From Rhodothermales bacterium (GTDB taxonomy: Bacteria; Bacteroidota; Rhodothermia; Rhodothermales; UBA10348), in contig JANQQV010000008.1 in the NCBI GenBank assembly GCA_028284865.1, forward strand, positions 1 through 64,000: a stretch of 64,000 nucleotides of DNA, in the 5' to 3' direction. Positions 1 through 64,000 of the stretch are shown one piece after another. The translations under genes were made by a program, and so were the position numbers. The first letter of the stretch is position 1. Each line of letters starts with the position of its first letter. The notes below the pieces were generated by a model. That model ran no database searches. It was not told where the DNA came from and was given only the letters and a program-made list of their open reading frames with translations.

Positions 1-381
<381 letters not shown>

Positions 382-422
382 AGAAAAGTTTAATGGGTTC
401 GCTCAATTACTCAATTCCTCGT

Positions 423-450
423 GTCGACTCGGTGTAAACACAGGGTCGAC
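423..450 (-). promoter_or_regulatory. Inverted repeat in the rRNA leader
   Basis: Two GTCGAC hexamers flank an inner GTGT-AA-ACAC hairpin, giving a nearly continuous stem about 45 nt upstream of the 16S 5' end. Its position fits a leader processing structure (RNase III-type stem or leader hairpin). That role is inference; only the repeat is seen. Confidence 0.4.
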
Positions 451-491
451 GCGAATTGACAAGGACTCGCTATATATTCAATTCCATCAAA

Positions 492-500
492 CAAAGAACA
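492..500 (-). promoter_or_regulatory. boxA-like antitermination element of the rrn leader
   Basis: On the minus strand this reads TGTTCTTTG, close to the boxA motif (E. coli TGCTCTTTAACA) and to the TTCTTTGA-type element common in rrn leaders of Bacteroidota. It lies between the proposed rrn promoter and the 16S 5' end, where NusB/NusE loading is expected. Confidence 0.5.
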
Positions 501-561
501 TTCCCGTGCGCACTGATTTGGCCGATCTTGGGTAGCCAGCCGAATTTTTGCGCGGACCAGT

Positions 562-590
562 ATAATACGGCGCTTTCGTTTTCCGGCCAA
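562..590 (-). promoter_or_regulatory. Probable rrn promoter
   Basis: Reading leftward, TTGGCC (585-590) and TATTAT (562-567) are separated by exactly 17 bp, a sigma70-like pair. Transcription would start near 555, about 55 nt before the boxA-like element and 174 nt before mature 16S. Spacing and context support an rRNA promoter, although Bacteroidota often use a different consensus (TTTG / TAnnTTTG). Confidence 0.5.
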
Positions 591-1068
591 ATCATGAAGT
601 ACATCTTGTTGATCTCTTCAAAAAAGCCGGGCTGCTTTTCGCCGCTCCGATCACCCATTCGGGGAAAGAACAGTGGCCTCAAATCGGGGTGCCTTTCGGC
701 AGCCTCCATTCGAAAACCGACGCCCTCCTACACCAGCCCCCCAACCCGGTTTCCCGGATTCAGAAAAAAAGTGAGGCTTCATCCATTCTCCGTACAAGGC
801 CTCAATTCAGCCCCAAAAGCGCTCCTTATATATACGCTTTTTCGAGGGGTAGCAGGCTACCTTGTGACACGTCCGGGATCAATGCCTGAAACCCTGAAAT
901 CGATCCTCGGACAGGAGGCGATTATATGGCCCAGCTCAGGAACTCTGGTTGCCACGCCAGCCTCCTGAAACCCGCAGTGCGACGGCCGGTGAAACTCAGA
1001 GTCTCGCGCCGATGAACACGACCCAAACGCACGCGTATGTGATGGCCCGTCCCGGAACCACAGATTGA
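591..1068. other. Long intergenic stretch without a convincing gene
   Basis: No recognisable protein or RNA gene is visible between the rrn promoter and the PASTA gene. An AT-rich TATATATA run lies near 828. A 29-codon ATG frame at 926-1015, with AGGAGG upstream, encodes an arginine-rich peptide of unknown reality. Frames on both strands that enter this stretch have no family resemblance. Confidence 0.5.
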
Positions 1069-1851
1069 ATGCCCACTTCGTTGCGCATCCTGACCACAAT
1101 CCGTCAGTACCTCTCCAACCCCTACCTCTACGTAGGACTCGCGGTGCTGATTGCGGTATCCAGCATTCTGTATGTGGCATTCAATTCGTTCTTGATGCCG
1201 ACGTTCACCCGTCACGACGTGTCTGTAGTCGTGCCGGATGTGATCAACCTGACGGAAGAAGAGGCCGTAGCATCGCTCGATGAAGCTGGCTTACGCACGG
1301 AGCATGTCATCCTCAGAAAACCCAATCTGCCTCGGGATGTCGTGATCGATCAGAATCCCCCTCCCCGCGCTGAGGTCAAACCTGGGCGCCGGGTGTATCT
1401 GACCATCAACACCGGAGACACGACCACTGTGGTCGTACCGCGAGTCGAGTCGTACGGGATTCGACAGGCCCGGAATATGTTGATGCAGGCGGATCTCGTG
1501 GTTGGCGAAGTTCGTCCCGATTCGATTCCATCCGTATATCAAGACATCATCACCAGCCAATCTCCTGCGCCGGGAGAGCGTGTAGCACCTGGCACGACGG
1601 TGAACCTTCTTTACGGTACGGGATTGGGCACTGAAAACGTGTCCGTGCCAGATGTGGCTGGCTTGCCTCCCGATCAGGCACAAGCGGCACTACTTGCTCT
1701 GCGCCTGCGGTCAATCATTGTAGATGAGGCTCCCGAAGAGGATCTGGTCCTGGTGGTTTCACAAGCGCCCGCGGCCGGTACGAGTGTCAAGGAAGGGTAC
1801 GAGGTCCGACTGTTCCTGCAGGAAAGGGAAAGGGCAATCATCGACCAATAA
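1069..1851 (+). CDS. Membrane-anchored triple-PASTA domain protein
   Basis: A 260-aa protein with a short cytoplasmic N-terminus, one transmembrane helix (about residues 21-43) and three consecutive PASTA repeats (about 51-115, 120-184 and 190-250), each with the typical VPDVxGL...A...L pattern and a P-x-G-x-x-V end. PASTA domains bind muropeptides or beta-lactams and usually sense or organise cell-wall synthesis in the periplasm. There is no kinase or transpeptidase domain, so this is a stand-alone PASTA anchor as often found in Bacteroidota. An in-frame TGA directly precedes the ATG, which fixes the start. It is convergent with pyrR, 20 bp away. The exact role is unknown. Confidence 0.85.
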   Translation: MPTSLRILTTIRQYLSNPYLYVGLAVLIAVSSILYVAFNSFLMPTFTRHDVSVVVPDVINLTEEEAVASLDEAGLRTEHVILRKPNLPRDVVIDQNPPPRAEVKPGRRVYLTINTGDTTTVVVPRVESYGIRQARNMLMQADLVVGEVRPDSIPSVYQDIITSQSPAPGERVAPGTTVNLLYGTGLGTENVSVPDVAGLPPDQAQAALLALRLRSIIVDEAPEEDLVLVVSQAPAAGTSVKEGYEVRLFLQERERAIIDQ

Positions 1852-1871
1852 GCCGGTCGAAACTCAGAGCT

Positions 1872-2369
1872 CTACTCGACTACGTCGACCGCCCATTCAC
1901 CCGTGTCTACTTCGACACGCTCGCGGTGCTTGGTCGGCATCACTTTTCCAACGTAGTCCGCCTGGATGGGATACTCCCGGTGCCCCCTGTCGACCAATAC
2001 CAACAGCTGAATCGAACGAGGTCGCCCCGAACGCACCACCGCGTCTATGGCCGCCCGAGCCGTTCTACCTGTAAACAGCACATCGTCGACCAGAATGACG
2101 TCGCGATCTTCCAGATCTGGCAGGTCAGGTGCTCGCTCTTCGTGAGGAGTGTCATCCCTGAATCGCGTGATGTCGAGACTACTGGCGGTGAGATTGCACT
2201 CTTCGATCCGGTTCATGGCATCTACCAATTCCCGCGAAACCAACGCTCCGGCACGTTCGATACCAACGACCACAAGGTTGTCTGCCCCGCGATTCCGTTC
2301 GATGATTTCGTATGCCAATCGATCCATCGTACGATGGATCTGCTCATTGGTCATGATGCGTGTTCTCAC
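1872..2369 (-). CDS. pyrR: Bifunctional pyr operon regulator / uracil phosphoribosyltransferase PyrR
   Basis: A 165-aa type-I phosphoribosyltransferase. The PRPP-binding loop is clear (VDDVLFTGRT, residues 94-103) and is followed by the PyrR-typical VDRGHREYP segment (126-134) and the ADYVGK strand (137-142). PyrR proteins bind pyr mRNA leaders and cause attenuation when UMP is high, with some UPRTase activity. No pyr attenuator leader is visible in this window, so the target RNA must lie elsewhere. The GTG start at 2369 overlaps the stop of the upstream gene by 4 nt (GTGA), implying translational coupling; an in-frame ATG at 2354 is an alternative start. Confidence 0.9.
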   Translation of the reverse strand: MRTRIMTNEQIHRTMDRLAYEIIERNRGADNLVVVGIERAGALVSRELVDAMNRIEECNLTASSLDITRFRDDTPHEERAPDLPDLEDRDVILVDDVLFTGRTARAAIDAVVRSGRPRSIQLLVLVDRGHREYPIQADYVGKVMPTKHRERVEVDTGEWAVDVVE

Positions 2370-2773
2370 TGGAACATCGCCTTCAGACTACCCCACGTTC
2401 TACGAACCGCCGTGCTTGTGTAGTTGACGGATTCGGTCCGGATGGATTCCCGCACGCCGTTCGAGTACACAGCATCGAGACGGTAGTCCAATTTATCGCT
2501 TCCAGACTTGAAAACTTGCGAGTCGATAAACCCATACTGCTGACCAATGCCGTGGGATGGCATGGCATGCACGCGAACAAACTGGTCATTGCTATTCGGA
2601 GAACGTCGCATCAGTTCGAACTGGCGAACATCGTCTTCGAGCTCAGTCGTCCACGTTACCCGGAAGTCATTGCCTTCTTCGCGAATCTCGAATGCGGATA
2701 GTCGGACCTGTCCGGCCAGGAAACTGGCACCTGTCAGGATCAGGACTAGCAATGTCGAGAGAATGAAGCGCAT
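2366..2773 (-). CDS. Small exported protein with an FN3-like fold
   Basis: A 135-aa protein with an N-terminal signal peptide (MRFILSTLLVLILTGASFLA, cleavage near residue 20) and a single domain resembling a fibronectin type III or purple-acid-phosphatase N-like sandwich (WTTELEDDVRQFELMR strand pattern). It is probably periplasmic or cell-surface. The ATG at 2773 is preferred over an upstream in-frame GTG-type start because it begins exactly at the signal peptide. It overlaps pyrR by 4 nt, an odd pairing of an exported protein with a cytosolic regulator. No specific function recognised. Confidence 0.65.
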   Translation of the reverse strand: MRFILSTLLVLILTGASFLAGQVRLSAFEIREEGNDFRVTWTTELEDDVRQFELMRRSPNSNDQFVRVHAMPSHGIGQQYGFIDSQVFKSGSDKLDYRLDAVYSNGVRESIRTESVNYTSTAVRRTWGSLKAMFQ

Positions 2774-2962
2774 CTCGGGTGTTCTTGTGGGCGGCGCGTA
2801 TGGCCTGACCCTCAATATACAGTACGACAAGGTTCACGCAAATGGCATTGACGTACCGCTGATGGATGTAATACACCGATAACAGGGCTCATACCCGCCA
2901 TTCTAAAGAGAGTATCGACCGCCACCAAGCATTCCTTGAATCTCTCTTCGCCCTGAAGAGGC

Positions 2963-3472
2963 TCATCTGGCCTGTTCTGCAGCCCGGAATTCGCAGTCTT
3001 CCCGCTTGCAATGGCCAAACATATTCAGGGAATGACGGGTGATTTCGAGACCGAAGATCTCCGTCACCATATCCCTGATACTCTGGATCCGAGGATCACA
3101 GAATTCAAACAGGTGATTGCACTCCTCGCAAATCAAATGATCATGCTGCCAGAAGCTGTAGCTGCGCTCGTACTTGGCCTGTTTGTTGCCGAACTGGTGA
3201 CGCACGACCAGATTGCAATCCACGAGAAGCTCGAGCGTATTGTAGACGGTCGCCCTGGAAACTGGAATCTTCTGTTGCTTCAAGCGAACGAACAGCTCAT
3301 CAGCATCGAAGTGGTCCGATGTGTCGTAGACCTCTTCAAAGATGGCCAGTCGCTCCTGCGTTTGACGAAGGTTGCGCTCCTTGAGGTAGCCCAGGTAGCG
3401 GCCTCGGACAACGTCCAACTGTTCTTTCGGAAGAGGCGATGAGGTCATGGATTCGATCGTGCGTTGGTGCAT
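2963..3472 (-). CDS. Fur-family metal-dependent transcriptional regulator
   Basis: A 169-aa Fur-family repressor. The winged-helix N-terminal half (about 20-90) holds the recognition-helix signature ISRATVYNTL-like (here PVSRATVYNTLELL). The C-terminal half has the metal site H-x-H ... CEEC (about 115-125) and a second H-C-x4-C pair (about 153-159). This family represses iron, zinc or peroxide genes with a bound metal corepressor; the sequence alone does not decide between Fur, Zur and PerR. It lies between tmk (52 bp upstream) and the FN3-like gene, all on the minus strand. An ATG at 3448 is an alternative start. Confidence 0.88.
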   Translation of the reverse strand: MHQRTIESMTSSPLPKEQLDVVRGRYLGYLKERNLRQTQERLAIFEEVYDTSDHFDADELFVRLKQQKIPVSRATVYNTLELLVDCNLVVRHQFGNKQAKYERSYSFWQHDHLICEECNHLFEFCDPRIQSIRDMVTEIFGLEITRHSLNMFGHCKREDCEFRAAEQAR

Positions 3473-3524
3473 TTACCGCACCTGTTTCGGGCTGTTCCAA
3501 ACTGGATTTCGCTTGGCTCGCTGC

Positions 3525-4151
3525 TCACGTTGAAAGGAGTGATTCCAAATCTTCCCAGATGGCCTCGGCGATTTCATCAATGCCTTTTCGCCCGTCCATC
3601 ACCCGGAATCGATCCGGCTCCGCAGCGGCAATCCGGTCATAGGTCTCCACTACACGCGTGAAAAACTCGGTTCCGGCCTGCTCCATGCGATCGGCGGCGG
3701 CATCGGCCCCCAAGCGATTCTCAAGGCGCCTGGTTGAGGTTTCGATATCAACCCGGATGAGGTACGTGCGATTCGGGACAATCTGATCGGTGACGGCCCG
3801 TTGGAATCGGTTCAACCATTCCGGATCGGCCAATTGGCGTCCCCCGCCTTGATACGCTACCGTGGAGTCAAAAAACCGATCGCATACCACGATTCCTCCT
3901 GATTCATGCACTGAGCGCACTTTCGTGCGAACCAACTCGGACCGAGCCGCCGAAAACAGGAGCATTTCCGTGAACGGGTCCATCTCTGCTTCCGGGTCCA
4001 ACAGTATCGATCGGATGCGCTCGGATACGGCCGTTCCGCCGGGCTCCCGCACATAGAGGACATCAATACCTTGTTTCTCGAGCCGGCTCAGAAGCAGCTC
4101 GGCTTGCGTGCTCTTACCTGAACCGTCGATCCCTTCAAAACTGATGATCAT
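3525..4151 (-). CDS. tmk: Thymidylate kinase (dTMP kinase)
   Basis: A 208-aa P-loop kinase that phosphorylates dTMP to dTDP in the cytosol. The Walker A FEGIDGSGKST (residues 5-15), the YVREPGGT dTMP-binding segment (about 34-41) and the DRFFDSTVAYQG lid region are all present, with normal family length. The ATG at 4151 is chosen because AAGGAG lies about 8 nt upstream and the family always starts just before the P-loop; the open frame extends about 46 codons further but without similarity. First gene of a minus-strand series with fur and pyrR. Confidence 0.95.
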   Translation of the reverse strand: MIISFEGIDGSGKSTQAELLLSRLEKQGIDVLYVREPGGTAVSERIRSILLDPEAEMDPFTEMLLFSAARSELVRTKVRSVHESGGIVVCDRFFDSTVAYQGGGRQLADPEWLNRFQRAVTDQIVPNRTYLIRVDIETSTRRLENRLGADAAADRMEQAGTEFFTRVVETYDRIAAAEPDRFRVMDGRKGIDEIAEAIWEDLESLLST

Positions 4152-4422
4152 GCGGTTTTCCGCTCCTTGGACCCCGTATTCCCCTTTTGAAAGGGGTTGA
4201 ACTCTGCATTTTCTTCGCACACGACAAACGCGTTTTGCAACGTTAATATAACAGGAACGAGGCCCGGGGGGCGGTTGATTTTCGCGCAACGCTCACATAT
4301 CATGAGAGCGCTCAGCGAACCTTTGACACACGTCTGCTTTGAAGCGGCGTGCCGACAGCCAGGCACCGTTCCGAAGGCCAAATCGGCCAGCTCACATTTA
4401 CCGGCATGATCACGCCCCGCGC

Positions 4423-5835
4423 ATGAGCAATTTCAACTTCGGATTCGACGATTTCGAAGACTTCAAAGATGACAGTCGGCTTGCCGACCTTGCTGCCCAT
4501 TTCGAGCAGGAAGGCGGCTCTGTCTACTTTGATTCGGATACCCTGGAGGAGATAGCGTCCTACTATTTTGAACAGGGGCGCTTCGAGGAATCCTTACGGG
4601 TCGTCGATCGGTCACTTGAAATCCATCCCTACTCTTCGGACGGATGGATGCGTCGAGGCATCTTGCTCAATAACATGGGCCGTCATGCTGAAGCGCTGGA
4701 TTCCTACGAAAAGGCACTGGAGCTGAATCCCACTGACCTCGAGACGATGGTCAACAAGGGGATTACGCTGGATAGCCTGGACGAGCCGACTCGGGCGCTG
4801 GAAGCCTACGATGACGTGCTGCGGCTCAATCCTCGCAGCGAGGAAGCCCTGTTCAACCGCGGCGTCACGCTCGAGCGACTCAGTCGTATTGCTGAAGCCA
4901 TCTCAACCTTCCAGGAATGCGCGGAAATCAATCCGGAGCATCCTGAAGTCTGGTACGAGCTTGGATTCTGCTTCGATCGCCTCGAGAAAGAAGCCGAGAG
5001 CATCGACTGCTACGATCGTCATCTGGACATCGACCCCTATTCGCACGATGCGTGGTACAACCGCGGAATCGTACTGAATCGTGTGGGCCGCTATCGCGAG
5101 GCCATCGATTCCTACGACATGGCCATTGTCATCCAGGACGAATTTGCTTCAGCGCATTACAACCGCGGAAACGCCCTGGCCAACCTGGGACAGCTCAAGG
5201 AAGCCATCCTGAGTTACAAGCGTGTGCTGGAAATCGAGGGCAACGATGCTGCCACGTGCTACAACATTGCCCTGGCCTTCGAGGAACTGAAGCTTTACGA
5301 AAGCTCGATTCACTATTTCGAAAAGGCCGTCGAAGTAGACGACACGTATGCCGAAGCCTGGTATGGACTTGGTTGCTGTCACGATGCCCTGGAGCGTTTC
5401 AATGACGCGCTGACATTCTTCAATCGGGCCATCGTGATCAACCCGGAGACGCCCGAGTTCTGGCACGCAAAAGCAGATTGTGCTTACAACCTTGGCCGTC
5501 TGGCAGAGGCCGTGAATGCCTACCGTACAGTGGTCAAATTGACGCCGCGCAACAAGGATGCGTGGATGGACTTCGCTGAGACGCTGTTTGAAGCGGGTCA
5601 GTTGGAAGAAGCGCTTGACGCGTACGGCAAAGCGGTGCAGCTTAAGCCGGATTGTGCAGACACCTACGTATCGCAGGCGCGGGCCCTTCTCGCACTCGGT
5701 AATGCCGATGAAAGCGTTCGGTCGCTGAAAATGGCGTTCGGCCTGGATCCGAAGCAGAAAGAGCAGCTGCCGGAGACGCATCCCGAGCTCTACGGAGACA
5801 AGAAGATCCGCCGCATCCTGGGTCTGGATCGGTAG
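4423..5835 (+). CDS. TPR-repeat protein
   Basis: A 470-aa cytosolic protein made almost entirely of tetratricopeptide repeats (at least ten 34-residue units with A-x-x-x-Y/F-x-x-A-x-x-x-x-P spacing, such as EALDSYEKALELNP and EAISTFQECAEINP). No signal peptide or TM segment is seen; an acidic N-terminus (FGFDDFEDFKDD) precedes the repeats. TPR arrays are protein-protein scaffolds; the partner is unknown. The ATG at 4423 excludes a basic, non-conserved N-terminal extension. It is followed after 8 bp by the DUF368 transporter gene, so the two are probably co-transcribed. This arrangement is common in Bacteroidota, but I know of no assigned function. Confidence 0.85.
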   Translation: MSNFNFGFDDFEDFKDDSRLADLAAHFEQEGGSVYFDSDTLEEIASYYFEQGRFEESLRVVDRSLEIHPYSSDGWMRRGILLNNMGRHAEALDSYEKALELNPTDLETMVNKGITLDSLDEPTRALEAYDDVLRLNPRSEEALFNRGVTLERLSRIAEAISTFQECAEINPEHPEVWYELGFCFDRLEKEAESIDCYDRHLDIDPYSHDAWYNRGIVLNRVGRYREAIDSYDMAIVIQDEFASAHYNRGNALANLGQLKEAILSYKRVLEIEGNDAATCYNIALAFEELKLYESSIHYFEKAVEVDDTYAEAWYGLGCCHDALERFNDALTFFNRAIVINPETPEFWHAKADCAYNLGRLAEAVNAYRTVVKLTPRNKDAWMDFAETLFEAGQLEEALDAYGKAVQLKPDCADTYVSQARALLALGNADESVRSLKMAFGLDPKQKEQLPETHPELYGDKKIRRILGLDR

Positions 5836-5843
5836 TCAGCCGC

Positions 5844-6722
5844 ATGGGGACACTTCTTCGCTGGCTCATGTGGGTGGGCCAAGGTATTGGAATCGGAGTG
5901 GCCAATGTGATTCCCGGTGTCAGCGGCGGCACCATGGCATTGATCTTCGGAATCTATGAGCGACTTATCGCGCTTCTCAGTGATCTTGTTCGCACTGGGC
6001 TTCTGCTGTTGAAACTCGATGTCCGAGGATTCTGGACACAGCTGCGCACACTGGACCTGACCTTTCTATTCTGGCTGGCCGTCGGTGTAATTCTTGCCCC
6101 ACTTCTGGGTGCAGCTGTTATCCCGGAGGCTCTCGAAACCTGGCCAGAAGAGAGTAGAAGCCTGTTTTTTGGTCTCATCCTGGGGACACTTCCCATTCCC
6201 TGGCTTCGCATTCGGAATCATGGGGCCAAGTACGTGTTCGTGATGCTGGTTGCCGCAGCGATTTCGTTTACCCTGGTCGGCATCCCCCCCCTGGACCCAG
6301 GTCAGCCCGGTCCACTGGCCATCTTCTTCTCTGCCGCCCTGGCCATCTGCGCGATGATACTTCCAGGAGTCAGCGGCGCGTTCATTCTCCTCGTTCTGGG
6401 CATGTATGCTCCCATTTTCGAAGCGATCGACGCACGGGACCCGATGACCATTGGCGTCTTCATTCTCGGTGCAGGTATCGGACTGGGCAGCTTTGCCGTA
6501 TTCCTGAAATGGCTGCTGGAGCGTGCCCACGACGTGACGATGGCGGCACTGGTGGGCCTCATGGCCGGCTCGCTTCGTTCGCTGTGGCCTTGGCTCGCTG
6601 AGGATCGGTCCCTGCTATGGCCCGAGACAGCAGACGGAACGGGCTGGGTCATCCTGCTCGGCCTGGGAGGCCTGATCATTTCCGTTGGTATGACCGTGCT
6701 GGAGATCAGACGCAAAAGCTGA
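5844..6722 (+). CDS. DUF368 / PopT-family polyprenyl-phosphate transporter
   Basis: A 292-aa polytopic inner-membrane protein. It shows the internal repeat of DUF368: a PGVSGGT motif near residues 24-30 and a second PGVSGA motif near 173, each followed by a hydrophobic helix and a G-I/M-Y segment. DUF368 proteins (PopT in Vibrio and others) were recently shown to recycle undecaprenyl phosphate across the membrane for peptidoglycan and other envelope glycans; function here follows by family. Eight to nine TM helices are visible. It lies 8 bp downstream of the TPR gene and converges on the cytochrome-motif lipoprotein gene. Confidence 0.88.
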   Translation: MGTLLRWLMWVGQGIGIGVANVIPGVSGGTMALIFGIYERLIALLSDLVRTGLLLLKLDVRGFWTQLRTLDLTFLFWLAVGVILAPLLGAAVIPEALETWPEESRSLFFGLILGTLPIPWLRIRNHGAKYVFVMLVAAAISFTLVGIPPLDPGQPGPLAIFFSAALAICAMILPGVSGAFILLVLGMYAPIFEAIDARDPMTIGVFILGAGIGLGSFAVFLKWLLERAHDVTMAALVGLMAGSLRSLWPWLAEDRSLLWPETADGTGWVILLGLGGLIISVGMTVLEIRRKS

Positions 6723-6738
6723 CCATTCCACCGCCAGT

Positions 6739-8205
6739 CTATTGCCCGATGGCAGCGGCTCCCGGAGACGTCTCTAGGACCTTCGTTACCTGCCGCGACT
6801 CGCGATCAATGACCAGGATCAACCCCGGTGCAGGATCTTCCGGGAACTGGTGCTTTCCTCGCCAGGCGGCCAGAGCGTTTTCGGCGGTTACGAACAGCGT
6901 AGAATCGTTCGGAGAGAGGGCCATTCCGACCGGCTCCTGCATGGCAGGGTGACGAATTTCGTAGTCGATGTACCCCAGGTCCGTGCTGATCACCTGAACG
7001 GATTGTGACCCTCGAACAGCGATGTACACCTGATCATCATCTGGGCCCCAGGCAATCTGGCGGGGGTCGAAACCCATGAATAGCGATTGCCGCTGAACAG
7101 GGTTGAGCGGATCCGAGATGTCGAACAGCGTCGCGGTGTTGCTCCAGTATCCACTCCCCCACATCCATCTTCCGTCATCGGAGATGCTGAGATGGCGCAT
7201 CAGGTGTTTGGTACCCTTCACATCCCGGACGGTGACGTCTTTGGACGAGGGTTCGATGATCAGCATCTGATCCACTTCCATGCTCGAGGAAAACACGGCA
7301 TCGCCCTGCGGTCGCAAAGCCAGCGGATACGCTTCGCGATACGTCACATCAATGCTGTCGAAGAACAAGTCGGAGCGGCGCAGCCGGATGACGCTGGTTC
7401 GATCCCCAGGAGTCCGATGAAAAATGCGATCCTCATCTATGGAAGGCGCCGCAGATACGTACAGCTCGTCCCTGGTAGGATGGACCAAGAGCTGACCGGG
7501 AGCTCGAACCGGAATCATGGCCACGAGCTCGTTGTCGCGATTGAACTTGGCGACGACCTCGGTTTCATTCCATCGCGTACTGGAGATCGACGCATACCAG
7601 AACGAACCGTCGGGCTCAGCCGCCATGTGTTGCGCGCGGGCCCGCTGGGTGAATCCGTAGTCCGTCAGGTCGAGGCGTGCGATGATGACAGCCGCGTTGG
7701 ATTCAACAATGGTGATGGCGGGTGCACTTGCGTGAGCGATGTACAGGCGATCCGGTGAATCGGCGAACGGGACCGAACCCGCGGGCCCGCGCGCACCATC
7801 TGCAATCCAGGAGCGGAGACGCTCAACTTCGGAATCCGTCAGTCGGGATTTGCCCTTGGGATGCGGCTCTCGATCGTAAGAAGTCATCAACCGGATCATG
7901 ACGCTCTTCTCCGGCTGGAAGGGGATCAATGCTTCACTGAAGTTCGAACCCTGTATCAGATTGTCCCAGCTCGTCAGATCCAGACCGGCAGGCGCCTCAG
8001 CACCGGCATGACACGCGACGCACTTGCGGTCAAGCAAGGGCTGAATATGCTCTGCGTAGCGTATCGGCCCAGTCGGCTCTTCGACAGTCGTAGACTCTTC
8101 ACCCAACAACTCACAGCCGGGAAGAACCGATGTGCCGACCAGTAAAATGAATGCGATCAGCGCGAGGGGCCAAAAGGGATGATATGTGGCGGATCCTGCT
8201 TTCAC
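6739..8205 (-). CDS. Lipoprotein with N-terminal cytochrome-c-like CxxCH motif and beta-propeller
   Basis: A 488-aa exported lipoprotein (hydrophobic segment 12-30, lipobox LPGC ending at Cys31). Residues about 48-145 form a PSCyt1-like (planctomycete-type cytochrome c) domain with one CVACH heme site (62-66) and an HPKGKSRLTDSEVERLRSWI helix. The rest (about 150-488) is a YVTN/WD-like beta-propeller (repeated D-x-L-x-V and LSPNDSTLFV strands). It probably sits on the outer membrane and may bind heme or pass electrons; no oxidase partner is nearby. Last gene of a three-gene minus-strand operon with the two choice-of-anchor-B proteins. Confidence 0.75.
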   Translation of the reverse strand: MKAGSATYHPFWPLALIAFILLVGTSVLPGCELLGEESTTVEEPTGPIRYAEHIQPLLDRKCVACHAGAEAPAGLDLTSWDNLIQGSNFSEALIPFQPEKSVMIRLMTSYDREPHPKGKSRLTDSEVERLRSWIADGARGPAGSVPFADSPDRLYIAHASAPAITIVESNAAVIIARLDLTDYGFTQRARAQHMAAEPDGSFWYASISSTRWNETEVVAKFNRDNELVAMIPVRAPGQLLVHPTRDELYVSAAPSIDEDRIFHRTPGDRTSVIRLRRSDLFFDSIDVTYREAYPLALRPQGDAVFSSSMEVDQMLIIEPSSKDVTVRDVKGTKHLMRHLSISDDGRWMWGSGYWSNTATLFDISDPLNPVQRQSLFMGFDPRQIAWGPDDDQVYIAVRGSQSVQVISTDLGYIDYEIRHPAMQEPVGMALSPNDSTLFVTAENALAAWRGKHQFPEDPAPGLILVIDRESRQVTKVLETSPGAAAIGQ

Positions 8206-8275
8206 GAGGGGGTACTCCAGTACAAGCAGAATACGTCCAAAAACGCGTTTTTCGGGCTCGAATCAGCCCTGGCGA

Positions 8276-10174
8276 CTAGCGCGCCACAACGAATGGCCGC
8301 GTGCCTGAAAAGCGCTCTCCCAGAATGCGGAGGTAATACGTCCCTGGTGGAAGCAGCGCCGTGTCAAAGGCCAGCTCTACCGAGAGATCTGATGTGATGC
8401 GCTCGTCCAGAAGAAGCATTTGTTCTCGCCCCAGGGCATCGTGGACGGAAACCCGGACTACCTGCCCTCGCGCGACTGCCAGTGTCGAGCGGGTAGACGC
8501 ATGAGCCGGATTGGGCCATAGAGGATCAAGCAGGTACTCGCCTGAAAGAACGTTGACCACCTGTATGTCTGATTCGATCCGGTCCCCTGATTCGCTTACC
8601 GCGACCACGGCAAAGCGGAAAATGCCCTCCTCGGACTCGAACGACGCTGTGAAGTCTGTCTGCGAGGGAGCCGGGGTGACCGAGGAAACCACCGCGCGAA
8701 TATCGTCAGCTTCGATACGCACGATCTCGAATCGCTCCAGGTTTGCGGCCTGATTCAGCCCCCAGGACAACTCGACGGAGCCGTCATCCGCTGTCGCGTT
8801 GAATCCCGTGAATCGCGTACCGAGCAGTGGAGAAGGTCTTACCACGAACAGACCCTCTCCCCGACTGGAGATGATGACCAAATCTGAGTCCGGAAACGGC
8901 CACGCCGTCCACGCACCGGCAAAGTTCACGGCGCTATCGTTTGGTCGTGTATCGAAATGCCCTGCGATGAATGGGCTGGATGGATCAGAGATGTCCATCA
9001 CCCGAAGGCCGCTTGAGTAGTTGGCCTGATAGACGAATGAGTCCCGCACATACAGGTTGTGGTCGGTAGATACGACGTCCGATACGAACGCAGTCAACAG
9101 AACCGGATCATCCAGGTCCCTAACATCCCAGATGTAGGTATGCGTGCGCTCGTCAAAGACGCGTTCGTCGAGTTCATCGTTCTGAATGAAGTACTGGTGG
9201 TCCTCGGTGAACCAGCCTTGATGTACATACGCCGCGCTCGGGTACGTACCGCGAGAGACGCCGACCGGATTTGCGGCATCGGTCACATCAGCGATCGAGA
9301 TGGCCGTCTCATTCGAACCGACACAGATCTCCCTGCCCTGATATGTTCGGTCTGGACCTTCATAGACGACGCACTGCGCGTCATGTACGTAGCCGGTACC
9401 TGCCCGTCCCGTACCCCGGTCGGCAAAACAGCCTGCAAATGTTGGGGAAAGCGGATCCGAGATGTCCACGATGTGCAGTCCACTGCTGCACGAGCGCTGA
9501 TCCAGTCTGGCTCCCACGACGTACGCCCGATCGGTCTCCTCATTGACCACAATGTTGTGGGCCACGTTGAATTCCGTGTAGTGCGCGTCGGAACCGAAGG
9601 TCACCGGCGCGCCAGTTGCCGAACGAAGGCGACGAAGATCGAAAACCTGCATGCCATGCAGTCCCTGCCGGCCGCCACTTCCGTCGGCGACCACGAATGT
9701 ATACCATCCGTCGACTTTGATATCCCGCCAAACGTTGGCTTGGGCCGTGGACGGCATGGGCAGCTCTCCAGCATAACGAGGATTGGCGGGATCAGTGATC
9801 TCTACGAACGCCACTCCGTCCTCACGGCCCATGAGCGCCCAGCGTTGATCCGTCTCCGGGTCCACCCATCCCCAGGCATCGTTCAGGGCGATCCCGGGAC
9901 GAGCACCCATATCCGCCAGGGGCAGAAATCCGACCAGATCCACGAGCGAACACGGATAGCCTGCCGCATTGCCGTCAATACAAACGGCTCCGCTGTTGCC
10001 AGACTTGCTGGTTTCCGGCTCTTGCAGCCCGATGTCGCCCTTCGCATCCTGGGCGTGCACATTGGAAGCGCCGATCAGGCTACCGAGAACAACACTTGCC
10101 CATATCCAACCCGATATCACCCGGGAGCGACCAGCGGCCGTTCCTTGCAAGCACGGAGTTGGAAAGCGAACCAT
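8276..10174 (-). CDS. Choice-of-anchor-B family surface protein with FN3-like module and T9SS-type sorting domain
   Basis: A 632-aa secreted protein. The N-terminus has a signal segment (about 18-42, ending in NVHAQ). Residues about 60-450 form an LVIVD/choice-of-anchor-B propeller with repeated VDISDPxxP and HNIVVNEETDRAYVVGA strands. An FN3-like domain follows (about 455-545), then a C-terminal T9SS-type domain (PLWPNPAHASTRSTL ... LPPGTYYLRI). The ATG at 10174 overlaps the stop of the upstream paralog (TGATG), so coupled translation is likely; a GTG at 10177 is possible. The conserved CVVYxGPD and VHQGWFTEDHQYF blocks are shared with the upstream gene, showing an old duplication. Confidence 0.82.
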   Translation of the reverse strand: MVRFPTPCLQGTAAGRSRVISGWIWASVVLGSLIGASNVHAQDAKGDIGLQEPETSKSGNSGAVCIDGNAAGYPCSLVDLVGFLPLADMGARPGIALNDAWGWVDPETDQRWALMGREDGVAFVEITDPANPRYAGELPMPSTAQANVWRDIKVDGWYTFVVADGSGGRQGLHGMQVFDLRRLRSATGAPVTFGSDAHYTEFNVAHNIVVNEETDRAYVVGARLDQRSCSSGLHIVDISDPLSPTFAGCFADRGTGRAGTGYVHDAQCVVYEGPDRTYQGREICVGSNETAISIADVTDAANPVGVSRGTYPSAAYVHQGWFTEDHQYFIQNDELDERVFDERTHTYIWDVRDLDDPVLLTAFVSDVVSTDHNLYVRDSFVYQANYSSGLRVMDISDPSSPFIAGHFDTRPNDSAVNFAGAWTAWPFPDSDLVIISSRGEGLFVVRPSPLLGTRFTGFNATADDGSVELSWGLNQAANLERFEIVRIEADDIRAVVSSVTPAPSQTDFTASFESEEGIFRFAVVAVSESGDRIESDIQVVNVLSGEYLLDPLWPNPAHASTRSTLAVARGQVVRVSVHDALGREQMLLLDERITSDLSVELAFDTALLPPGTYYLRILGERFSGTRPFVVAR

Positions 10175-11763
10175 CACTGTGATTTCAGGATGCGACGTGT
10201 GGTTTCAAACGTTTCTCCCTGCACGCGCACAACGTACAGACCCGCCGCCAGATTGTCGCCTGGCACGTATTGACGCAGGGTTTCGCCGGCGGCAAGCGTG
10301 CCGTCAAACAGAACGCGGAGAGAACGGCCCAGCATGTCGACCAATTCGATCCGAACGGATTCGGTTCGATTCATGTTGATCTCCACCAGGGACTCGGTCA
10401 CGAACGGGTTGGGATAAACGTCAAGCAGAGCGACCGAAGAAGGCAGCGATTCTGCCGTCTCGATGGCCGTCACCAGGCTTGAAGCAGGCTGCAGGATGAA
10501 CAGACCTTCGGGGTCACTGGTGACTGCAACCATGTTGTCTTTCATGAATGGGTAGTTGCTCCAAGAGCCATCCCAAACAGAGTTGTTGGACAAGTGGGTG
10601 TCGAAAAAGCCGACCTCCACTGGGTTTGCCGGGTCGGAAACGTCCAGAATCCGCAGTCCATCCACGTACTGGCTCTGGAAGAGAAGGTGACCGCGGACGT
10701 ACATGTTGTGGTCAATCGCGTCACGCTCTGCGAGAAACTCTGCCACCACAATGGGATCGTCGAGGTCTTGAAGGTCCCAAACAATCGTTCGGGTATTCCC
10801 GACCGCATTGCGAGCCTCATCCAGCTCGTCGCCCTGGAAATAGTAGCGGTGATCTTCGGTCAACCATCCCTGGTGGGTGTATTCCGTAGCTGGGTACTGC
10901 CCAATGGAAATCGTGGAAGGCGCCTGTTTGTCCGTCACATCCGTGATCACTACCGACCGTTCGTTCGAATTGACGCAAATCTCCTTCTCTTCCCATTCTT
11001 CGTCGGGTCCATTGTAGACGACACATTGCGCATCGTGCGTGTAGCCGCCCCCACCCCTGGACGTACCGAACTCGGCATAGCACCCTTCAAACGCCGGGTT
11101 GGCCGGGTCAGCGAGATTGATCATGTGCAGCCCCGCGCCACACGTTTCACCTGCTCCTCCGGCCCCTACGACATAGGCAAAACCTGTGTCTTCATTGATG
11201 ACAATGTTGTGGGCTGAGCTGATCAACGTGTAGTGATTGGTCATGGAGAATACCTGGGGGTCCGAGACCGTCAGGAGTTGGGTCAAATCGAACACCTGTA
11301 CACCATGACCTGGAGAACTGTCTGCGACGATGTAGGCGTGATCAGCGTACACTTTCATGTCCCGCCAAACCGCGCTTCTCGGCTGTCCTTGGGAGTTGAG
11401 TGAACTCGAGGGTAGCTCCCCCAGGAAGACCGGGTTATACGGATCGGTTACTTCAACGAAAGATGTCCCATCCGTCCGGCCAACGATGAGAAAAGAGCGT
11501 CCACTTTCATCGTGCTCCCATCCCCACATGTCGTTGATACCGAAAAAGGGCTGAATGGGGTTGCCAAATGGATCCACGCCGAATGAGACAGTTGTCAACT
11601 GCGAACGATCCATCCATGCGATCAGATCGACATTGGAGCAGTCGAACCCGGCTGCTGTTCCTGAGTCGCACACCTGGCGTGCTCCTGAGATGCCCTGGGA
11701 ATAGACCGGGGCGGCCAGGAAGAATGCCAGCAAAAGTGCGGCGAAGCGGTTGGTAGTCAGCAT
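10174..11763 (-). CDS. Choice-of-anchor-B family surface protein with T9SS type A sorting domain
   Basis: A 529-aa secreted protein with a clear signal peptide (MLTTNRFAALLLAFFLAAPVYS). The body (about 28-440) is the LVIVD-type propeller: repeated VEVTDPYNPVFLGEL and ILDVSDPANPVEVGFF strands, a THDAQCVVYNGPDEE block and an EYTHQGWLTEDHRYYFQGDE block. The last 80 residues form a type IX sorting domain (VYPNPFVTESLVEI ... GLYVVRVQGE). It is expected to cross the outer membrane by T9SS and be anchored or released. First gene of a minus-strand operon with its paralog and the CxxCH lipoprotein. Ligand or enzymatic role unknown. Confidence 0.85.
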   Translation of the reverse strand: MLTTNRFAALLLAFFLAAPVYSQGISGARQVCDSGTAAGFDCSNVDLIAWMDRSQLTTVSFGVDPFGNPIQPFFGINDMWGWEHDESGRSFLIVGRTDGTSFVEVTDPYNPVFLGELPSSSLNSQGQPRSAVWRDMKVYADHAYIVADSSPGHGVQVFDLTQLLTVSDPQVFSMTNHYTLISSAHNIVINEDTGFAYVVGAGGAGETCGAGLHMINLADPANPAFEGCYAEFGTSRGGGGYTHDAQCVVYNGPDEEWEEKEICVNSNERSVVITDVTDKQAPSTISIGQYPATEYTHQGWLTEDHRYYFQGDELDEARNAVGNTRTIVWDLQDLDDPIVVAEFLAERDAIDHNMYVRGHLLFQSQYVDGLRILDVSDPANPVEVGFFDTHLSNNSVWDGSWSNYPFMKDNMVAVTSDPEGLFILQPASSLVTAIETAESLPSSVALLDVYPNPFVTESLVEINMNRTESVRIELVDMLGRSLRVLFDGTLAAGETLRQYVPGDNLAAGLYVVRVQGETFETTRRILKSQ

Positions 11764-11925
11764 GGTCCGTCGTAGTTCGATGTGAGGTCGATGAGAGATT
11801 GTCGTGATCGCGCAGGCGAGACCTGTTCAGGTGACTCGGCTGTGTATCTTGGAAGCGATGGTGCGGTGCGGGCGACTCCGCAGAAGCACCCTTTCGATTT
11901 CCAACCCACCAATGTGGTTACCGCC

Positions 11926-12726
11926 GTGTCCGAAAAAGATCATCGCTCCAACCTTGATCAGCGCATTGTGTTCATCACCGGAGCATCTTCCGGTATTGGT
12001 AAGGCCTGCGCCGTCGCGTTTGCTCGCGCCGGGGCCCGCCTTGTTCTGACTGCCAGAAGGGCCGAACGCCTCGAAAAGCTCTCCCAGGAGCTGGAATCGC
12101 GGTTCTCGACCGAATCACTGACACTCAGCCTTGACGTTACCGACCGGCAAGCCGTTTTCGATGCAGTCTGCTCCCTGAAAGATGAGTGGGGGGCGATCGA
12201 TGTACTGGTAAACAACGCCGGAAAGGCGCTCGGACTGGACAAGTCGTACGAAACGCGACCTGAACACCTCGAGGGCATGTTGGAAACGAACGTGAAAGGG
12301 TTGATTCACGTGACCAGTGCCATCGTTCCAGGCATGGTGGAGCGCAATCACGGACACATCGTCAACATCGGGTCTACGGCCGGTCGATGGGTCTATCCTG
12401 GCGGGACGGTTTACTGCGCGACCAAACATGCGGTCCGAGCCCTCAATGAGGGCCTGAAAATGGACCTGCATGGCACGAATGTTCGCGTCAGTTCTGTGGA
12501 CCCCGGGCTGGTGGAAACCGAGTTTTCCCTCGTACGATTCGACGGTGATGCGGACCGTGCGGACACCGTGTATTCCGACACTAATCCACTTATGGCTGAA
12601 GACGTGGCGGACGCGGTTCTGTGGTGTGCCCAGCGCCCGGCCCACGTAAACATCAGTGAGATCCTGATGATGGCCGTCGATCAGTCCCACGCAACCATGG
12701 TCAATCGAAGCGGAAAGCGCTCTTGA
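11926..12726 (+). CDS. SDR-family NAD(P)-dependent oxidoreductase (YdfG-like)
   Basis: A 266-aa short-chain dehydrogenase. It shows the TGASSGIG dinucleotide motif (about 17-24), NNAG (about 91-94), the catalytic Ser in NIGSTAG, and Y-x-x-x-K in YCATK, with the PGLVETEF segment after it. The TARRAERL stretch after beta-2 suggests NADP(H). The closest family is the YdfG/serine 3-dehydrogenase-like class acting on 3-hydroxy acids or malonic semialdehyde; the substrate cannot be read from sequence. The GTG at 11926 is chosen because it gives normal family length. The frame extends 48 codons upstream without similarity, so the start is uncertain. Divergent from the choice-of-anchor-B operon. Confidence 0.88.
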   Translation: MSEKDHRSNLDQRIVFITGASSGIGKACAVAFARAGARLVLTARRAERLEKLSQELESRFSTESLTLSLDVTDRQAVFDAVCSLKDEWGAIDVLVNNAGKALGLDKSYETRPEHLEGMLETNVKGLIHVTSAIVPGMVERNHGHIVNIGSTAGRWVYPGGTVYCATKHAVRALNEGLKMDLHGTNVRVSSVDPGLVETEFSLVRFDGDADRADTVYSDTNPLMAEDVADAVLWCAQRPAHVNISEILMMAVDQSHATMVNRSGKRS

Positions 12727-12835
12727 CGCCCGGATCATCAGTGCGTCTGGAGCCTGTTTTCTTGACAGATCATGCAGCGTTTTGTTAATTAGGCGCTGGA
12801 AAACAGCTGACCCTCCCTCTCAGCTCTTTCTTTCG

Positions 12836-12871
12836 GGGCGCCGGCCGCATTCTGCGGCCAGCGCCCTTTTT
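12836..12871 (+). terminator. Intrinsic terminator
   Basis: A GGGCGC-c-GGCCGCA / TGCGGCC-a-GCGCCC stem with one mismatch and a 3-nt loop is followed by TTTTT. It lies 110 nt after the SDR stop codon and could end that transcript, or a short independent RNA starting near 12797. Confidence 0.8.
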
Positions 12872-12903
12872 ATGTGCCCTTGCTGCCGATCTCCTGTTCC
12901 GAT

Positions 12904-12937
12904 GGCGGCCTTTTGAACCGGCAATTGGCCGGCCGCC
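12904..12937 (+). other. Second GC-rich hairpin downstream of the terminator
   Basis: GGCGGCC (12904-12910) pairs with GGCCGCC (12931-12937), and the loop holds its own near-palindrome CCGGC-AATT-GGCCGG. The short T-rich run after it (TTCATTCTT) makes it a weak backup terminator or leader structure of the amidohydrolase gene. Confidence 0.35.
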
Positions 12938-13006
12938 TTCATTCTTCGCGCACGATTCCGCATTTTGGCGACCCACCTACCCGCTCACCCGCCCGCATCG
13001 CAAGCA

Positions 13007-14656
13007 ATGCGACTCCTTTCACTCTCGGCCATCGCCCTGCTGCTTCTGTCTGCGTGTTCTTCGCCCGATCACGACGTCATCATGCGTGGAGGTACGATAT
13101 ACGACGGCGACGGCGGCCAACCGTTTGTCGCGGATATCGCCATCGATGCCGACACCATCGCTGCCATCGGGGACCTCTCAAGTTTGACGGCTGAGTCGGA
13201 CATCAATGCGTCCGGTCTGGCCGTTTCCCCCGGATTCATCAACATGCTAAGCTGGGCACCCGGAGACCTGCGGCGTGATGGGCGCTCCATGAGTGATATC
13301 AAGCAGGGGGTCACGTTCGAACTGTTTGGCGAAGGGTGGTCGGAAGGACCGTTGAACGACAGGATGAAGGACGAGGAATACAATCCTGACAATCGCCCTT
13401 CCTGGACGACGCTCAGGGAATTCCTCGAGTTGCTTGAAGAGCAGGGCGTGTCCACCAACGTGGCCTCCTTGGTCGGCGCCACAACCGTTCGAATACACGA
13501 AATCGGATATGAAGACCGGGCACCCACGACTGAAGAGCTGGAGCGCATGAAGGGACTCGTTCGTCAGGCCATGGAAGACGGCGCGTTCGGAATGGGGTCT
13601 TCGCTGATCTACGCGCCTGCCTTCTATGCCGAGACAGACGAGCTGATCGAACTGTCCAAAATCGTTGCCGAATTTGACGGAATCTATACCTCCCACCTTC
13701 GCTCGGAAGGAAATCAGTTCCTGGAGGCGCTCGACGAGTTGATCACGATTTCCCGGGAGGCCGACGTGAGGGCGAACGTCTACCACCTGAAAGCCGCTGG
13801 CGAATCGAACTGGTACAAGATGGACCAAGCCATCGCACGTATCGAGGAGGCCCGCGCCGAAGGCCTTTCCATCACGGCTGACATGTACACATACATCGCC
13901 GGGGCCACCGGGCTCGATGCCCATATGCCCCCATGGGTGCAGGAAGGTGGGTTTGGAGCGTGGCGAGAACGACTGATGGATCCGGCCATCCGTGCCCGGG
14001 TGCTCGAAGAAATGCGTACTCCAACCAATGAGTGGGAAAACCTGGGACTCGCGGCAGGACCGGAGGGAATCATGGTCGTCGGATTTCGCCAGGACTCACT
14101 ACGCTATCTAACAGGTAGACGCCTGGCTGATATTGCCGAAGAGCGAGGAACGACCCCGGAGGATGTGGCCATCGACCTGGTCATCTCCGACTCGACGCGG
14201 GTTGGCACCGTTTACTTTCTCATGACCGAGGATAACGTGCGCAAGCAGATTGCCCTTCCATGGATGGCCTTTGATTCCGACGCGGGATCCATGGCGCCGG
14301 AAGGCGAAAACCTGAACAGCAATCCTCATCCACGGGCTTATGGCAACTTTGCCCGATTACTTGGGAAGTACGTTCGCGACGAAAAAGTCATTTCCCTTGA
14401 GGAAGCCATTCGTCGCCTGACCAGCTTTCCAGCTGACAATCTGAACATCGTCGGACGTGGTCGTCTACAAGTGGGGCATTTTGCTGACATCGCCGTATTC
14501 GATCCGGATACCATCCAGGACCACGCCACTTTCGAAGAGCCCCATCAACTGGCGACCGGCATGCATCATGTATTTGTCAACGGCGGCCACGTGCTCAAGC
14601 ATGGCGAACACACCGGAGTCATGAGCGGCCGCGCAGTATTCCGAGGAGAACGATAA
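13007..14656 (+). CDS. D-aminoacylase-family amidohydrolase lipoprotein lacking the HxH metal motif
   Basis: A 549-aa lipoprotein (lipobox LLSAC, Cys17) of the N-acyl-D-amino-acid deacylase branch of the amidohydrolase superfamily. The composite beta-domain (about 20-75 and C-terminal ADIAVFDPDTI) and the (beta/alpha)8 barrel are present. The YTSH and VYHLK histidines and the DSDAGS aspartate that bind metal in the family are kept, but the PGFID-x-H-x-H motif reads PGFINMLSW (75-83), so both N-terminal histidines are gone. It is followed 10 bp later by a paralog with an intact motif. An envelope-located hydrolase of D-amino-acid derivatives or dipeptides is expected, but activity is doubtful for the classical reaction. 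Confidence 0.82.
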   Translation: MRLLSLSAIALLLLSACSSPDHDVIMRGGTIYDGDGGQPFVADIAIDADTIAAIGDLSSLTAESDINASGLAVSPGFINMLSWAPGDLRRDGRSMSDIKQGVTFELFGEGWSEGPLNDRMKDEEYNPDNRPSWTTLREFLELLEEQGVSTNVASLVGATTVRIHEIGYEDRAPTTEELERMKGLVRQAMEDGAFGMGSSLIYAPAFYAETDELIELSKIVAEFDGIYTSHLRSEGNQFLEALDELITISREADVRANVYHLKAAGESNWYKMDQAIARIEEARAEGLSITADMYTYIAGATGLDAHMPPWVQEGGFGAWRERLMDPAIRARVLEEMRTPTNEWENLGLAAGPEGIMVVGFRQDSLRYLTGRRLADIAEERGTTPEDVAIDLVISDSTRVGTVYFLMTEDNVRKQIALPWMAFDSDAGSMAPEGENLNSNPHPRAYGNFARLLGKYVRDEKVISLEEAIRRLTSFPADNLNIVGRGRLQVGHFADIAVFDPDTIQDHATFEEPHQLATGMHHVFVNGGHVLKHGEHTGVMSGRAVFRGER

Positions 14657-14666
14657 AACGAGGCGA

Positions 14667-16259
14667 ATGATGAAACGAGTACTTCTTGCCCTGGTCTTTT
14701 TCACGACAGCGTGTGGTCGTCCAGCATCTGAATTTGACCTCATTATCGAGAATGCAACGGTTGTTGATGGGTCCGGTGGGGCGTCGTACGTAGGAGATAT
14801 TGGCGTGTCCGGTAGTTTGATTGCGGCGGTCGGCGACCTGGACGGAGATGTAGCCGCAGAGCGTGTCGACGCAACGGGAATGGTCGTGGCGCCTGGATTC
14901 ATCGACATTCACAGTCATGCCACGGGTTGGAGTGTCATGGGAAGCGGCATTGTCCAGCGTCCCGAGGCAGAAAACTATGTGCGACAGGGCGTGACCAGTG
15001 TCTTCGGTGGACAGGATGGATCGTCGATGGACAATGTCGGGACTTTTCTCGCCCATATCGATGAGAACCCTCCGGCGATCAACGTGGGCGTTTTCTTTGG
15101 CCACGGCTCGCTGCGTAGTCGGGTCATCGGGGAAGACAATGTCCAGGCAACCCAGGAGTCACTCGACGAGATGGTTCGCCAGGTGGAACGGGCCATGCAG
15201 GACGGAGCCTTCGGTCTTTCTTCCGGTCTGGAATACACCCCGGGTGCCTTTGCCACCGTGGACGAGCTGGCTGCCCTCGCCGGCCCTGTGGCCCGTCACG
15301 GAGGGATGTACATCTCCCATATCCGTGACGAAGGAGGACGTCTGCTGGAAAGCGTTGACGAGGTGCTTGAGGTGGGTCGACGCTCCGGGGTCCGCGTTCA
15401 GGTTACGCATCACAAGGTGATCGGCAAGGGACGATGGGGCATGGCCACAGAATCCCTGGCGTTGATCGATGCGGCGCGAGCTGAAGGCGTGGACGCCTCA
15501 TCAGACCAATATCCCTACACGGCGTCCAGTACCGGCCTGACGATCCTGTTTCCGACATGGAGCAAGGATGGCGGTACTGAAGCGCTGCAGCAGCGACTGC
15601 GTGATCCTGACACACGGGCGCGCATTCGCGCCGATGTCATCGACCACATCACCGTTGAGCGCGGCGCCGATCCTTCGACGATCGTGGCCGCCCGGTGTGC
15701 ATTCGATGCGTCCCTCAATGGAAAGAGCCTGGCGGAGATCCTCGTTGATCGGGGCCTGGAGATTTCAGTGCCGGGTGCGGCCGATGTGGCCATGGAGCTG
15801 GTCGAAGCCGGCAGTTGTTCGGGCGTCTTTCACTCGATGTCCGATGACGATGTGCGTTCGATCATGCGACACCCGTGGACGTCCATCTCATCTGATGGCG
15901 GCATTCCGGCACTTGACGTGGGTGTCCCGCATCCGCGCAATTACGGTGCATTCGCGCGCGTCCTGGGTCGGTATGTACGCGAGGACGGTGTGCTGTCACT
16001 CGAGGAAGCCATTCACAAAATGACCGGACTTCCCGCATCCCGATTGAACCTCTCAGACCGTGGACTACTCGAAGAAGGAATGGTAGCTGACATCACGGTA
16101 TTTGACCCGAATTCGATCATCGACAGGGCCGAATTCGGAAATCCGCATCACTACGCAGAGGGCGTCAGACATGTCTGGGTGTCCGGGCAAGCCGTACTGA
16201 CTGATGGGGAAATGACCGGCACCCGTGCAGGAATAGCATTGCGCCACCGCAAGCCTTAG
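14667..16259 (+). CDS. N-acyl-D-amino-acid deacylase family lipoprotein
   Basis: A 530-aa exported amidohydrolase (signal MMKRVLLALVFFTTAC, lipid-modifiable Cys16). All family metal ligands are seen: H82-x-H84 in PGFIDIHSH, His in YISHIRDEG, His in VTHHKVIG and Asp in SSDGGIP. The family releases D-amino acids from N-acyl-D-amino acids; the exported location suggests processing of peptidoglycan or peptide fragments outside the cytoplasm. The substrate is inferred only from family. It forms a likely operon with the preceding paralog and lies just upstream of a TonB-dependent receptor, so uptake of a product or cofactor is a reasonable guess. Confidence 0.88.
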   Translation: MMKRVLLALVFFTTACGRPASEFDLIIENATVVDGSGGASYVGDIGVSGSLIAAVGDLDGDVAAERVDATGMVVAPGFIDIHSHATGWSVMGSGIVQRPEAENYVRQGVTSVFGGQDGSSMDNVGTFLAHIDENPPAINVGVFFGHGSLRSRVIGEDNVQATQESLDEMVRQVERAMQDGAFGLSSGLEYTPGAFATVDELAALAGPVARHGGMYISHIRDEGGRLLESVDEVLEVGRRSGVRVQVTHHKVIGKGRWGMATESLALIDAARAEGVDASSDQYPYTASSTGLTILFPTWSKDGGTEALQQRLRDPDTRARIRADVIDHITVERGADPSTIVAARCAFDASLNGKSLAEILVDRGLEISVPGAADVAMELVEAGSCSGVFHSMSDDDVRSIMRHPWTSISSDGGIPALDVGVPHPRNYGAFARVLGRYVREDGVLSLEEAIHKMTGLPASRLNLSDRGLLEEGMVADITVFDPNSIIDRAEFGNPHHYAEGVRHVWVSGQAVLTDGEMTGTRAGIALRHRKP

Positions 16260-16280
16260 TTGGCAATCGGTGCGGGGTTC

Positions 16281-16315
16281 TTTGTGTAGGTGATTTAGGA
16301 AATTGTTATTCTTTC
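16281..16315 (+). promoter_or_regulatory. Possible Bacteroidota-type promoter for the TonB receptor
   Basis: TTTG (16281-16284) and TATTCTTTC (16307-16315) resemble the -33 TTTG and -7 TAnnTTTG boxes of Bacteroidota, with one extra base in the -7 box and slightly long spacing (22 nt). A weak candidate based on position before a structured leader. Confidence 0.25.
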
Positions 16316-16366
16316 GGGTCGGCCCGTCCGGGCCACCCACGGAACTGGCTTATTGGGGCCAGTTCC
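16316..16366 (+). promoter_or_regulatory. Tandem hairpins in the 5' leader of the TonB receptor gene
   Basis: Two adjacent stems are seen. The first, 16316-16338, is GGGT-c-GGCCC / GGGCC-ACCC with a GTCC loop. The second, 16341-16366, is a perfect 9-bp GGAACTGGC / GCCAGTTCC with an 8-nt loop. They end 33 nt before the receptor ATG and lack U-tracts, so they are leader structures rather than terminators. Function unknown. Confidence 0.5.
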
Positions 16367-16399
16367 GCCTGCACGATGTATCACCCTCCGGAGAGTCAA

Positions 16400-19189
16400 A
16401 TGACCCATCTGCTATCACGCGCGACATGTGCGCTGGTTGTATTGCTTCTGGCATTCACTGCTGCACCAGTAGCCGCCCAGAACGGCACGATTTCAGGTAC
16501 CATCACTGTAGAAGAAGACGGCTCAGTGCTCCCAGGAGCCAATGTTGTCGCTTTGGATAATGGCGGCAGTATCGTCGGCGGTGCCGCAAGCGATATTGAT
16601 GGCAATTTCAGTTTCACTGTTGGCGCAGGTACCTACACCCTACGGGCACGTTACGTCGGCTTCCAGGATTGCGAAGAGAGCGTAACAGTCTCTGCAGGCG
16701 GTTCAGTTACATTCGATTGTGCCCTCAGCCAGACCGGCCTCGAGCTCAACACGGTTATCGTTGCCGCGTCTCGTCGCCAAGAGAAAGCCCTTGATGCTCC
16801 TGCGGCCATCTCCGTGCTCTCCGCTCAGGATATCGAATCAAGTGTCGGTGGATCTTCGGCCGAGGCCCTGCGCACGACGCCTGGTGTGGATATGCAGCAG
16901 ACCGGCGTTGACCGCCGCGAAATGGTACTTCGCGGATTCAACAACGCATTCAGTGGCGCAGCCTTTGTCATGACCGACTATCGTCAGGCAGCGGTGCCGT
17001 CTCTTGCGGTCAACCTGTACTCCATCATGCCGAACATCCCGATTGATGTGGATCGCATCGAGGTAGTACGCGGCCCGGGATCAGCCCTCTACGGCGCTGG
17101 TGTGGACGCTGGTGTTGTTCACTTCATCACCAAGGATCCATTTGCACATCCAGGCACGACGATCTCCGTCCAGGGAGGCGAGCAGTCCCTGTTCGGCGGT
17201 CAGTTCCGCCACGCTGGCGTCTCGGCCAATGGCAAGGTGGGTTACAAACTGACGGGTACGTACCTGCAGGCCCAGGATTGGGAACTGGATCCTGACGATC
17301 CGCATGATGCCGGTCAGATCGCCATCGACGGTGAACGAGACACGGACTACGCTAAGTCCAACGTCAACGGTAACCTGGAGTATCGTTTCAGCGACACCGG
17401 TACGCTTTCGGCCAACGTCGGCTATGCCACGTTGAAAGCAACGGTCCTCTCAGGTGTGGGCACACTGCAGGCCGAAGGGTATGGTTATACCTACGGTCAG
17501 CTTCGACTCAACCTCGACAACTTCTTTGCTCAGGTCTACCTGAACAAGAATGACGCCGGCGACTCCCGCGTGTATGGTGCTTTCGATGTTGTCGACAACT
17601 CGACGCAGCTTGTGGGTCAGGCGCAGTACGAGTTTGAAACCGCGAATGGCAAGCAGAACACAATTGTAGGAGCCGACTTCGAGTTCATTCGTCCGGATAC
17701 GGAGGGAACGATCCAGACGGATGATGGCATCGATGAGTTTGGCGGTTACTTCCAGTCCACGCGTGCACTGTCTCCGAAACTTGATCTGACCGGAGCTATC
17801 CGTGGTGATTACTCCTCGGTAACCGAAGCATTCGAGATCAGCCCCCGCGCAGCGCTCGTGTTCAAACCGAACAACGCGCACTCTTTCCGCGTGACGTACA
17901 ACCGCGCGTTCTCGTCTCCGTCGACGAACTCAAGCTTCCTCAACATTGTGGCTGGGTTCATTCCGGGAACGGACATTGCCATTCGCGGCCGCGGTGCTGC
18001 CAACGGATACACCTGGGAACGCAATCCGGCCTTTGGCGCCATCGCTGGTACCGACCTCGTGGCCTCCAGCCTGAATCCGGCTACGCTGGGCGCGCCGTCG
18101 CCAATCGGTCTCCCGCTTGATGCCACGTACGCATCAGTTTACCAGGGCTTGGCTGCCATCCCTGCTCCAACGCTAGCTGGTATGCTGGCTGGCGCTGGCC
18201 TGCCTGTTGATGCTGCTACGGCTGGTGCCCTTCAGGCCCTCCTGAATCCGCAGCTGACCCAGGTGAATGGCTTCTCCAGTGGTCTTCTTGCATTCCTGAA
18301 CACATCTACGGGTGAAGTGGGCATTTCGGCTCAGCGCGATCTGGTTGACGTTGATCCGCTCAAGCAGACCATCACGAATACGTTCGAAGTCGGTTACAAG
18401 GGCATCATCAACGAGAAGCTGCTCTTCACGGTGGATGGGTACTGGACGAAGCGTGACAACTTTGTCGGACCGCTTCTCATGGAGACGCCTTTCGTGATCG
18501 TACCAGGCCTGGCCAGTGACCTCACGGCGGCCATCGCCACCGGTATTTCCAACAATGCCCAGCTGGCAGGCGCGCTGGGTCTACTTGGCGTCAGCGCACA
18601 GCAAGCCGCTGGTCTGCTTGTTGCCCTGGCCGGTGATGGCCTTCCAAGTGCCAGCACACCGGTTGCCATTGTCCAGCCTCAGGAAAACAATCCTGGCGTC
18701 GGCAATACGCCTGAGCTGATGCTGACGTATCGCAACTTCGGTAAGGTCTCTTTCTACGGAGCAGATCTCGCGTTCCAGTACCTGGCCAGCGATCAGCTGA
18801 GCATCTTCGGAAACGCCTCTCTCGTCAGCGATGACTTCTTCGATGACGAGGAGCTGGATGAAGAAGGTACCGGTCTCCAGGTCGCACTGAACGCACCGAC
18901 GCTGAAAGGAAGCGCTGGCTTCAAGTACTCCTTCCCCTCAGGCCTCGCCATCAACGCAGCAGGTCGCTACACGGATGGATTCCCGGTACTCTCCGGTCCT
19001 TACATCGGTGATTTGGACAGCTACTTCCTGCTGGACGTCGGCGCCGGCTATGACCTGAGCGACTTCCAGCCAGGTCTCCGCATCGACATCCAGGTCAGCA
19101 ACGCCTTGGACAAAATGCATCGCCAGTTCATTGGCGCCCCGCAGATGGGTCGCATGGGCCAGGCGCGTCTGACGTACACGCTCCAGTAG
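16400..19189 (+). CDS. TonB-dependent outer-membrane receptor with carboxypeptidase-like N-terminal domain
   Basis: A 929-aa receptor. It has a signal peptide (about 1-27, ending PVAAQ), a CarboxypepD_reg-like domain (about 29-110), a plug domain (about 120-235, with VVRGPGSALYGAGVDAGVVHFIT), a 22-strand-type barrel, and a typical C-terminal aromatic end (RLTYTLQ). It imports a ligand across the outer membrane using TonB energy. No SusD partner follows, so it is not a standard SusC. Two Ala/Leu-rich, non-beta segments lie inside the barrel region (near 18121-18260 and 18505-18660 nt), an unusual feature. The ATG at 16400 is preceded by GGAGAG. The transcript ends at a strong terminator 45 nt downstream. 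Confidence 0.9.
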   Translation: MTHLLSRATCALVVLLLAFTAAPVAAQNGTISGTITVEEDGSVLPGANVVALDNGGSIVGGAASDIDGNFSFTVGAGTYTLRARYVGFQDCEESVTVSAGGSVTFDCALSQTGLELNTVIVAASRRQEKALDAPAAISVLSAQDIESSVGGSSAEALRTTPGVDMQQTGVDRREMVLRGFNNAFSGAAFVMTDYRQAAVPSLAVNLYSIMPNIPIDVDRIEVVRGPGSALYGAGVDAGVVHFITKDPFAHPGTTISVQGGEQSLFGGQFRHAGVSANGKVGYKLTGTYLQAQDWELDPDDPHDAGQIAIDGERDTDYAKSNVNGNLEYRFSDTGTLSANVGYATLKATVLSGVGTLQAEGYGYTYGQLRLNLDNFFAQVYLNKNDAGDSRVYGAFDVVDNSTQLVGQAQYEFETANGKQNTIVGADFEFIRPDTEGTIQTDDGIDEFGGYFQSTRALSPKLDLTGAIRGDYSSVTEAFEISPRAALVFKPNNAHSFRVTYNRAFSSPSTNSSFLNIVAGFIPGTDIAIRGRGAANGYTWERNPAFGAIAGTDLVASSLNPATLGAPSPIGLPLDATYASVYQGLAAIPAPTLAGMLAGAGLPVDAATAGALQALLNPQLTQVNGFSSGLLAFLNTSTGEVGISAQRDLVDVDPLKQTITNTFEVGYKGIINEKLLFTVDGYWTKRDNFVGPLLMETPFVIVPGLASDLTAAIATGISNNAQLAGALGLLGVSAQQAAGLLVALAGDGLPSASTPVAIVQPQENNPGVGNTPELMLTYRNFGKVSFYGADLAFQYLASDQLSIFGNASLVSDDFFDDEELDEEGTGLQVALNAPTLKGSAGFKYSFPSGLAINAAGRYTDGFPVLSGPYIGDLDSYFLLDVGAGYDLSDFQPGLRIDIQVSNALDKMHRQFIGAPQMGRMGQARLTYTLQ

Positions 19190-19234
19190 CAAGGGAAACT
19201 GGTGTAAAGCCGGTTATCCTTCATGGCCTTTCAA

Positions 19235-19271
19235 GGGGCGCCGCGCAAAAGCGCGGCGCCCCTATTGTATT
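19235..19271 (+). terminator. Strong intrinsic terminator of the TonB receptor gene
   Basis: A perfect 12-bp stem GGGGCGCCGCGC / GCGCGGCGCCCC with an AAAA loop (19235-19262) is followed by TATTGTATT. It lies 45 nt after the receptor stop codon. Confidence 0.92.
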
Positions 19272-19461
19272 GGAGAACGCTACGCACGCCATCAAGCCCG
19301 GGATCTAGTGTTTACAGGAAACGAGGACTTGTCTGCACGGTGGGATCCGTTCCGATCAAGAAGATGCGAAGTTGATACCCCTTTCACTTCACGGGGCTGG
19401 ATCCATGTCCGGTAATAGCGGTATGTTGCGGCCAAACCAGAAAACTCCTTTCCATTTCGCC

Positions 19462-20037
19462 ATGACCCGCTTTCTTTCTGTTCTCGCTGTTGCCCTTCTT
19501 GTATTGACCGGATGCTCTGAAACGACGGAAGTCCAGGAGCCCGCTGCACCAGCTGTCACGTTCGCATCCTTCGATGTATTCGGAAGCGAGTTTGATCAAG
19601 CCGATTCCATTCCTGTCCAGAACGTTGCCTCCAGTCCTGCCGATTTTCTCGGCGAGCCCGTCAAGGTCTCAGGTACGATCACCGAGGTCTGCCAGGGCCG
19701 CGGTTGCTGGATGACGCTGCAGGTATCCGATGCCCAGATGGTGCGGATCGTCATGCCGCGCGATGAAAACAACAACTACCTCTTCACCCTCGACAAAGGC
19801 ATGAGCGGTCGTCGTGCCATCGTTCAAGGCACGCTTGACGAGTCCACTCTCGCCGAGTTCGAAGCCCCGATGCACCAGGGCGGCGATGCCGAGGATCACC
19901 ACGACGGTGAAGGCCATGATGAGGAAGAAATGGCGACAGGCCTCGAATTGCACATCACGGCCAGTGGTGTTCTCGTCGAGAAAGCCGAAGAATCGGAAGA
20001 AGTGACGGAAGAAGCCCCTGTCGAAACGACCGACTGA
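19462..20037 (+). CDS. DUF4920 lipoprotein with His/Asp-rich insert
   Basis: A 191-aa lipoprotein (MTRFLSVLAVALLVLTGC, Cys18). The central OB-fold-like DUF4920 domain (about 50-125) has the typical C-x-x-R/K-GCWM motif (CQGRGCWM). A short His/Asp/Glu-rich stretch (about HQGGDAEDHHDGEGHDEEE) and a Glu-rich C-terminus follow and could bind divalent metal. DUF4920 proteins are exported and common in Bacteroidota, but no biochemical role is settled. The ATG at 19462 is chosen because it starts at the signal peptide; earlier in-frame starts give no signal. It is 57 bp upstream of rpe. Confidence 0.8.
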   Translation: MTRFLSVLAVALLVLTGCSETTEVQEPAAPAVTFASFDVFGSEFDQADSIPVQNVASSPADFLGEPVKVSGTITEVCQGRGCWMTLQVSDAQMVRIVMPRDENNNYLFTLDKGMSGRRAIVQGTLDESTLAEFEAPMHQGGDAEDHHDGEGHDEEEMATGLELHITASGVLVEKAEESEEVTEEAPVETTD

Positions 20038-20094
20038 CTCCTGGCCTGTCGACCCCAGGATATTGCCTGAGCGGTCCACCCAACCTTGAATACC

Positions 20095-20757
20095 ATGCCC
20101 ATCCTGGCTCCCAGCATCCTGTCCGCCGATTTTTCGCGATTGGGTGACCAGTGCCGGGAGGCCATCGCTGCTGGAGCGGAGTGGCTGCACATCGACGTGA
20201 TGGACGGCCATTTCGTGCCCAACATCACCATTGGCCCTCTGATAGTCGGATCCCTTCGGCCGCTGGCCGACGAGACGGGAGCCGTTCTTGATGTCCACTT
20301 GATGATCGAAAAACCGGACGCGTACGTGGGAGCATTCGCGGATGCTGGAGCTGACATCATCACGGTCCATGTGGAAGCAGCCACGCACCTGCATCGAACC
20401 ATCCAGGCCATCAAGGCTTCTGGCGCGAAAGCCGGAGTGACCCTCAATCCGGCTACGCCCCTATCGTCCCTGGAAGAGATCCTTCCCGATGTGGACCTGG
20501 TGCTCATTATGTCCGTGAACCCCGGATTTGGTGGTCAATCCTACATCCAGGCTTCGACGGACAAGATCCGGCGACTACGCGGCATGCTCGATGCCATCGG
20601 CTCGAATGCCCACCTTGAAGTGGATGGCGGAGTCAAGGCGAACAATGTGGCTGAAGTCACCGGAGCCGGTGCCGATGTGATCGTGGCAGGTAGTGCCGTG
20701 TTCGGCTCCGGCGGCGATATCGCAGCAAATATCGCCGATCTGAAAGCCGCCTGGTAG
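20095..20757 (+). CDS. rpe: Ribulose-phosphate 3-epimerase
   Basis: A 220-aa TIM-barrel epimerase interconverting ribulose 5-phosphate and xylulose 5-phosphate (pentose phosphate pathway, cytosol). Signatures are ILSADF (6-11), HIDVMDGHFVPN with the metal ligand His and catalytic Asp (about 33-44), HLM (about 65-67), SVNPGFGGQ (about 139-147) and DGG (about 174-176). The ATG at 20095 is preferred; a TTG three codons upstream is in frame. Normal length, no anomaly. Confidence 0.95.
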   Translation: MPILAPSILSADFSRLGDQCREAIAAGAEWLHIDVMDGHFVPNITIGPLIVGSLRPLADETGAVLDVHLMIEKPDAYVGAFADAGADIITVHVEAATHLHRTIQAIKASGAKAGVTLNPATPLSSLEEILPDVDLVLIMSVNPGFGGQSYIQASTDKIRRLRGMLDAIGSNAHLEVDGGVKANNVAEVTGAGADVIVAGSAVFGSGGDIAANIADLKAAW

Positions 20758-20840
20758 GTCTCGGATAGCCGGTTAATCACCTTTCGAGGCCCTGTCCGCT
20801 TGCTCCCTACAGCCCTGACGGGAAACTCTGCACACCCCCC

Positions 20841-20862
20841 CAATGTTAACACAATGTTAACA
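20841..20862 (+). repeat. Tandem 11-bp direct repeat with TGTTAACA palindromes
   Basis: CAATGTTAACA occurs twice back to back; each copy holds the 8-bp palindrome TGTTAACA. The repeat ends 9 bp before the M23 peptidase ATG and overlaps the expected ribosome-binding region. It looks like a double operator, though no regulator is known. Confidence 0.55.
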
Positions 20863-20871
20863 GGTGGGAAA

Positions 20872-21708
20872 ATGCTGCACATAGGCCTTCTCATAGCGCT
20901 TTTGAGCATGTCCGGCCCCGAATGGTCGGAGTGCTACGAAGACACGTTCTGCATCGAGGCCGAGGACGCTGGAAACCGCGTTGATGTGTACGTCCGCAGC
21001 CTGGTCGATTGGGACGTCACCCTATCGATGGACATGGAGCTGGCCAACATGCAAGCCGATCAGCAGCTCCCCCAGGTCCACAGCGTCTCCAGCCAACAAC
21101 GCTTCAAGGCGCTGACCCTGAAGGTCAAGGACATCAGCCGATCCTGGTCATTCCGATATGACCTCAAATGGATGACTGGCGACTTCAAAGCACGACACGC
21201 CCCGGGAGTCGTTTACGAGCTTCCCTTTGGGCATGGTGTCGATGTACTCGTCGGTCAAGGCTTCCACGGAACGGAAACACATCACGGCAAATACGCTATC
21301 GATTTTGATCTGCCTGAGGGCACACCCGTTCGTGCGGCTCGGGAAGGCGTCGTCATTGACGTGGTCGAGGGTTACAAGAAAGGCGGCGTCCATCCAGCGA
21401 TGAAGATCCGTGCCAACTATGTCAAGATTCGCCACGAGGATGGCACCATCGCCCAGTACGTCCATCTTCGACACCTCGGAGCTGAGGTTGCCGTTGGAGA
21501 TCGCATCCGGACAGGCGAACTGATTGGCTATTCCGGAAACACCGGCTTCTCCACCGGACCGCATCTACACTTCGAGGTCTTCTCCCTCAACAAGGATCTG
21601 ACGCGTCGAACGATTCCGATCACGTTCCAGACGGCACGGCGAGGCGTCGTTCACCTCCAGGAAGGGCTGTACTATCGACGTCCTTCCAGTCAGTTGACCT
21701 CGCGCTGA
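20872..21708 (+). CDS. M23-family metallopeptidase (LytM-like)
   Basis: A 278-aa exported protein (hydrophobic N-terminus MLHIGLLIALLSM). The N-terminal half is a beta-rich domain with Cys pairs. The C-terminal half (about 135-260) is a LytM/M23 peptidase: H-x3-AIDFD (HHGKYAIDFD) and the HLHFE motif supply the zinc ligands, with YVHL between. M23 enzymes cut peptidoglycan cross-bridges or act as LytM regulators in the periplasm. The ATG at 20872 follows AGGTGG; an ATG six codons upstream is possible. Its stop overlaps the 3' end of the convergent HtrA gene by 19 nt. Confidence 0.87.
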   Translation: MLHIGLLIALLSMSGPEWSECYEDTFCIEAEDAGNRVDVYVRSLVDWDVTLSMDMELANMQADQQLPQVHSVSSQQRFKALTLKVKDISRSWSFRYDLKWMTGDFKARHAPGVVYELPFGHGVDVLVGQGFHGTETHHGKYAIDFDLPEGTPVRAAREGVVIDVVEGYKKGGVHPAMKIRANYVKIRHEDGTIAQYVHLRHLGAEVAVGDRIRTGELIGYSGNTGFSTGPHLHFEVFSLNKDLTRRTIPITFQTARRGVVHLQEGLYYRRPSSQLTSR

Positions 21709-22868
21709 CTCCCCAATTCCATGGTCAGCGGAATCATGGAGCCGTTACGGATCACTTCAAGCGACACCTGTTCGCCGGGACGGTATTCAAACAGGTACGC
21801 AAGGAAGTCTTCCCGCGTATCCACACTGTTTCCGGCGAAAGAACGAATCACATCGTAGGGCTGGAATCCGGCCAGGTCGGCGGGCGAGCCTGGATCAACT
21901 TCCTCGACAACCACTCCCCTGGCCTCAGCAATTCCAAGGGCCTGGGCCCAACGAGCAGGAAGGGTGCGTCCCTGGAGACCCGTATAGTAGGCTCGATCCA
22001 CGAAGCCTTTGTCCCGGAGTTCTTCCAGGATGCGAACAGCTTTCTCGGCAGGAACGGCGAATCCAATCCCGACCGATCCACCCGTCTCGGTGAAAATGGC
22101 CGTGTTTACACCGATGACCCGGCCGTTGGCATTGAGCAAGGGTCCCCCTGAATTTCCCCGGTTGATGGCAGCATCCGTCTGGATCATGTCCATGTAGAAT
22201 CGGTTGTCCTGCGGCTGCAAATCCCGACCGGTCGCACTCACGACGCCGACGGTTACTGTCGGGTCGGCAGCCTCGAACAGACCAAATGGGTTTCCGAGGG
22301 CAATGGACCATTCGCCCACGATCGGGCCTCCGTTCAACTCAAAATCCAGGTATGGGAGCGTGCCTTCCGGATCAACCTTCAGCAGTGCGAGATCTGTACC
22401 CGGGTCCGTTCCAACAAGACGCGCTGGCATGGTCTTTCCGTCCGGAAAGGCAATCGTGATGGCCGAAGCATTACCGGCTACGTGATCATTGGTAACGATG
22501 TACCCGGAAGGACTGATGACAAAACCAGATCCCATGGATTGGACCTGACGCTCCATGACCCGGCTGCGCTGACGCCCGAAAAAGAAGTCGTAGAACGGAT
22601 CGTTGTACGGGTTCGGATTGACCCGGACTTGCTGGGTCTGGGTGACGTTGACGCTGACCACCGCAGGCGTAGCCATCTGGACGGCCTGCGTAATGGCATT
22701 CATCCGGCCATTCGTGATCGAATCCTGAATCGACATCCCCTCATCCGAGGAAGGTTGTTCTGACCGGAAGCTGTTTTCAGATTGCTGATTCTGGGACTGA
22801 ACCTGCTGCTGACAGCCGGCCAAAAGCAGACCGAACACCAGGAATACCGTTTTCAGGCGACGAGCCAT
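21690..22868 (-). CDS. HtrA/DegP-like trypsin-type serine protease lipoprotein with one PDZ domain
   Basis: A 392-aa periplasmic protease. The lipobox LLAGC (Cys19) is followed by a Q/S-rich tether. The trypsin-like domain (about 60-285) has His in TNDHVAG, Asp in GTDLALLKVD and Ser in RGNSGGPLL. One PDZ domain follows (about 295-385, VDPGSPADLAGFQPYD). It degrades or refolds damaged envelope proteins. The FYDFFFGRQR insert is typical of Deg proteases. The start at 22868 is taken because it begins at the lipoprotein signal. Convergent with the M23 gene and divergent from the M20 hydrolase. Confidence 0.92.
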   Translation of the reverse strand: MARRLKTVFLVFGLLLAGCQQQVQSQNQQSENSFRSEQPSSDEGMSIQDSITNGRMNAITQAVQMATPAVVSVNVTQTQQVRVNPNPYNDPFYDFFFGRQRSRVMERQVQSMGSGFVISPSGYIVTNDHVAGNASAITIAFPDGKTMPARLVGTDPGTDLALLKVDPEGTLPYLDFELNGGPIVGEWSIALGNPFGLFEAADPTVTVGVVSATGRDLQPQDNRFYMDMIQTDAAINRGNSGGPLLNANGRVIGVNTAIFTETGGSVGIGFAVPAEKAVRILEELRDKGFVDRAYYTGLQGRTLPARWAQALGIAEARGVVVEEVDPGSPADLAGFQPYDVIRSFAGNSVDTREDFLAYLFEYRPGEQVSLEVIRNGSMIPLTMELGSQREVN

Positions 22869-23036
22869 GTCAATGAGGATGGACTGATTCAAAATGTCGT
22901 GAGGAAACGGGTGGCACGAACACGCATGGACCGTCCTACGAGAGCCTTCGACACAGGGTTTCTCTGTTGATCGTCTGGACAATCCGTTTCCCGTCCCTCA
23001 TTTTGCGCGGGTTCAACCACCCTCTCCCCAGCATCC

Positions 23037-24293
23037 ATGGACATCAATCCGCAACGTGTTCTCGACCGCCTTGAGGAGCTGGCCGGCATCGGCGCATTGG
23101 AAGGTGGCGGCGTTCAGCGCCTGGCATTCTCTGATGAGGATCTGGCTGGTCGCGACTGGGTGCAGTCCAGACTTGAAGCCCTTGGACTGGAGGTCCGAAT
23201 TGACGCCGTGGGAAATCTGTTCGGCGTGCTGGATCCCGGCGCCGAGGGAGGCACCGGCGCCATCATGTTCGGCTCGCACACCGATACCGTCGGTCGCGCG
23301 GGCCGCCTGGACGGCGCCTTGGGCGTCATTGCAGCTCTTGAAGTGCTTGAAGTGATCGTGGCGTCGGACTGGCGGCCCGCGCGACCGTTGATCCTGGCCT
23401 CCTTCGTCAATGAAGAGGGGGTCCGCTTCATGCCCGACATGATGGGTAGCCTGTTTCATGTTGGGGATCTCGACGTCAGCAAAGTCGCAGCAGCCCGTGA
23501 CAGCGACGGCATCCTGGTGGCAGACGAATTTGATCGACTGAGCTACGCGGGAACGGACTCGATCGACGACTTGCAGGTCGACACCTTCCTGGAGCTCCAC
23601 ATCGAACAGGGTCCCGTGCTGGAATCCAACGGATGCGATGTCGGTGTCGTCACTGGTGTTCAGGGTCTGTCCTGGTTCGAGGTGACCGTCGAGGGAGCTT
23701 CCAATCATGCCGGCACGACGCCGATGGACTTGCGTCGAGACGCAGGCGCGGTGGCCAACGATCTGGGCCATCGCCTGCGAGGCCTACCATCAGAGATCGA
23801 GAACCTGCGCCTGACCATCGGGGCCATGCGCTGGCAACCCAATCTGGTCAATGTGATTCCGGATCGGGTCGTATTCACCATTGACGTGCGCCACCCGGAC
23901 TCGCACCGACTGGCCGAAGCCGAAGGGCGGATTGAGGCCCTGCTTCTGGCTGCGCATCACCCGGCAAACGGATGCTCAGTCACTTGGCACTCGCTGGCCC
24001 GCGTGGAGCCATGCGTTTTCGCCTCCCGTGTGGTGGATGCCGTATCCGCAGCGACCTCTGACCTGAACCTTTCTGGTCACCGAATGATCAGCGGGGCTGG
24101 ACACGACGCCCAGATTCTCTCGCGCCGCTATGACGCGGGGATGATTTTCATCCCCAGCCGAAACGGAATCAGTCATCACCCTGACGAATATTCCACGGAT
24201 GAACAAATTCTGGACGGCTGTCGCGTCCTTCTCCGTGCCGTGTTGCATCTTGCGGCCTACCCCGCTGGGGGTCACCATTCGCCCCAAAACTGA
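23037..24293 (+). CDS. M20-family Zn hydrolase, hydantoinase/carbamoylase (allantoate amidohydrolase) type
   Basis: A 418-aa cytosolic amidase. Metal ligands follow the family: GSHTDT (His), GRLDGALG (Asp), VNEEGVRF (Glu-Glu), LELHIEQGP (His) and ISHHPDEYS (His), with a dimerisation insert between about 210 and 325 (SNHAGTTPMDLRRDA). The family hydrolyses N-carbamoyl-L-amino acids, beta-ureidopropionate or allantoate; no ureide or hydantoin pathway gene is beside it, so the substrate is open. Eight bp upstream of the antiporter gene, likely co-transcribed. Confidence 0.88.
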   Translation: MDINPQRVLDRLEELAGIGALEGGGVQRLAFSDEDLAGRDWVQSRLEALGLEVRIDAVGNLFGVLDPGAEGGTGAIMFGSHTDTVGRAGRLDGALGVIAALEVLEVIVASDWRPARPLILASFVNEEGVRFMPDMMGSLFHVGDLDVSKVAAARDSDGILVADEFDRLSYAGTDSIDDLQVDTFLELHIEQGPVLESNGCDVGVVTGVQGLSWFEVTVEGASNHAGTTPMDLRRDAGAVANDLGHRLRGLPSEIENLRLTIGAMRWQPNLVNVIPDRVVFTIDVRHPDSHRLAEAEGRIEALLLAAHHPANGCSVTWHSLARVEPCVFASRVVDAVSAATSDLNLSGHRMISGAGHDAQILSRRYDAGMIFIPSRNGISHHPDEYSTDEQILDGCRVLLRAVLHLAAYPAGGHHSPQN

Positions 24294-24301
24294 ACCTTCA
24301 C

Positions 24302-26293
24302 ATGATGCCTTTCGCCGTCAACCTGCCCATGCTCAACGAGGTGGTCGCCCTGTTCGTAGTCAGCGTGGGTATCGCCTACGTCTGCTATCGGCTGCGACTG
24401 GCACCCGTGACTGGTTTCCTGATTGCAGGCGTGGTTATCGGGCCGAACGCGCTGGGAATCGTCCAGGAGCAAGAGCTCGTCGACATGTTGGCGGAGATTG
24501 GGGTGATCCTGCTTCTGTTCACCATCGGGATTGAATTCAGTCTCGAGAAGGTCTCTCGGATCCGAAAAGCGATTGTGGTCGGTGGTGGTACCCAGGTCGC
24601 TCTGACTGTTTTGCTGGTGTCCGTCGGACTGAATCTGGTAGGCATCGACTGGAATTCGGCTATCTACACAGGCTGCCTGGTAGCGCTCAGCTCGACCGCC
24701 ATCGTGTTGGGACTGTTGTCCGAGCGTGGCGAAACCGACGCTCCTCATGGTCAGCTGTCCCTCGCCATTCTGATCTTCCAGGACCTGGCCATCGTGCTGA
24801 TGGTCCTGCTCATTCCCTTGCTGTCGGGCGAAGCCACCACCCCCGCGGCCATCGGGATGGTGCTTCTGAAAGCCGGCGCATTGATCGCGGCCGTGCTGTT
24901 GTTGGCGCGGAAAGGCGTGCCGTGGATCCTGGAAGCCGTCGCGCGCACGGGGCGTCACGAGCTCTTTCTGCTGACCGTTGTCGCCATCTGCTTCGGCACG
25001 GCAGCCATTTCCTCCATCATGGGCGTCAGCCTGGCGCTTGGAGCCTTTCTGGCCGGCCTCATCGTGAGCGAAAGCCGGTTCGCTGACCAGGCCCTCAGCG
25101 AAATCCTCCCCCTGAAGACGGTCTTTAATGCCGTGTTCTTTGTCTCCGTGGGGATGCTCCTGGACATGTCCTTTCTCCTGAGCCAACCCCTACTGGTATT
25201 CGGCACGGCCATCGTCGTGATCATCCTGAAGCTGGCAACCAGTTGGGCTGGCGTGGCTGTTCTGGGCTATCCCACCCGCGTTGCCATGGCCGTCAGTATC
25301 GGGCTGGCGCAGATCGGCGAGTTTTCATTCGTGCTGGAACGGGCGGGGCGTGCGGTCGGTCTTTCGCCGGCTGGAATGGGTGATGCGGGCTCACAGACCT
25401 TCATCGCCGCTGCGGTCTTCCTCATGCTGATCACCCCCTTCCAGGTATCAAGTGCTCCGCGACTCGCGGCCCGCTTCACCGGAAAACGGGAAGAGGACGA
25501 AGCGCCAGCGAAATCATCGAAGGTCGAGGACCACGTGGTGATCATCGGATTCGGTGAAGCGGGCCGTCGTCTATCCCGCGTCCTGGGCGACCGCGGTATT
25601 CCTTTCACCGTGATTGAACTGAGCCCGGCCAATCTCAACGACATGATCGAGATGGGCATTCCCCACGTCGTCGGAGACGCCCTGCGACCCCATATCCTCG
25701 AAGCGGCCGGCATCCGGACTGCCAAGATGGTCGTGGTTGTGATGAACGATCCGACGGCCACGCCTGGCATCATTTCGCAGGCACGGTTCATGAATCCCAC
25801 GGTTCAAATCGTTGCCCGGACCCGCTACATGCGGTCCATGGAGCCCTTGCAGCGTCGTGGAGCAGATATCGTCGTCCCCGAAGAACTGGAAACTACTGTC
25901 CGGATCTTCTCCCATGTGCTGGGCGCGTACATGATTCCGAATGAGGAGATCGATCGGCAGGTCAAGTTGCTTCGCGACGACAACTACGGCGTGATGCGTG
26001 GCAGCATCCAGGAAGCCCACCTGATGGTGCTTCAGGGACTGGACGAAGACGGACTGCACACCCGAGCGGTGGCTGTCCGGAAGGGAGCGCCAGCGGCCGG
26101 AAAAACGCTGCAGGACCTGGCCTTGCGCCGCACCCATCAACTGACCGTACTCGCGGTGCGACGCGATTCGCGAACCATTGCCTCTCCTGCGGGCGACTTT
26201 ACGGTGGAGCCGAATGATCGTCTGATCATGATCGGAAGCGCCGAGCGCTTCGCCGCATGCGCTGATCTGTTCCGGGTTGATCCAGAGGCTTGA
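24302..26293 (+). CDS. KefB-type CPA2 cation:proton antiporter with TrkA-N and TrkA-C domains
   Basis: A 663-aa inner-membrane protein. About 12 TM helices (residues 8-390) form a Na+/H+-exchanger fold, including the LSSTAIVL and FQDLAIV motifs typical of KefB/C. An RCK/TrkA-N domain (about 410-525, Rossmann GFGEAG) and a TrkA-C domain (about 565-655) follow, which bind nucleotide and ligand to gate K+ efflux. Probable role: K+/H+ exchange under electrophile or osmotic stress; control by bacillithiol conjugates is only a guess, given bsh genes elsewhere in the window. Its TGA abuts the TGA of the convergent S41 gene with no gap. Confidence 0.9.
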   Translation: MMPFAVNLPMLNEVVALFVVSVGIAYVCYRLRLAPVTGFLIAGVVIGPNALGIVQEQELVDMLAEIGVILLLFTIGIEFSLEKVSRIRKAIVVGGGTQVALTVLLVSVGLNLVGIDWNSAIYTGCLVALSSTAIVLGLLSERGETDAPHGQLSLAILIFQDLAIVLMVLLIPLLSGEATTPAAIGMVLLKAGALIAAVLLLARKGVPWILEAVARTGRHELFLLTVVAICFGTAAISSIMGVSLALGAFLAGLIVSESRFADQALSEILPLKTVFNAVFFVSVGMLLDMSFLLSQPLLVFGTAIVVIILKLATSWAGVAVLGYPTRVAMAVSIGLAQIGEFSFVLERAGRAVGLSPAGMGDAGSQTFIAAAVFLMLITPFQVSSAPRLAARFTGKREEDEAPAKSSKVEDHVVIIGFGEAGRRLSRVLGDRGIPFTVIELSPANLNDMIEMGIPHVVGDALRPHILEAAGIRTAKMVVVVMNDPTATPGIISQARFMNPTVQIVARTRYMRSMEPLQRRGADIVVPEELETTVRIFSHVLGAYMIPNEEIDRQVKLLRDDNYGVMRGSIQEAHLMVLQGLDEDGLHTRAVAVRKGAPAAGKTLQDLALRRTHQLTVLAVRRDSRTIASPAGDFTVEPNDRLIMIGSAERFAACADLFRVDPEA

Positions 26294-27931
26294 TCAGTCG
26301 CCGCTCAGTAAGCCAGCGACGGCACTCTCGTCGGAAACCAGCTCCCGGGCCTGCTCCACCCAGCGGTCTTCGCCCAGGTCAGCCTGCACCAATTCACGGT
26401 CGGCGACGAGACGGCTGCGGATCTCATTCCGGAGGTTGAACAGCATCCGGTCCGACATGGCATCCAGTTGCTCGCGCTTTGAGACCTCCATCGCTGCCTG
26501 GAGCGCCTCCAGCTCAGGCCCGATTCCGTCAAACCCCGTCTCCTGACTCTGTACCTGCAGTTCGAGAACCGTCAGGTCCAGGTCGGTAGTCAATCGTAGT
26601 CCTCGCTCGTCGATCCAGGTGCGGAATCCCGACAGCAATTCATCGTCCGTCCCGCTGCACACTCCGTTCTGATCACACTGCTCGGCCACCCACTCGTTGG
26701 CGAACAGGAAGAATGCGGATTCCTGACGCAAGGCCGTTTCTATAGCCGTTGGCCCGGGCAGATCGACTTCCACATCGGGCTCAACACCTCTTCCTCCCCG
26801 AACCGTGCGGCCGTTGTCTGTCTCGAAATCGACCAGAATGGGTACGGTCACGGTAGCGGCTGCACTGCTGTATTGCGCAGACTGGATGGTCCGGCCAGAG
26901 GGTAGGTAGTAGTGTGAGATCGTCATTTTGAGCGTGGCGTTGTGAGGAAGGGGCCGGAAGATCTGGACCAACCCTTTCCCGAGCGATGTCCGTCCGAGAA
27001 CCACGGCGCGGTCCATATCCTGCAGAGCGCCCGCTACGATCTCACTGGCTGACGCGCTGAACTCATCCATCAGGATGACCAGCGGCGTATCCGGCAGGTA
27101 GGGCTCGGCGTCCGTTCGATACTCCTGAATCGAATCATCGGCACGGGATCGCGTCGTGACCACGACCGAGCCGTTGGGGACGAATATGCTGACCAATTCG
27201 ATGGCCTCGGCAAGGATACCACCCGGATTACCCCTCAGGTCCAGGACCATTCCCTTGAGCGGCATGCTGCGATTCAGCGTCCGGTAGGCCCGCTTGACTT
27301 CCCGACCGGATCGATCCCCAAACTGCTCCAGTTTCACGTAGGCGATCGCGTCGGTCGAATCCTGTCCCAACCATCCGAACCAGGACACATCGTTCGTGCT
27401 CGGGCGAACACGTGGAAGCGCGAAAGTTCGCGGCGCTGACTCTCCTTCGCGCTCGACCAGCACCTCGATGACCGTCCCCGGCTGACCCATCAACAGTTCG
27501 TTGGCTTCCTGGACGGTCATGTTGTCCGTCGAGGTCGACCCGACCTGCAAGAGGATATCTCCCGGACGAATACCGGTACGGTAGGCGGACGCATCTCCAT
27601 CCGGAGCCAGGACCGCCAGTCGATTGCCGCGTCGACCGATCGTGATGCCTACACCTCCCAGATTGCGCTGCTGAAGGAGACGGGAGTCGACCATGTCGGC
27701 CTGATCGTAGTATTGGGTGTAGGGATCAAGCTGGCTGAGCATGGCCTCGATCCCGGCACGCATGAAAGGCGCGGGACGGACATCATTGACGTAGCCGGCT
27801 GCGATCTCTTCGTAGACCGCCCCAAAAATCTCGAAGTTTTTCCGGAGCTCGAACAAGTCATCGTTCGAACGGAACGCAGCTACGAGAAGGACTACAGCGA
27901 GAAGAGGGACGGCAAACAGGAATCGGCGCAT
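26294..27931 (-). CDS. S41-family C-terminal processing protease
   Basis: A 545-aa periplasmic protease of the CtpA/Prc class. The N-terminal signal anchor (MRRFLFAVPLLAVVLLVAAF) is followed by a helical segment, a PDZ domain (about 90-170, GIRPGDILLQVG) and the S41 catalytic core (about 195-390) with Ser in EFSASASE and Lys in SLGKGLVQ. A 150-residue helical C-terminal extension contains two Cys (EQCDQNGVC). It cleaves C-terminal tails of envelope proteins. Last gene of the DUF4159-glyA-pyrE-tatC run, 94 bp after tatC. Confidence 0.92.
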   Translation of the reverse strand: MRRFLFAVPLLAVVLLVAAFRSNDDLFELRKNFEIFGAVYEEIAAGYVNDVRPAPFMRAGIEAMLSQLDPYTQYYDQADMVDSRLLQQRNLGGVGITIGRRGNRLAVLAPDGDASAYRTGIRPGDILLQVGSTSTDNMTVQEANELLMGQPGTVIEVLVEREGESAPRTFALPRVRPSTNDVSWFGWLGQDSTDAIAYVKLEQFGDRSGREVKRAYRTLNRSMPLKGMVLDLRGNPGGILAEAIELVSIFVPNGSVVVTTRSRADDSIQEYRTDAEPYLPDTPLVILMDEFSASASEIVAGALQDMDRAVVLGRTSLGKGLVQIFRPLPHNATLKMTISHYYLPSGRTIQSAQYSSAAATVTVPILVDFETDNGRTVRGGRGVEPDVEVDLPGPTAIETALRQESAFFLFANEWVAEQCDQNGVCSGTDDELLSGFRTWIDERGLRLTTDLDLTVLELQVQSQETGFDGIGPELEALQAAMEVSKREQLDAMSDRMLFNLRNEIRSRLVADRELVQADLGEDRWVEQARELVSDESAVAGLLSGD

Positions 27932-28025
27932 CGGAATCCGGGCGACAGTAATGGGTCAGATTCCATTTCTGACGCTGGTGCGCGGAGGATGGTTCACCGG
28001 GGAATGGGAAAGACCCCAATCCTGA

Positions 28026-28901
28026 TCACGCAAGCGCGGCTTCCAGTTCTTTCTTGCGGCGTCTCTCAACGACACCCGCCACACCGATGGATGCTTCATA
28101 GAGCAGAAGCAGCGGTGTAGCCACGAGAACCTGGCTGATCGGATCAGGCGGCGTGAAAAAGGCCCCCAGGATCAGACACACGATGATGGCATACTTCCTG
28201 GCCTTTCTCAGTGAGGCGGGCGTGGCAATCCCCAGTTTCGCCAGGAAATAAATAACCACAGGCAGCTCGAACAGGATGCCGGTACCGAACGACCAGAATG
28301 TGACCATTTCGAAATACTTCGTGATGTCGAACTCGTTCAGGATCTCGGGCGAAATCTGGTACTGGGCGAAGAACTGCAGCGCCAGCGGCGTGATAACGAA
28401 GTACCCGAAGCAGATCCCCAGCAAAAAGAAGAACGATGCGAAGACCGCGGCAAAGCGGAGGCCCTTCTTTTCATTGGGATAGAGGCCCGGCTCGATGAAT
28501 TTCCATAGATAGTAAACGAAGACCGGCGAACCGATGATGGCGCCGACAACCAGCGCGGTGCCCCAATCCGTGAAGAACTGCCCGGTGACCGTTCGATTCT
28601 GCAGGACGAAATCGGTGGTTTCGATCCCGAAGATCTTGTAGCTGATGAAGTCTGCCTTTTTGGGTCCGAGCAGGATGTTCTCGATAACCCAGCGTCGATA
28701 AACGGCTGCGATGGCCGTGAACACCAACACACCGGCCATTCCCTTGAAAATGGTCCAGCGGAGCTCTTCGAGGTGGTCCAGGAAACCCATTTCCGACTCT
28801 TCGCCGGGGGCGACAGGAGCACCACCGCCCGCTCCGTCACCTGCGTGGGGAGCATCAACGGCCGTCTTGGATTTCGACTTTTTGCGCAGAAAGGAGATCA
28901 T
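28026..28901 (-). CDS. tatC: Twin-arginine translocase subunit TatC
   Basis: A 291-aa inner-membrane protein, receptor for Tat signal peptides carrying folded proteins. A charged N-terminal tail with a Gly/Ala-rich stretch (about 1-37) precedes the TatC signature FLDHLEELRWTIF (about 40-52), six TM helices, and the conserved FITPLAL-like and FGTGILFELPV segments. The periplasmic loop between TM1 and TM2 is long, as in many Bacteroidota TatC. tatA/B are not in this window. Follows pyrE by 29 bp. Confidence 0.95.
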   Translation of the reverse strand: MISFLRKKSKSKTAVDAPHAGDGAGGGAPVAPGEESEMGFLDHLEELRWTIFKGMAGVLVFTAIAAVYRRWVIENILLGPKKADFISYKIFGIETTDFVLQNRTVTGQFFTDWGTALVVGAIIGSPVFVYYLWKFIEPGLYPNEKKGLRFAAVFASFFFLLGICFGYFVITPLALQFFAQYQISPEILNEFDITKYFEMVTFWSFGTGILFELPVVIYFLAKLGIATPASLRKARKYAIIVCLILGAFFTPPDPISQVLVATPLLLLYEASIGVAGVVERRRKKELEAALA

Positions 28902-28930
28902 GGCGCTGGAAAAACCGGTTTCGCGCCTGT

Positions 28931-29506
28931 TTACCGTTCGTTCTCACGAAGGTTCAGGTCCAGCAGCGAATCAACCCATAGACCCTGCTGCTCCAGCCGC
29001 GGCTTCCCGCCGCTCCAGGTGAAGTTGAACAGGGTCATCAGTCCCGCTACCTGGAATCCGTCCTGGCGAAGGAGTTCAACGGCTTTCCACGCCGAACGAC
29101 CGCTGTTCAGAATATCGTCCAGCAGCACAACGGGTTTGTCCCGCGTGAGTGGTCCTTCAACCAGTCGACGACGCCCATGGGGCTTACGCTGTTCACGCAC
29201 GAATCCGCCCATGAACGGAGGATTCCCCGGGTTGGCCACTACGGCGGATACCAGCGCATAAGCGCCGAAACCGAAGCCAACTACCTGATCGATTCCCTTG
29301 GCGCGGAGCCGCTCTCCCAAGACGCGCCCGACTTCGGGCATGACCGTCCCGCTGAGCATGGGCATCCGGGTATCCAGAAGCCAGCCAATAGGTTGTCCAC
29401 GTGGATCGGTAATGTGCTCCTGCTCGCTTCGAACCAGCGCCAGGTCATAGAGCTGGCGCCCCAGGTCAACCAACTCGTCATATGTAGCGGAGGACATGCG
29501 GGACAT
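28931..29506 (-). CDS. pyrE: Orotate phosphoribosyltransferase (PyrE-like)
   Basis: A 191-aa type-I phosphoribosyltransferase joining orotate and PRPP to OMP. The PRPP loop VVLLDDILNSGRSA lies near 130-143, and the FVREQRKPHG flexible loop with catalytic Lys is typical of PyrE, as is YxDxR-like LLDTRMP. Some positions are unusual (GFGFGAYAL where GxxxGGxPLA is common), so a related but distinct PRTase cannot be excluded. The ATG at 29506 is preferred; a second ATG lies three codons on. Sits between glyA and tatC, all on the minus strand. Confidence 0.75.
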   Translation of the reverse strand: MSRMSSATYDELVDLGRQLYDLALVRSEQEHITDPRGQPIGWLLDTRMPMLSGTVMPEVGRVLGERLRAKGIDQVVGFGFGAYALVSAVVANPGNPPFMGGFVREQRKPHGRRRLVEGPLTRDKPVVLLDDILNSGRSAWKAVELLRQDGFQVAGLMTLFNFTWSGGKPRLEQQGLWVDSLLDLNLRENER

Positions 29507-29560
29507 GGGAGGCAATGAGAGGGATGGTGGCGTACGGACGGTGCCGTTTCGCGTTTCGCG

Positions 29561-30868
29561 TCAGGCTGTCACGAAGTCGTACAACGGGAATCGCGCCGTC
29601 ATTTCGTGAATCGCTCCTTTCACACTGGAGAGTACGGCTTGGTCTGTCGGATTGGTGATGACCTGGTCGATCAGGGCCACGATCTGACGGAATTCGTCGG
29701 TACCCAGACCTCGGGTCGTCATGGCAGGGGTTCCAATCCGGATACCGCTGGTGACAAACGGACTCTGATCGTCGTTGGGGACCATGTTCTTGTTGACCGT
29801 TATGTCCGCGGACTCCAGAACCTTTTCCGCGTCCTTGCCGGTGATTCCCTTGTTGCGCAGGTCGATCAGGGCCAGGTGATTGTCCGTTCCGCCAGATACG
29901 ACGGTGTAACCGCGATCCACGAAGGCTTCTGTCATGGCCGTTGCGTTGTCGACGACCTGCTGCGAGTAGGTCTTGAAGCTGTCTTCCAGCGCCTCGCCAA
30001 ACGCAACTGCTTTGGCGGCGATAACGTGCATCAGTGGTCCGCCCTGGAATCCAGGGAAGACAGATGAGTCAAAAAGCTCACCCCAGTTCTTCACGCGGCC
30101 CGACTTGGGTGCCACTTTCCCGAGCGTGTTCTCGGCATCTTTGCCGATCAGGATCATCCCGGCTCGCGGTCCGCGCAGCGTTTTGTGCGTTGTGGTCGTG
30201 ACCACGTGGCAGTGCGGCATCGGGTCATTCAGGATGTCAGCCGCGATCAAACCCGCCGTGTGCGCCATGTCCATCCAGAGGAAAGCACCGACTTCGTCGG
30301 CAATCTCGCGGAAGGCTGCATAGTCGAAATCGCGGGAGTAGGCTGAGGCACCGATGGAGATCATCCGTGGCTGCACCTGTTTGGCCTTCTCACGCACCTT
30401 GTTCATGTCGATCCGGCCCGCCATCGGTCCTTCCTGGTCGACGCCGTAGTACTCGGCCTTGTACAGGATACCCGAGAAGTTGACCGGGCTACCGTGCGTC
30501 AAGTGACCGCCATGAGCCAGATCCAACCCTAGAAACGTGTCGCCGGGACGCATCAGTGTCAGGTATACGGCAGCATTCGCATTCGCTCCCGAATGAGGCT
30601 GGACGTTGACCCAGTCACACCCGAACAGCTCCTTGGCACGATCCCGGGCAATGTCTTCCACCTGGTCCACCACGTGACATCCGCCGTAATACCGCTTGCC
30701 GGGAAGGCCTTCAGCGTACTTGTTGGTCAGCGTGGACCCCTGCGCCTGCATGACGGCGCGGGATACGAAGTTCTCCGATGCGATCAGTTCGAGTCCATCA
30801 TTCTGGCGCGCGGCCTCCTGACGAAGCAGGTCGAAGATGGCTGGATCGTTTTCCTGGAGATGAGACAT
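29561..30868 (-). CDS. glyA: Serine hydroxymethyltransferase
   Basis: A 435-aa PLP enzyme interconverting serine and glycine with tetrahydrofolate, the main source of one-carbon units. The LIASENFVS segment, [25 protein letters not shown], and [14 protein letters not shown] with the PLP lysine (about residue 230) are all present, with normal length. The ATG at 30868 is preceded by CCTCC-type sequence rather than a clear SD; the in-frame extension to 30931 lacks similarity. Mid-operon between DUF4159 and pyrE. Confidence 0.97.
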
Positions 30869-30954
30869 GGGAGGAGCAGAATGGGTTCGAGATGGATCCA
30901 CAGGCCCGTAGCCAAAGGCAGACCTGAACAAGCCGCAAAACTACGGGACGCAGG

Positions 30955-31635
30955 TCAATTGGTCATCGCGTAAACGAGGATATTCGCCCCCATCTCGAGG
31001 GCCGCCTGACGCAATTCTTCCGGCTTTTCGTGTACCGTCATCGGCTCCCAGCCGTCGCCGAGATCCGACTCGAATGTGTAGAAAACCATGAGGCGGCCAT
31101 TCTCATCAAAAAGCCCGAATCCTTGAGCGGGATTACCGTCATGTTCGTGGATCTTGGGCAGGCCATTCGGAAACTCGTAGACCGTGTGGAAGATGGGATG
31201 GTCGAAGGGGATCTCGATGAACTCCTGCTCCGGAAACACCTTCTGCATCTCGCGACGGAGGTAAGAATCGAGGCCGTAGTTGTCGTCGACGTGGAGGAAG
31301 CCACCTTGTTCGAGATAGTGTCGAAGGCGAAGGGCTTCCGAGTCGGACAGGCGCAAGTTGCCGTGACCGGTCAGGTACAGGTATGGAAATGAGTACAGGT
31401 TATCACTGGAGATCTCAACCACTTCCTCTCGCGGAGCGACATCCAGCAGCGTGTTCTGGCGCGTGAATGCCAGCAGTTCAGGCAATGATTCCGGATCCGA
31501 ATACCAGTCGCCACCACCGTCATACTTGACGCGTGCGATGGTGAAAGCGTGGGATTCGTCAGACTGTGCAACCGCCGCGGGCGCAGGCAAGAGCACCAGA
31601 ATCGCTAGGGCCAGGAGTAGAGTTCGAGTCAGCAT
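30955..31635 (-). CDS. Exported DUF4159 domain protein
   Basis: A 226-aa protein with a signal peptide (MLTRTLLLALAILVLLPAPAAVAQ) and one DUF4159 domain (about 30-220) with the hallmark RVKYDGGGDWYSDP near the start and GGFLHVDDNYG in the middle. The fold is predicted GATase-like (flavodoxin-type). DUF4159 proteins are widespread in Bacteroidota and Planctomycetes, often near BatA/MoxR-type genes; none is here. Function unknown. First gene of the minus-strand run to the S41 protease, divergent from argS across a 243-bp intergenic region in which I see no clear promoter. Confidence 0.88.
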   Translation of the reverse strand: MLTRTLLLALAILVLLPAPAAVAQSDESHAFTIARVKYDGGGDWYSDPESLPELLAFTRQNTLLDVAPREEVVEISSDNLYSFPYLYLTGHGNLRLSDSEALRLRHYLEQGGFLHVDDNYGLDSYLRREMQKVFPEQEFIEIPFDHPIFHTVYEFPNGLPKIHEHDGNPAQGFGLFDENGRLMVFYTFESDLGDGWEPMTVHEKPEELRQAALEMGANILVYAMTN

Positions 31636-31878
31636 GCCCCGCTCTACGATGACAGGCCCGATTGGTTTTCCCGCGAGGACGTGTTTCCATGGATATCTCC
31701 TCTGCGAAGCGTTGGTGATGATTCACCGTAGAAACGGGATTCTGAACGCAATTTGGTAGATTGGGCCGCCCGAGAGGAGCCCTCACCTTAAAGCACTGAC
31801 GAGGCGTTCAAGGTTCAGCAAGGACCCTCATCGTCCTCACGGCCTTTCCTTTCCGATTCCCCGAACAGATTTCCCGGC

Positions 31879-33570
31879 ATGCAGGCCTACCTGAACGACT
31901 GTATTCTTTCCGCGCTTGAAGCGATGGGCGGCGCACCCGAAGGGTTCGCTCCGGATTTCGAACAGCCTGCCAACCCGGACCACGGCGACCTGTCGTGCAA
32001 CGCGGCCATGAAGCTTGCACGACACTTTCGGAAGTCTCCCCGGATGATCGCGGATGAAATCGTATCGCATCTGAATGCACTGCCGATGGATGCGTCCCGT
32101 ATTTCTGGCGTTGAAGTGGCTGGACCGGGATTCCTGAACTTCCGGTTCGCCGACGCCCACTTGTCGGATCAGCTCCAGGCCATCCTGGACGCAGGTGCTT
32201 CGTACGGACGGACGGAGCGTGGTAAAGGGAAACGCGCCCTCGTTGAATTCGTGAGTGCCAACCCGACGGGCCCCTTGACGGTCGGACACGGTCGCAACGC
32301 CGTCCTCGGTGATACGATTGCCAACCTGCTCGAGTGGTCCGGCTATGACGTCGATCGCGAGTACTACTTCAACGACGCCGGACGGCAGATGCGCATTCTG
32401 GGCGAATCGGTCCGAGCGCGCTACATGGCTTGGGTAAATCCGGAGATGCCCACGAAGGTGATCGGAGAGGGAGAGGATGCCCTGACCGTCCCGGAGACGT
32501 TTCCGGAAGACGGCTACCGGGGTGAGTACATCAGTGACATTGCCAAAGCCCTACTGGATGAATCCGGGCCGAACCTCGATGTCACCGGTGATGCCGACGT
32601 CTTCAAGAAGGCCGCCGAGAAAGCCATTTTCGCGGATATCGAGGGCACGCTGAAGCGGCTGGGTATCCACATGGATTCGTTCTTCAACGAACGGACCCTG
32701 TACGAATCCAATCGAGTCTGGGAAATCGTGGAGTCCTTTCGCGAGAAGGACCTCGCCTACGACAAGGATGGCGCCGTCTGGTTCAAAACCACCGAATTCG
32801 GCAAGGAGCAGGACACCGTTCTGGTCAAAAGCACGGGCGAACCCACGTATCGCCTCCCCGATATCGGGTATCACGCCGACAAGCTGGATCGCGGATTCGA
32901 TCTGTGCATCGACGTCTTCGGCGCCGATCATATCGCCACGTTTCCGGACGTGATGGATGGCATCCGATCGCTCGGATACAACGCTGACAAAGTCGACGTG
33001 GTCATCTACCAGTTCGTAACGCTCGTCCGCGGCGGTGAGCCGGTCAAGATGAGCACCCGGAAAGCCACGTTTGTCACGTTGGACGAATTGATGGATGAGG
33101 TGGGTGACGACGTGACCCGTTACTTCTTCCTGATGCGATCGCCGAACACGCACCTGGAGTTCGATCTGGATCTGGCGAAAGAGGCTTCGGACAAGAACCC
33201 CGTGTTCTATCTCCAATATGCTCACGCGCGCATCTGCTCGATTCTTAGGAAGGCCGAAGAAACGGGACTGGACGCCACGGGCCAGGCTGATCTGTCCCTG
33301 CTCGATCACGAAGCAGAGCAAGGACTGGTCAAGGTGATGATGGACCTTCCGGGGATGATCGATCGGGCTGCCGAAGGGCGCGAGCCTCATCGCCTGTCCA
33401 ACCATCTGCGCGACGTTGCTGTGGCGTTCACGCAATTCTATGGTCATTGTCGCATCATCGGGGAAGCTCCTGAGCTGGCGAAGGCTCGCCTGCAGTTGGC
33501 CGTTGCTGCTCGACAAGTCCTCAAGAACGGCCTGACCGTTCTTGGAATTGGCGCCCCCGAGCGCATGTAA
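31879..33570 (+). CDS. argS: Arginyl-tRNA synthetase
   Basis: A 563-aa class Ia synthetase charging tRNA-Arg. It has an N-terminal Add-1 domain (about 1-90), the SANPTGPLTVGHGRNA catalytic block with HxGH (HGRN form, about 128-145), the KMSTRK version of KMSKS (about 392-397), and a C-terminal DALR anticodon-binding domain ending in FTQFYGHCRI. Full length and normal. The ATG at 31879 fits the family start. Eighteen bp upstream of pheA, probable operon. Confidence 0.97.
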   Translation: MQAYLNDCILSALEAMGGAPEGFAPDFEQPANPDHGDLSCNAAMKLARHFRKSPRMIADEIVSHLNALPMDASRISGVEVAGPGFLNFRFADAHLSDQLQAILDAGASYGRTERGKGKRALVEFVSANPTGPLTVGHGRNAVLGDTIANLLEWSGYDVDREYYFNDAGRQMRILGESVRARYMAWVNPEMPTKVIGEGEDALTVPETFPEDGYRGEYISDIAKALLDESGPNLDVTGDADVFKKAAEKAIFADIEGTLKRLGIHMDSFFNERTLYESNRVWEIVESFREKDLAYDKDGAVWFKTTEFGKEQDTVLVKSTGEPTYRLPDIGYHADKLDRGFDLCIDVFGADHIATFPDVMDGIRSLGYNADKVDVVIYQFVTLVRGGEPVKMSTRKATFVTLDELMDEVGDDVTRYFFLMRSPNTHLEFDLDLAKEASDKNPVFYLQYAHARICSILRKAEETGLDATGQADLSLLDHEAEQGLVKVMMDLPGMIDRAAEGREPHRLSNHLRDVAVAFTQFYGHCRIIGEAPELAKARLQLAVAARQVLKNGLTVLGIGAPERM

Positions 33571-33587
33571 TCGCACGCCGTTTGACC

Positions 33588-34499
33588 ATGACAGACTCTC
33601 CCGCCCCCCGTTCTGAGTCCGATACCGCTGATCGTCCGGCCATTCGTGTCGGCTTTCAAGGTGAAGTCGGAGCTTACAGCGAAGAAGCGTTGTCCGGACT
33701 GTATCCATCGGCGCAGATGGTACCCCACCCGAGCTTCGAGGCCACATTCGACGCGGTAACCCGTGGCGAATTGGATCGCGCGGTCCTGCCCATCGAAAAC
33801 TCTCTGTTCGGCAGTGTGCACCAGAACTACGACCTCTTGCTGGAGCACGACCTGATCATCGTCGCGCAGGTTCAGCTGAGGATCCGTCATCAGCTCATGG
33901 CACCGCGGGGAGCGAGCCTTGAGGGAATCAAACAAGTGCTCTCGCATCCGCAAGCCATCGGGCAGTGTCGGGAATTCCTGCGCGGTCGATTGACCAACGC
34001 ACACATCCAACCGACCTATGACACGGCCGGTGCCGCAAAGGACGTAGCCGCGAGTGGAGACCTCTCCCGCGCGGCCATCGCCAGCTCGGCGGCAGCCAGC
34101 GAATACGGATTGGACGTCCTCGCAGCAGATATCGAAAGCAATCACGCCAACTACACCCGATTCCTGGCTCTGGCCCGTCCGGATGCTGATCCACTTCAAG
34201 GATTGGCTGAAGAAGCCCTTGGCTCGGGAGAATACCGGACGTCGTTGGTGTACGCGCAAAAAGAGAACGTCCCTGGTGGGCTGTTCAAGAGCCTGGCTGT
34301 ATTCGCGCTGCGCGATATCGATCTCTTGAAGATCGAGAGTCGGCCACTGGTTGGAAGCCCGGGCAAATACGTGTTCTACCTGGATCTGGCAGGCCATTCG
34401 GATGATGAACCCGTTCGGAATGCACTCCATCATCTCAATGAGATTGCCGCGCAGGTCCGGGTGCTGGGAAGCTTCCGCGCAGGTCGCGTGATCGAGTAG
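33588..34499 (+). CDS. pheA: Prephenate dehydratase with ACT domain
   Basis: A 303-aa cytosolic enzyme converting prephenate to phenylpyruvate in phenylalanine synthesis. The PDT domain (about 18-205) has GFQGEVGAYSEEA, PIENSLFGSV and the catalytic NYTRFL (Thr-Arg-Phe) motif. The ACT domain (about 215-300) has ESRPLVGSPGKYVFYLD, the phenylalanine feedback site. It is monofunctional, with no chorismate mutase domain. The ATG at 33588 is used; a TTG two codons earlier is in frame. Follows argS closely. Confidence 0.95.
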   Translation: MTDSPAPRSESDTADRPAIRVGFQGEVGAYSEEALSGLYPSAQMVPHPSFEATFDAVTRGELDRAVLPIENSLFGSVHQNYDLLLEHDLIIVAQVQLRIRHQLMAPRGASLEGIKQVLSHPQAIGQCREFLRGRLTNAHIQPTYDTAGAAKDVAASGDLSRAAIASSAAASEYGLDVLAADIESNHANYTRFLALARPDADPLQGLAEEALGSGEYRTSLVYAQKENVPGGLFKSLAVFALRDIDLLKIESRPLVGSPGKYVFYLDLAGHSDDEPVRNALHHLNEIAAQVRVLGSFRAGRVIE

Positions 34500-34614
34500 A
34501 CGGATTGAATCTTGTCTGTGACCTCCTCGTACCTGCCTCTCGACTACCCCATGGTTGCGTGAAGCAGCCGCTAGCTGGTGGTAAGCACCCCACTCTCCTC
34601 CCTGATTTTCTTTC

Positions 34615-35187
34615 GTGGCCGAATCCGTAGATACAGAACAGCTGTCCGCCTGGGTCGGACAGGCCAAGCAAGGTGATGAATTGGCTATGTCGCGGTTGCT
34701 GACCGCGCTCGAATCTCCGATGCGGGCATTCTTCATCTCGCGGATCGGGCGGCGACCCGACGTGGACGATCTGGTTCAGAATGCCCTGCTCCGGGTTCAC
34801 CGTGGACTTCAGGACCTGAAGGATGATACCCGTTTGAAGGCCTTCGCGATGAAGGGCGCCCTGTACGAGCTACAGGACTTCTACCGGGGTCGCTATACCC
34901 CCAAGGAATCGCTGTTCGACATTCATCAGGCCCCCGAAATCAGCGATGAGATGCACGCGGTCGGCGCCAACCTGGACGTCGAGCGCGCTTTGTCGGCTCT
35001 GTCCGACAAAGCGCGTCGCATCATTGAATTGCGCGAATACGGTTACAAGTATGAGGAGATCGCCGAGATGATCGGCTCGACGGAAGCTGCCATCAAGATG
35101 CAGGTCAAGCGTGCTTTTGATCGCATGCGCGATGCGCTGGGACTGTTTCTGCTCTGGATGAGCAGCCTGCCCCTCATGGAGCGCTAG
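34615..35187 (+). CDS. ECF-type RNA polymerase sigma factor
   Basis: A 190-aa sigma70-family factor. Region 2 (about 25-95) has DVDDLVQNALLRVHRGL (DDLVQ core contact). Region 4 (about 120-178) is a helix-turn-helix with YKYEEIAEMIGSTEAAIKMQVKRA. There is no region 1.1 or 3, as in ECF sigmas. The GTG start at 34615 gives family length. It is followed by a FecR-like anti-sigma gene and an STN-TonB receptor, the classical FecI-FecR-FecA layout, so it likely drives that receptor on signal. The 115-bp region upstream holds no clear promoter or terminator. Confidence 0.9.
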   Translation: MAESVDTEQLSAWVGQAKQGDELAMSRLLTALESPMRAFFISRIGRRPDVDDLVQNALLRVHRGLQDLKDDTRLKAFAMKGALYELQDFYRGRYTPKESLFDIHQAPEISDEMHAVGANLDVERALSALSDKARRIIELREYGYKYEEIAEMIGSTEAAIKMQVKRAFDRMRDALGLFLLWMSSLPLMER

Positions 35188-35322
35188 GTCGGCTGGGAGT
35201 ATCGGCGGCGAGTTCCGGCAGCGGATTCCCGTTCCGACTTCCTCTCGCGATTTTCGAGCCGTTACTTTTTGGAACGCTGGCGCGGCTACTCTTTACGCAG
35301 ACCCTCGTCTGGACCCCACATC

Positions 35323-36471
35323 ATGCCCATCACCATCGAACATATCCTCTCACTCGACGAGTGGACGGAAGCGGATCGCCAAGCGGTTCGTGAGGCCGTA
35401 GCTGCGGATCCGCAGCTTGGAGTGGCATTGGTGCGCTGGTTTGCGATGGCTGAACAGTCCAGCCGACAGTGGGACGCCACCGTTCCTTCCCGCATGGCGC
35501 TTGTACTTCTCGCCTGCCGGGACAGGCTTCACACGGACGACCTTTCGTCTGAAGAACGTGTCCTGCTCGAAGCCGCCACGGTGGATCTTGACGCAGCACT
35601 GGCTGCACACCCTGCTGTCGAGGATGTCCTCGCCCGGATTCGCTCGGAGGCAGATGCCTTCGACCAGGCGTGGAATCAGTCATTCTCCGAGGCAAAAAGC
35701 AGAGTCGATCGCGGACCCCTGAGTCGCGACCGCGCGTCGCGTACCGGTCCTCTGCGTCTCGTACGTTTAGCAGTAGCTGCCGCGGCCGTGATTGCTGTCT
35801 TCTTCGTAGGGCGCGGATTCCTGTCCTCGACCACTGATGCCCCATTCGCGACGTTCGCTACCGGTCCGGCCGCGCAAGTCGTTGAATTGACGGATGGCAC
35901 CGTGGCGCGTCTGGCGCCCGAAACGTCGCTTGACGTCCTCTTCGATGCGGAAACCGAACAACGTCTTGTTCGCATTGATGGAGAAGCCTTTTTCGATGTC
36001 ACGCCAGGCCCGCGGCCATTCAAGGTCGAGTCCGGCAATGCCCTGACCACCGTATTGGGTACGGCCTTCGGACTGCGTGCCACTGACGGAACAGATGTTC
36101 AGCTTGTCTCTGGTCGCGTTTCGCTGGCCGCCATTGGTCACCCTGATGAGGCCGTCATTCTGACGCCTGGAGACCGCGGCTTCGTCCCAGAAGGCTCCAC
36201 AGAGCCCGTTGTCCGCTCTTTCGATTCACTCGAAGGATTTGACTGGACGGGACTGCTCGTATTCCGAAATACCCCGATGGCAGAAGTCGCCGAGCGATTG
36301 TCCAAAGAATTCGAGGTAGTCATCAGCGTCAGCGAAGAACTGAAGGAAGCACCTTTGACGGGCACCTTCGAGTCTGACCGCGGAAGTGAGATCATCCTTG
36401 ACATCATTGCGGCCGCTCTCGGCGCAACGGTCACAAAGAACGAAGACGGTTCCTTCCACCTCTCAGTCTGA
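35323..36471 (+). CDS. FecR-family anti-sigma / signal-transducing membrane protein
   Basis: A 382-aa inner-membrane protein. The cytosolic part (about 1-145) has no zinc-finger but should hold the sigma. One TM helix follows (about 147-166), then the periplasmic FecR domain (about 175-285, VELTDGTVARLAPETSLDV ... GEAFFDV ... VLGTAFGLR) and a DUF4974-like C-terminal domain (about 305-382, VFRNTPMAEVAERLSKEF) that meets the STN domain of the receptor. The cytosolic region is longer than usual. The ATG at 35323 is used; a TTG 18 codons upstream is in frame. Middle gene of the sigma-FecR-receptor cassette. Confidence 0.9.
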   Translation: MPITIEHILSLDEWTEADRQAVREAVAADPQLGVALVRWFAMAEQSSRQWDATVPSRMALVLLACRDRLHTDDLSSEERVLLEAATVDLDAALAAHPAVEDVLARIRSEADAFDQAWNQSFSEAKSRVDRGPLSRDRASRTGPLRLVRLAVAAAAVIAVFFVGRGFLSSTTDAPFATFATGPAAQVVELTDGTVARLAPETSLDVLFDAETEQRLVRIDGEAFFDVTPGPRPFKVESGNALTTVLGTAFGLRATDGTDVQLVSGRVSLAAIGHPDEAVILTPGDRGFVPEGSTEPVVRSFDSLEGFDWTGLLVFRNTPMAEVAERLSKEFEVVISVSEELKEAPLTGTFESDRGSEIILDIIAAALGATVTKNEDGSFHLSV

Positions 36472-36541
36472 GCCTGTGGAACGCCCGTTGGCAGCACGGC
36501 TATAACCGGCGATCAGACCTCTGGATGGGTTCGAAGCCGGT

Positions 36542-39172
36542 TTGCGCATTCTCTTCTGTTTTCTCTGTGTGATGGTCCTGTGGGGGCCATCGACCGGTTC
36601 GGCCCAAACGATCCGGTTGGAGTTTGCTGATACCCCCGTCTCTGATGCTCTGGAAATCTACGCAGAGCGCACGGGCGTGGACGTGGTCTACAGTCCCCTC
36701 CTCGTCGAGTCCTTGCGCACATCGTGTCGGTATCGCGGCACATCGGAACGTGATGCACTGATCTGCATCATGTCCAGCCACCCTTTTCGAGTGGAGGCCA
36801 TTTCGCGCAACCAGGCGGTCCTTATTCCGCTGGAGTCAGACAGCGCCGAGATTTCGGATGTTGTTCGCGTACTCAGTGGCTTCGTGACGGACGCAGAATC
36901 CGGCGAGTCTCTCAACGGGGCCCACGTCGTTTTGCCGGGTGTCGGCACCGGATCCGTCACGAATGAGGCAGGCTTCTTTGCCTTCCCCGGGATGAACCAG
37001 AAGCCGGTCAGCGTGGTGATCACGTATCTCGGTTACGCCCGTCTCGATACGACCGTAGTGGCCTCTTACAGGTCCGGCTCATTTGAATTGATCCCGATAT
37101 CCTATCAGGTCTCCGGAATCGTAGTCGAAGAGGACGCCCAGCGGCGAGCAGATGTCGCCATCACGCCCGGCCTCGTTTCTGTATCCGGTCGAGAGCTCCA
37201 ACGTTTCCCGGGCACGCTCGGCAACACAGACGTCCTTGAATCGCTCAAGTGGATGCCGGGCATCCAGCGCGCCGGCGAGGCGACGGGCGGCCTTCTGGTG
37301 CGAGGCAGCGGTCCGGACCAGAATCTGTATCTGATCGATGGTGCGCCGGTCTACCATCCATGGCATGCATTCAGCCTGATATCCACCTTCCAGACGGACA
37401 CCTTCAAAGATTTCTCGCTCTACCGGGGTGCCTTTCCGGCCGAATTCGGAGGAAGGCTGTCAGCCGTCCTTGACGCCGAACTTCGGGATGGATCGCGCTC
37501 CCAGCCCAGCGCAAAACTTGGCATTTCCGGGCTGAACGCGTCGTTCATCATGGAGACCCCGATATCGAAGCGCAGCTCCTTCATGTTGTCGGGACGTCGG
37601 TCGTACATCGATCGACTGGTGGGTCGGAATCACCCGGTTGAAGACGAGGCTGGACGCCGGGACACCCTTCGCACGGGATACCATTTCTATGACTGGAGCG
37701 CCAAGTACTCATTCCGCCCCGATTCACGCTCGACGGTCTCGGTTTCCTGGTATGCCGGACGGGACGCGCTCGATCTGCGGTTGCCTTTCGATCTGTCTCT
37801 GGATTTCTCGTCCTGGCTCCGTCCTGCAGATCTGTTCTTTGAGGTGGATCAGGAATGGGGCAACCGCATCCTGAGCACCCGCTATCAGCGACTCTTGTCG
37901 ACGCGACTCTTCTTGACGGCTACGCTTTTCCATTCGAGATACCGCGCGCGCGAGAACACCCTCATACGTCCCAGTCAGTCTTCGCGGGTGTCCTCGGCTT
38001 ATCGTGTGGACCTGGAAGACACCGGGGCACGCGTGGTATTTGATTGGTATCCGTCCCTTTCGCACCAGGTACGTTTTGGCGCCGAGGCCGTCCAGCACCG
38101 CTTCGACTCCAGTCTCGACGCCCGTGTGGCGTATACCCCCTCCCTCGTGGAGCCTCTCGACGAGAGCAGCCGCACCCTGGCGTCCGAGGCTGCCTTTTTC
38201 ATCCAGGACATCTGGACACCGGGACCCGCCATCCGCGTGTTGCCTGGAATCCGGGCCTCCTGGTTCGGAAGTGGGTCGTTCGCCCGTCTGGAACCCCGTT
38301 TGTCCGTCCAGCTGGCCATCGATCCAACGTGGTTGATCGTTCGCGCTGCAGCGAGTTCGCACGTTCAGTACCTGCAGCGGATCCGGGACCGAAACGCTTA
38401 CCTGTATGACTTGGTGTCCAGCCGATGGGTCCCCGCTCAGGCGGATGCTCCTCCTGCGCGATCCCGACAGCTGTCGGTGGGATTGGAATCCCATCGTATT
38501 CCCCGCACCGTGATTCGAATCGACGGCTTTGTACGAGACGGAAGGGGGACGCTGCTTCCCGAAGACGAATTCCAGTCCAAAGACGGACTGTTGGGGCCCG
38601 GAATTGAAGTGGCTACCCTGCTCGGGCAGTATGATCGCGGTGAGGAACGATCCCGCGGTATCGAGACCGGATGGACAACGCGGACCGAACACTGGATGCT
38701 ATCCGCGTCCTATACCCGGATGCGATCCGAAAACCGGATCGTGGAAGCGCAAAAGGCGGCATTCAGACCAGCCCGATTCGACACGCCGCACGCGTTGGGG
38801 ATCGTTGTTTCCCGGGAAGCTTCGCGCTGGAATCTCGGAGGATCCATGGATTGGCGCAGCGGCTATCCTGTATCCGTGCCTACCTCCCGATATCAACTGG
38901 AAGACCCCGTGACCGGCGAGACGACCTGGTTCTACCATCGTCCGGACATCAACAATGGCAGGCTACCATTTTACCTGCGGGTGGATCTGCGAGCGGCTTA
39001 CCGATTCGATTTTGCAGAAGCCTCCTGGCTCACTGGAATCTCGATCTACAACGTCCTCAATCGACGCAATGTGGTCAACCAGACCTGGGATCCAGCCCGG
39101 CCCGGGAGTACGCCGCAAAACCGCCTCGGCCTCCCCATTCTTCCGATGATCGATCTGGTAATCGACCTCTGA
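36542..39172 (+). CDS. STN-domain TonB-dependent receptor (FecA-like transducer)
   Basis: An 876-aa outer-membrane receptor. It has a signal peptide (1-22), an STN domain (about 24-96, LEFADTPVSDALEIYAERTGVDVVY), a carboxypeptidase-like domain (about 108-190), a plug (about 205-315, LLVRGSGPDQNLYLIDGAPVYHP) and a barrel. STN domains contact FecR to signal ligand capture to the ECF sigma. TTG at 36542 is the only in-frame start that preserves the signal peptide; no ATG is available. The stop overlaps the DUF4249 ATG by one base (TGATG). It resembles the receptor/DUF4249 pairs of Bacteroidota. Ligand unknown. Confidence 0.9.
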   Translation: MRILFCFLCVMVLWGPSTGSAQTIRLEFADTPVSDALEIYAERTGVDVVYSPLLVESLRTSCRYRGTSERDALICIMSSHPFRVEAISRNQAVLIPLESDSAEISDVVRVLSGFVTDAESGESLNGAHVVLPGVGTGSVTNEAGFFAFPGMNQKPVSVVITYLGYARLDTTVVASYRSGSFELIPISYQVSGIVVEEDAQRRADVAITPGLVSVSGRELQRFPGTLGNTDVLESLKWMPGIQRAGEATGGLLVRGSGPDQNLYLIDGAPVYHPWHAFSLISTFQTDTFKDFSLYRGAFPAEFGGRLSAVLDAELRDGSRSQPSAKLGISGLNASFIMETPISKRSSFMLSGRRSYIDRLVGRNHPVEDEAGRRDTLRTGYHFYDWSAKYSFRPDSRSTVSVSWYAGRDALDLRLPFDLSLDFSSWLRPADLFFEVDQEWGNRILSTRYQRLLSTRLFLTATLFHSRYRARENTLIRPSQSSRVSSAYRVDLEDTGARVVFDWYPSLSHQVRFGAEAVQHRFDSSLDARVAYTPSLVEPLDESSRTLASEAAFFIQDIWTPGPAIRVLPGIRASWFGSGSFARLEPRLSVQLAIDPTWLIVRAAASSHVQYLQRIRDRNAYLYDLVSSRWVPAQADAPPARSRQLSVGLESHRIPRTVIRIDGFVRDGRGTLLPEDEFQSKDGLLGPGIEVATLLGQYDRGEERSRGIETGWTTRTEHWMLSASYTRMRSENRIVEAQKAAFRPARFDTPHALGIVVSREASRWNLGGSMDWRSGYPVSVPTSRYQLEDPVTGETTWFYHRPDINNGRLPFYLRVDLRAAYRFDFAEASWLTGISIYNVLNRRNVVNQTWDPARPGSTPQNRLGLPILPMIDLVIDL

Positions 39173-40065
39173 TGCGCCAAAGACGACACTATATCGTCCT
39201 GATCCTAGCCATCTCTATCGCTGGATTGATGGGGTGCGATTCGACCGTACCCGAACATGAGCCCTCACTTGTGGTCGAGGCCTGGTTGGGCACCGGTTCC
39301 TCCTTACCGCCGATCCGGGTATCGACCTCCCAGTCCGTTTCGGCCGAACTCAACGCTCTGCCCGCTCCCGAGGGTACTGAACTTCAGGTCACGATTTCGG
39401 ATGTCCTGATGCCGTACGAACGAGGGCCGAATCCGCTTTGGTTTCATCCCGTCGCCGCTTCCCCGCCTGTGCTCTCGGGGGGTGAATCCTTCAACGTCAT
39501 GCTGGAATCATCAGTGGGGACCGTGACCGCATCCGGCCTGCTCCCTCCGGAAATCAGCCTCTTGGAAGCTCTTATCACGGCCCCGGCTTCACCCATTTCT
39601 GTAGTCCTTGTAGACTCGCTGAACGTAGGCCTCGACTCGTTGAATCTGGCCATCAATGCCACGACCGGATTCATCTACCCGGTCCAGGTCGCCGTTACGT
39701 GGGACGATGACGGCCACGATGGCTGGATCGAAGCCCGATTGCAGCCGGACGCCACGTTCTCGTCGTCCTTGATCGACTTTTTCCTGTTACCCTCGGAAGT
39801 ATTTCCGGAATCAGGAGCGAAGCGAACCGAAGATGGGTTGTTGCGCTGGGAAGGCGTTTACGCGGTCCCCGTCCCAGAAAACACCTCGCCGTTGCCCGAG
39901 CATGAGTTGCGGGTCATCATGACCCGTGGAGACAATCGATTTGCCCGGTACATGACCAGTCGTGACGCCCCGGATCGGCGGGATCCCGTTTCAAACGTGA
40001 ACGGTGGCCTCGGCTTCGTTGGAGGCGTTGCGATCGACTCTCTTCGAATCACGGTCTCCAACTGA
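39172..40065 (+). CDS. DUF4249-type lipoprotein, receptor partner
   Basis: A 297-aa lipoprotein (signal YIVLILAISIAGLMGC, Cys22). The sequence is beta-rich with the STVPEHEPSLVVEAWL start and the DUF4249 pattern of a surface lipoprotein always encoded directly after an STN/CarboxypepD TonB receptor; here it overlaps the receptor stop by one base. It probably forms an outer-membrane lid or ligand-binding partner, in the way SusD serves SusC, but without TPR-like helices. An upstream extension of the same frame inside the receptor gene is a shadow and is not included. Confidence 0.8.
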   Translation: MRQRRHYIVLILAISIAGLMGCDSTVPEHEPSLVVEAWLGTGSSLPPIRVSTSQSVSAELNALPAPEGTELQVTISDVLMPYERGPNPLWFHPVAASPPVLSGGESFNVMLESSVGTVTASGLLPPEISLLEALITAPASPISVVLVDSLNVGLDSLNLAINATTGFIYPVQVAVTWDDDGHDGWIEARLQPDATFSSSLIDFFLLPSEVFPESGAKRTEDGLLRWEGVYAVPVPENTSPLPEHELRVIMTRGDNRFARYMTSRDAPDRRDPVSNVNGGLGFVGGVAIDSLRITVSN

Positions 40066-40107
40066 TCGACTTCATTTCATTCACTCCAGCACTGCTTCGC
40101 GCCACCC

Positions 40108-40782
40108 ATGCGTTCCATTCGTCCCATTGAGCCCCCTGAAATCCCGGCATCGGGAGGTACAATCTCTGCCGTCCAGGTCCAGAAGAAGGACGCTGACCGT
40201 TGCAACATCTTCCTCGATGGCTCCTTCGCTTTTGGCCTGCACATGAACATTGTGGCCGAACACGGCCTCAGGAAAGGAAAGCGACTCGACGAGGAGCAGT
40301 GCCGGTCCCTGGTTGAGTCGGATACGTACTTCAAGGCGCTCAAGCGCTGTGTGGACTACCTGGCCTATCGCCCGCGTACCCAACAGGAAATCGACCGTCG
40401 TCTCAAAGATCTTCAGGTTTCCGATGCGATTGCCCAGCAGGTCTCTGATCGACTCAACGAACTGGGATACCTGGATGATGAACGCTTTGCTCTTCAGTGG
40501 GCGGCGTCCAGGCAACGATCCAAGGGATTTGGTCCTCGACGACTCGAGGTCGAATTGATTCGGAAAGGCATCCCGTCTGCACTGGCCAAGCGAGCCGTGT
40601 CAGAAGTGTGTTCGGAGGAATCGGTTGAGGATAGCTTGAGCGAACAGCTTCAAAAAGCCATGCACCGATACCGGCGTGAATCCGACGCCAGCAAGCGTGA
40701 ACGGAAGATTCTAGGGTTTCTGACCAGGAGGGGATTCGATCCCGGGGCAATCCGGGACGCTCTTCGTACAGCCGAAGGCTGA
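40108..40782 (+). CDS. recX: RecX family regulatory protein
   Basis: A 224-aa protein. After an N-terminal beta-rich extension (about 18-65, ISAVQVQKKDADRCNIFLDG), three RecX three-helix repeats follow, with ALKRCVDYLAYRPRTQQEIDRRL, LNELGYLDDERFALQWA and FGPRRLEVELIRKGI. RecX blocks or caps RecA filaments. recA itself is not in the window. The N-terminal extension is common in Bacteroidota RecX. The ATG at 40108 fits. Stands alone after the receptor cassette. Confidence 0.88.
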   Translation: MRSIRPIEPPEIPASGGTISAVQVQKKDADRCNIFLDGSFAFGLHMNIVAEHGLRKGKRLDEEQCRSLVESDTYFKALKRCVDYLAYRPRTQQEIDRRLKDLQVSDAIAQQVSDRLNELGYLDDERFALQWAASRQRSKGFGPRRLEVELIRKGIPSALAKRAVSEVCSEESVEDSLSEQLQKAMHRYRRESDASKRERKILGFLTRRGFDPGAIRDALRTAEG

Positions 40783-40805
40783 CGACGGGGCTGCATAAAA
40801 GCCGT

Positions 40806-40824
40806 CCTTTTGAGGATCAAAAGG
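40806..40824 (+). other. Short perfect hairpin between recX and the SpoIIE gene
   Basis: CCTTTTGA and TCAAAAGG form an 8-bp stem with a GGA loop, 23 nt after recX and 55 nt before the next ATG. It has no U-tract, so it is not a standard terminator. Confidence 0.4.
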
Positions 40825-40879
40825 GCGATATTCCGTATTCCACCGACGCTACCCAGCAAAGAACCCGCCATCACTTCGC

Positions 40880-43540
40880 ATGTCCCAGGAGCGACAAAGC
40901 CTGCCTTCGCCATTCCGTCTCGCCGGAATGGACCTGGTGCTGTTCCTGGTAGGGATTGCAGGATTTGCGTTCACGATCTGGTGCTTGCCCGATCTTCATC
41001 CCGACGCGACCGCCAGCAGGGAGTTTGACCGAGACGAAGCGGTCAGTACCGCCGATGTATTCCTCGTATCTCAAGGCTACGAGATCAGCGGTCTCGTATC
41101 GACTGCCGAATTGCGGCGCAGGGATGGACTGCTTTCCGACCTCCAGCACACGCTCGGCCGCAATACAGCCGTCGAATTCCTGAACTCCGACAATCGCAAT
41201 GTCGTCGCCGCCTATTACTGGTTGGTTCAGTATCGACCCGGGCTGAATCCCGGAGAGACCCAGTTTCTGGGAGGTCAGGACCCGGTATTCGAGGTAGAAC
41301 TTGCCCAGAACGGGGAGCGGCTCGCGCTTCGGAACATGAGTGGACTCATCGGGGCCTCGGCAGCCCGCTTCGGCTCGCCGGCAAATCGCGTGAACCGGTC
41401 TGCGCTGTCGTCCATCATCCGGGCGGATACCGCTTCGACGTCGGAAGCACGAACCGCCCTGATCCAGATCCCGGATTCCGTTCTGCAAGCGCGGCTCTCG
41501 TTTGATTTTGACGGCACTGAGCCGATGGATTCCGAGTCGGCTCTGAATGCGCTGACCAATAATCAGGCTGTAGCGCTGGATTCGAGTGCCCTGGATGGGC
41601 TGATTGCCCACCACCTTCGCGAAACCGCGTTCCGCAATGTGGACATGCGGCTCGATTCGATTGCGGTGTCCAACGCAAGCCGAGGTCGCAACGTCCAGGT
41701 GACGATGGTGTCCGACCCACCAATTGCCGGTCAGCGCATCATTCTGGAAGCTGGCCTTTCGTCCACAGGCACCCTTTCTCGCCTGCGAACCAGTTACGAG
41801 CCCACACAAGACGTTGAACAAACGGTCTCCGCGGCGCTTGCGGCAACAAAAGTCGGCCTGTTATTGCTGCTCAGCTTCGGATTCATTGTCGTTTTCTTCC
41901 GACGATTGTCGGCTCGACTCCTCGACATGAAAGCGGCGCTGGTCGATGCAATGGTCGTGGGAATCCTTGGAGGATTGATCGCGGCAACTGCGTCGGCCCA
42001 GCTGAACGAGGTCTTCCTGTTCACGCCGATCTGGGGAGAGATCCTGATCCGCCTGATCATCTTTTCCATCGTTGCGGGGGCGCTCTCGATTTTCGTCTTC
42101 ATGATTGCCGGTGTGACGGATTCGGTCATTCGGGAAAATCTGGAAGGCAAGCTCGGCACGCTCGTTTTGCTGCGACACGGAGATTTCCAGAACAAACCCA
42201 TGGGAGCCGCGCTTGTCCGAGGCTTTGCGCTAGGAGGTATTCTGCTGGGAATCGGGACGGGTTCCCTGTGGATGCTCGAAGGCCTGCATCTCTCCCTACC
42301 GGATATCTTCCTTAGCGAAGCGTCCATGCGCCCGGTGCTGGCTGGCGTCTTCCAAGGATTCGAAACCGCCTATTTCCTGACGTTGCTTTGGGTGGTTGGC
42401 GTCAGCTCAGTTGTGCGGCGGCTCAGCAAGCAGACCCTCCTTTCGGTCATCCTGCTGACCATCACCGGGGCGTTCGTGGGTATTGGTCCCGTCAATTTCG
42501 TCTCCCAGCCGCTTGGACTGATAATCGGTGGCGTCTCAGCCCTGCTTCTTGCGTGGGCCTGGGTCCGGTATGACATCGTCACCGTCATGGCAGCGCTGTT
42601 CACCTCGGAAATCCTCTGGAGCCTGACCGAGGGATACCTGGTGTCCGGGTCGCCGGCGTGGATTGATGTTTTGCTGGGAGGACTGTTCGTGGCTTCCGTA
42701 GTGATTCTCGGCTTTGTCGGTGTAGCCAGCCGACGGACTGGCCAGCAGGTCAACACGTACGTACCCGACTATGTCAGCGAAATGGCCGGGCAGGAACGTG
42801 TTAGGCGCGAACTGGAGATTGCCCATCAAGTCCAGTCGTTCTTCCTCCCCCGCTCCATGCCGGACGTCAAGGGACTCGACATCGCCGGCATGTGTCTGTC
42901 GGCCAACGAAGTGGGCGGTGATTACTACGACTTCATCAAGCTCGATGACGGCAGGCTCGCCTTTGTTCTTGGAGATGTTAGTGGAAAAGGCATCCAAGCG
43001 GCGTTCTTCATGACGCTCGTGAAGGGTATTGTCCAGACGTTGACGCGGCAGGGATTGACACCCTCGGACATCATGCGCAAGCTCAACACCTTGTTCTGTC
43101 AGAATGCGCCGTCGGGAACGTTCATATCAGTGGTTTACGGCGAAATCAATCCCAAGACAGGTCAATTCACGTTTGCGCGCGCCGGCCACAACCCGGTTAT
43201 CTGGTATCGCTCCGACGAGAAGCGATCGGAAGCGCTGCAACCCAAGGGCATGGCGATCGGCTTCACCTCAGGCCCGACCTTCGACACCAACATCGAAGAA
43301 CAAACCATCCACGTTCAGAGCGGGGATGCACTCGTGTTCTATACGGACGGGTTTTCCGAAGCCATGAACCGAGCACGTGTGCTGTACGGCGATGAGCGGT
43401 TGGTCGAGAAGGTCACACAGATCGGTGGCCGATCGGCCTCGGCCATCCTCCGCATGATGACGGAGGACGTTCACCACTTCATTGAGGGAATGGGACGCGC
43501 CGATGACATGACCATGGCTGTCATCAAACTCGAGAACTGA
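40880..43540 (+). CDS. Polytopic membrane PP2C/SpoIIE-type serine phosphatase (RsbU-like output)
   Basis: An 886-aa protein. TM1 (about 17-37) is followed by a large extracytoplasmic domain (about 38-315), then 8 to 9 further TM helices (about 330-615), a helical linker (about 635-655, ERVRRELEIAHQVQSFFLP) and a SpoIIE/PP2C phosphatase domain (about 660-885). Metal-binding Asp are seen in GGDYYDF and LGDVSGKG, the ARAGHNP motif is intact, and RADDMTM closes the domain. It probably senses an external or membrane signal and dephosphorylates an anti-sigma antagonist. There is no HAMP, GAF or PAS. No partner switch gene is adjacent; its TGA overlaps the nucleoside phosphorylase ATG by one base. 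Confidence 0.87.
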   Translation: MSQERQSLPSPFRLAGMDLVLFLVGIAGFAFTIWCLPDLHPDATASREFDRDEAVSTADVFLVSQGYEISGLVSTAELRRRDGLLSDLQHTLGRNTAVEFLNSDNRNVVAAYYWLVQYRPGLNPGETQFLGGQDPVFEVELAQNGERLALRNMSGLIGASAARFGSPANRVNRSALSSIIRADTASTSEARTALIQIPDSVLQARLSFDFDGTEPMDSESALNALTNNQAVALDSSALDGLIAHHLRETAFRNVDMRLDSIAVSNASRGRNVQVTMVSDPPIAGQRIILEAGLSSTGTLSRLRTSYEPTQDVEQTVSAALAATKVGLLLLLSFGFIVVFFRRLSARLLDMKAALVDAMVVGILGGLIAATASAQLNEVFLFTPIWGEILIRLIIFSIVAGALSIFVFMIAGVTDSVIRENLEGKLGTLVLLRHGDFQNKPMGAALVRGFALGGILLGIGTGSLWMLEGLHLSLPDIFLSEASMRPVLAGVFQGFETAYFLTLLWVVGVSSVVRRLSKQTLLSVILLTITGAFVGIGPVNFVSQPLGLIIGGVSALLLAWAWVRYDIVTVMAALFTSEILWSLTEGYLVSGSPAWIDVLLGGLFVASVVILGFVGVASRRTGQQVNTYVPDYVSEMAGQERVRRELEIAHQVQSFFLPRSMPDVKGLDIAGMCLSANEVGGDYYDFIKLDDGRLAFVLGDVSGKGIQAAFFMTLVKGIVQTLTRQGLTPSDIMRKLNTLFCQNAPSGTFISVVYGEINPKTGQFTFARAGHNPVIWYRSDEKRSEALQPKGMAIGFTSGPTFDTNIEEQTIHVQSGDALVFYTDGFSEAMNRARVLYGDERLVEKVTQIGGRSASAILRMMTEDVHHFIEGMGRADDMTMAVIKLEN

Positions 43541-44367
43541 TGCCCCTGGATGCTGAAGCCATCGACCTGCATCCCGACGCACTCGGGGTTGTACAGGAAC
43601 GCATCAACGGAGCACCCCGACTGGGATTGGTGTTGGGGTCCGGCCTTTCCCACCTGGCCGATGTACTCGACGATCCAGTCGTGATTCCCGCTGGCGACAT
43701 TCCGGGCTACCCGGGATCCACGGTTGAAGGACACCGTGGACAACTGGTTTTCGGTGACCTCGAGGGCGTACCTGTCGTTTTCGTGCAGGGACGATTGCAT
43801 GTCTATGAGGGACACAGTGTCCAGGACGCTACGTATCCCATCCGGCTGATGGCGGCGCTCGGTGTCAAGCGACTCATCATCACGAATGCCGCGGGTGGCA
43901 TCCATCCTGAGTGCGTCCCGGGGACGTTGATGTGGATTACCGACCATCTGGCGTTTGCCTTCCGTCCCATCCCCATCGCGAATCCTGATCACTTCCGTCC
44001 CACTCAGGCTGAACGCGAACCCTACGATCTCGAGTGGACGGCACGCGCGCAGGCGTTGGGCGATAAAATCGGCGTGGCCACACGGTCCGGGACCTATCTC
44101 TGGACGCTGGGCCCGAGCTACGAGACGAAGGCCGAGATCCGGATGTTCAAGACGATGGGGGCTGATGCCGTCGGCATGAGCACGGTGCCGGAAGTGATTA
44201 TCGCCCGCCAGTTCGGGATGCAGGTGATTGGAATGAGCACGATCACCAACTTCGCCGCCGGACTTGGACAGGAGTCGCTGAATCACGAGGAAGTGCTCGA
44301 GGTCGGCCGACAGGTCCGCGATGACTTGCAGCGGCTGATTGTGGAAGTGGTCCGCGACCTGGCTTAG
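43540..44367 (+). CDS. Purine-nucleoside phosphorylase (class I, trimeric)
   Basis: A 275-aa enzyme splitting purine nucleosides with phosphate. Signatures of the PNP/MTAP family are seen: LGSGLSHLAD (about 30-39), GHRGQLVFG, QGRLHVYEGH (about 84-93), ITNAAGGI and the long GxxTLGPSYETKAEIRMFKTMGAD-type block broken here into LGPSYETKAEI and MGADAVGMSTVPE. The latter residues identify purine nucleoside phosphorylase rather than MTA phosphorylase. Translationally coupled (TGATG) to the SpoIIE phosphatase gene, an unexpected partner. Confidence 0.95.
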   Translation: MPLDAEAIDLHPDALGVVQERINGAPRLGLVLGSGLSHLADVLDDPVVIPAGDIPGYPGSTVEGHRGQLVFGDLEGVPVVFVQGRLHVYEGHSVQDATYPIRLMAALGVKRLIITNAAGGIHPECVPGTLMWITDHLAFAFRPIPIANPDHFRPTQAEREPYDLEWTARAQALGDKIGVATRSGTYLWTLGPSYETKAEIRMFKTMGADAVGMSTVPEVIIARQFGMQVIGMSTITNFAAGLGQESLNHEEVLEVGRQVRDDLQRLIVEVVRDLA

Positions 44368-44369
44368 GT

Positions 44370-44465
44370 GTAACTGGGCTTCGGCGTAATTGGGCGTCGG
44401 CATAGTCGGGCGTCGGAATGATCTGGCGCCTGAAGGATCAGGCGACGGAATGATCTCTCCGATAC
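44370..44465 (+). repeat. Six degenerate 16-bp tandem repeats
   Basis: The units GTAACTGGGCTTCGGC, GTAATTGGGCGTCGGC, ATAGTCGGGCGTCGGA, ATGATCTGGCGCCTGA, AGGATCAGGCGACGGA and ATGATCTCTCCGATAC follow one another without gaps. Identity between neighbours falls from about 80% to about 50%. Units 4-5 also form a CGCCTGA-AGGA-TCAGGCG hairpin. They begin 2 nt after the nucleoside phosphorylase stop and end 134 nt before the PUR-domain gene. Confidence 0.65.
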
Positions 44466-44599
44466 AGTCTCCCCCTGGATTTTTGCGTTTTTGCCGGAGG
44501 GTTGTGCATATTTGACCGCTCATGCCCCTCAGGCCGTGAGCACCCTTGACCCGCTACCATCCACAGCGCTTCGACGAGGGGTCGGAGACGGAGGAAACG

Positions 44600-45193
44600 A
44601 TGAGCCAGGACGAGCTGGAATACGAGGACGAAGAATTCGAAGACGCCGACTTCGACAAGGAAGACCTTGATAAAGAGGAGTTCGACGACGAAGACTTTGA
44701 CGACCAGGAAGCCGACGACGATTATCAGGCATCCTACGATGATGATGATGAGGGTCCGTACGAAGACGGTGACTACTACGATGACGGCCCTTCGGACAAC
44801 GGACAGGACGACTACTATTCCGGTTCGGATGATCGCGACGGCCGAGGGAATGGCCGCGGAGGCGGACGCGGTCGATATCGCGACGAGATCTACTCCAAGC
44901 GCGTACCCGCAGGAAAACGGACGTACTTCTTCGATGTTAAAACGACGCGTTCCGGAAAGGATTATTTCCTGACCATCACCGAAAGCAAAAAGGTCGGCGA
45001 GAACCGCTACGAAAAGCACAAGCTGTTCCTGTACAAGGAGGACTTCGGCAAATTCGTGAGCGCCATGCACGAAGTCGTTCGCTTCATCCAGGATGAGTGC
45101 CTCCCCGACTACGAGTTCCGCGGTCTTCCCGATGTTTCCAAACAAGACGGGGAACAGGACGACGACTGGTCCGATGAAGATGGTTCCTACTGA
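44600..45193 (+). CDS. PUR-domain nucleic-acid-binding protein (DUF3276) with long acidic N-terminal region
   Basis: A 197-aa protein. The first ~80 residues are almost all Asp/Glu with Tyr, then a Gly/Arg-rich RGNGRGGGRGRYR hinge (about 84-96), then a PUR-alpha-like domain (about 98-170, IYSKRVPAGKRTYFFDVK and DYFLTITESKK) as in DUF3276 and Borrelia BpuR. Such proteins bind ssDNA or RNA. The acidic C-terminal end repeats the theme. The acidic arm could compete with nucleic acid for the basic groove (inference). The ATG at 44600 has GGAGG 6 nt upstream, so the frame's earlier TTG is not used. Confidence 0.85.
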   Translation: MSQDELEYEDEEFEDADFDKEDLDKEEFDDEDFDDQEADDDYQASYDDDDEGPYEDGDYYDDGPSDNGQDDYYSGSDDRDGRGNGRGGGRGRYRDEIYSKRVPAGKRTYFFDVKTTRSGKDYFLTITESKKVGENRYEKHKLFLYKEDFGKFVSAMHEVVRFIQDECLPDYEFRGLPDVSKQDGEQDDDWSDEDGSY

Positions 45194-45222
45194 GCCTCCA
45201 CCACCTGGACCTGCCGGCCCTT

Positions 45223-46311
45223 ATGAGTAATCGAGTTCCCGAGCGGCTATTGGAGCTGTTCCGGCCAGCCGTTCGATCCGAAAAGCCGTACATCGTGCCC
45301 GGCGCACGTCCAGTCTCGGTCAAGCTGAACCAGAATGAGAGTCCGTTCGATCTCCCCCCCTCTCTGAAGCGGGAGCTGCTTGAGGCCTTCTTTCAGATCG
45401 ATTTCAACCGCTACCCCTCTGAGCAGCCAACCCGGCTCATCCAGGCGCTCGAGTCGAACTGCGGTGTGGAGCCAGGTAGTGTCCTGGTCGGAAACGGATC
45501 CAATGAGCTGACTTACACACTTGGACTCTGCTTCGTGGAGGACGGTGATCCGGTCATCACACCCACCCCCATGTTCGCCCTCTACGAGTCGATGGTCCGT
45601 CTTCACGGCGGGACACCGATAAGTGTCGGGTGCCAGACGGACCTCCAGGTGGACACGGATGCCATCATTGCTGCCATCGAGCAGCATGATTCGAAGCTCA
45701 CCATCCTCGCCACCCCAAGCAATCCGACCGGTTTGGCAATACCCAAGAAGGACATTGAACGGGTTGTTCGGGCAAGCAATGGATTTGTCGTCGTGGATGA
45801 GGCGTATCACGAGTTCAATCCGGAAGGGTCTGCGCTGGATCTGCTGATGCGTCATCCCAATGTGATCATTCTGCGCACCCTGTCCAAAGCGTACGGACTT
45901 GCTGGATTGCGACTGGGCTATCTCGTCGCGCGTCCGGCTGTCATTGCCGAGATGATGAAATCCCGGCTGCCGTTCATGGTCGATCGTATGGCTGAGCAGG
46001 TTGGACTATTGCTGCTTCGCCACCAGGATCTCGTCCGGGACCGGGTCGATCAGATCAAAGTCTACACGGCGCACTTGCACCAGGCGATGGTCGAGCGAGG
46101 TGATCTTGAAGTGTTGCCCACCGATACCAACTTTATCCTGTTCCGCGCCGACAGGGATCCCGGTGAGCTACTGAGCGAACTGGCAGACAAAGACGTCCTG
46201 GTGCGAAACATGGGGGGCTACGAGCAACTGCGAGGATTCCTGCGTGTTACCAGCGGAACGCCCTCAGAGAACAAGGCATTTTTGGACGCGTTGACGTCCA
46301 TTCTGGGGTAG
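45223..46311 (+). CDS. hisC: Histidinol-phosphate aminotransferase
   Basis: A 362-aa fold-type I PLP aminotransferase acting in histidine synthesis. The LNQNESPFD start (about 36-44), GNGSNELTY, TPSNPTG (about 166-172), VVDEAYHEF and the PLP lysine in TLSKAYGLAGLRLGY (about 224) are clear. Full length. No other his genes are next to it, so the pathway is scattered in this genome. Follows the PUR gene by 29 bp. Confidence 0.93.
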   Translation: MSNRVPERLLELFRPAVRSEKPYIVPGARPVSVKLNQNESPFDLPPSLKRELLEAFFQIDFNRYPSEQPTRLIQALESNCGVEPGSVLVGNGSNELTYTLGLCFVEDGDPVITPTPMFALYESMVRLHGGTPISVGCQTDLQVDTDAIIAAIEQHDSKLTILATPSNPTGLAIPKKDIERVVRASNGFVVVDEAYHEFNPEGSALDLLMRHPNVIILRTLSKAYGLAGLRLGYLVARPAVIAEMMKSRLPFMVDRMAEQVGLLLLRHQDLVRDRVDQIKVYTAHLHQAMVERGDLEVLPTDTNFILFRADRDPGELLSELADKDVLVRNMGGYEQLRGFLRVTSGTPSENKAFLDALTSILG

Positions 46312-46414
46312 CTGATCCCGTTGATCACTCCGATCCCAATCCATCCAACGTCGCATCCACCACCAGATTGGGGCCCGGCTTTCCTCAGCCCCCCATCCAT
46401 CTTGCGTATCTCAC

Positions 46415-47011
46415 ATGGATCTGATCCAGGTTGACATCATCGGATTGTCTACGAGCCCATCAAGCGGCGGTGCCTATGCCCTCGTGCTGGGTGAGGTTGA
46501 CGGCAATCGCAGGCTCCCCATCATCATCGGCGCATTCGAAGCCCAGGCCATTGCACTGGAACTGGAGAAGATCCAGCCACCCCGCCCGATGACGCATGAC
46601 TTGATCCGCGACCTGTTCGATTCCGTTTCCGCAGATGTCTCGGATATCCTGATTGATGAACTGCGTGAAGGCACGTTTTTCGCCAAGATCCGCTACTCGG
46701 TGAACGGCTCTGATGCCCAGTTGGATTGCCGTCCCTCTGACGCCGTCGCACTGGCTGTTCGGGTTGGCGCACCCATTTTCGTGGCGCCGTCCGTCCTTGA
46801 CGAGGCGGGTATCCCGACCGAGGATGAGGACAACATGGCCGCGATCGAGTCGGCCGAGCCCGAAGTAGAAACGGAGCACGAGCCGGAGACACCCAAGAGC
46901 CCGCTCGAGAAGCTCGAAGACGATCTGGCCCAGGCCATCGCGGATGAGGACTACGAGCTGGCCGCCAAATTGAGAGACGACATCACCCGCCTACAAAGCG
47001 AACAGAATTGA
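46415..47011 (+). CDS. DUF151 bifunctional nuclease-domain protein with C-terminal UVR motif
   Basis: A 198-aa protein. The BFN/DUF151 domain (about 1-135) has LPIIIGAFEAQAIALEL and the DCRPSDAVALAVR motif. An acidic linker follows, then a UvrB/C-type coiled-coil motif (about 166-195, LEKLEDDLAQAIADEDYELAAKL), the usual layout in Bacteroidota. Related plant and thermophile proteins show DNase/RNase activity; the role in bacteria is unclear. Its TGA overlaps the bshC TTG start by 4 nt (TTGA). Confidence 0.9.
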   Translation: MDLIQVDIIGLSTSPSSGGAYALVLGEVDGNRRLPIIIGAFEAQAIALELEKIQPPRPMTHDLIRDLFDSVSADVSDILIDELREGTFFAKIRYSVNGSDAQLDCRPSDAVALAVRVGAPIFVAPSVLDEAGIPTEDEDNMAAIESAEPEVETEHEPETPKSPLEKLEDDLAQAIADEDYELAAKLRDDITRLQSEQN

Positions 47012-48621
47012 CCCGCCTCCCCTTTTCCTCGTTCTCTTCGTTCTCCCGCCTTTTCCGGGACTATACCGAATCCCCCACCGCGCTTGCCCCCTTCTTCAAC
47101 GGAGACTACCGGGACCCTGACGTCCTGGCGGCTTCCTGTGAGCGCGCGGCCGAAACGCATGCTGATCGGGACCTATTGATCAGCGCCATGCGGAATCAAG
47201 CCACGTCGTACGGTGTGCTTGATGCGACCAGCCATCTGATCGACAAACTCGCAGATCCGTCTTCGGCTGCGGTTGTCACGGGCCAGCAGCTGGGGCTTCT
47301 TGGCGGTCCTCTGTATACGGCATACAAGGCACTGAGCACGATCCAGCTCGCCGAACGCCTCGAGCAGCAGACCGGTCGACCTGTCGTACCGGTATTCTGG
47401 TTGGAGGGCGAGGACCATGACTTTGACGAGGTCGCGTCAGCCGGAATGATGGACGGAGATGACCCGTGCAAGGTCACCTACGATCCTGGACCAGACGGAC
47501 AGGCCGGCACGGCGGTTGGACGCATGACCGTGACCGATGGCATCTCGGAAGTCGTAAGCGAATTGGAGCGGTTGCTTCCGCCCACGGATTTCAAGGATGC
47601 ACTCATGGAGGGTATCCGCCAGGCGTACGCGCCCGGCACGCCCATGATTACGGCCTTCGTCGGGATGATGGAGCTTATTCTGGGGCCAGGACGTATCGCC
47701 TACGTATCACCGGACGACGCAGACCTGAAGCGGGCCGCAAGCCAGCTGTTCAAGCAAGAGCTGAACGACTTCGGGACATCGGAAGCACTGGTCAACACAG
47801 TTAGCGCTCAGTTGGAGCAGGACTGGCATGCCCAGGTACAGGTAAAGGCGACCAACCTCTTCCTGCACGGCGATGGCCGACGTACGGCGATTGATGCGGT
47901 GGAGAACGGATTCGAAACGCGCGATGGAGAGGCCTTTTCTCCTGAGTCGCTGCTCGGTCAGCTTTCCGACGACCCTGGATCCTTCTCCCCGAACGTGGTC
48001 ATGCGTCCCTTGATGCAGGATTGGCTACTGCCAACCGCTGCGTACGTGGCGGGTCCCGGCGAGGTCGCCTACTTCGCTCAATTCAAGGGCCTATACGACT
48101 GGGCGGGATTGCACATGCCCGTGGTCTATCCGCGTGCCTCGCTGACGGTGCTCGAGCGGCGCATTGGTCGCATTCTGGAAAAGAATGACATCGGCATCCC
48201 GGCCTTCGAAGAGCAGATTGATCAGCTGTTCCGGTCAATGGTCCTCGACAACATGGATGTGGATCTGGAGGAAGCATTCAAGGCAGCCTCAAGCGGGCTC
48301 CACCAGGTCATCAATCAGATCAAACCGGTTGTTGAAGGTGTGGATCGCTCGCTGGTCAAATCCACCGAAGCCACCCGGGCTGCCTTCATGAAGGAGTGGA
48401 ATCAGCTGAAAGGCCGCGTCATCAAGGCAGAGAAGCAGCAGCACGACGTCCTCAAGGGTCAGTTGGAGCGGGCTTCTTCCGCGCTTTTTCCATCAGGCAT
48501 TCCTCAGGAGCGCTTCCTTTCGCCCGTATATTTCCTGAACAAGTACGGGCCGGATTTCTTTTCCGGACTCACCGAGCGCATGGACCTGGATACCTCCGAG
48601 CACCAGGTACTCGAGCTCTGA
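47008..48621 (+). CDS. bshC: Bacillithiol biosynthesis cysteine-adding enzyme BshC
   Basis: A 537-aa enzyme adding cysteine to GlcN-malate in the last step of bacillithiol synthesis. It has the family length and the blocks VTGQQLGLLGGPLYTAYKA (about 91-109), PVFWLEGEDHDFDEV (about 132-146) and AYVAGPGEVAYFAQF, followed by the long coiled coil (about 420-495) and C-terminal NKYGPDFF. The TTG start at 47008 overlaps the upstream stop; no ATG lies near the conserved N-terminus (LPFSSFSSFSRLF). bshB1 lies after leuS. Confidence 0.93.
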   Translation: MTRLPFSSFSSFSRLFRDYTESPTALAPFFNGDYRDPDVLAASCERAAETHADRDLLISAMRNQATSYGVLDATSHLIDKLADPSSAAVVTGQQLGLLGGPLYTAYKALSTIQLAERLEQQTGRPVVPVFWLEGEDHDFDEVASAGMMDGDDPCKVTYDPGPDGQAGTAVGRMTVTDGISEVVSELERLLPPTDFKDALMEGIRQAYAPGTPMITAFVGMMELILGPGRIAYVSPDDADLKRAASQLFKQELNDFGTSEALVNTVSAQLEQDWHAQVQVKATNLFLHGDGRRTAIDAVENGFETRDGEAFSPESLLGQLSDDPGSFSPNVVMRPLMQDWLLPTAAYVAGPGEVAYFAQFKGLYDWAGLHMPVVYPRASLTVLERRIGRILEKNDIGIPAFEEQIDQLFRSMVLDNMDVDLEEAFKAASSGLHQVINQIKPVVEGVDRSLVKSTEATRAAFMKEWNQLKGRVIKAEKQQHDVLKGQLERASSALFPSGIPQERFLSPVYFLNKYGPDFFSGLTERMDLDTSEHQVLEL

Positions 48622-48637
48622 GCGCTGTACTTGATGT

Positions 48638-48705
48638 GACGCTTGGTCTTCGGACGCCGAACACCAGGCGTTGATCATTGAATTTCGCGCCTGCTGATAA
48701 GGCGC
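48638..48705 (+). promoter_or_regulatory. Structured leader of leuS (two competing hairpins)
   Basis: Stem 1 (48638-48672) pairs GACGC-TTGGT-C-TTCGG with CCGAA-C-ACCAG-GCGTT around an ACG loop (15 pairs, one C-C mismatch, two G-T). Stem 2 (48687-48705) is GCGCCT / AGGCGC. CAGGCG of stem 1 can instead pair with CGCCTG of stem 2, so the two are partly exclusive. No T-box features are seen. The role is unknown; it may just protect or end the bshC message. Confidence 0.4.
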
Positions 48706-48735
48706 TTCCCTATAAACCGCATTCAGTACCGCGGC

Positions 48736-51441
48736 ATGGCTGACTATCCCTTCCAGGAAATCGAACAGAAGTGGCAGCGCTTCTGGGAAACGGAACGAAC
48801 CTTTCGCACGCCCGACGATCCCGACACGTCCAAGCCGAAGTACTACGTGCTGGACATGTTTCCCTACCCTTCTGGTGTCGGACTCCACGTGGGGCACCCG
48901 CTCGGGTACATCGCGACGGATATCGTCTCCCGGTACAAGCGAATGAAGGGCTTTAACGTCCTTCACCCGATGGGTTTTGATGCGTTCGGCCTGCCGGCTG
49001 AACAGTTTGCCGTCGAGCATGGCGTGCACCCGCGGGTGACGACGGAGAAGAATATTGACAACATGCTTCGTCAGCTCAAGGCCTTGGGTCTGAGCTACGA
49101 CTGGGATCGGAAGCTGGCCACGACGGACGTTGACTACTACAAGTGGACGCAGTGGATCTTCCTTCAGCTCTTCAATTCCTGGTACGACGAAGAAGCCGAT
49201 AAAGCACGCCCCATCAGCGAACTCGAGGCCCGTTTCGCAGAGGAACGCGACGATTGGGGCAGCATGAGCGAAGGCGAGCGCGAAGCCGTGCTTTCGGAGC
49301 ACAGATTGGCCTTCCTTGACGAGGTACCGGTCAACTGGTGCCCTGCACTGGGCACGGTTCTCGCCAATGAGGAGGTGACCAACGAAGGACGTAGCGAACG
49401 CGGAAATCACCCTGTATTCCGGCGCCCGCTCAAGCAGTGGATGCTGCGTATCACCAAATACTCCGATCGCTTGATCCAGGATCTGGATGATGTAGACTGG
49501 CCCGAGCCAGTCAAGCTCATGCAGCGCAACTGGGTGGGACGAAGTGAGGGCGCGAACGTGGACTTCGCTGTCGACGGACATGATGCCGTCATTCAGGTGT
49601 TCACGACACGTCCTGACACCTTGTTTGGCGCGACGTACATGGTCCTGGCCCCCGAGCATCCGCTCGTCGACGCATTGACCACGGATGAACACCGCGACGC
49701 CGTGGCTGCCTACCGCAAAGAAGCGGCCGGCAAGACGGACATCGACCGCATGGCCGAGTCCAAGACGAAGACGGGAGTTTTCACGGGCGCCTATGCCATC
49801 AACCCGGCCGGCGGTTCGCGCATACCGATCTGGGTGGCTGACTATGTCCTGATGGGATACGGCACCGGGGCGATCATGGCTGTTCCTGCCCAGGATGAGC
49901 GCGACTGGGAATTCGCCGAAGTGTTTGACCTGCCCATCATCCGCACGGTTCAGCCACCCGAAGGATGGGAAGGCAAGGCCTTTACCGGAGATGGTCCTGC
50001 CATCAACTCGGAGTTCCTCAACGGGCTGGGCGTGAAGGACGCCAAGGCACGCATGATCGAGTGGCTCGAAGAACACGGTCATGGCGAAGGCACAATCACG
50101 TACAAATTGCGTGACTGGCTTTTCAGCCGGCAGCGCTACTGGGGCGAGCCCTTCCCGATCCTGCGCGGTGAAGACGGTAGCGTCCGCGCGGTCAACGAAA
50201 GCGACTTGCCTGTCGAGTTGCCGCCGATGGAGGACTTCAAGCCAACGGCCTCGGATGATCCGGATGCGCCTCCGCGTCCCCCTCTGGCGCGTGCCGACGA
50301 GTCCTGGCGCATTGTCGAGATTGACGGCAAACGCTACGAGCGTGAACTGAACACGATGCCTCAATGGGCTGGCTCCTGCTGGTACTATCTGCGCTTCATC
50401 GACAACCAGAATGACGAGACGTTTGCCAAGCCGTCCCGTGAATCCTACTGGATGGGTGACAACGGCGTCGATCTGTATATCGGAGGAGTCGAGCACGCCG
50501 TATTGCATTTGCTGTATGCGCGTTTTTGGCACAAAGTGTTGTTTGACCTCGGCCATGTCTCCACCAAGGAGCCGTTCGGCCGTCTGTTCAACCAGGGCTA
50601 TATCCAGGCCTACGCCTACCGCGACGAGCGAGGCATTGCGGTGGATGCCACCAAGGTGGTCGACCAGGACGGCAAGCCTGCCATGGAAGTCCAGGATCAG
50701 CCCGGACGCTCGTTCTTCTACGATGGCCAACCCGTCACGCAGGAGTACGGCAAGATGGGCAAGAGCCTGAAAAACGCCGTCTCCCCCGACGAGGTCAACG
50801 AAGCCTACGGGTGTGATACCCTGCGTCTCTATGAGATGTATATGGGTCCGCTCGAAGCCTCCAAGCCCTGGAATACCCGGGATATTGTGGGTGTGAACCG
50901 CTTCCTGCGTCGCGTATGGCGCAACTTCGTCGATGGCGAGTCGGACGCCCTCATGGTTTCTGATGACGCGCCAAGCGACGATCAGATGCGCGCGTTGCAT
51001 CGAACGATCGAGCGTGTCACCACGGACATGGAGCGACTGTCATTCAACACGTCCATCGCTGCACTCATCGAATTGCTGTCCGAATGGGTGTCCCTGGATG
51101 CCATCCCACGCTCACTGGCTGAGCCGTTTGTCCTGATGCTCTCCCCGCTTGCGCCTCACATGGCCGAAGAGCTTTGGCAGCGCATGGGGCACGAGGCCTC
51201 ACTCGCATACGAGCCCTGGCCGACCGCTGAGGAGATATGGCTGGTGGATGACTCCATCAAGCTGGCCGTTCAAGTCAATGGCAAGGTGCGCGGAACGATC
51301 TCGGTACCTGCTGATGCCTCCAAGGAGGATATCCTGGCTGCTGCCAAGCAGGATGAGAATGTCTCCCGTCACGTGGAAGGCAAAGAGATCCGACGCGAGA
51401 TCTACGTCCCGGGTCGCCTGGTCAACATTGTCGTAGGTTGA
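48736..51441 (+). CDS. leuS: Leucyl-tRNA synthetase
   Basis: A 901-aa class Ia synthetase. It has the HIGH-type motif HVGHPLGY (about 52-59), FGLPAEQ, the CP1 editing domain with TTRPDTLFGATYMVLAPEH (about 292-310), the WAGSCWYYLRF block, KMGKSLKN as KMSKS (about 675-682), and a C-terminal anticodon domain. Two small insertions (near residues 150-200 and 500-525) are acidic and not unusual for this phylum. Lies between two bacillithiol genes. Confidence 0.97.
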   Translation: MADYPFQEIEQKWQRFWETERTFRTPDDPDTSKPKYYVLDMFPYPSGVGLHVGHPLGYIATDIVSRYKRMKGFNVLHPMGFDAFGLPAEQFAVEHGVHPRVTTEKNIDNMLRQLKALGLSYDWDRKLATTDVDYYKWTQWIFLQLFNSWYDEEADKARPISELEARFAEERDDWGSMSEGEREAVLSEHRLAFLDEVPVNWCPALGTVLANEEVTNEGRSERGNHPVFRRPLKQWMLRITKYSDRLIQDLDDVDWPEPVKLMQRNWVGRSEGANVDFAVDGHDAVIQVFTTRPDTLFGATYMVLAPEHPLVDALTTDEHRDAVAAYRKEAAGKTDIDRMAESKTKTGVFTGAYAINPAGGSRIPIWVADYVLMGYGTGAIMAVPAQDERDWEFAEVFDLPIIRTVQPPEGWEGKAFTGDGPAINSEFLNGLGVKDAKARMIEWLEEHGHGEGTITYKLRDWLFSRQRYWGEPFPILRGEDGSVRAVNESDLPVELPPMEDFKPTASDDPDAPPRPPLARADESWRIVEIDGKRYERELNTMPQWAGSCWYYLRFIDNQNDETFAKPSRESYWMGDNGVDLYIGGVEHAVLHLLYARFWHKVLFDLGHVSTKEPFGRLFNQGYIQAYAYRDERGIAVDATKVVDQDGKPAMEVQDQPGRSFFYDGQPVTQEYGKMGKSLKNAVSPDEVNEAYGCDTLRLYEMYMGPLEASKPWNTRDIVGVNRFLRRVWRNFVDGESDALMVSDDAPSDDQMRALHRTIERVTTDMERLSFNTSIAALIELLSEWVSLDAIPRSLAEPFVLMLSPLAPHMAEELWQRMGHEASLAYEPWPTAEEIWLVDDSIKLAVQVNGKVRGTISVPADASKEDILAAAKQDENVSRHVEGKEIRREIYVPGRLVNIVVG

Positions 51442-51483
51442 CACAACCATCCAGCTGTCCCGGTTCGCAGACGTCCACGACTC

Positions 51484-52305
51484 ATGAGCTCCAACGTGAA
51501 AAACGTGAAATACGATGTTCTCGCCATCGGCTCCCACCCAGATGATGTGGAGTTGGGCTGTGGTGGGACCATTGCTGCCCTGATTGAGGCCGGATATCGT
51601 GTTGGCATTGTTGACCTGACTCGCGGTGAGTTGGGCTCCCGCGGAACGCCTGACCAACGGGACATGGAGGCGACCGAAGCTGCCCGCGTCCTTGGGGTCG
51701 ACCGTCGCGTGAACCTGGGTATCCCTGACGGCAACATCAAGAACAGTCGGAAGAATCGGCTTCGCGTCATCGCAGAGCTCAGGGCAACCCGACCCGACAT
51801 CCTCCTCATTCCGGCACCGGATTGCCGCCACCCGGATCATCCGGCGGGCGCCCGGCTCGTTTGCGATGCGGCTTTCCAGGCAGGACTGGTCAAGGTTGAG
51901 ACCCTCGATGGCTTCGGCGTCATGCAAGAGCCGTGGCGCCCGCAACACATCCTGCACTACATGCAGTCGATTCCTTTCGAGCCAACACTCGTCATGGATG
52001 TCTCGGAGTTTTGGGAAACGCGCAATGCGGCTGTACGAGCATTCAGTTCGCAGTTCCACACGGGAGGGGCTGGCGAAAGGAATCCCGGCCCAGAAGAGGC
52101 AGGCGAAGGCGGCGGCTTAAGTGAAGATCAAGGACCTGAAACGTTCATCTCCAATCCAGCCTTCATGGACTGGTATGACGCCCGCGCACGCACGTTCGGC
52201 TATCGGATCGGTGCCACCTTTGGAGAGCCGTTCCTCTACCGGCACGGCCCAATCGGCACCGACGACCTGGTCGGCATGCTGAAAAAAGAAAAGCCGTTTC
52301 GCTAG
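51484..52305 (+). CDS. bshB1: Bacillithiol biosynthesis deacetylase BshB1
   Basis: A 273-aa LmbE-type zinc deacetylase removing acetyl from GlcNAc-malate. The zinc motif AIGSHPDDVELGCGG (about 14-28), DLTRGELGSRGT (about 44-55), RHPDHPAGARL (about 119-129) and a C-terminal FGEPFLYRHGP match BshB1. A Gly/Glu-rich insertion (about 193-220) lies in the substrate loop. The 3' end also carries the terminator of the opposite operon. bshA was not seen in the window. Confidence 0.92.
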   Translation: MSSNVKNVKYDVLAIGSHPDDVELGCGGTIAALIEAGYRVGIVDLTRGELGSRGTPDQRDMEATEAARVLGVDRRVNLGIPDGNIKNSRKNRLRVIAELRATRPDILLIPAPDCRHPDHPAGARLVCDAAFQAGLVKVETLDGFGVMQEPWRPQHILHYMQSIPFEPTLVMDVSEFWETRNAAVRAFSSQFHTGGAGERNPGPEEAGEGGGLSEDQGPETFISNPAFMDWYDARARTFGYRIGATFGEPFLYRHGPIGTDDLVGMLKKEKPFR

Positions 52306-52317
52306 CGCGAAACGGCT
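52282..52317 (-). terminator. Intrinsic terminator of the polysaccharide operon, inside bshB1 3' end
   Basis: AGCCGTTTCGC / GCGAAACGGCT is a perfect 11-bp stem with a 4-nt loop (52292-52317). On the minus strand it is followed by TTTCTTTTTT (52291 down to 52282). It lies about 40 nt past the stop of the last operon gene. The stem covers the bshB1 stop codon and the A-run lies within bshB1 codons. Confidence 0.8.
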
Positions 52318-52357
52318 CTCAGCAAAACGGCCCTCGGCGTGACGGGCCAAGCTGTGG

Positions 52358-54280
52358 CTATCGGCGCCAGGTCAGGATGATGCGATTGCCACCCTGCTGT
52401 AGCGTCGGCAGGTAGACGTAGGTCACGTCCAGCTCCTCGATGTACTGCGTATCGCCTTCGCCGCCCGAGATGCGCATGTCCTTGTACTGACCTTCGCGTC
52501 CGCGAATCTCGAGTACGAGTCCGGACAACGTGTATTCGCTGTCATTGATGAGATCTAGGTGCATTTCATCGCGACCGATGGAGGCAATGACTGGCCGGAC
52601 CTGACCACGACGGCGCCACCAGGTCAACACATCGGATGTCGGTGCAATCCAGGCGCCCTCCCGCTTGGCGCGGGCAATGGTCGTCTCGAAGTCGGCCGCC
52701 TGGACCGAACGCGCTAGATACGTCTCCGGGTAGTACGGCAAGACGTAATACCCGTGGGCATTGCGGACGATTTCGTATGAGTCCTCAAACGAGCTGGCCA
52801 GCCCTTCCGTGACCGGAATGATCGACAGCGGATCGGGAAGCTCTTTCACCTCAGCCTGGGTCATGGGCGTCGAAACGACACTCTCCTCACCCGGCACGAA
52901 CAGCGGCATCTCTTCGACTTCGGCTTCCTGAAGATCTTCAAGCGTCAGTCGCTCACGGTAATCCACCTGTTCCCACCAGTCGATCACACCGGGCACGAGG
53001 CGCGGCTGCGACGGCAAGAGCAAGTAGTCTGCTTCGATTTCTTCCATCGCCCGGATGGTATTCCCATCATAGAAGCCGGCCGGCGGGTAGACGCCGTGGA
53101 TTTCCTGAACGCCGAGTTGCTGCCGGGCCGTGAGCACGCGATCACGCTGCACTTCCATGGGTTGGCCTTGCAGGACAAAGTCGTTTTCCGTGGTCAACCC
53201 GATTTCTCCCATGTCACGCATGCGGACCATGAGGTCCTGGAAAGCATGCACTTCCTCAGACGCCAGGAAGAAGCTCCCCGGGATCTGCTGAGTGTCCAGG
53301 ATGTCGAGCATCTTCTCGAGCCCATCCATGTACGTGAGCGGGTCAAAGCCAGCTGCAGCCATGGCGGCCACGCTGAACGCCATCGGGCGCGCTTCGGGCC
53401 ACGGAGCGAACGAGATGGAAGTTGTCCGGGCCAAAAGACCCAGCGCATTGACCATCAATCGCTGATAGTTCTCTTGCTGTTCGCGTTCACGCGATACGTC
53501 CTGCGGATTGAATCGCATCCAGACGGCCCGACCTTCGTCATACTCATTGTATACGATGGTCGTGAGGCTGTCGAATTCAGCCTGATCGCGTGGATCGTAC
53601 GTGATGAATCGACCGACAGCTTGTCCATCGGTCGGCTTCGCGAGCATCAACGGCTGCTGGGCAGCAACATTCATGTGGAAGCCCACATCGATGCCGTTCA
53701 CCAAAGGCGTGTTGCCATCAATGCTTTGCAGGAATCCGTACGGCTGGGCTTTGGGCGAGGCGACCAATTCGGCGCCAAACAGGTCACCGAACCAGTTGTT
53801 TTCCGTCGTCTGCCCTTCCTCGTCGAACAGGCCAAATCGACCAGAGGCGATCAACCCACCACCATCGCGAACGAAGTCGCGGATGCGTCGGCGCTGGCGA
53901 CTTGAAATCGCTTCTGTAGCGGGCATGATGACGACATAATAGTCATTGTCGATACCGCCACCGAGATCACGCTCGTCGATGAACTTGAACGGGATGCGCA
54001 GACCCAGAAGGAGCAGTTCCCAATAGTAGGTCGCGTTATCGACCATCGTCGTATCGCTCGTGATATAGCGATCCGTCTGGATGGACCGGAAAAGCGCTAC
54101 TCGCGGCTTCTTCGGATCGTCCAGATAGGGAAGGATATCCATGGCCACCGCCCGGGACGGCTGCTGGAAGTTGATCAGTCGCTGAACGGCCTGGGCATCG
54201 GCCGAGCGGGATCCCGCGATCGAACCGATGCACATCACCATCAAGACAGGCAGGGCGATATGTGCGAAACGACGCTTCAT
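52358..54280 (-). CDS. Exported GATase-like/NodB-like protein, probable pseudo-deacetylase 2
   Basis: A 640-aa exported protein (signal MKRRFAHIALPVLMVMCIG). Residues about 58-160 look like a class-I GATase-like domain (YYVVIMPATEAISSRQRRRIRDFV). Residues about 298-430 follow the order of a NodB polysaccharide deacetylase, but the metal and catalytic positions are lost: MAFSVAAM in place of TFDDG, MGEIGLTTEND in place of GHEIGNHT-H, and VYPP without the Arg of the RPPYG motif. A C-terminal beta domain (about 560-640) ends it. It is likely periplasmic, binding polysaccharide without deacetylating it. The ATG overlaps the previous stop by one base. Last gene of the operon. Confidence 0.65.
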   Translation of the reverse strand: MKRRFAHIALPVLMVMCIGSIAGSRSADAQAVQRLINFQQPSRAVAMDILPYLDDPKKPRVALFRSIQTDRYITSDTTMVDNATYYWELLLLGLRIPFKFIDERDLGGGIDNDYYVVIMPATEAISSRQRRRIRDFVRDGGGLIASGRFGLFDEEGQTTENNWFGDLFGAELVASPKAQPYGFLQSIDGNTPLVNGIDVGFHMNVAAQQPLMLAKPTDGQAVGRFITYDPRDQAEFDSLTTIVYNEYDEGRAVWMRFNPQDVSREREQQENYQRLMVNALGLLARTTSISFAPWPEARPMAFSVAAMAAAGFDPLTYMDGLEKMLDILDTQQIPGSFFLASEEVHAFQDLMVRMRDMGEIGLTTENDFVLQGQPMEVQRDRVLTARQQLGVQEIHGVYPPAGFYDGNTIRAMEEIEADYLLLPSQPRLVPGVIDWWEQVDYRERLTLEDLQEAEVEEMPLFVPGEESVVSTPMTQAEVKELPDPLSIIPVTEGLASSFEDSYEIVRNAHGYYVLPYYPETYLARSVQAADFETTIARAKREGAWIAPTSDVLTWWRRRGQVRPVIASIGRDEMHLDLINDSEYTLSGLVLEIRGREGQYKDMRISGGEGDTQYIEELDVTYVYLPTLQQGGNRIILTWRR

Positions 54281-56607
54281 CACTCCTGATCTTCCAGATC
54301 GACCGCCGCCATTTCCGGACCGAGAAGGTCAATGTGGAAAATGCGGTACTGTTGGGGTTTCAGTTCCCGGATCGACAGTTCGAGGATCGTTCCTCCGTCA
54401 AGCAGCTTGTACGGCGGGTTGTCCACGTCATCCGGTGTGAGACGGAAGATGTTGATCAGCTCCGGTCGCACGTTTACGTCCAGGACAGGACGTCCCAGGG
54501 AAATGCTGACCGTGATTTCGTCGGCAGTAGAACCGTTGTCATTCGAGATGGACACGAACAGACGATTCGGACTGCGCTGCTCGACATACGCGTTCAGTGC
54601 ACGCTTCAAACGCCACCAGTGGGCAATGGAGTCACCCGAGGCGATCCAGAAATTCTGGTCTTTTGCGCGACGGACGATGGCTTGCAGCGTGGACAGGTTG
54701 CCGCTCTGACTCATGATCTCTGGATCGTAGGCCATGTTGTAGAGGCCTCCTTCGTAGGAGACACGTTCCAGCGACTCAAGCAGCAGGGAGTTCATCAAGT
54801 CTGCAGAAGCACCCTGCAATCCACGCGTGATATCACGGTCAGAATGCTGCGTCGTACCGATTCGGGTTAGAGGTGAGTACTCGTCACCCATGATCTTCGG
54901 AGCCATCTTGCGACCAATGGAGTCCGGCAAGAAGTAGGTATAGTCGGATCGGTACAGGCCACCCATGGTGTTTCTTCCGACCAGGCCACGCTCGATGGAG
55001 CGATACCCTTTGACGGGACCTCCCACGTAGCTCTCCAGCATCTCCCGCAGTCGAGTCAGGCGCCGGGCCTGATCGAGCGGAAAGCCGTCGGCTTCAACAC
55101 GCAAGGAATCGTACACGCCCACATCACCCTGGCGATACATACGTGCCAGTTGCGGGGCATAGGGCGAGGCAACTTCCGGAGCCACGAAATACGTGCCCGG
55201 GGCACCTTCGTCTTCCAACAGGTCGACAATGGGCAGGAATGCCTCAATTTTGGATCGTGTATCAGCCGAGCCGGTAAGCATGGCGGCGGAGTCATGGCCA
55301 CCCGGCCAGTGATGAACCCAAACGGTCGGCTGACGACGCAGGTACTGCATCGCATTGGAGAAGTAGTAGGCTATGGCTTCCCAATCTTCAAGATCTTCGC
55401 GGCCGACACCCATGGCGTCGCGCTGGAAGCCCATCCAGACGAATCGGCCTTCGCCGTAGGTACCGTACGCCAATCCGGTCGTGTTCTCCGGGTTGTCAGC
55501 TCCTACAATATTGTCCGTTGCAAAGTCATACCAGAATCCTACCGGAGTCGTCCGATCGGGATCAACAACCCGTGCTTTCACACCCTGGTTGTATACCTGC
55601 ACCTTTACCCGGTATCCCGGATTGATGTTGGCCGTCAACGGCGTGTGGGCCCGCAATGTCAGGCGGCGGATACCACCACTCGTGCGGGGATACGGGATTT
55701 CCTGGTCGGGGTCGAAACCCGTCCAGGTGAAATAAGACACCACAACGGCGTCCTGTTCGCGCATCACACCGTCCAGATCCCGCATGCGGGTCACGATCGG
55801 CTCGGCGCGAGCAAAGTCAACTGTAGGTCGTGCGGAATTCAGCGAGTCAAACCAGACATAGTCCCGAAGCGGGGCAAAGTCGGCTTCCTCGGCCAAGGCT
55901 TGCTGCTGTTCTCGCAGTGCCTCGTTCGTCCCCTGATCCGTCGCAGACGTCGGGGGAATGAAGTTCTCATTCTCGGTGATGTACTTCGGCAGGTACAAGC
56001 CAGGTGGCGTGAACCCGGGGAAGGTGTCCGAATAGATTCGGAAATTCCAGTTTCCTCGGTCCACGAAGCCCTGAAACTCCAGTCCGAAGGTGTCTTCCAT
56101 GAAGCTCCACCCTCGCCAGGATCCGTCCTCGCGGTAGATCCCGGGTTGCCAGGTGGCCAGGACGCTGCCTCCGGACGACATGAATTCCTGGATCCGTCTG
56201 ATCTGTAGATCACTCAGCGCGCGGGCAGATGGAAGGACCAGCACTTCGAAATCTTCGAGGGCTCCCGCCTCGAGATCCTGATCGCTGATGTCCTCGAAGG
56301 GAATGTTCTGAGGTTCTGCTTCGAGGAAGAACTCCCTCCAGGAAAGGAGGGTCTGGTCTACCCACGCGGTCGAGGTGTCACGATACGTGATGGCCCGATG
56401 TGCATTACGGGTATAGTTGGAGTTGAGCAGCGCGACACGAGGACGGACATCGATACCAATCTTGGCAGGAGATGCGTCCTGGATGCGGAATGCACCAAGG
56501 GCAGACTCCAGCAGGAGAATGTATACCAGGACTCCTGCCGCCAGGGAGGTCACTCCCAGGGTCAGGAACCAGATGGTACTCACTCGCTCAAGATGCCAAT
56601 TGCGCAT
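54280..56607 (-). CDS. Membrane-anchored GATase-like/NodB-like protein, probable pseudo-deacetylase 1
   Basis: A 775-aa protein with one N-terminal TM helix (about 11-37) and a large periplasmic part. A GATase-like domain (about 55-180, EVLVLPSARALSDLQIRRIQEF) is followed by a beta-rich region (about 270-400) and a NodB-like fold (about 438-690). Catalytic positions are lost here too: LTGSAD for TFDDG, QGDVGVYDS for GHEIGNHT, KGYRSIERG for fRpPyG. The domain order matches the next gene, so the two are paralogs. The N-terminal anchor suggests it works beside the synthase like PgaB, but without catalysis. Translationally coupled downstream (TGATG). Confidence 0.65.
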   Translation of the reverse strand: MRNWHLERVSTIWFLTLGVTSLAAGVLVYILLLESALGAFRIQDASPAKIGIDVRPRVALLNSNYTRNAHRAITYRDTSTAWVDQTLLSWREFFLEAEPQNIPFEDISDQDLEAGALEDFEVLVLPSARALSDLQIRRIQEFMSSGGSVLATWQPGIYREDGSWRGWSFMEDTFGLEFQGFVDRGNWNFRIYSDTFPGFTPPGLYLPKYITENENFIPPTSATDQGTNEALREQQQALAEEADFAPLRDYVWFDSLNSARPTVDFARAEPIVTRMRDLDGVMREQDAVVVSYFTWTGFDPDQEIPYPRTSGGIRRLTLRAHTPLTANINPGYRVKVQVYNQGVKARVVDPDRTTPVGFWYDFATDNIVGADNPENTTGLAYGTYGEGRFVWMGFQRDAMGVGREDLEDWEAIAYYFSNAMQYLRRQPTVWVHHWPGGHDSAAMLTGSADTRSKIEAFLPIVDLLEDEGAPGTYFVAPEVASPYAPQLARMYRQGDVGVYDSLRVEADGFPLDQARRLTRLREMLESYVGGPVKGYRSIERGLVGRNTMGGLYRSDYTYFLPDSIGRKMAPKIMGDEYSPLTRIGTTQHSDRDITRGLQGASADLMNSLLLESLERVSYEGGLYNMAYDPEIMSQSGNLSTLQAIVRRAKDQNFWIASGDSIAHWWRLKRALNAYVEQRSPNRLFVSISNDNGSTADEITVSISLGRPVLDVNVRPELINIFRLTPDDVDNPPYKLLDGGTILELSIRELKPQQYRIFHIDLLGPEMAAVDLEDQE

Positions 56608-56690
56608 GACTCAACGACGGATGGAAAGGGGCCGGGTGTAAACAGGGGCCGGTGGTTGGATTCGGATTGAAGGCAATCAGGGTGCCAGGC

Positions 56691-57161
56691 TTAGAGCCAG
56701 GCAAATCCGTCCTGCTCCTCATCCTTTTCTTCCTTGGCTTGCTGTGCGGCATCCTCAGGCTGAACCGGGACGAAGCCCTCGTCCGTGTATTCCCAGAACA
56801 GGGAATTCTGCGGTTCGGATGGCTGCGCCTGCATCGATGCGGGTTGTCCCTGCATGGATGTTGGCTGGGCTTGCATCCGGGGCTGCACCTGCTGCATCGG
56901 AGCCTGTTGGCTCGGGGCAGCTGCCGTCGGAGCAACGAAGACGTTGGTCGACGGAGCGGTCTGCTGGGCAGGAGCGGCCAGAGTAGTCTGCTGCGGCGTG
57001 ACGAGAACGTGTGGTTCCTGGACGTATTGCGTCTGGACGACACCTTCTTCACGGGCGCGGCGCTCGCGAATCTTGTACAACACGTAGGCCGCGACTGCCA
57101 GAATGAACGTGGCAATCGTACCTACGAGGATGATTGTCGAGAGAATGGGTACTAGTTGCAT
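56691..57161 (-). CDS. Small single-TM protein with Gln/Pro-rich tail (possible synthase accessory subunit)
   Basis: A 156-aa protein: TM helix at about 6-28, a basic stretch YKIRERRARE, then a Gln/Pro/Ala/Met-rich low-complexity region (about 45-115) with repeats such as MQGQPASMQAQP, and an acidic end with FWEYTDEGF and DGFAWL. No homolog recognised. By position directly after the GT2 synthase it may play the part of PgaD in the Pga system, a small membrane partner, though PgaD has two TM helices. The Q/P-rich tail resembles the linker of the ATPase protein in the same operon. Confidence 0.6.
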   Translation of the reverse strand: MQLVPILSTIILVGTIATFILAVAAYVLYKIRERRAREEGVVQTQYVQEPHVLVTPQQTTLAAPAQQTAPSTNVFVAPTAAAPSQQAPMQQVQPRMQAQPTSMQGQPASMQAQPSEPQNSLFWEYTDEGFVPVQPEDAAQQAKEEKDEEQDGFAWL

Positions 57162-57324
57162 GGCTATGACGCCTTGATGGGAGCAATCTACAGTGTTACC
57201 GGAGAACCAGCAATCACCGTGCCTGTTTTGGTTTTCGGCCGAAAAATCGCTTCCTGAAGGCGAAATTCGTCTTTTACACCGCTGGAGGTCTCGAAATGAT
57301 CCGTTTTGAGGATCGAGACTGAGA

Positions 57325-57342
57325 CGGGACGCCGTCGTCCCG
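57325..57342 (-). other. Intercistronic hairpin downstream of the GT2 gene
   Basis: CGGGACG / CGTCCCG form a perfect 7-bp stem with a 4-nt loop, 9 nt past the synthase stop in a 190-bp gap. There is no U-tract. A palindrome TTTTCGGCCGAAAA lies further along the gap. It could mark a message-processing point or weak attenuation inside the operon. Confidence 0.35.
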
Positions 57343-57351
57343 CAAACGGCC

Positions 57352-58866
57352 TTACTGGCGGGCGCCGGTACCGATTCGTTCCAGCTTACCCCAGTTCATC
57401 CCGAATCCGAGGAATTCCTCGATCGTGGCAAACGTCTTCGTCACGTCAATCATGAGGATGAAGAAGAGCCGGTAGAACAGGGAATAGAACACCAGGCGAA
57501 TCTCTTCCTTTTCCACTGCGATACAGTAGAGCGCCGCGATCAGGTCCAGGATGGTCAGTGAGAGCCACCAATACACGAGGTAGTAGCTCATGTCGAAGAC
57601 CAGGGCGATGAAGATGAAGTACGCGTTGGCAAAGACGTTCATGATTGGCCAGATCAACGACTCGAAGGCCATGGACCACATCACAATCGTACCACCGAAG
57701 TTGATGGTCGGATTGAAGAACAGGTCACGGTGCTTCCGGACGGCCTGGAGAATGCCGCGCGTCCAGCGGTAGCGCTGTTTGAGCAGGTCCACAATACGAT
57801 CGGGAGCCTCGGTAAAGGACTTGGCATCCGGTTCGTACTCGACCCGCCATCCGGCGCGGATGATTTTCAGGGTGATGTCGGCGTCTTCGGCAAACGTGTC
57901 CGAAGAGTACCAGCCAGCATCCATGATGGCCTGCTTCCTGAACAGCCCAAGCGGCCCGGGAATGATGTTCACCATCTTCAGGAACGACTGCGCGGAGCGG
58001 GCCATATTCAGCCCTTCCACGTACTCCAGTGCCTGGAGGGTCGTCCACAAGTTGTTTCGGTTGAGCACCTTCACGTTGCCGGCAATGGCACCAAGGCGCG
58101 GGTCAACGAAGTGACGAATCGCTTTGCGCAGCGTATCGGGAGACAGCTGGGAATCGCCATCCACGTTGAGCAGATAGTCGTAGTTGGAGACCTGGATACC
58201 TGCGTTCAAGGCCGTGGACTTGCCGCCATTCCCCTTTTCGACCATGCGGACCTCCACTTCCCCGTTTCGATACACACCCACCAGCGTGTTTGCTACTGCA
58301 CGGGTGTCATCCGTCGAACCATCGTCGACCAGGATGATCTCGTACTTCGGGTAGTCCATGCCGATCAGCGACTGGACCGTGGACTCGAGGAGAATTCCTT
58401 CGTTGTACGCCGGAACGATGATCGAGATGGGCGGAAGGAAATTGGGGTCATGACCTGTCGTCACGGTGTGCTTCACCGTGTTGAGATACGCCAGATTCAT
58501 CAGGGACAGGTATCGGAAGAGCAATATGACCAGGAAAAGCACCAGGGCCACAATCGACGAATACACCACGAGGCCTTCCCAGGTCATGGTATTCGACTCT
58601 CCCGTCAGTCTGAAAAGAAATCCGCCTGGATCGTACAGAAACAGGTAGATCAGAGCGAACAGCACGAGCGAAAGGAGACCGTACACAAAGATGCGCCTGA
58701 GGAGCATCGACTTGGTCTCCTCGGCAGATGGAATGTCATCCTCCTTGCGACGCACAGGAACGAATTCCGTACGGTCGACAGGTACCTGCGGGCGCAGGTA
58801 CTCCACGTCGCCGTCCGAAGCTCTCGCCTCGTCGCGGGATCGATCTATGTTCCGGTTGTCTGCCAT
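57352..58866 (-). CDS. Processive family-2 glycosyltransferase (polysaccharide synthase)
   Basis: A 504-aa inner-membrane enzyme. Two TM helices (about 58-78, 97-118) precede a GT-A domain (about 145-375) with DDGSTDD (181-187), DGD (236-238), the catalytic EDAD (327-330) and QRYRW (364-368), the hallmarks of processive beta-glycan synthases (PgaC/IcaA, BcsA, hyaluronan synthase). At least four more TM helices follow. There is no PilZ domain, so any c-di-GMP control must come from another protein. The N-terminal 50 residues are charged. The sugar used cannot be read from sequence; PgaC-like sequences usually take UDP-GlcNAc. Between the barrel gene and the small TM protein. Confidence 0.9.
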   Translation of the reverse strand: MADNRNIDRSRDEARASDGDVEYLRPQVPVDRTEFVPVRRKEDDIPSAEETKSMLLRRIFVYGLLSLVLFALIYLFLYDPGGFLFRLTGESNTMTWEGLVVYSSIVALVLFLVILLFRYLSLMNLAYLNTVKHTVTTGHDPNFLPPISIIVPAYNEGILLESTVQSLIGMDYPKYEIILVDDGSTDDTRAVANTLVGVYRNGEVEVRMVEKGNGGKSTALNAGIQVSNYDYLLNVDGDSQLSPDTLRKAIRHFVDPRLGAIAGNVKVLNRNNLWTTLQALEYVEGLNMARSAQSFLKMVNIIPGPLGLFRKQAIMDAGWYSSDTFAEDADITLKIIRAGWRVEYEPDAKSFTEAPDRIVDLLKQRYRWTRGILQAVRKHRDLFFNPTINFGGTIVMWSMAFESLIWPIMNVFANAYFIFIALVFDMSYYLVYWWLSLTILDLIAALYCIAVEKEEIRLVFYSLFYRLFFILMIDVTKTFATIEEFLGFGMNWGKLERIGTGARQ

Positions 58867-58960
58867 TCAGGAGTGGTGTACGAGTCTTGGATCGGCCAGG
58901 CCGGCGTGTTTTCAAGCGCCGTTTACCGATTGATGTCGTGTGCCCGCGAGCGAGCCAGGG

Positions 58961-61900
58961 TTAAAGTGTCCAGTACGCGGCTGCGCCGAAGGTGAATGTG
59001 TTGTATTGATCCAGGAACGATGTTGCACCGGAGCCGAGCGTTCGGGTCGACGCACCCATCGTGGTCCTTAGCGTGACCGAGAGCTTGTTGGCCAATCGCT
59101 TGATGTAGTCCATTTCGAATCGTCTACCCACGAAGCCGGAGCTGCGGGCGATGATGCCGATGGCACCACGGATTCGGAGGTATTCGTCCTCCGAGATGTC
59201 GCGCTCATACTCCAGGAAGAAGTCGTAGGACTGATAGCGACGGGGCGAGAAATACGTATCGACTGTCGTGCGGTAGTGCTGACCGTAGTACGTGATTCCG
59301 AGATAGGTGTATGGGATGATCCGGTAGCCGGCCTCGAGCTGGATGTTCGTACCGACATTGATGTCGTTGGTCGAGGCCGAGTTGCCGAAGTTGTCGCGGA
59401 CGACGTTTAGCGCGATGCTGGCTCGGGCCTTCAGTACGGAGTCCGGCATGAGCGTCATCGACTCGCCACGCATGTCAAGCTGCGTCAAGCGCAGATTGAA
59501 CTGGCCACCACCTGCGGACCAGAGATCGATCGAGCCTTCGCCCGTACGCAGGCCGACGCTTCCTTTGTAGCGACCCACTTCCTGACGCCAGTAACGGATG
59601 TTTCCGTACATCACCGTACGCTGACCTTCGTAGTCGTAGACCCCTACCTCACCCGAAATGCGATTGGTAAAGGCATCCCGCACGAGGTAGTTCGGTGGAG
59701 TCAGGTCGACATACAGTCCACCAAAGATCTGGTTGACGCGGCCACGCACGACTTCCGAACCCGGAACGAGTCGGCGCGAACCCGAGATGAAATGCGAGTT
59801 GACGCCGGCCGAGAGGACTGAATTGATCGGCAGCGTGACCTGGGTTTGCATACCCTGCGCCCAGCGGTCATACTGCGTACCGCCGCCGCGCGAACGCGTG
59901 GCATCGGCCGTAGGAACGATGAGACCAGTGAAGTCCATGCCCGTCCATTCGCCCGACTCGATCAGGGAAGCTCGAACGTCGGCATCGATGCTCACGGTGC
60001 GCTCTTCAACGGTCGGGGAATCCTCGACGATCAGGAGCGCCTCCTCATAGATGGAGCGCGCCTGGGCATAGAGCCCGAGCTGACGCATGGACTCGGCCTG
60101 CATGAAGCGGACTTCGTAGTCACGAGGGTTCTCGCGCTGGAGGCGCTCGAGCGTAGCGAGAGCGCCTGACCAGTCCTGGCGATAAGTCTGGACACGAGCC
60201 ATCTCCTTGGCTACATCATACTCGTACAGCTCAGAGAGCAAGGACTGGTAGATGGAAACGGAGTTTTCGTAGTCCTCTTTGGCGGCATACACACCAGCCA
60301 GTTCGAGAAGCTCGTCACGGGTACGCTTGCCGCGAACCTCGAAATACTCTTCGTAGGCCACGATTGCATCGTCGAAACGACGGGCTGCAACCAGGCGACG
60401 CGCTTCATTCAGGACGGCAAACTGCTCTTCCTGTTCGCGACGAAGGGTTTCGCGGGCGATCAGGTGCTTCATCGCATCAATTTGCGTGGCGTAGCGAGCG
60501 TCATCCATCTGCTCAGCACGAGCCAGCAGGAATTCAGCCGATTCCAGATCGCCGCGGCGCAGACGGTAGGCGGACGCTTCTACAAGTAGTTCCGTGTCCT
60601 TCATGTTGCGGTCGGCGAGCAGCGCAGATAGGAATCCTTCTCCACGGGCATCCAAGTTGTCGAGCGCGAAGCCCGTCATGACATAGAGTCGCTGGATGAC
60701 CGGGTTGTTCGGATCACGATCCGCAAGCCAGCTAGCCTGATCGGACGCGCGCTCGGGATAACCATTTACGCGCAGGGCATCCACATATTGGGCACGGATC
60801 TCCCGGTCCTCAGGACGCAACTCGATGACGCGGACATAAGCCCGGATCACATCGTCGCTGCGCTCAAGAATGGTGTACAGCGGAATCAGCTCGCGCCATG
60901 CGTCCTCGTCAGCCGGATTCGTCGCGATGATCTCTTCGAGCTCAGCAACCCGCTGGCGCGTGCGATTGATGCGCGTTTCCTCGATGGCCTGCAGGCGACC
61001 GCGGTAACCCGGATCCAGTGGATCGGCATAACGCGGGTCCGTCAGGGTCTCGAGCGCCTCGGCATAGCGTGGCGGCTCGGCGGCCATGAGGGCATCCACG
61101 AGCTGATACCGGACCATGAGGTCGTTCGGATTGAACCGCAGGCGATACGTGTGGCGATCGACCGGGTAAATCGGTGACTGACCATCCTGGATGATGAGAC
61201 CTTCGTCCGTCTGGATGAAGAGGGTCACCCACTCGCGGGTCGTTCCATAGTCTGGCTCGAGAAAGACCAACTGATCGTAGGCTTCCCAGAACCGGTCATA
61301 CTTGATGAACTGGCGTGTCAGCTCGAACCGCAATTCGGCGTTGTTCGGGCTGGCATTGACCTGACGAATCAGTCGGTCAACAATGAATTCGGTTCGCTGT
61401 GGCTGCTCCGTGACCAGCGTCTGGAGTCTGTTTTCCACCAGCGTGTAGCGGCGGTTCCAGTCCGGAGAGTTGCGGTGACGGGCGGCCAGGATATCCAGCT
61501 GCTGCTGGGCCTCGAAGTAACGACCGTTCTCGATCAGGAGATCAACGAGACGATACCGCTTGGCATCATTTCCGGGCTCACTCTGGAGCTCGCGATAGAG
61601 CACATCAATGGGATAATTGGATACCGTCTGAACGCCTCCCGGATCGCGTGACGTGCCGAGACAGTCTTTCGCTTCCTGGTTGTTCGGATTCAACATCAGG
61701 GCCTGCTCACAGGCCTCCTGTGCCGTGCGGAACTTGCTCTGCCAGATCCGGAAGTAGCCGAGACGCATCCAGAGATCGTCGTTCGTGGCGTAGATCTCCG
61801 TGTAACGCTCAGCGACTTCTTCTCCGAGATCGTTGTCGCCGGGATAGGCGGCAATGGCAATCAGGTAGCGCTGGACCACGTCAGGCGTTCCCTGTGTGCG

Positions 61901-62398
61901 ATCCAGGTATTCACCATACTGACGCGCGGCCTCCCGGAAGTTGCGAGTATCGTACAACGCGTCCGCATACCGGATGCGATAAGCAAGATTCTCGGGATTG
62001 AGGGATACCAGGCGACTCAAACTTTCGAGGTTGGCCGAACCGGTGGCGCTGACATTCCCATCCTGTTGGCCGAGATTTCCTTGCGCCAACCGCACCCGAC
62101 GGAGACCGTCAATGGCTTCCTGGCTTCCCGGGTTGATCCGGATGACGCGCTCGAAATCACGGGCGGCACTCAGATAGTCCCGACGACCCTCGTGAGCCGT
62201 TGCGCGCAGCAACAAAGGTCGTGTATCCGTGGATTCCGCGGTAATGATTTCATTGAGGATCACGATGGCTTCGCTGTAGCGAGCCTCTTCGATGAAATCC
62301 TCTGCCCGTTCCTGTGCAACAAGATCCTGTGCCTGGACGGCAGCAGGAAGCGTCAGGAGCAGACAGCAAAACGATATGATTCCGGCAAGGTGGCGCAT
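58961..62398 (-). CDS. TPR-rich outer-membrane export porin (BcsC/PelB/PgaA-like)
   Basis: A 1145-aa protein. The signal peptide ends near QAQDL (about residue 25). TPR-like helices fill about 30-830 (for example FEEAIVILNEII-type pairs, ARDFERVIRINPGS, EACEQALMLNPNNQEAKDCLG). The last ~300 residues form a beta-barrel ending in an aromatic/Leu terminus (GAAAYWTL), with a YFSPRRY segment (typical of BcsC/PelB barrels, YFSPxxY). Such proteins guide the polymer through the periplasm and outer membrane. An unusual length of TPR region (about 20 repeats). It is encoded directly upstream of the synthase, with 94 bp between them. Confidence 0.82.
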   Translation of the reverse strand: MRHLAGIISFCCLLLTLPAAVQAQDLVAQERAEDFIEEARYSEAIVILNEIITAESTDTRPLLLRATAHEGRRDYLSAARDFERVIRINPGSQEAIDGLRRVRLAQGNLGQQDGNVSATGSANLESLSRLVSLNPENLAYRIRYADALYDTRNFREAARQYGEYLDRTQGTPDVVQRYLIAIAAYPGDNDLGEEVAERYTEIYATNDDLWMRLGYFRIWQSKFRTAQEACEQALMLNPNNQEAKDCLGTSRDPGGVQTVSNYPIDVLYRELQSEPGNDAKRYRLVDLLIENGRYFEAQQQLDILAARHRNSPDWNRRYTLVENRLQTLVTEQPQRTEFIVDRLIRQVNASPNNAELRFELTRQFIKYDRFWEAYDQLVFLEPDYGTTREWVTLFIQTDEGLIIQDGQSPIYPVDRHTYRLRFNPNDLMVRYQLVDALMAAEPPRYAEALETLTDPRYADPLDPGYRGRLQAIEETRINRTRQRVAELEEIIATNPADEDAWRELIPLYTILERSDDVIRAYVRVIELRPEDREIRAQYVDALRVNGYPERASDQASWLADRDPNNPVIQRLYVMTGFALDNLDARGEGFLSALLADRNMKDTELLVEASAYRLRRGDLESAEFLLARAEQMDDARYATQIDAMKHLIARETLRREQEEQFAVLNEARRLVAARRFDDAIVAYEEYFEVRGKRTRDELLELAGVYAAKEDYENSVSIYQSLLSELYEYDVAKEMARVQTYRQDWSGALATLERLQRENPRDYEVRFMQAESMRQLGLYAQARSIYEEALLIVEDSPTVEERTVSIDADVRASLIESGEWTGMDFTGLIVPTADATRSRGGGTQYDRWAQGMQTQVTLPINSVLSAGVNSHFISGSRRLVPGSEVVRGRVNQIFGGLYVDLTPPNYLVRDAFTNRISGEVGVYDYEGQRTVMYGNIRYWRQEVGRYKGSVGLRTGEGSIDLWSAGGGQFNLRLTQLDMRGESMTLMPDSVLKARASIALNVVRDNFGNSASTNDINVGTNIQLEAGYRIIPYTYLGITYYGQHYRTTVDTYFSPRRYQSYDFFLEYERDISEDEYLRIRGAIGIIARSSGFVGRRFEMDYIKRLANKLSVTLRTTMGASTRTLGSGATSFLDQYNTFTFGAAAYWTL

Positions 62399-62474
62399 GG
62401 TTGCGTTCGGGTTCGATCATGTCAGGGTATCCGGTATCGGTTGTCGACCGGTTCCCCTATCGCTGAACCGGGGT

Positions 62475-64000
62475 TCAGGCTTGGTCTAGCGCGTAGCTGA
62501 GGAATTCAGGGGCTGTTTTGAATGGACGACCGTCCGGGACGACGATGGCGGAAACCGAATGGAGCAAGTGATCAGCCTGCTGGGGGCTTTCGGCCCGCAG
62601 ACGATCCTTCAGGCGTGCGAAGAAGGACTGAGCCTCCTCGGCACGACTGTTTCCAAGCAGAACGACCATGCGTTCGACGTCGGGAAGGGCCAGCATGTCA
62701 TCCACCGGTCCGAGCTCAGCACGGACCAGGTCCATGAGGAAATCGAAATCGAATGGGCGGACTTGCTGGCTTGATCGGTCCATTCTGAGAGCAAGCAGCA
62801 GGAAGGGCTGGTGCATCGTTTCCCGGTCGGCAAACGTCTGATCCAGTTTCTGCTGGAAGGCAGCACGGTTCGTGTAGTCGACCTCGACATGCATGGGAGA
62901 CTGGGCTCCAGCGTCAGGGCCGGCCGCAGGCGCGTGCTCAGCGGTGTCCTCAGAGAAGGGTGATGCAGACTGAGGGGGTGCCGGAGGCGTCTGCATCGGG
63001 GGTGTCGCCGGCTGAGGGGGAGGTGCCGGTGACGGTTGGAATGTTGGCGGAGGAGTCGGCGCCGCAGGAGACTGCGGGGCGAATTCCTGGTTACCTGCCG
63101 CTGGCGGGCTGCCCGCTGACGTCTGGAAGGTCGGCGGAAGCGACTGATCGGTCGAACCCGGCTGGGACGACGGGCTGGCCGGAGTCGGCGCAGCGGAAGG
63201 CTGCGGCTCGAACGGCTGGGCAGGTTGTTCGAATGCTTGCTGTACCGATGGGCTCGGCTGATAAGGATTCTGGGGCTGCGAGGGCTGCTGAGTTGGTGCA
63301 GGCGCAGGAATCGGAACCGTCGGGCTGAATCCAGCTGAGAACCCGGAAGAAGAATCCTCTTCCTCGTTCGGAGTGAAAATGAAGCTGTCGTCCTCCTGCT
63401 CGGGCTCAGAAGCTTCTGGCTCGGGAGGCGTGGCCGGCGCGGCGGGAGCCTGCGTCTGAACCACGAGATCTTCCAGATCCCAGTAGTCAACCACCTGGCG
63501 CTTGATGTGCCCGATGTGAGGGATCAGGGAAATACGACGTTTGGTCGTCGATGGACTGTCTTCGCCCAGCTCGATGCGGATACTGCCCGTCATCTGGCTG
63601 GCCATGAATTCGATTACACGAGCAGACTGCTGGTTCGCCGGCTCCGGCATCACCAAAATCGTGGTCGTGTCGAGCGAATCAATCTGCTCGAGGAACTGGA
63701 TGAACTCGTTGCGGAACCGGTCATAGGAGCGGAAGGCGACGAACGGCATGAAGTCGTTCATGACCAGACGCGTCGGGCGGTGCTGGCGGATCAACGTTAC
63801 GAGATCCCAGAGGGCGCGGGAGACGCCGTCATCGCCCATGTTCTGCAGATTCATCAACGGGGGAACGCGAACGAGTCGGACGATACCTGAATCGTAGGAT
63901 TCCCGGAGATTGAATCCGATCGAGGCCGCCTGGATCATCAGATCCTTCTGGCGATCGGGAGAAACAAAAAGGGTCGGTTCGCCAAGCGCTGCGCCCGTGC
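62475..64000 (-). CDS. KaiC/RecA-like ATPase domain fused to degenerate GGDEF-like domain (partial, 5' end outside window)
   Basis: 507 visible residues; the frame is open to the window end, so the N-terminus (with any Walker A) is missing. The visible N-terminal ~170 residues (starting TGAALGEPTLFVSPDRQKD) look like a KaiC/RAD55-type ATPase core. A Pro/Gln/Ala-rich linker (about 175-360) follows. The last ~135 residues match the GGDEF order: LLLALRMD, then DMLALPDVERMVVLL where a GGDEF domain has D-l-v-a-R-y-GGDEF-a-v-LL, then NSRAEEAQSFFARL. The signature and the I-site Arg are replaced (DVERM, PVDD), so it is neither a cyclase nor a clear c-di-GMP binder. The layout recalls BcsE of cellulose systems. 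Confidence 0.65.
   Translation of the reverse strand, partial: TGAALGEPTLFVSPDRQKDLMIQAASIGFNLRESYDSGIVRLVRVPPLMNLQNMGDDGVSRALWDLVTLIRQHRPTRLVMNDFMPFVAFRSYDRFRNEFIQFLEQIDSLDTTTILVMPEPANQQSARVIEFMASQMTGSIRIELGEDSPSTTKRRISLIPHIGHIKRQVVDYWDLEDLVVQTQAPAAPATPPEPEASEPEQEDDSFIFTPNEEEDSSSGFSAGFSPTVPIPAPAPTQQPSQPQNPYQPSPSVQQAFEQPAQPFEPQPSAAPTPASPSSQPGSTDQSLPPTFQTSAGSPPAAGNQEFAPQSPAAPTPPPTFQPSPAPPPQPATPPMQTPPAPPQSASPFSEDTAEHAPAAGPDAGAQSPMHVEVDYTNRAAFQQKLDQTFADRETMHQPFLLLALRMDRSSQQVRPFDFDFLMDLVRAELGPVDDMLALPDVERMVVLLGNSRAEEAQSFFARLKDRLRAESPQQADHLLHSVSAIVVPDGRPFKTAPEFLSYALDQA

Follow-up and report, generated by a model that had tools for sequence, protein, structure and literature searches.

Tandem NodB-fold proteins without deacetylase catalytic residues in a probable exopolysaccharide operon of a Rhodothermales bacterium

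The first 64,000 nucleotides of contig JANQQV010000008.1 of a Rhodothermales bacterium (hereafter the window) carry a minus-strand operon whose first gene, conserved in this position, encodes a KaiC/RecA-like ATPase of 671 aa (contig 62475-64490; within the window 62475..63998). This protein matches PF06745 KaiC at 4.2e-17 and KaiC structures at 7.4e-16, contains a Pro-rich linker, and has a C-terminal region that, judged by eye, resembles a degenerate GGDEF domain. The next gene (58961..62398, minus strand) encodes an export protein of 1145 aa with a signal peptide, many TPR repeats and a C-terminal beta-strand-rich region that, by eye, may be read as an outer-membrane barrel; it matches TPR families, and the BcsC and PgaA models weakly. 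The third gene (57352..58866, minus strand) encodes a processive family-2 glycosyltransferase (GT2) of 504 aa, recognized as PgaC/NodC-like from NCBIfam and its motifs, in which the catalytic motifs DDGS, DGD, EDAD and QRYRW are all present. Its best NCBIfam match is TIGR03937 PgaC (E 1e-56), although the score of 192.7 bits is below the equivalog cut-off of 422.3, and the NodC model matches at E 9.5e-35. A small protein of 156 aa (56691..57161, minus strand) follows, consisting of one N-terminal membrane helix (MQLVPILSTIILVGTIATFILAV) and a Pro/Gln-rich tail, with no significant Pfam match. Its helix is kept in the operon of two bacterial orders, and in relatives the synthase-adjacent small protein opens with the same MELxPILSxIILxATISTFxLA. 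Gene A (54280-56607, minus strand; ORF of 775 aa) is transcribed ahead of gene B (52358-54283, minus strand; ORF of 641 aa with a GTG start), which overlaps the stop of gene A by 4 bp. On the opposite strand, a PIG-L de-N-acetylase gene (51484-52305, BshB-like) adjoins B and lies near leuS and the bacillithiol gene bshC.

The gene order KaiC-like ATPase, TPR/outer-membrane barrel protein, PgaC/NodC-like synthase, small membrane protein, A and usually B is conserved, and the operon with its GT2 and TPR protein is kept in both orders. Its probable function is the synthesis and export of a biofilm polysaccharide. It is apparently undescribed so far: no paper on this operon in Rhodothermales was found in the literature, and Rhodothermus, Salinibacter, Ignavibacter and Bacteroidetes are all absent from the main text of a large exopolysaccharide-operon survey.

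A and B are paralogs (BLASTP E 2e-18; profile-profile probability 100%, E 3e-51) and, as overlapping neighbors on the same strand, form the tandem paralogous pair described in an earlier note on this DNA. Both share the domain order GATase/ThuA-like, NodB and beta-sandwich; the succession of the first two, also proposed in that note, was recovered by Pfam in B, and by HMM-to-PDB matches and AlphaFold models aligned with VIA-align in both proteins. In A, an N-terminal membrane anchor (about residues 11-35) precedes a GATase/ThuA-like domain in two parts (about 55-185 and 311-425) separated by an insertion (186-310), a NodB-like domain lacking catalytic residues (about 426-672) and a C-terminal beta-sandwich (673-762). 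B consists of a signal peptide, a GATase/ThuA-like domain (about 46-290), a NodB-like domain, likewise without catalytic residues (291-562), that contains a long low-confidence linker (about 419-496), and a C-terminal beta-sandwich (563-641). In Pfam, B matches Glyco_hydro_42M (PF08532, 4.3e-6) and Polysacc_deac_1 (PF01522, 3.4e-5), both over the curated cut-offs; in NCBIfam, A is assigned to no family and B has matches below threshold only. No glycoside hydrolase barrel was found by Pfam in either protein, the GATase domain being preceded only by the membrane anchor or signal peptide. The AlphaFold models, built from input alignments 7 rows deep, have a mean pLDDT of 65.7 for A (NodB core blocks mostly 80-92) and 56.6 for B. 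Both match the CE4 NodB-fold structure 3rxz, with VIA Z scores of 21.8 over 236 residues for A and 18.6 over 225 residues for B, and A also matches the GH42 GATase-like domain of 5xb7 (Z 19.6 over 209 residues). The (beta/alpha)7 fold of the CE4/NodB family is thus present in A and B, in agreement with the earlier view that the rest of the fold has been kept.

The catalytic residues have a different fate. To locate the motifs, A and B were aligned with 18 intact CE4 domains of relatives, and the alignment is anchored on either side of each motif. In B, the MT1 Asp-Asp pair is replaced by A306/A307, the two MT2 His by T364/D368, the MT3 Arg by Y399 and the MT5 His by Y518; in A, the corresponding residues are G446/S447 for MT1, Y499/R503 for MT2 and D628 for the MT5 His, and the MT3 loop now reads GYRS. 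The window's A and B have therefore lost the metal Asp, the catalytic Asp, the two metal-binding His and the MT5 His. The by-eye reading that TFDD, H-x3-H and RPPYG had been lost in both proteins holds in this alignment, which lands on the same stretches, with the Pro-Pro of MT3 retained in B. Across the ortholog tally (20 A rows and 18 B rows), an MT1 Asp, at either position, occurs in 0/20 A and 0/18 B and an MT2 His, at either position, likewise in 0/20 and 0/18, so that the Asp-His-His metal site and catalytic base of the CE4/NodB family are lacking throughout. The MT5 His is lost in 19/20 A and 15/18 B, whereas homologs from the other order have it. What is retained is the MT4 Asp (D562 in 17/20 A, D441 in 18/18 B) and, in B, a nearly invariant MT3 loop, YPPxGxxDxNT. 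That A and B are ordinary metal-dependent deacetylases with misplaced motifs or a new metal site rebuilt elsewhere is highly improbable. D500, invariant in A, and D368, present in 17/18 B, do lie near the old metal site; however, every motif position in the alignment is anchored from both sides, and an intact paralog displays the real motifs of the family. Moreover, when the conservation of His and Asp columns was inspected in the ortholog alignment, no His column conserved at 80% or more was found in the NodB domain of A or B, and no rebuilt Asp-His-His site was visible in either.

In the second order, A homologs also lack the MT1 Asp and MT2 His, which indicates that the loss in A is ancient; they keep the MT4 Asp in 21/22 and the MT5 His in 20/22. 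In one genus of that order (two genomes), the second copy retains all five motifs and represents a catalytic-looking relative. This relative and the degenerate second-order A homolog emerge as new from the present analysis. Other second copies there are truncated or very divergent; one of 526 aa (L131) was included in the first tree and later left out for its very long branch. The tree does not decide between one loss and two (AU p 0.24-0.30 for the alternatives). Of the earlier statement of loss in both copies, the shared lack of motifs therefore stands, but two independent events are not required. The truncated and divergent copies would suit the idea that A and B are decaying remnants of an ancestral pair of one pseudoenzyme and one active enzyme, kept by inertia. 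Such decay is hardly credible given that full-length, in-frame tandem copies are kept across several genera and families and that many B orthologs in the family share 47-71% identity. The NodB half is also the best conserved part of B (82%, with 71% in the GATase domain, in the comparison with G017, and 62% against 54% with G005), as expected of a working site rather than a decaying one. Among the large domains of A, the NodB domain is conserved least (69% with G017, compared with 73-80% for the others), as might be expected if its role were purely structural.

A missing metal triad does not by itself prove that all catalysis is gone, as illustrated by PuuE allantoinase, a NodB-fold enzyme that lacks the MT1 Asp pair and is active without metal (PMC10967932). 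Some of the best structural matches to A are of the PuuE type (VIA Z 20.0-20.4), and the second-order A homologs keep the MT4 Asp and MT5 His that PuuE retains. A or B could accordingly be a metal-independent enzyme with its chemistry on other residues, but this seems unlikely, since the window's family has largely lost the MT5 His and conserves no other His. With regard to other deacetylases, PF01522 matches nothing but B in this genome, and nothing but A or B in six more genomes that carry the operon. Many operon-bearing relatives carry separate intact CE4 proteins, and deacetylation by another enzyme is possible outside this genome.

Paralogy, fold, domain order, residue loss in all orthologs, a conserved operon and sequence constraint together form the basis for the best explanation, to which we assign a probability of roughly 0.6: A and B are non-catalytic periplasmic polymer-handling pseudo-deacetylases of a synthase-dependent exopolysaccharide system. 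Because every ortholog has lost the catalytic residues while the fold is kept, under clear constraint and within a conserved operon, selection for a non-catalytic job, as put forward in the earlier note, is the simplest reading. In the proposed mechanism, the cytoplasm-facing GT2 synthase would make an amino-sugar-like polymer, its kind being suggested by the similarity to PgaC/NodC. A, tethered to the inner membrane, and B, a soluble periplasmic protein, may bind the chain as it emerges, in a putative groove that the NodB domain forms with the neighboring GATase/ThuA-like (CBM87-like) domain. They would then pass the chain, shielded and without modification, to the TPR arm of the export protein in the outer membrane. 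Many aromatic residues are conserved in A and B, including in the GATase-like domain; in the CBM87 domain of Agd3, the polymer-binding aromatics are W292 and W344. A less favored explanation is that A and B are assembly scaffolds, joining the synthase and the export protein by protein contacts with no polymer binding. The membrane anchor of A and the higher conservation of its GATase part and C-terminal sandwich relative to its NodB domain are in line with such a role, as is the proposal by the authors of the PelA study that PelA may contact PelB through its alpha/beta domain (PMC12022489). This remains rather improbable, however, as B is conserved best in its NodB half with the nearly invariant MT3 loop, and the matching GATase-like domain of Agd3 binds its polymer (PMC7229062).

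The polymer-handling reading bears on how the NodB fold is used. In the Pel and PNAG systems, a periplasmic deacetylase is required for a working biofilm polymer. If the deacetylase-shaped proteins of such a widespread system are inactive in both copies, in a genome without another PF01522 protein, the role of the fold in guiding polymer would be set apart from its chemistry. One genus, with its intact second copy, provides a natural pair for telling catalytic from binding pocket residues, and automatic annotation of A/B proteins as "polysaccharide deacetylase" is misleading. More tentatively, and with somewhat less than even odds, the operon may represent an unrecognized class of synthase-dependent exopolysaccharide secretion in two orders of one phylum, in which an Agd3/PelA-shaped pseudoenzyme pair acts as a non-covalent polymer chaperone replacing the deacetylase/hydrolase, a KaiC-like ATPase takes the place of a BcsE-type regulator, and a few lineages have a catalytic copy.

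Compared through published descriptions, Agd3 of Aspergillus fumigatus (CE18 + CBM87) has the same order of GATase/ThuA-like alpha/beta/alpha, NodB-like and beta-sandwich domains as the models of A and B, and its target is an exopolysaccharide. Its metal site is present and active, whereas A and B lack the metal ligands and hence the active metal-dependent deacetylase of that class. PelA of Pseudomonas (CE21, PDB 9CGY) is a periplasmic protein in which a mixed alpha/beta domain is followed by NodB-like and beta-rich domains and whose partner is a TPR outer-membrane protein (PMC12022489); unlike A and B, it carries a GH166 hydrolase domain at its N-terminus and its metal site is active. A PelA deacetylase mutant reportedly makes no extracellular Pel (PMC10269871). 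In contrast to the Pel system, the operon described here has a GT2 synthase and, by annotation, no counterpart of PelD, PelE, PelF or PelG. The likeness to Agd3 and PelA rests on published domain descriptions; neither is among the 50 structure matches listed for A and B, but as such lists are taken up by single domains, this carries no weight. Human NDST1, a heparan sulfate N-deacetylase/N-sulfotransferase with a Rossmann-like N-terminal domain and a NodB-like deacetylase domain, is among the matches listed by Foldseek for A (E 7e-7), is homologous to Agd3 according to its authors and has the same three-domain order (PMC10864358); unlike A/B, it is eukaryotic, catalytically active and carries a sulfotransferase domain. 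A and B share the architecture of Agd3, PelA and NDST1, proteins in which the alpha/beta domain either binds polymer or is believed to do so.

PuuE differs from the window's A and B in keeping its MT5 His. The Bacillus anthracis CE4 pseudoenzymes BA3943 and BA0330/BA0331 have the NodB fold and show little if any deacetylase activity, and BA0330/BA0331 have a structural role via cell-wall binding, but these proteins are Gram-positive, have cell-wall targets and lie outside any exopolysaccharide operon. The PNAG system (PgaB/IcaB) follows the same operon logic, with a PgaC-like synthase, a TPR outer-membrane porin and a periplasmic NodB protein, and the TPR domain of PgaA binds the polymer as well as the PgaB deacetylase domain (PMC9384988). 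PgaB, however, joins its NodB domain to a glycoside hydrolase domain and has its catalytic residues present, whereas A and B have a GATase-like domain, no hydrolase and no catalytic residues.

Genes A (54280-56607, minus strand; 775 aa, the first transcribed of the pair) and B (52358-54283, minus strand; 641 aa) are open reading frames overlapping by 4 bp, and their products are indeed tandem paralogs, as the earlier note proposed, with a BLASTP match of 2e-18 and a profile-profile match between the two families of E 3e-51 over 545 columns. By eye, the N-terminus of A is a membrane helix and that of B a signal peptide; the helices also appear in the AlphaFold models. The GATase-like to NodB-like domain order originally read from the sequence is confirmed: Glyco_hydro_42M (GATase-like) and Polysacc_deac_1 exceed the curated Pfam cut-offs in B, all Pfam matches of A are sub-threshold, and both family profiles match solved CE4 deacetylases and the GH42 GATase-like domain. 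The AlphaFold models, both built on shallow 7-row alignments, have a mean pLDDT of 65.7 for A (NodB core blocks mostly 80-92) and 56.6 for B. Compared with the PDB, the A model aligns to 3rxz over 236 residues with Z 21.8 and the B model over 225 residues with Z 18.6. For 5xb7 the Z scores are 19.6 for A, to its GATase-like domain, and 18.5 for B, the latter at 6.8 A rmsd. The C-terminal domain of each protein is a beta-sandwich.

Alignment with 18 intact CE4 domains from relatives substantiates the motif loss in both copies previously seen by eye: among the CE4/NodB catalytic motifs MT1-MT5, neither A nor B has the Asp pair of MT1, either His of MT2 or the His of MT5. Across all 20 A and 18 B rows, the two MT1 positions are never Asp and the two MT2 positions never His. 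The MT4 Asp is kept in both, and B retains the Pro-Pro-x-Gly of MT3, with Arg replaced by Tyr in 16 of 18 rows. His stays below 80% conservation in every column of the NodB domains of A and B, which argues against a rebuilt Asp-His-His metal site, the alternative raised by the earlier note. Compared with the relative G017, B is 82% identical in its first NodB half and 71% in its GATase domain, and A 69% in its NodB domain, 73-80% in other domains and 86% in its membrane anchor; the pseudo-active domain is thus the more constrained part within B and somewhat relaxed within A.

Tandem A-B pairs are present in the window's family and other families of Rhodothermales; the named relatives come from records of Rhodothermales or Bacteroidota assemblies. 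One family (G029, G043, G053) possesses A with no B match; at its locus L068:8224-13447, the small membrane protein gives way to a protein of 336 aa, and in one genome the gene after A is GHL10 glycoside hydrolase-like. Another class of the phylum has A homologs without the 125-aa insertion, and in one of its orders (the second order) 134 of 164 genomes match. These homologs also lack MT1 and MT2; across 22 rows, which take in two pieces of second-copy type, the MT4 Asp is present in 21 and the MT5 His in 20. In two genomes of one second-order genus (G235, G516), the pseudo A copy is immediately followed by a second family member (L126 8087-9904; L198 5954-7687) with all NodB motifs intact (CDVE, GLHGDDH, FRPPE, MT4 Asp and MT5 His); second copies of other second-order genera are degenerate. 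Trees group A with its counterparts (99/96) and place B in a clade of its own (100/100); the intact second copies belong to neither. The catalytic loss is ancient. A non-catalytic job, formerly argued from loss in both copies, is a supported reading, but A and B need not have lost catalysis in two separate events.

In the window's genome (97.7% complete), B is the single PF01522 match; the model does not pick up A in this genome, so very divergent deacetylases would be missed. PF01522 matches in G003, G005, G007, G010, G017 and G020 are likewise A or B only, and separate CE4 proteins are found in other relatives with the operon.

The gene order KaiC-like ATPase, TPR/barrel protein, GT2 synthase, small one-helix protein, A and (B) is common to both orders, and the synthase is PgaC/NodC-like with intact motifs. 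The conserved first gene (62475-63998 within the window, continuing to contig position 64490) encodes a KaiC/RecA-like ATPase with a Pro-rich linker and a C-terminal region resembling, by eye, a degenerate GGDEF domain, an architecture like that of the cellulose regulator BcsE, which combines RecA-like and degenerate REC-GGDEF domains (PMC7439463). The small protein (56691-57161), BcsF-like in placement, has a single membrane helix (MELxPILSxIILxATISTFILA) strikingly conserved across orders, unlike its tail. In second-order operons the TPR and synthase genes are often separated by an SGNH/GDSL hydrolase gene (L124:12683-14080, L129:5344-6570), which could serve acetylation or de-O-acetylation of the polymer; an fn3 protein and a PAS/histidine kinase/receiver protein are encoded downstream. 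Beside B, the plus strand (46415-52305) carries bacillithiol genes (bifunctional nuclease, bshC, leuS and a BshB-like PIG-L gene), and the PIG-L/leuS block adjoins B in several relatives. An 835-aa minus-strand ORF (48493-51000), nearly all antisense to leuS, is probably a mechanical artefact of codon usage.

The NodB pseudoenzyme is a known kind; inactive NodB proteins with structural roles occur in Bacillus (PMC4505593), and PuuE is a NodB enzyme working metal-independently (PMC10967932). The paired use, architecture and operon appear undescribed in the open-licence papers searched. The domain order of A and B is that of Agd3, a CE18 enzyme with the GATase-like polymer-binding domain CBM87 (PMC7229062), PelA (PMC12022489) and NDST1 (PMC10864358), and in PNAG export the PgaA TPR domain binds PgaB, through its deacetylase domain, as well as the polymer (PMC9384988). 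By analogy with these systems, inner-membrane-anchored A and soluble B most likely bind the polymer chain and would hand it, unmodified, to the TPR protein.
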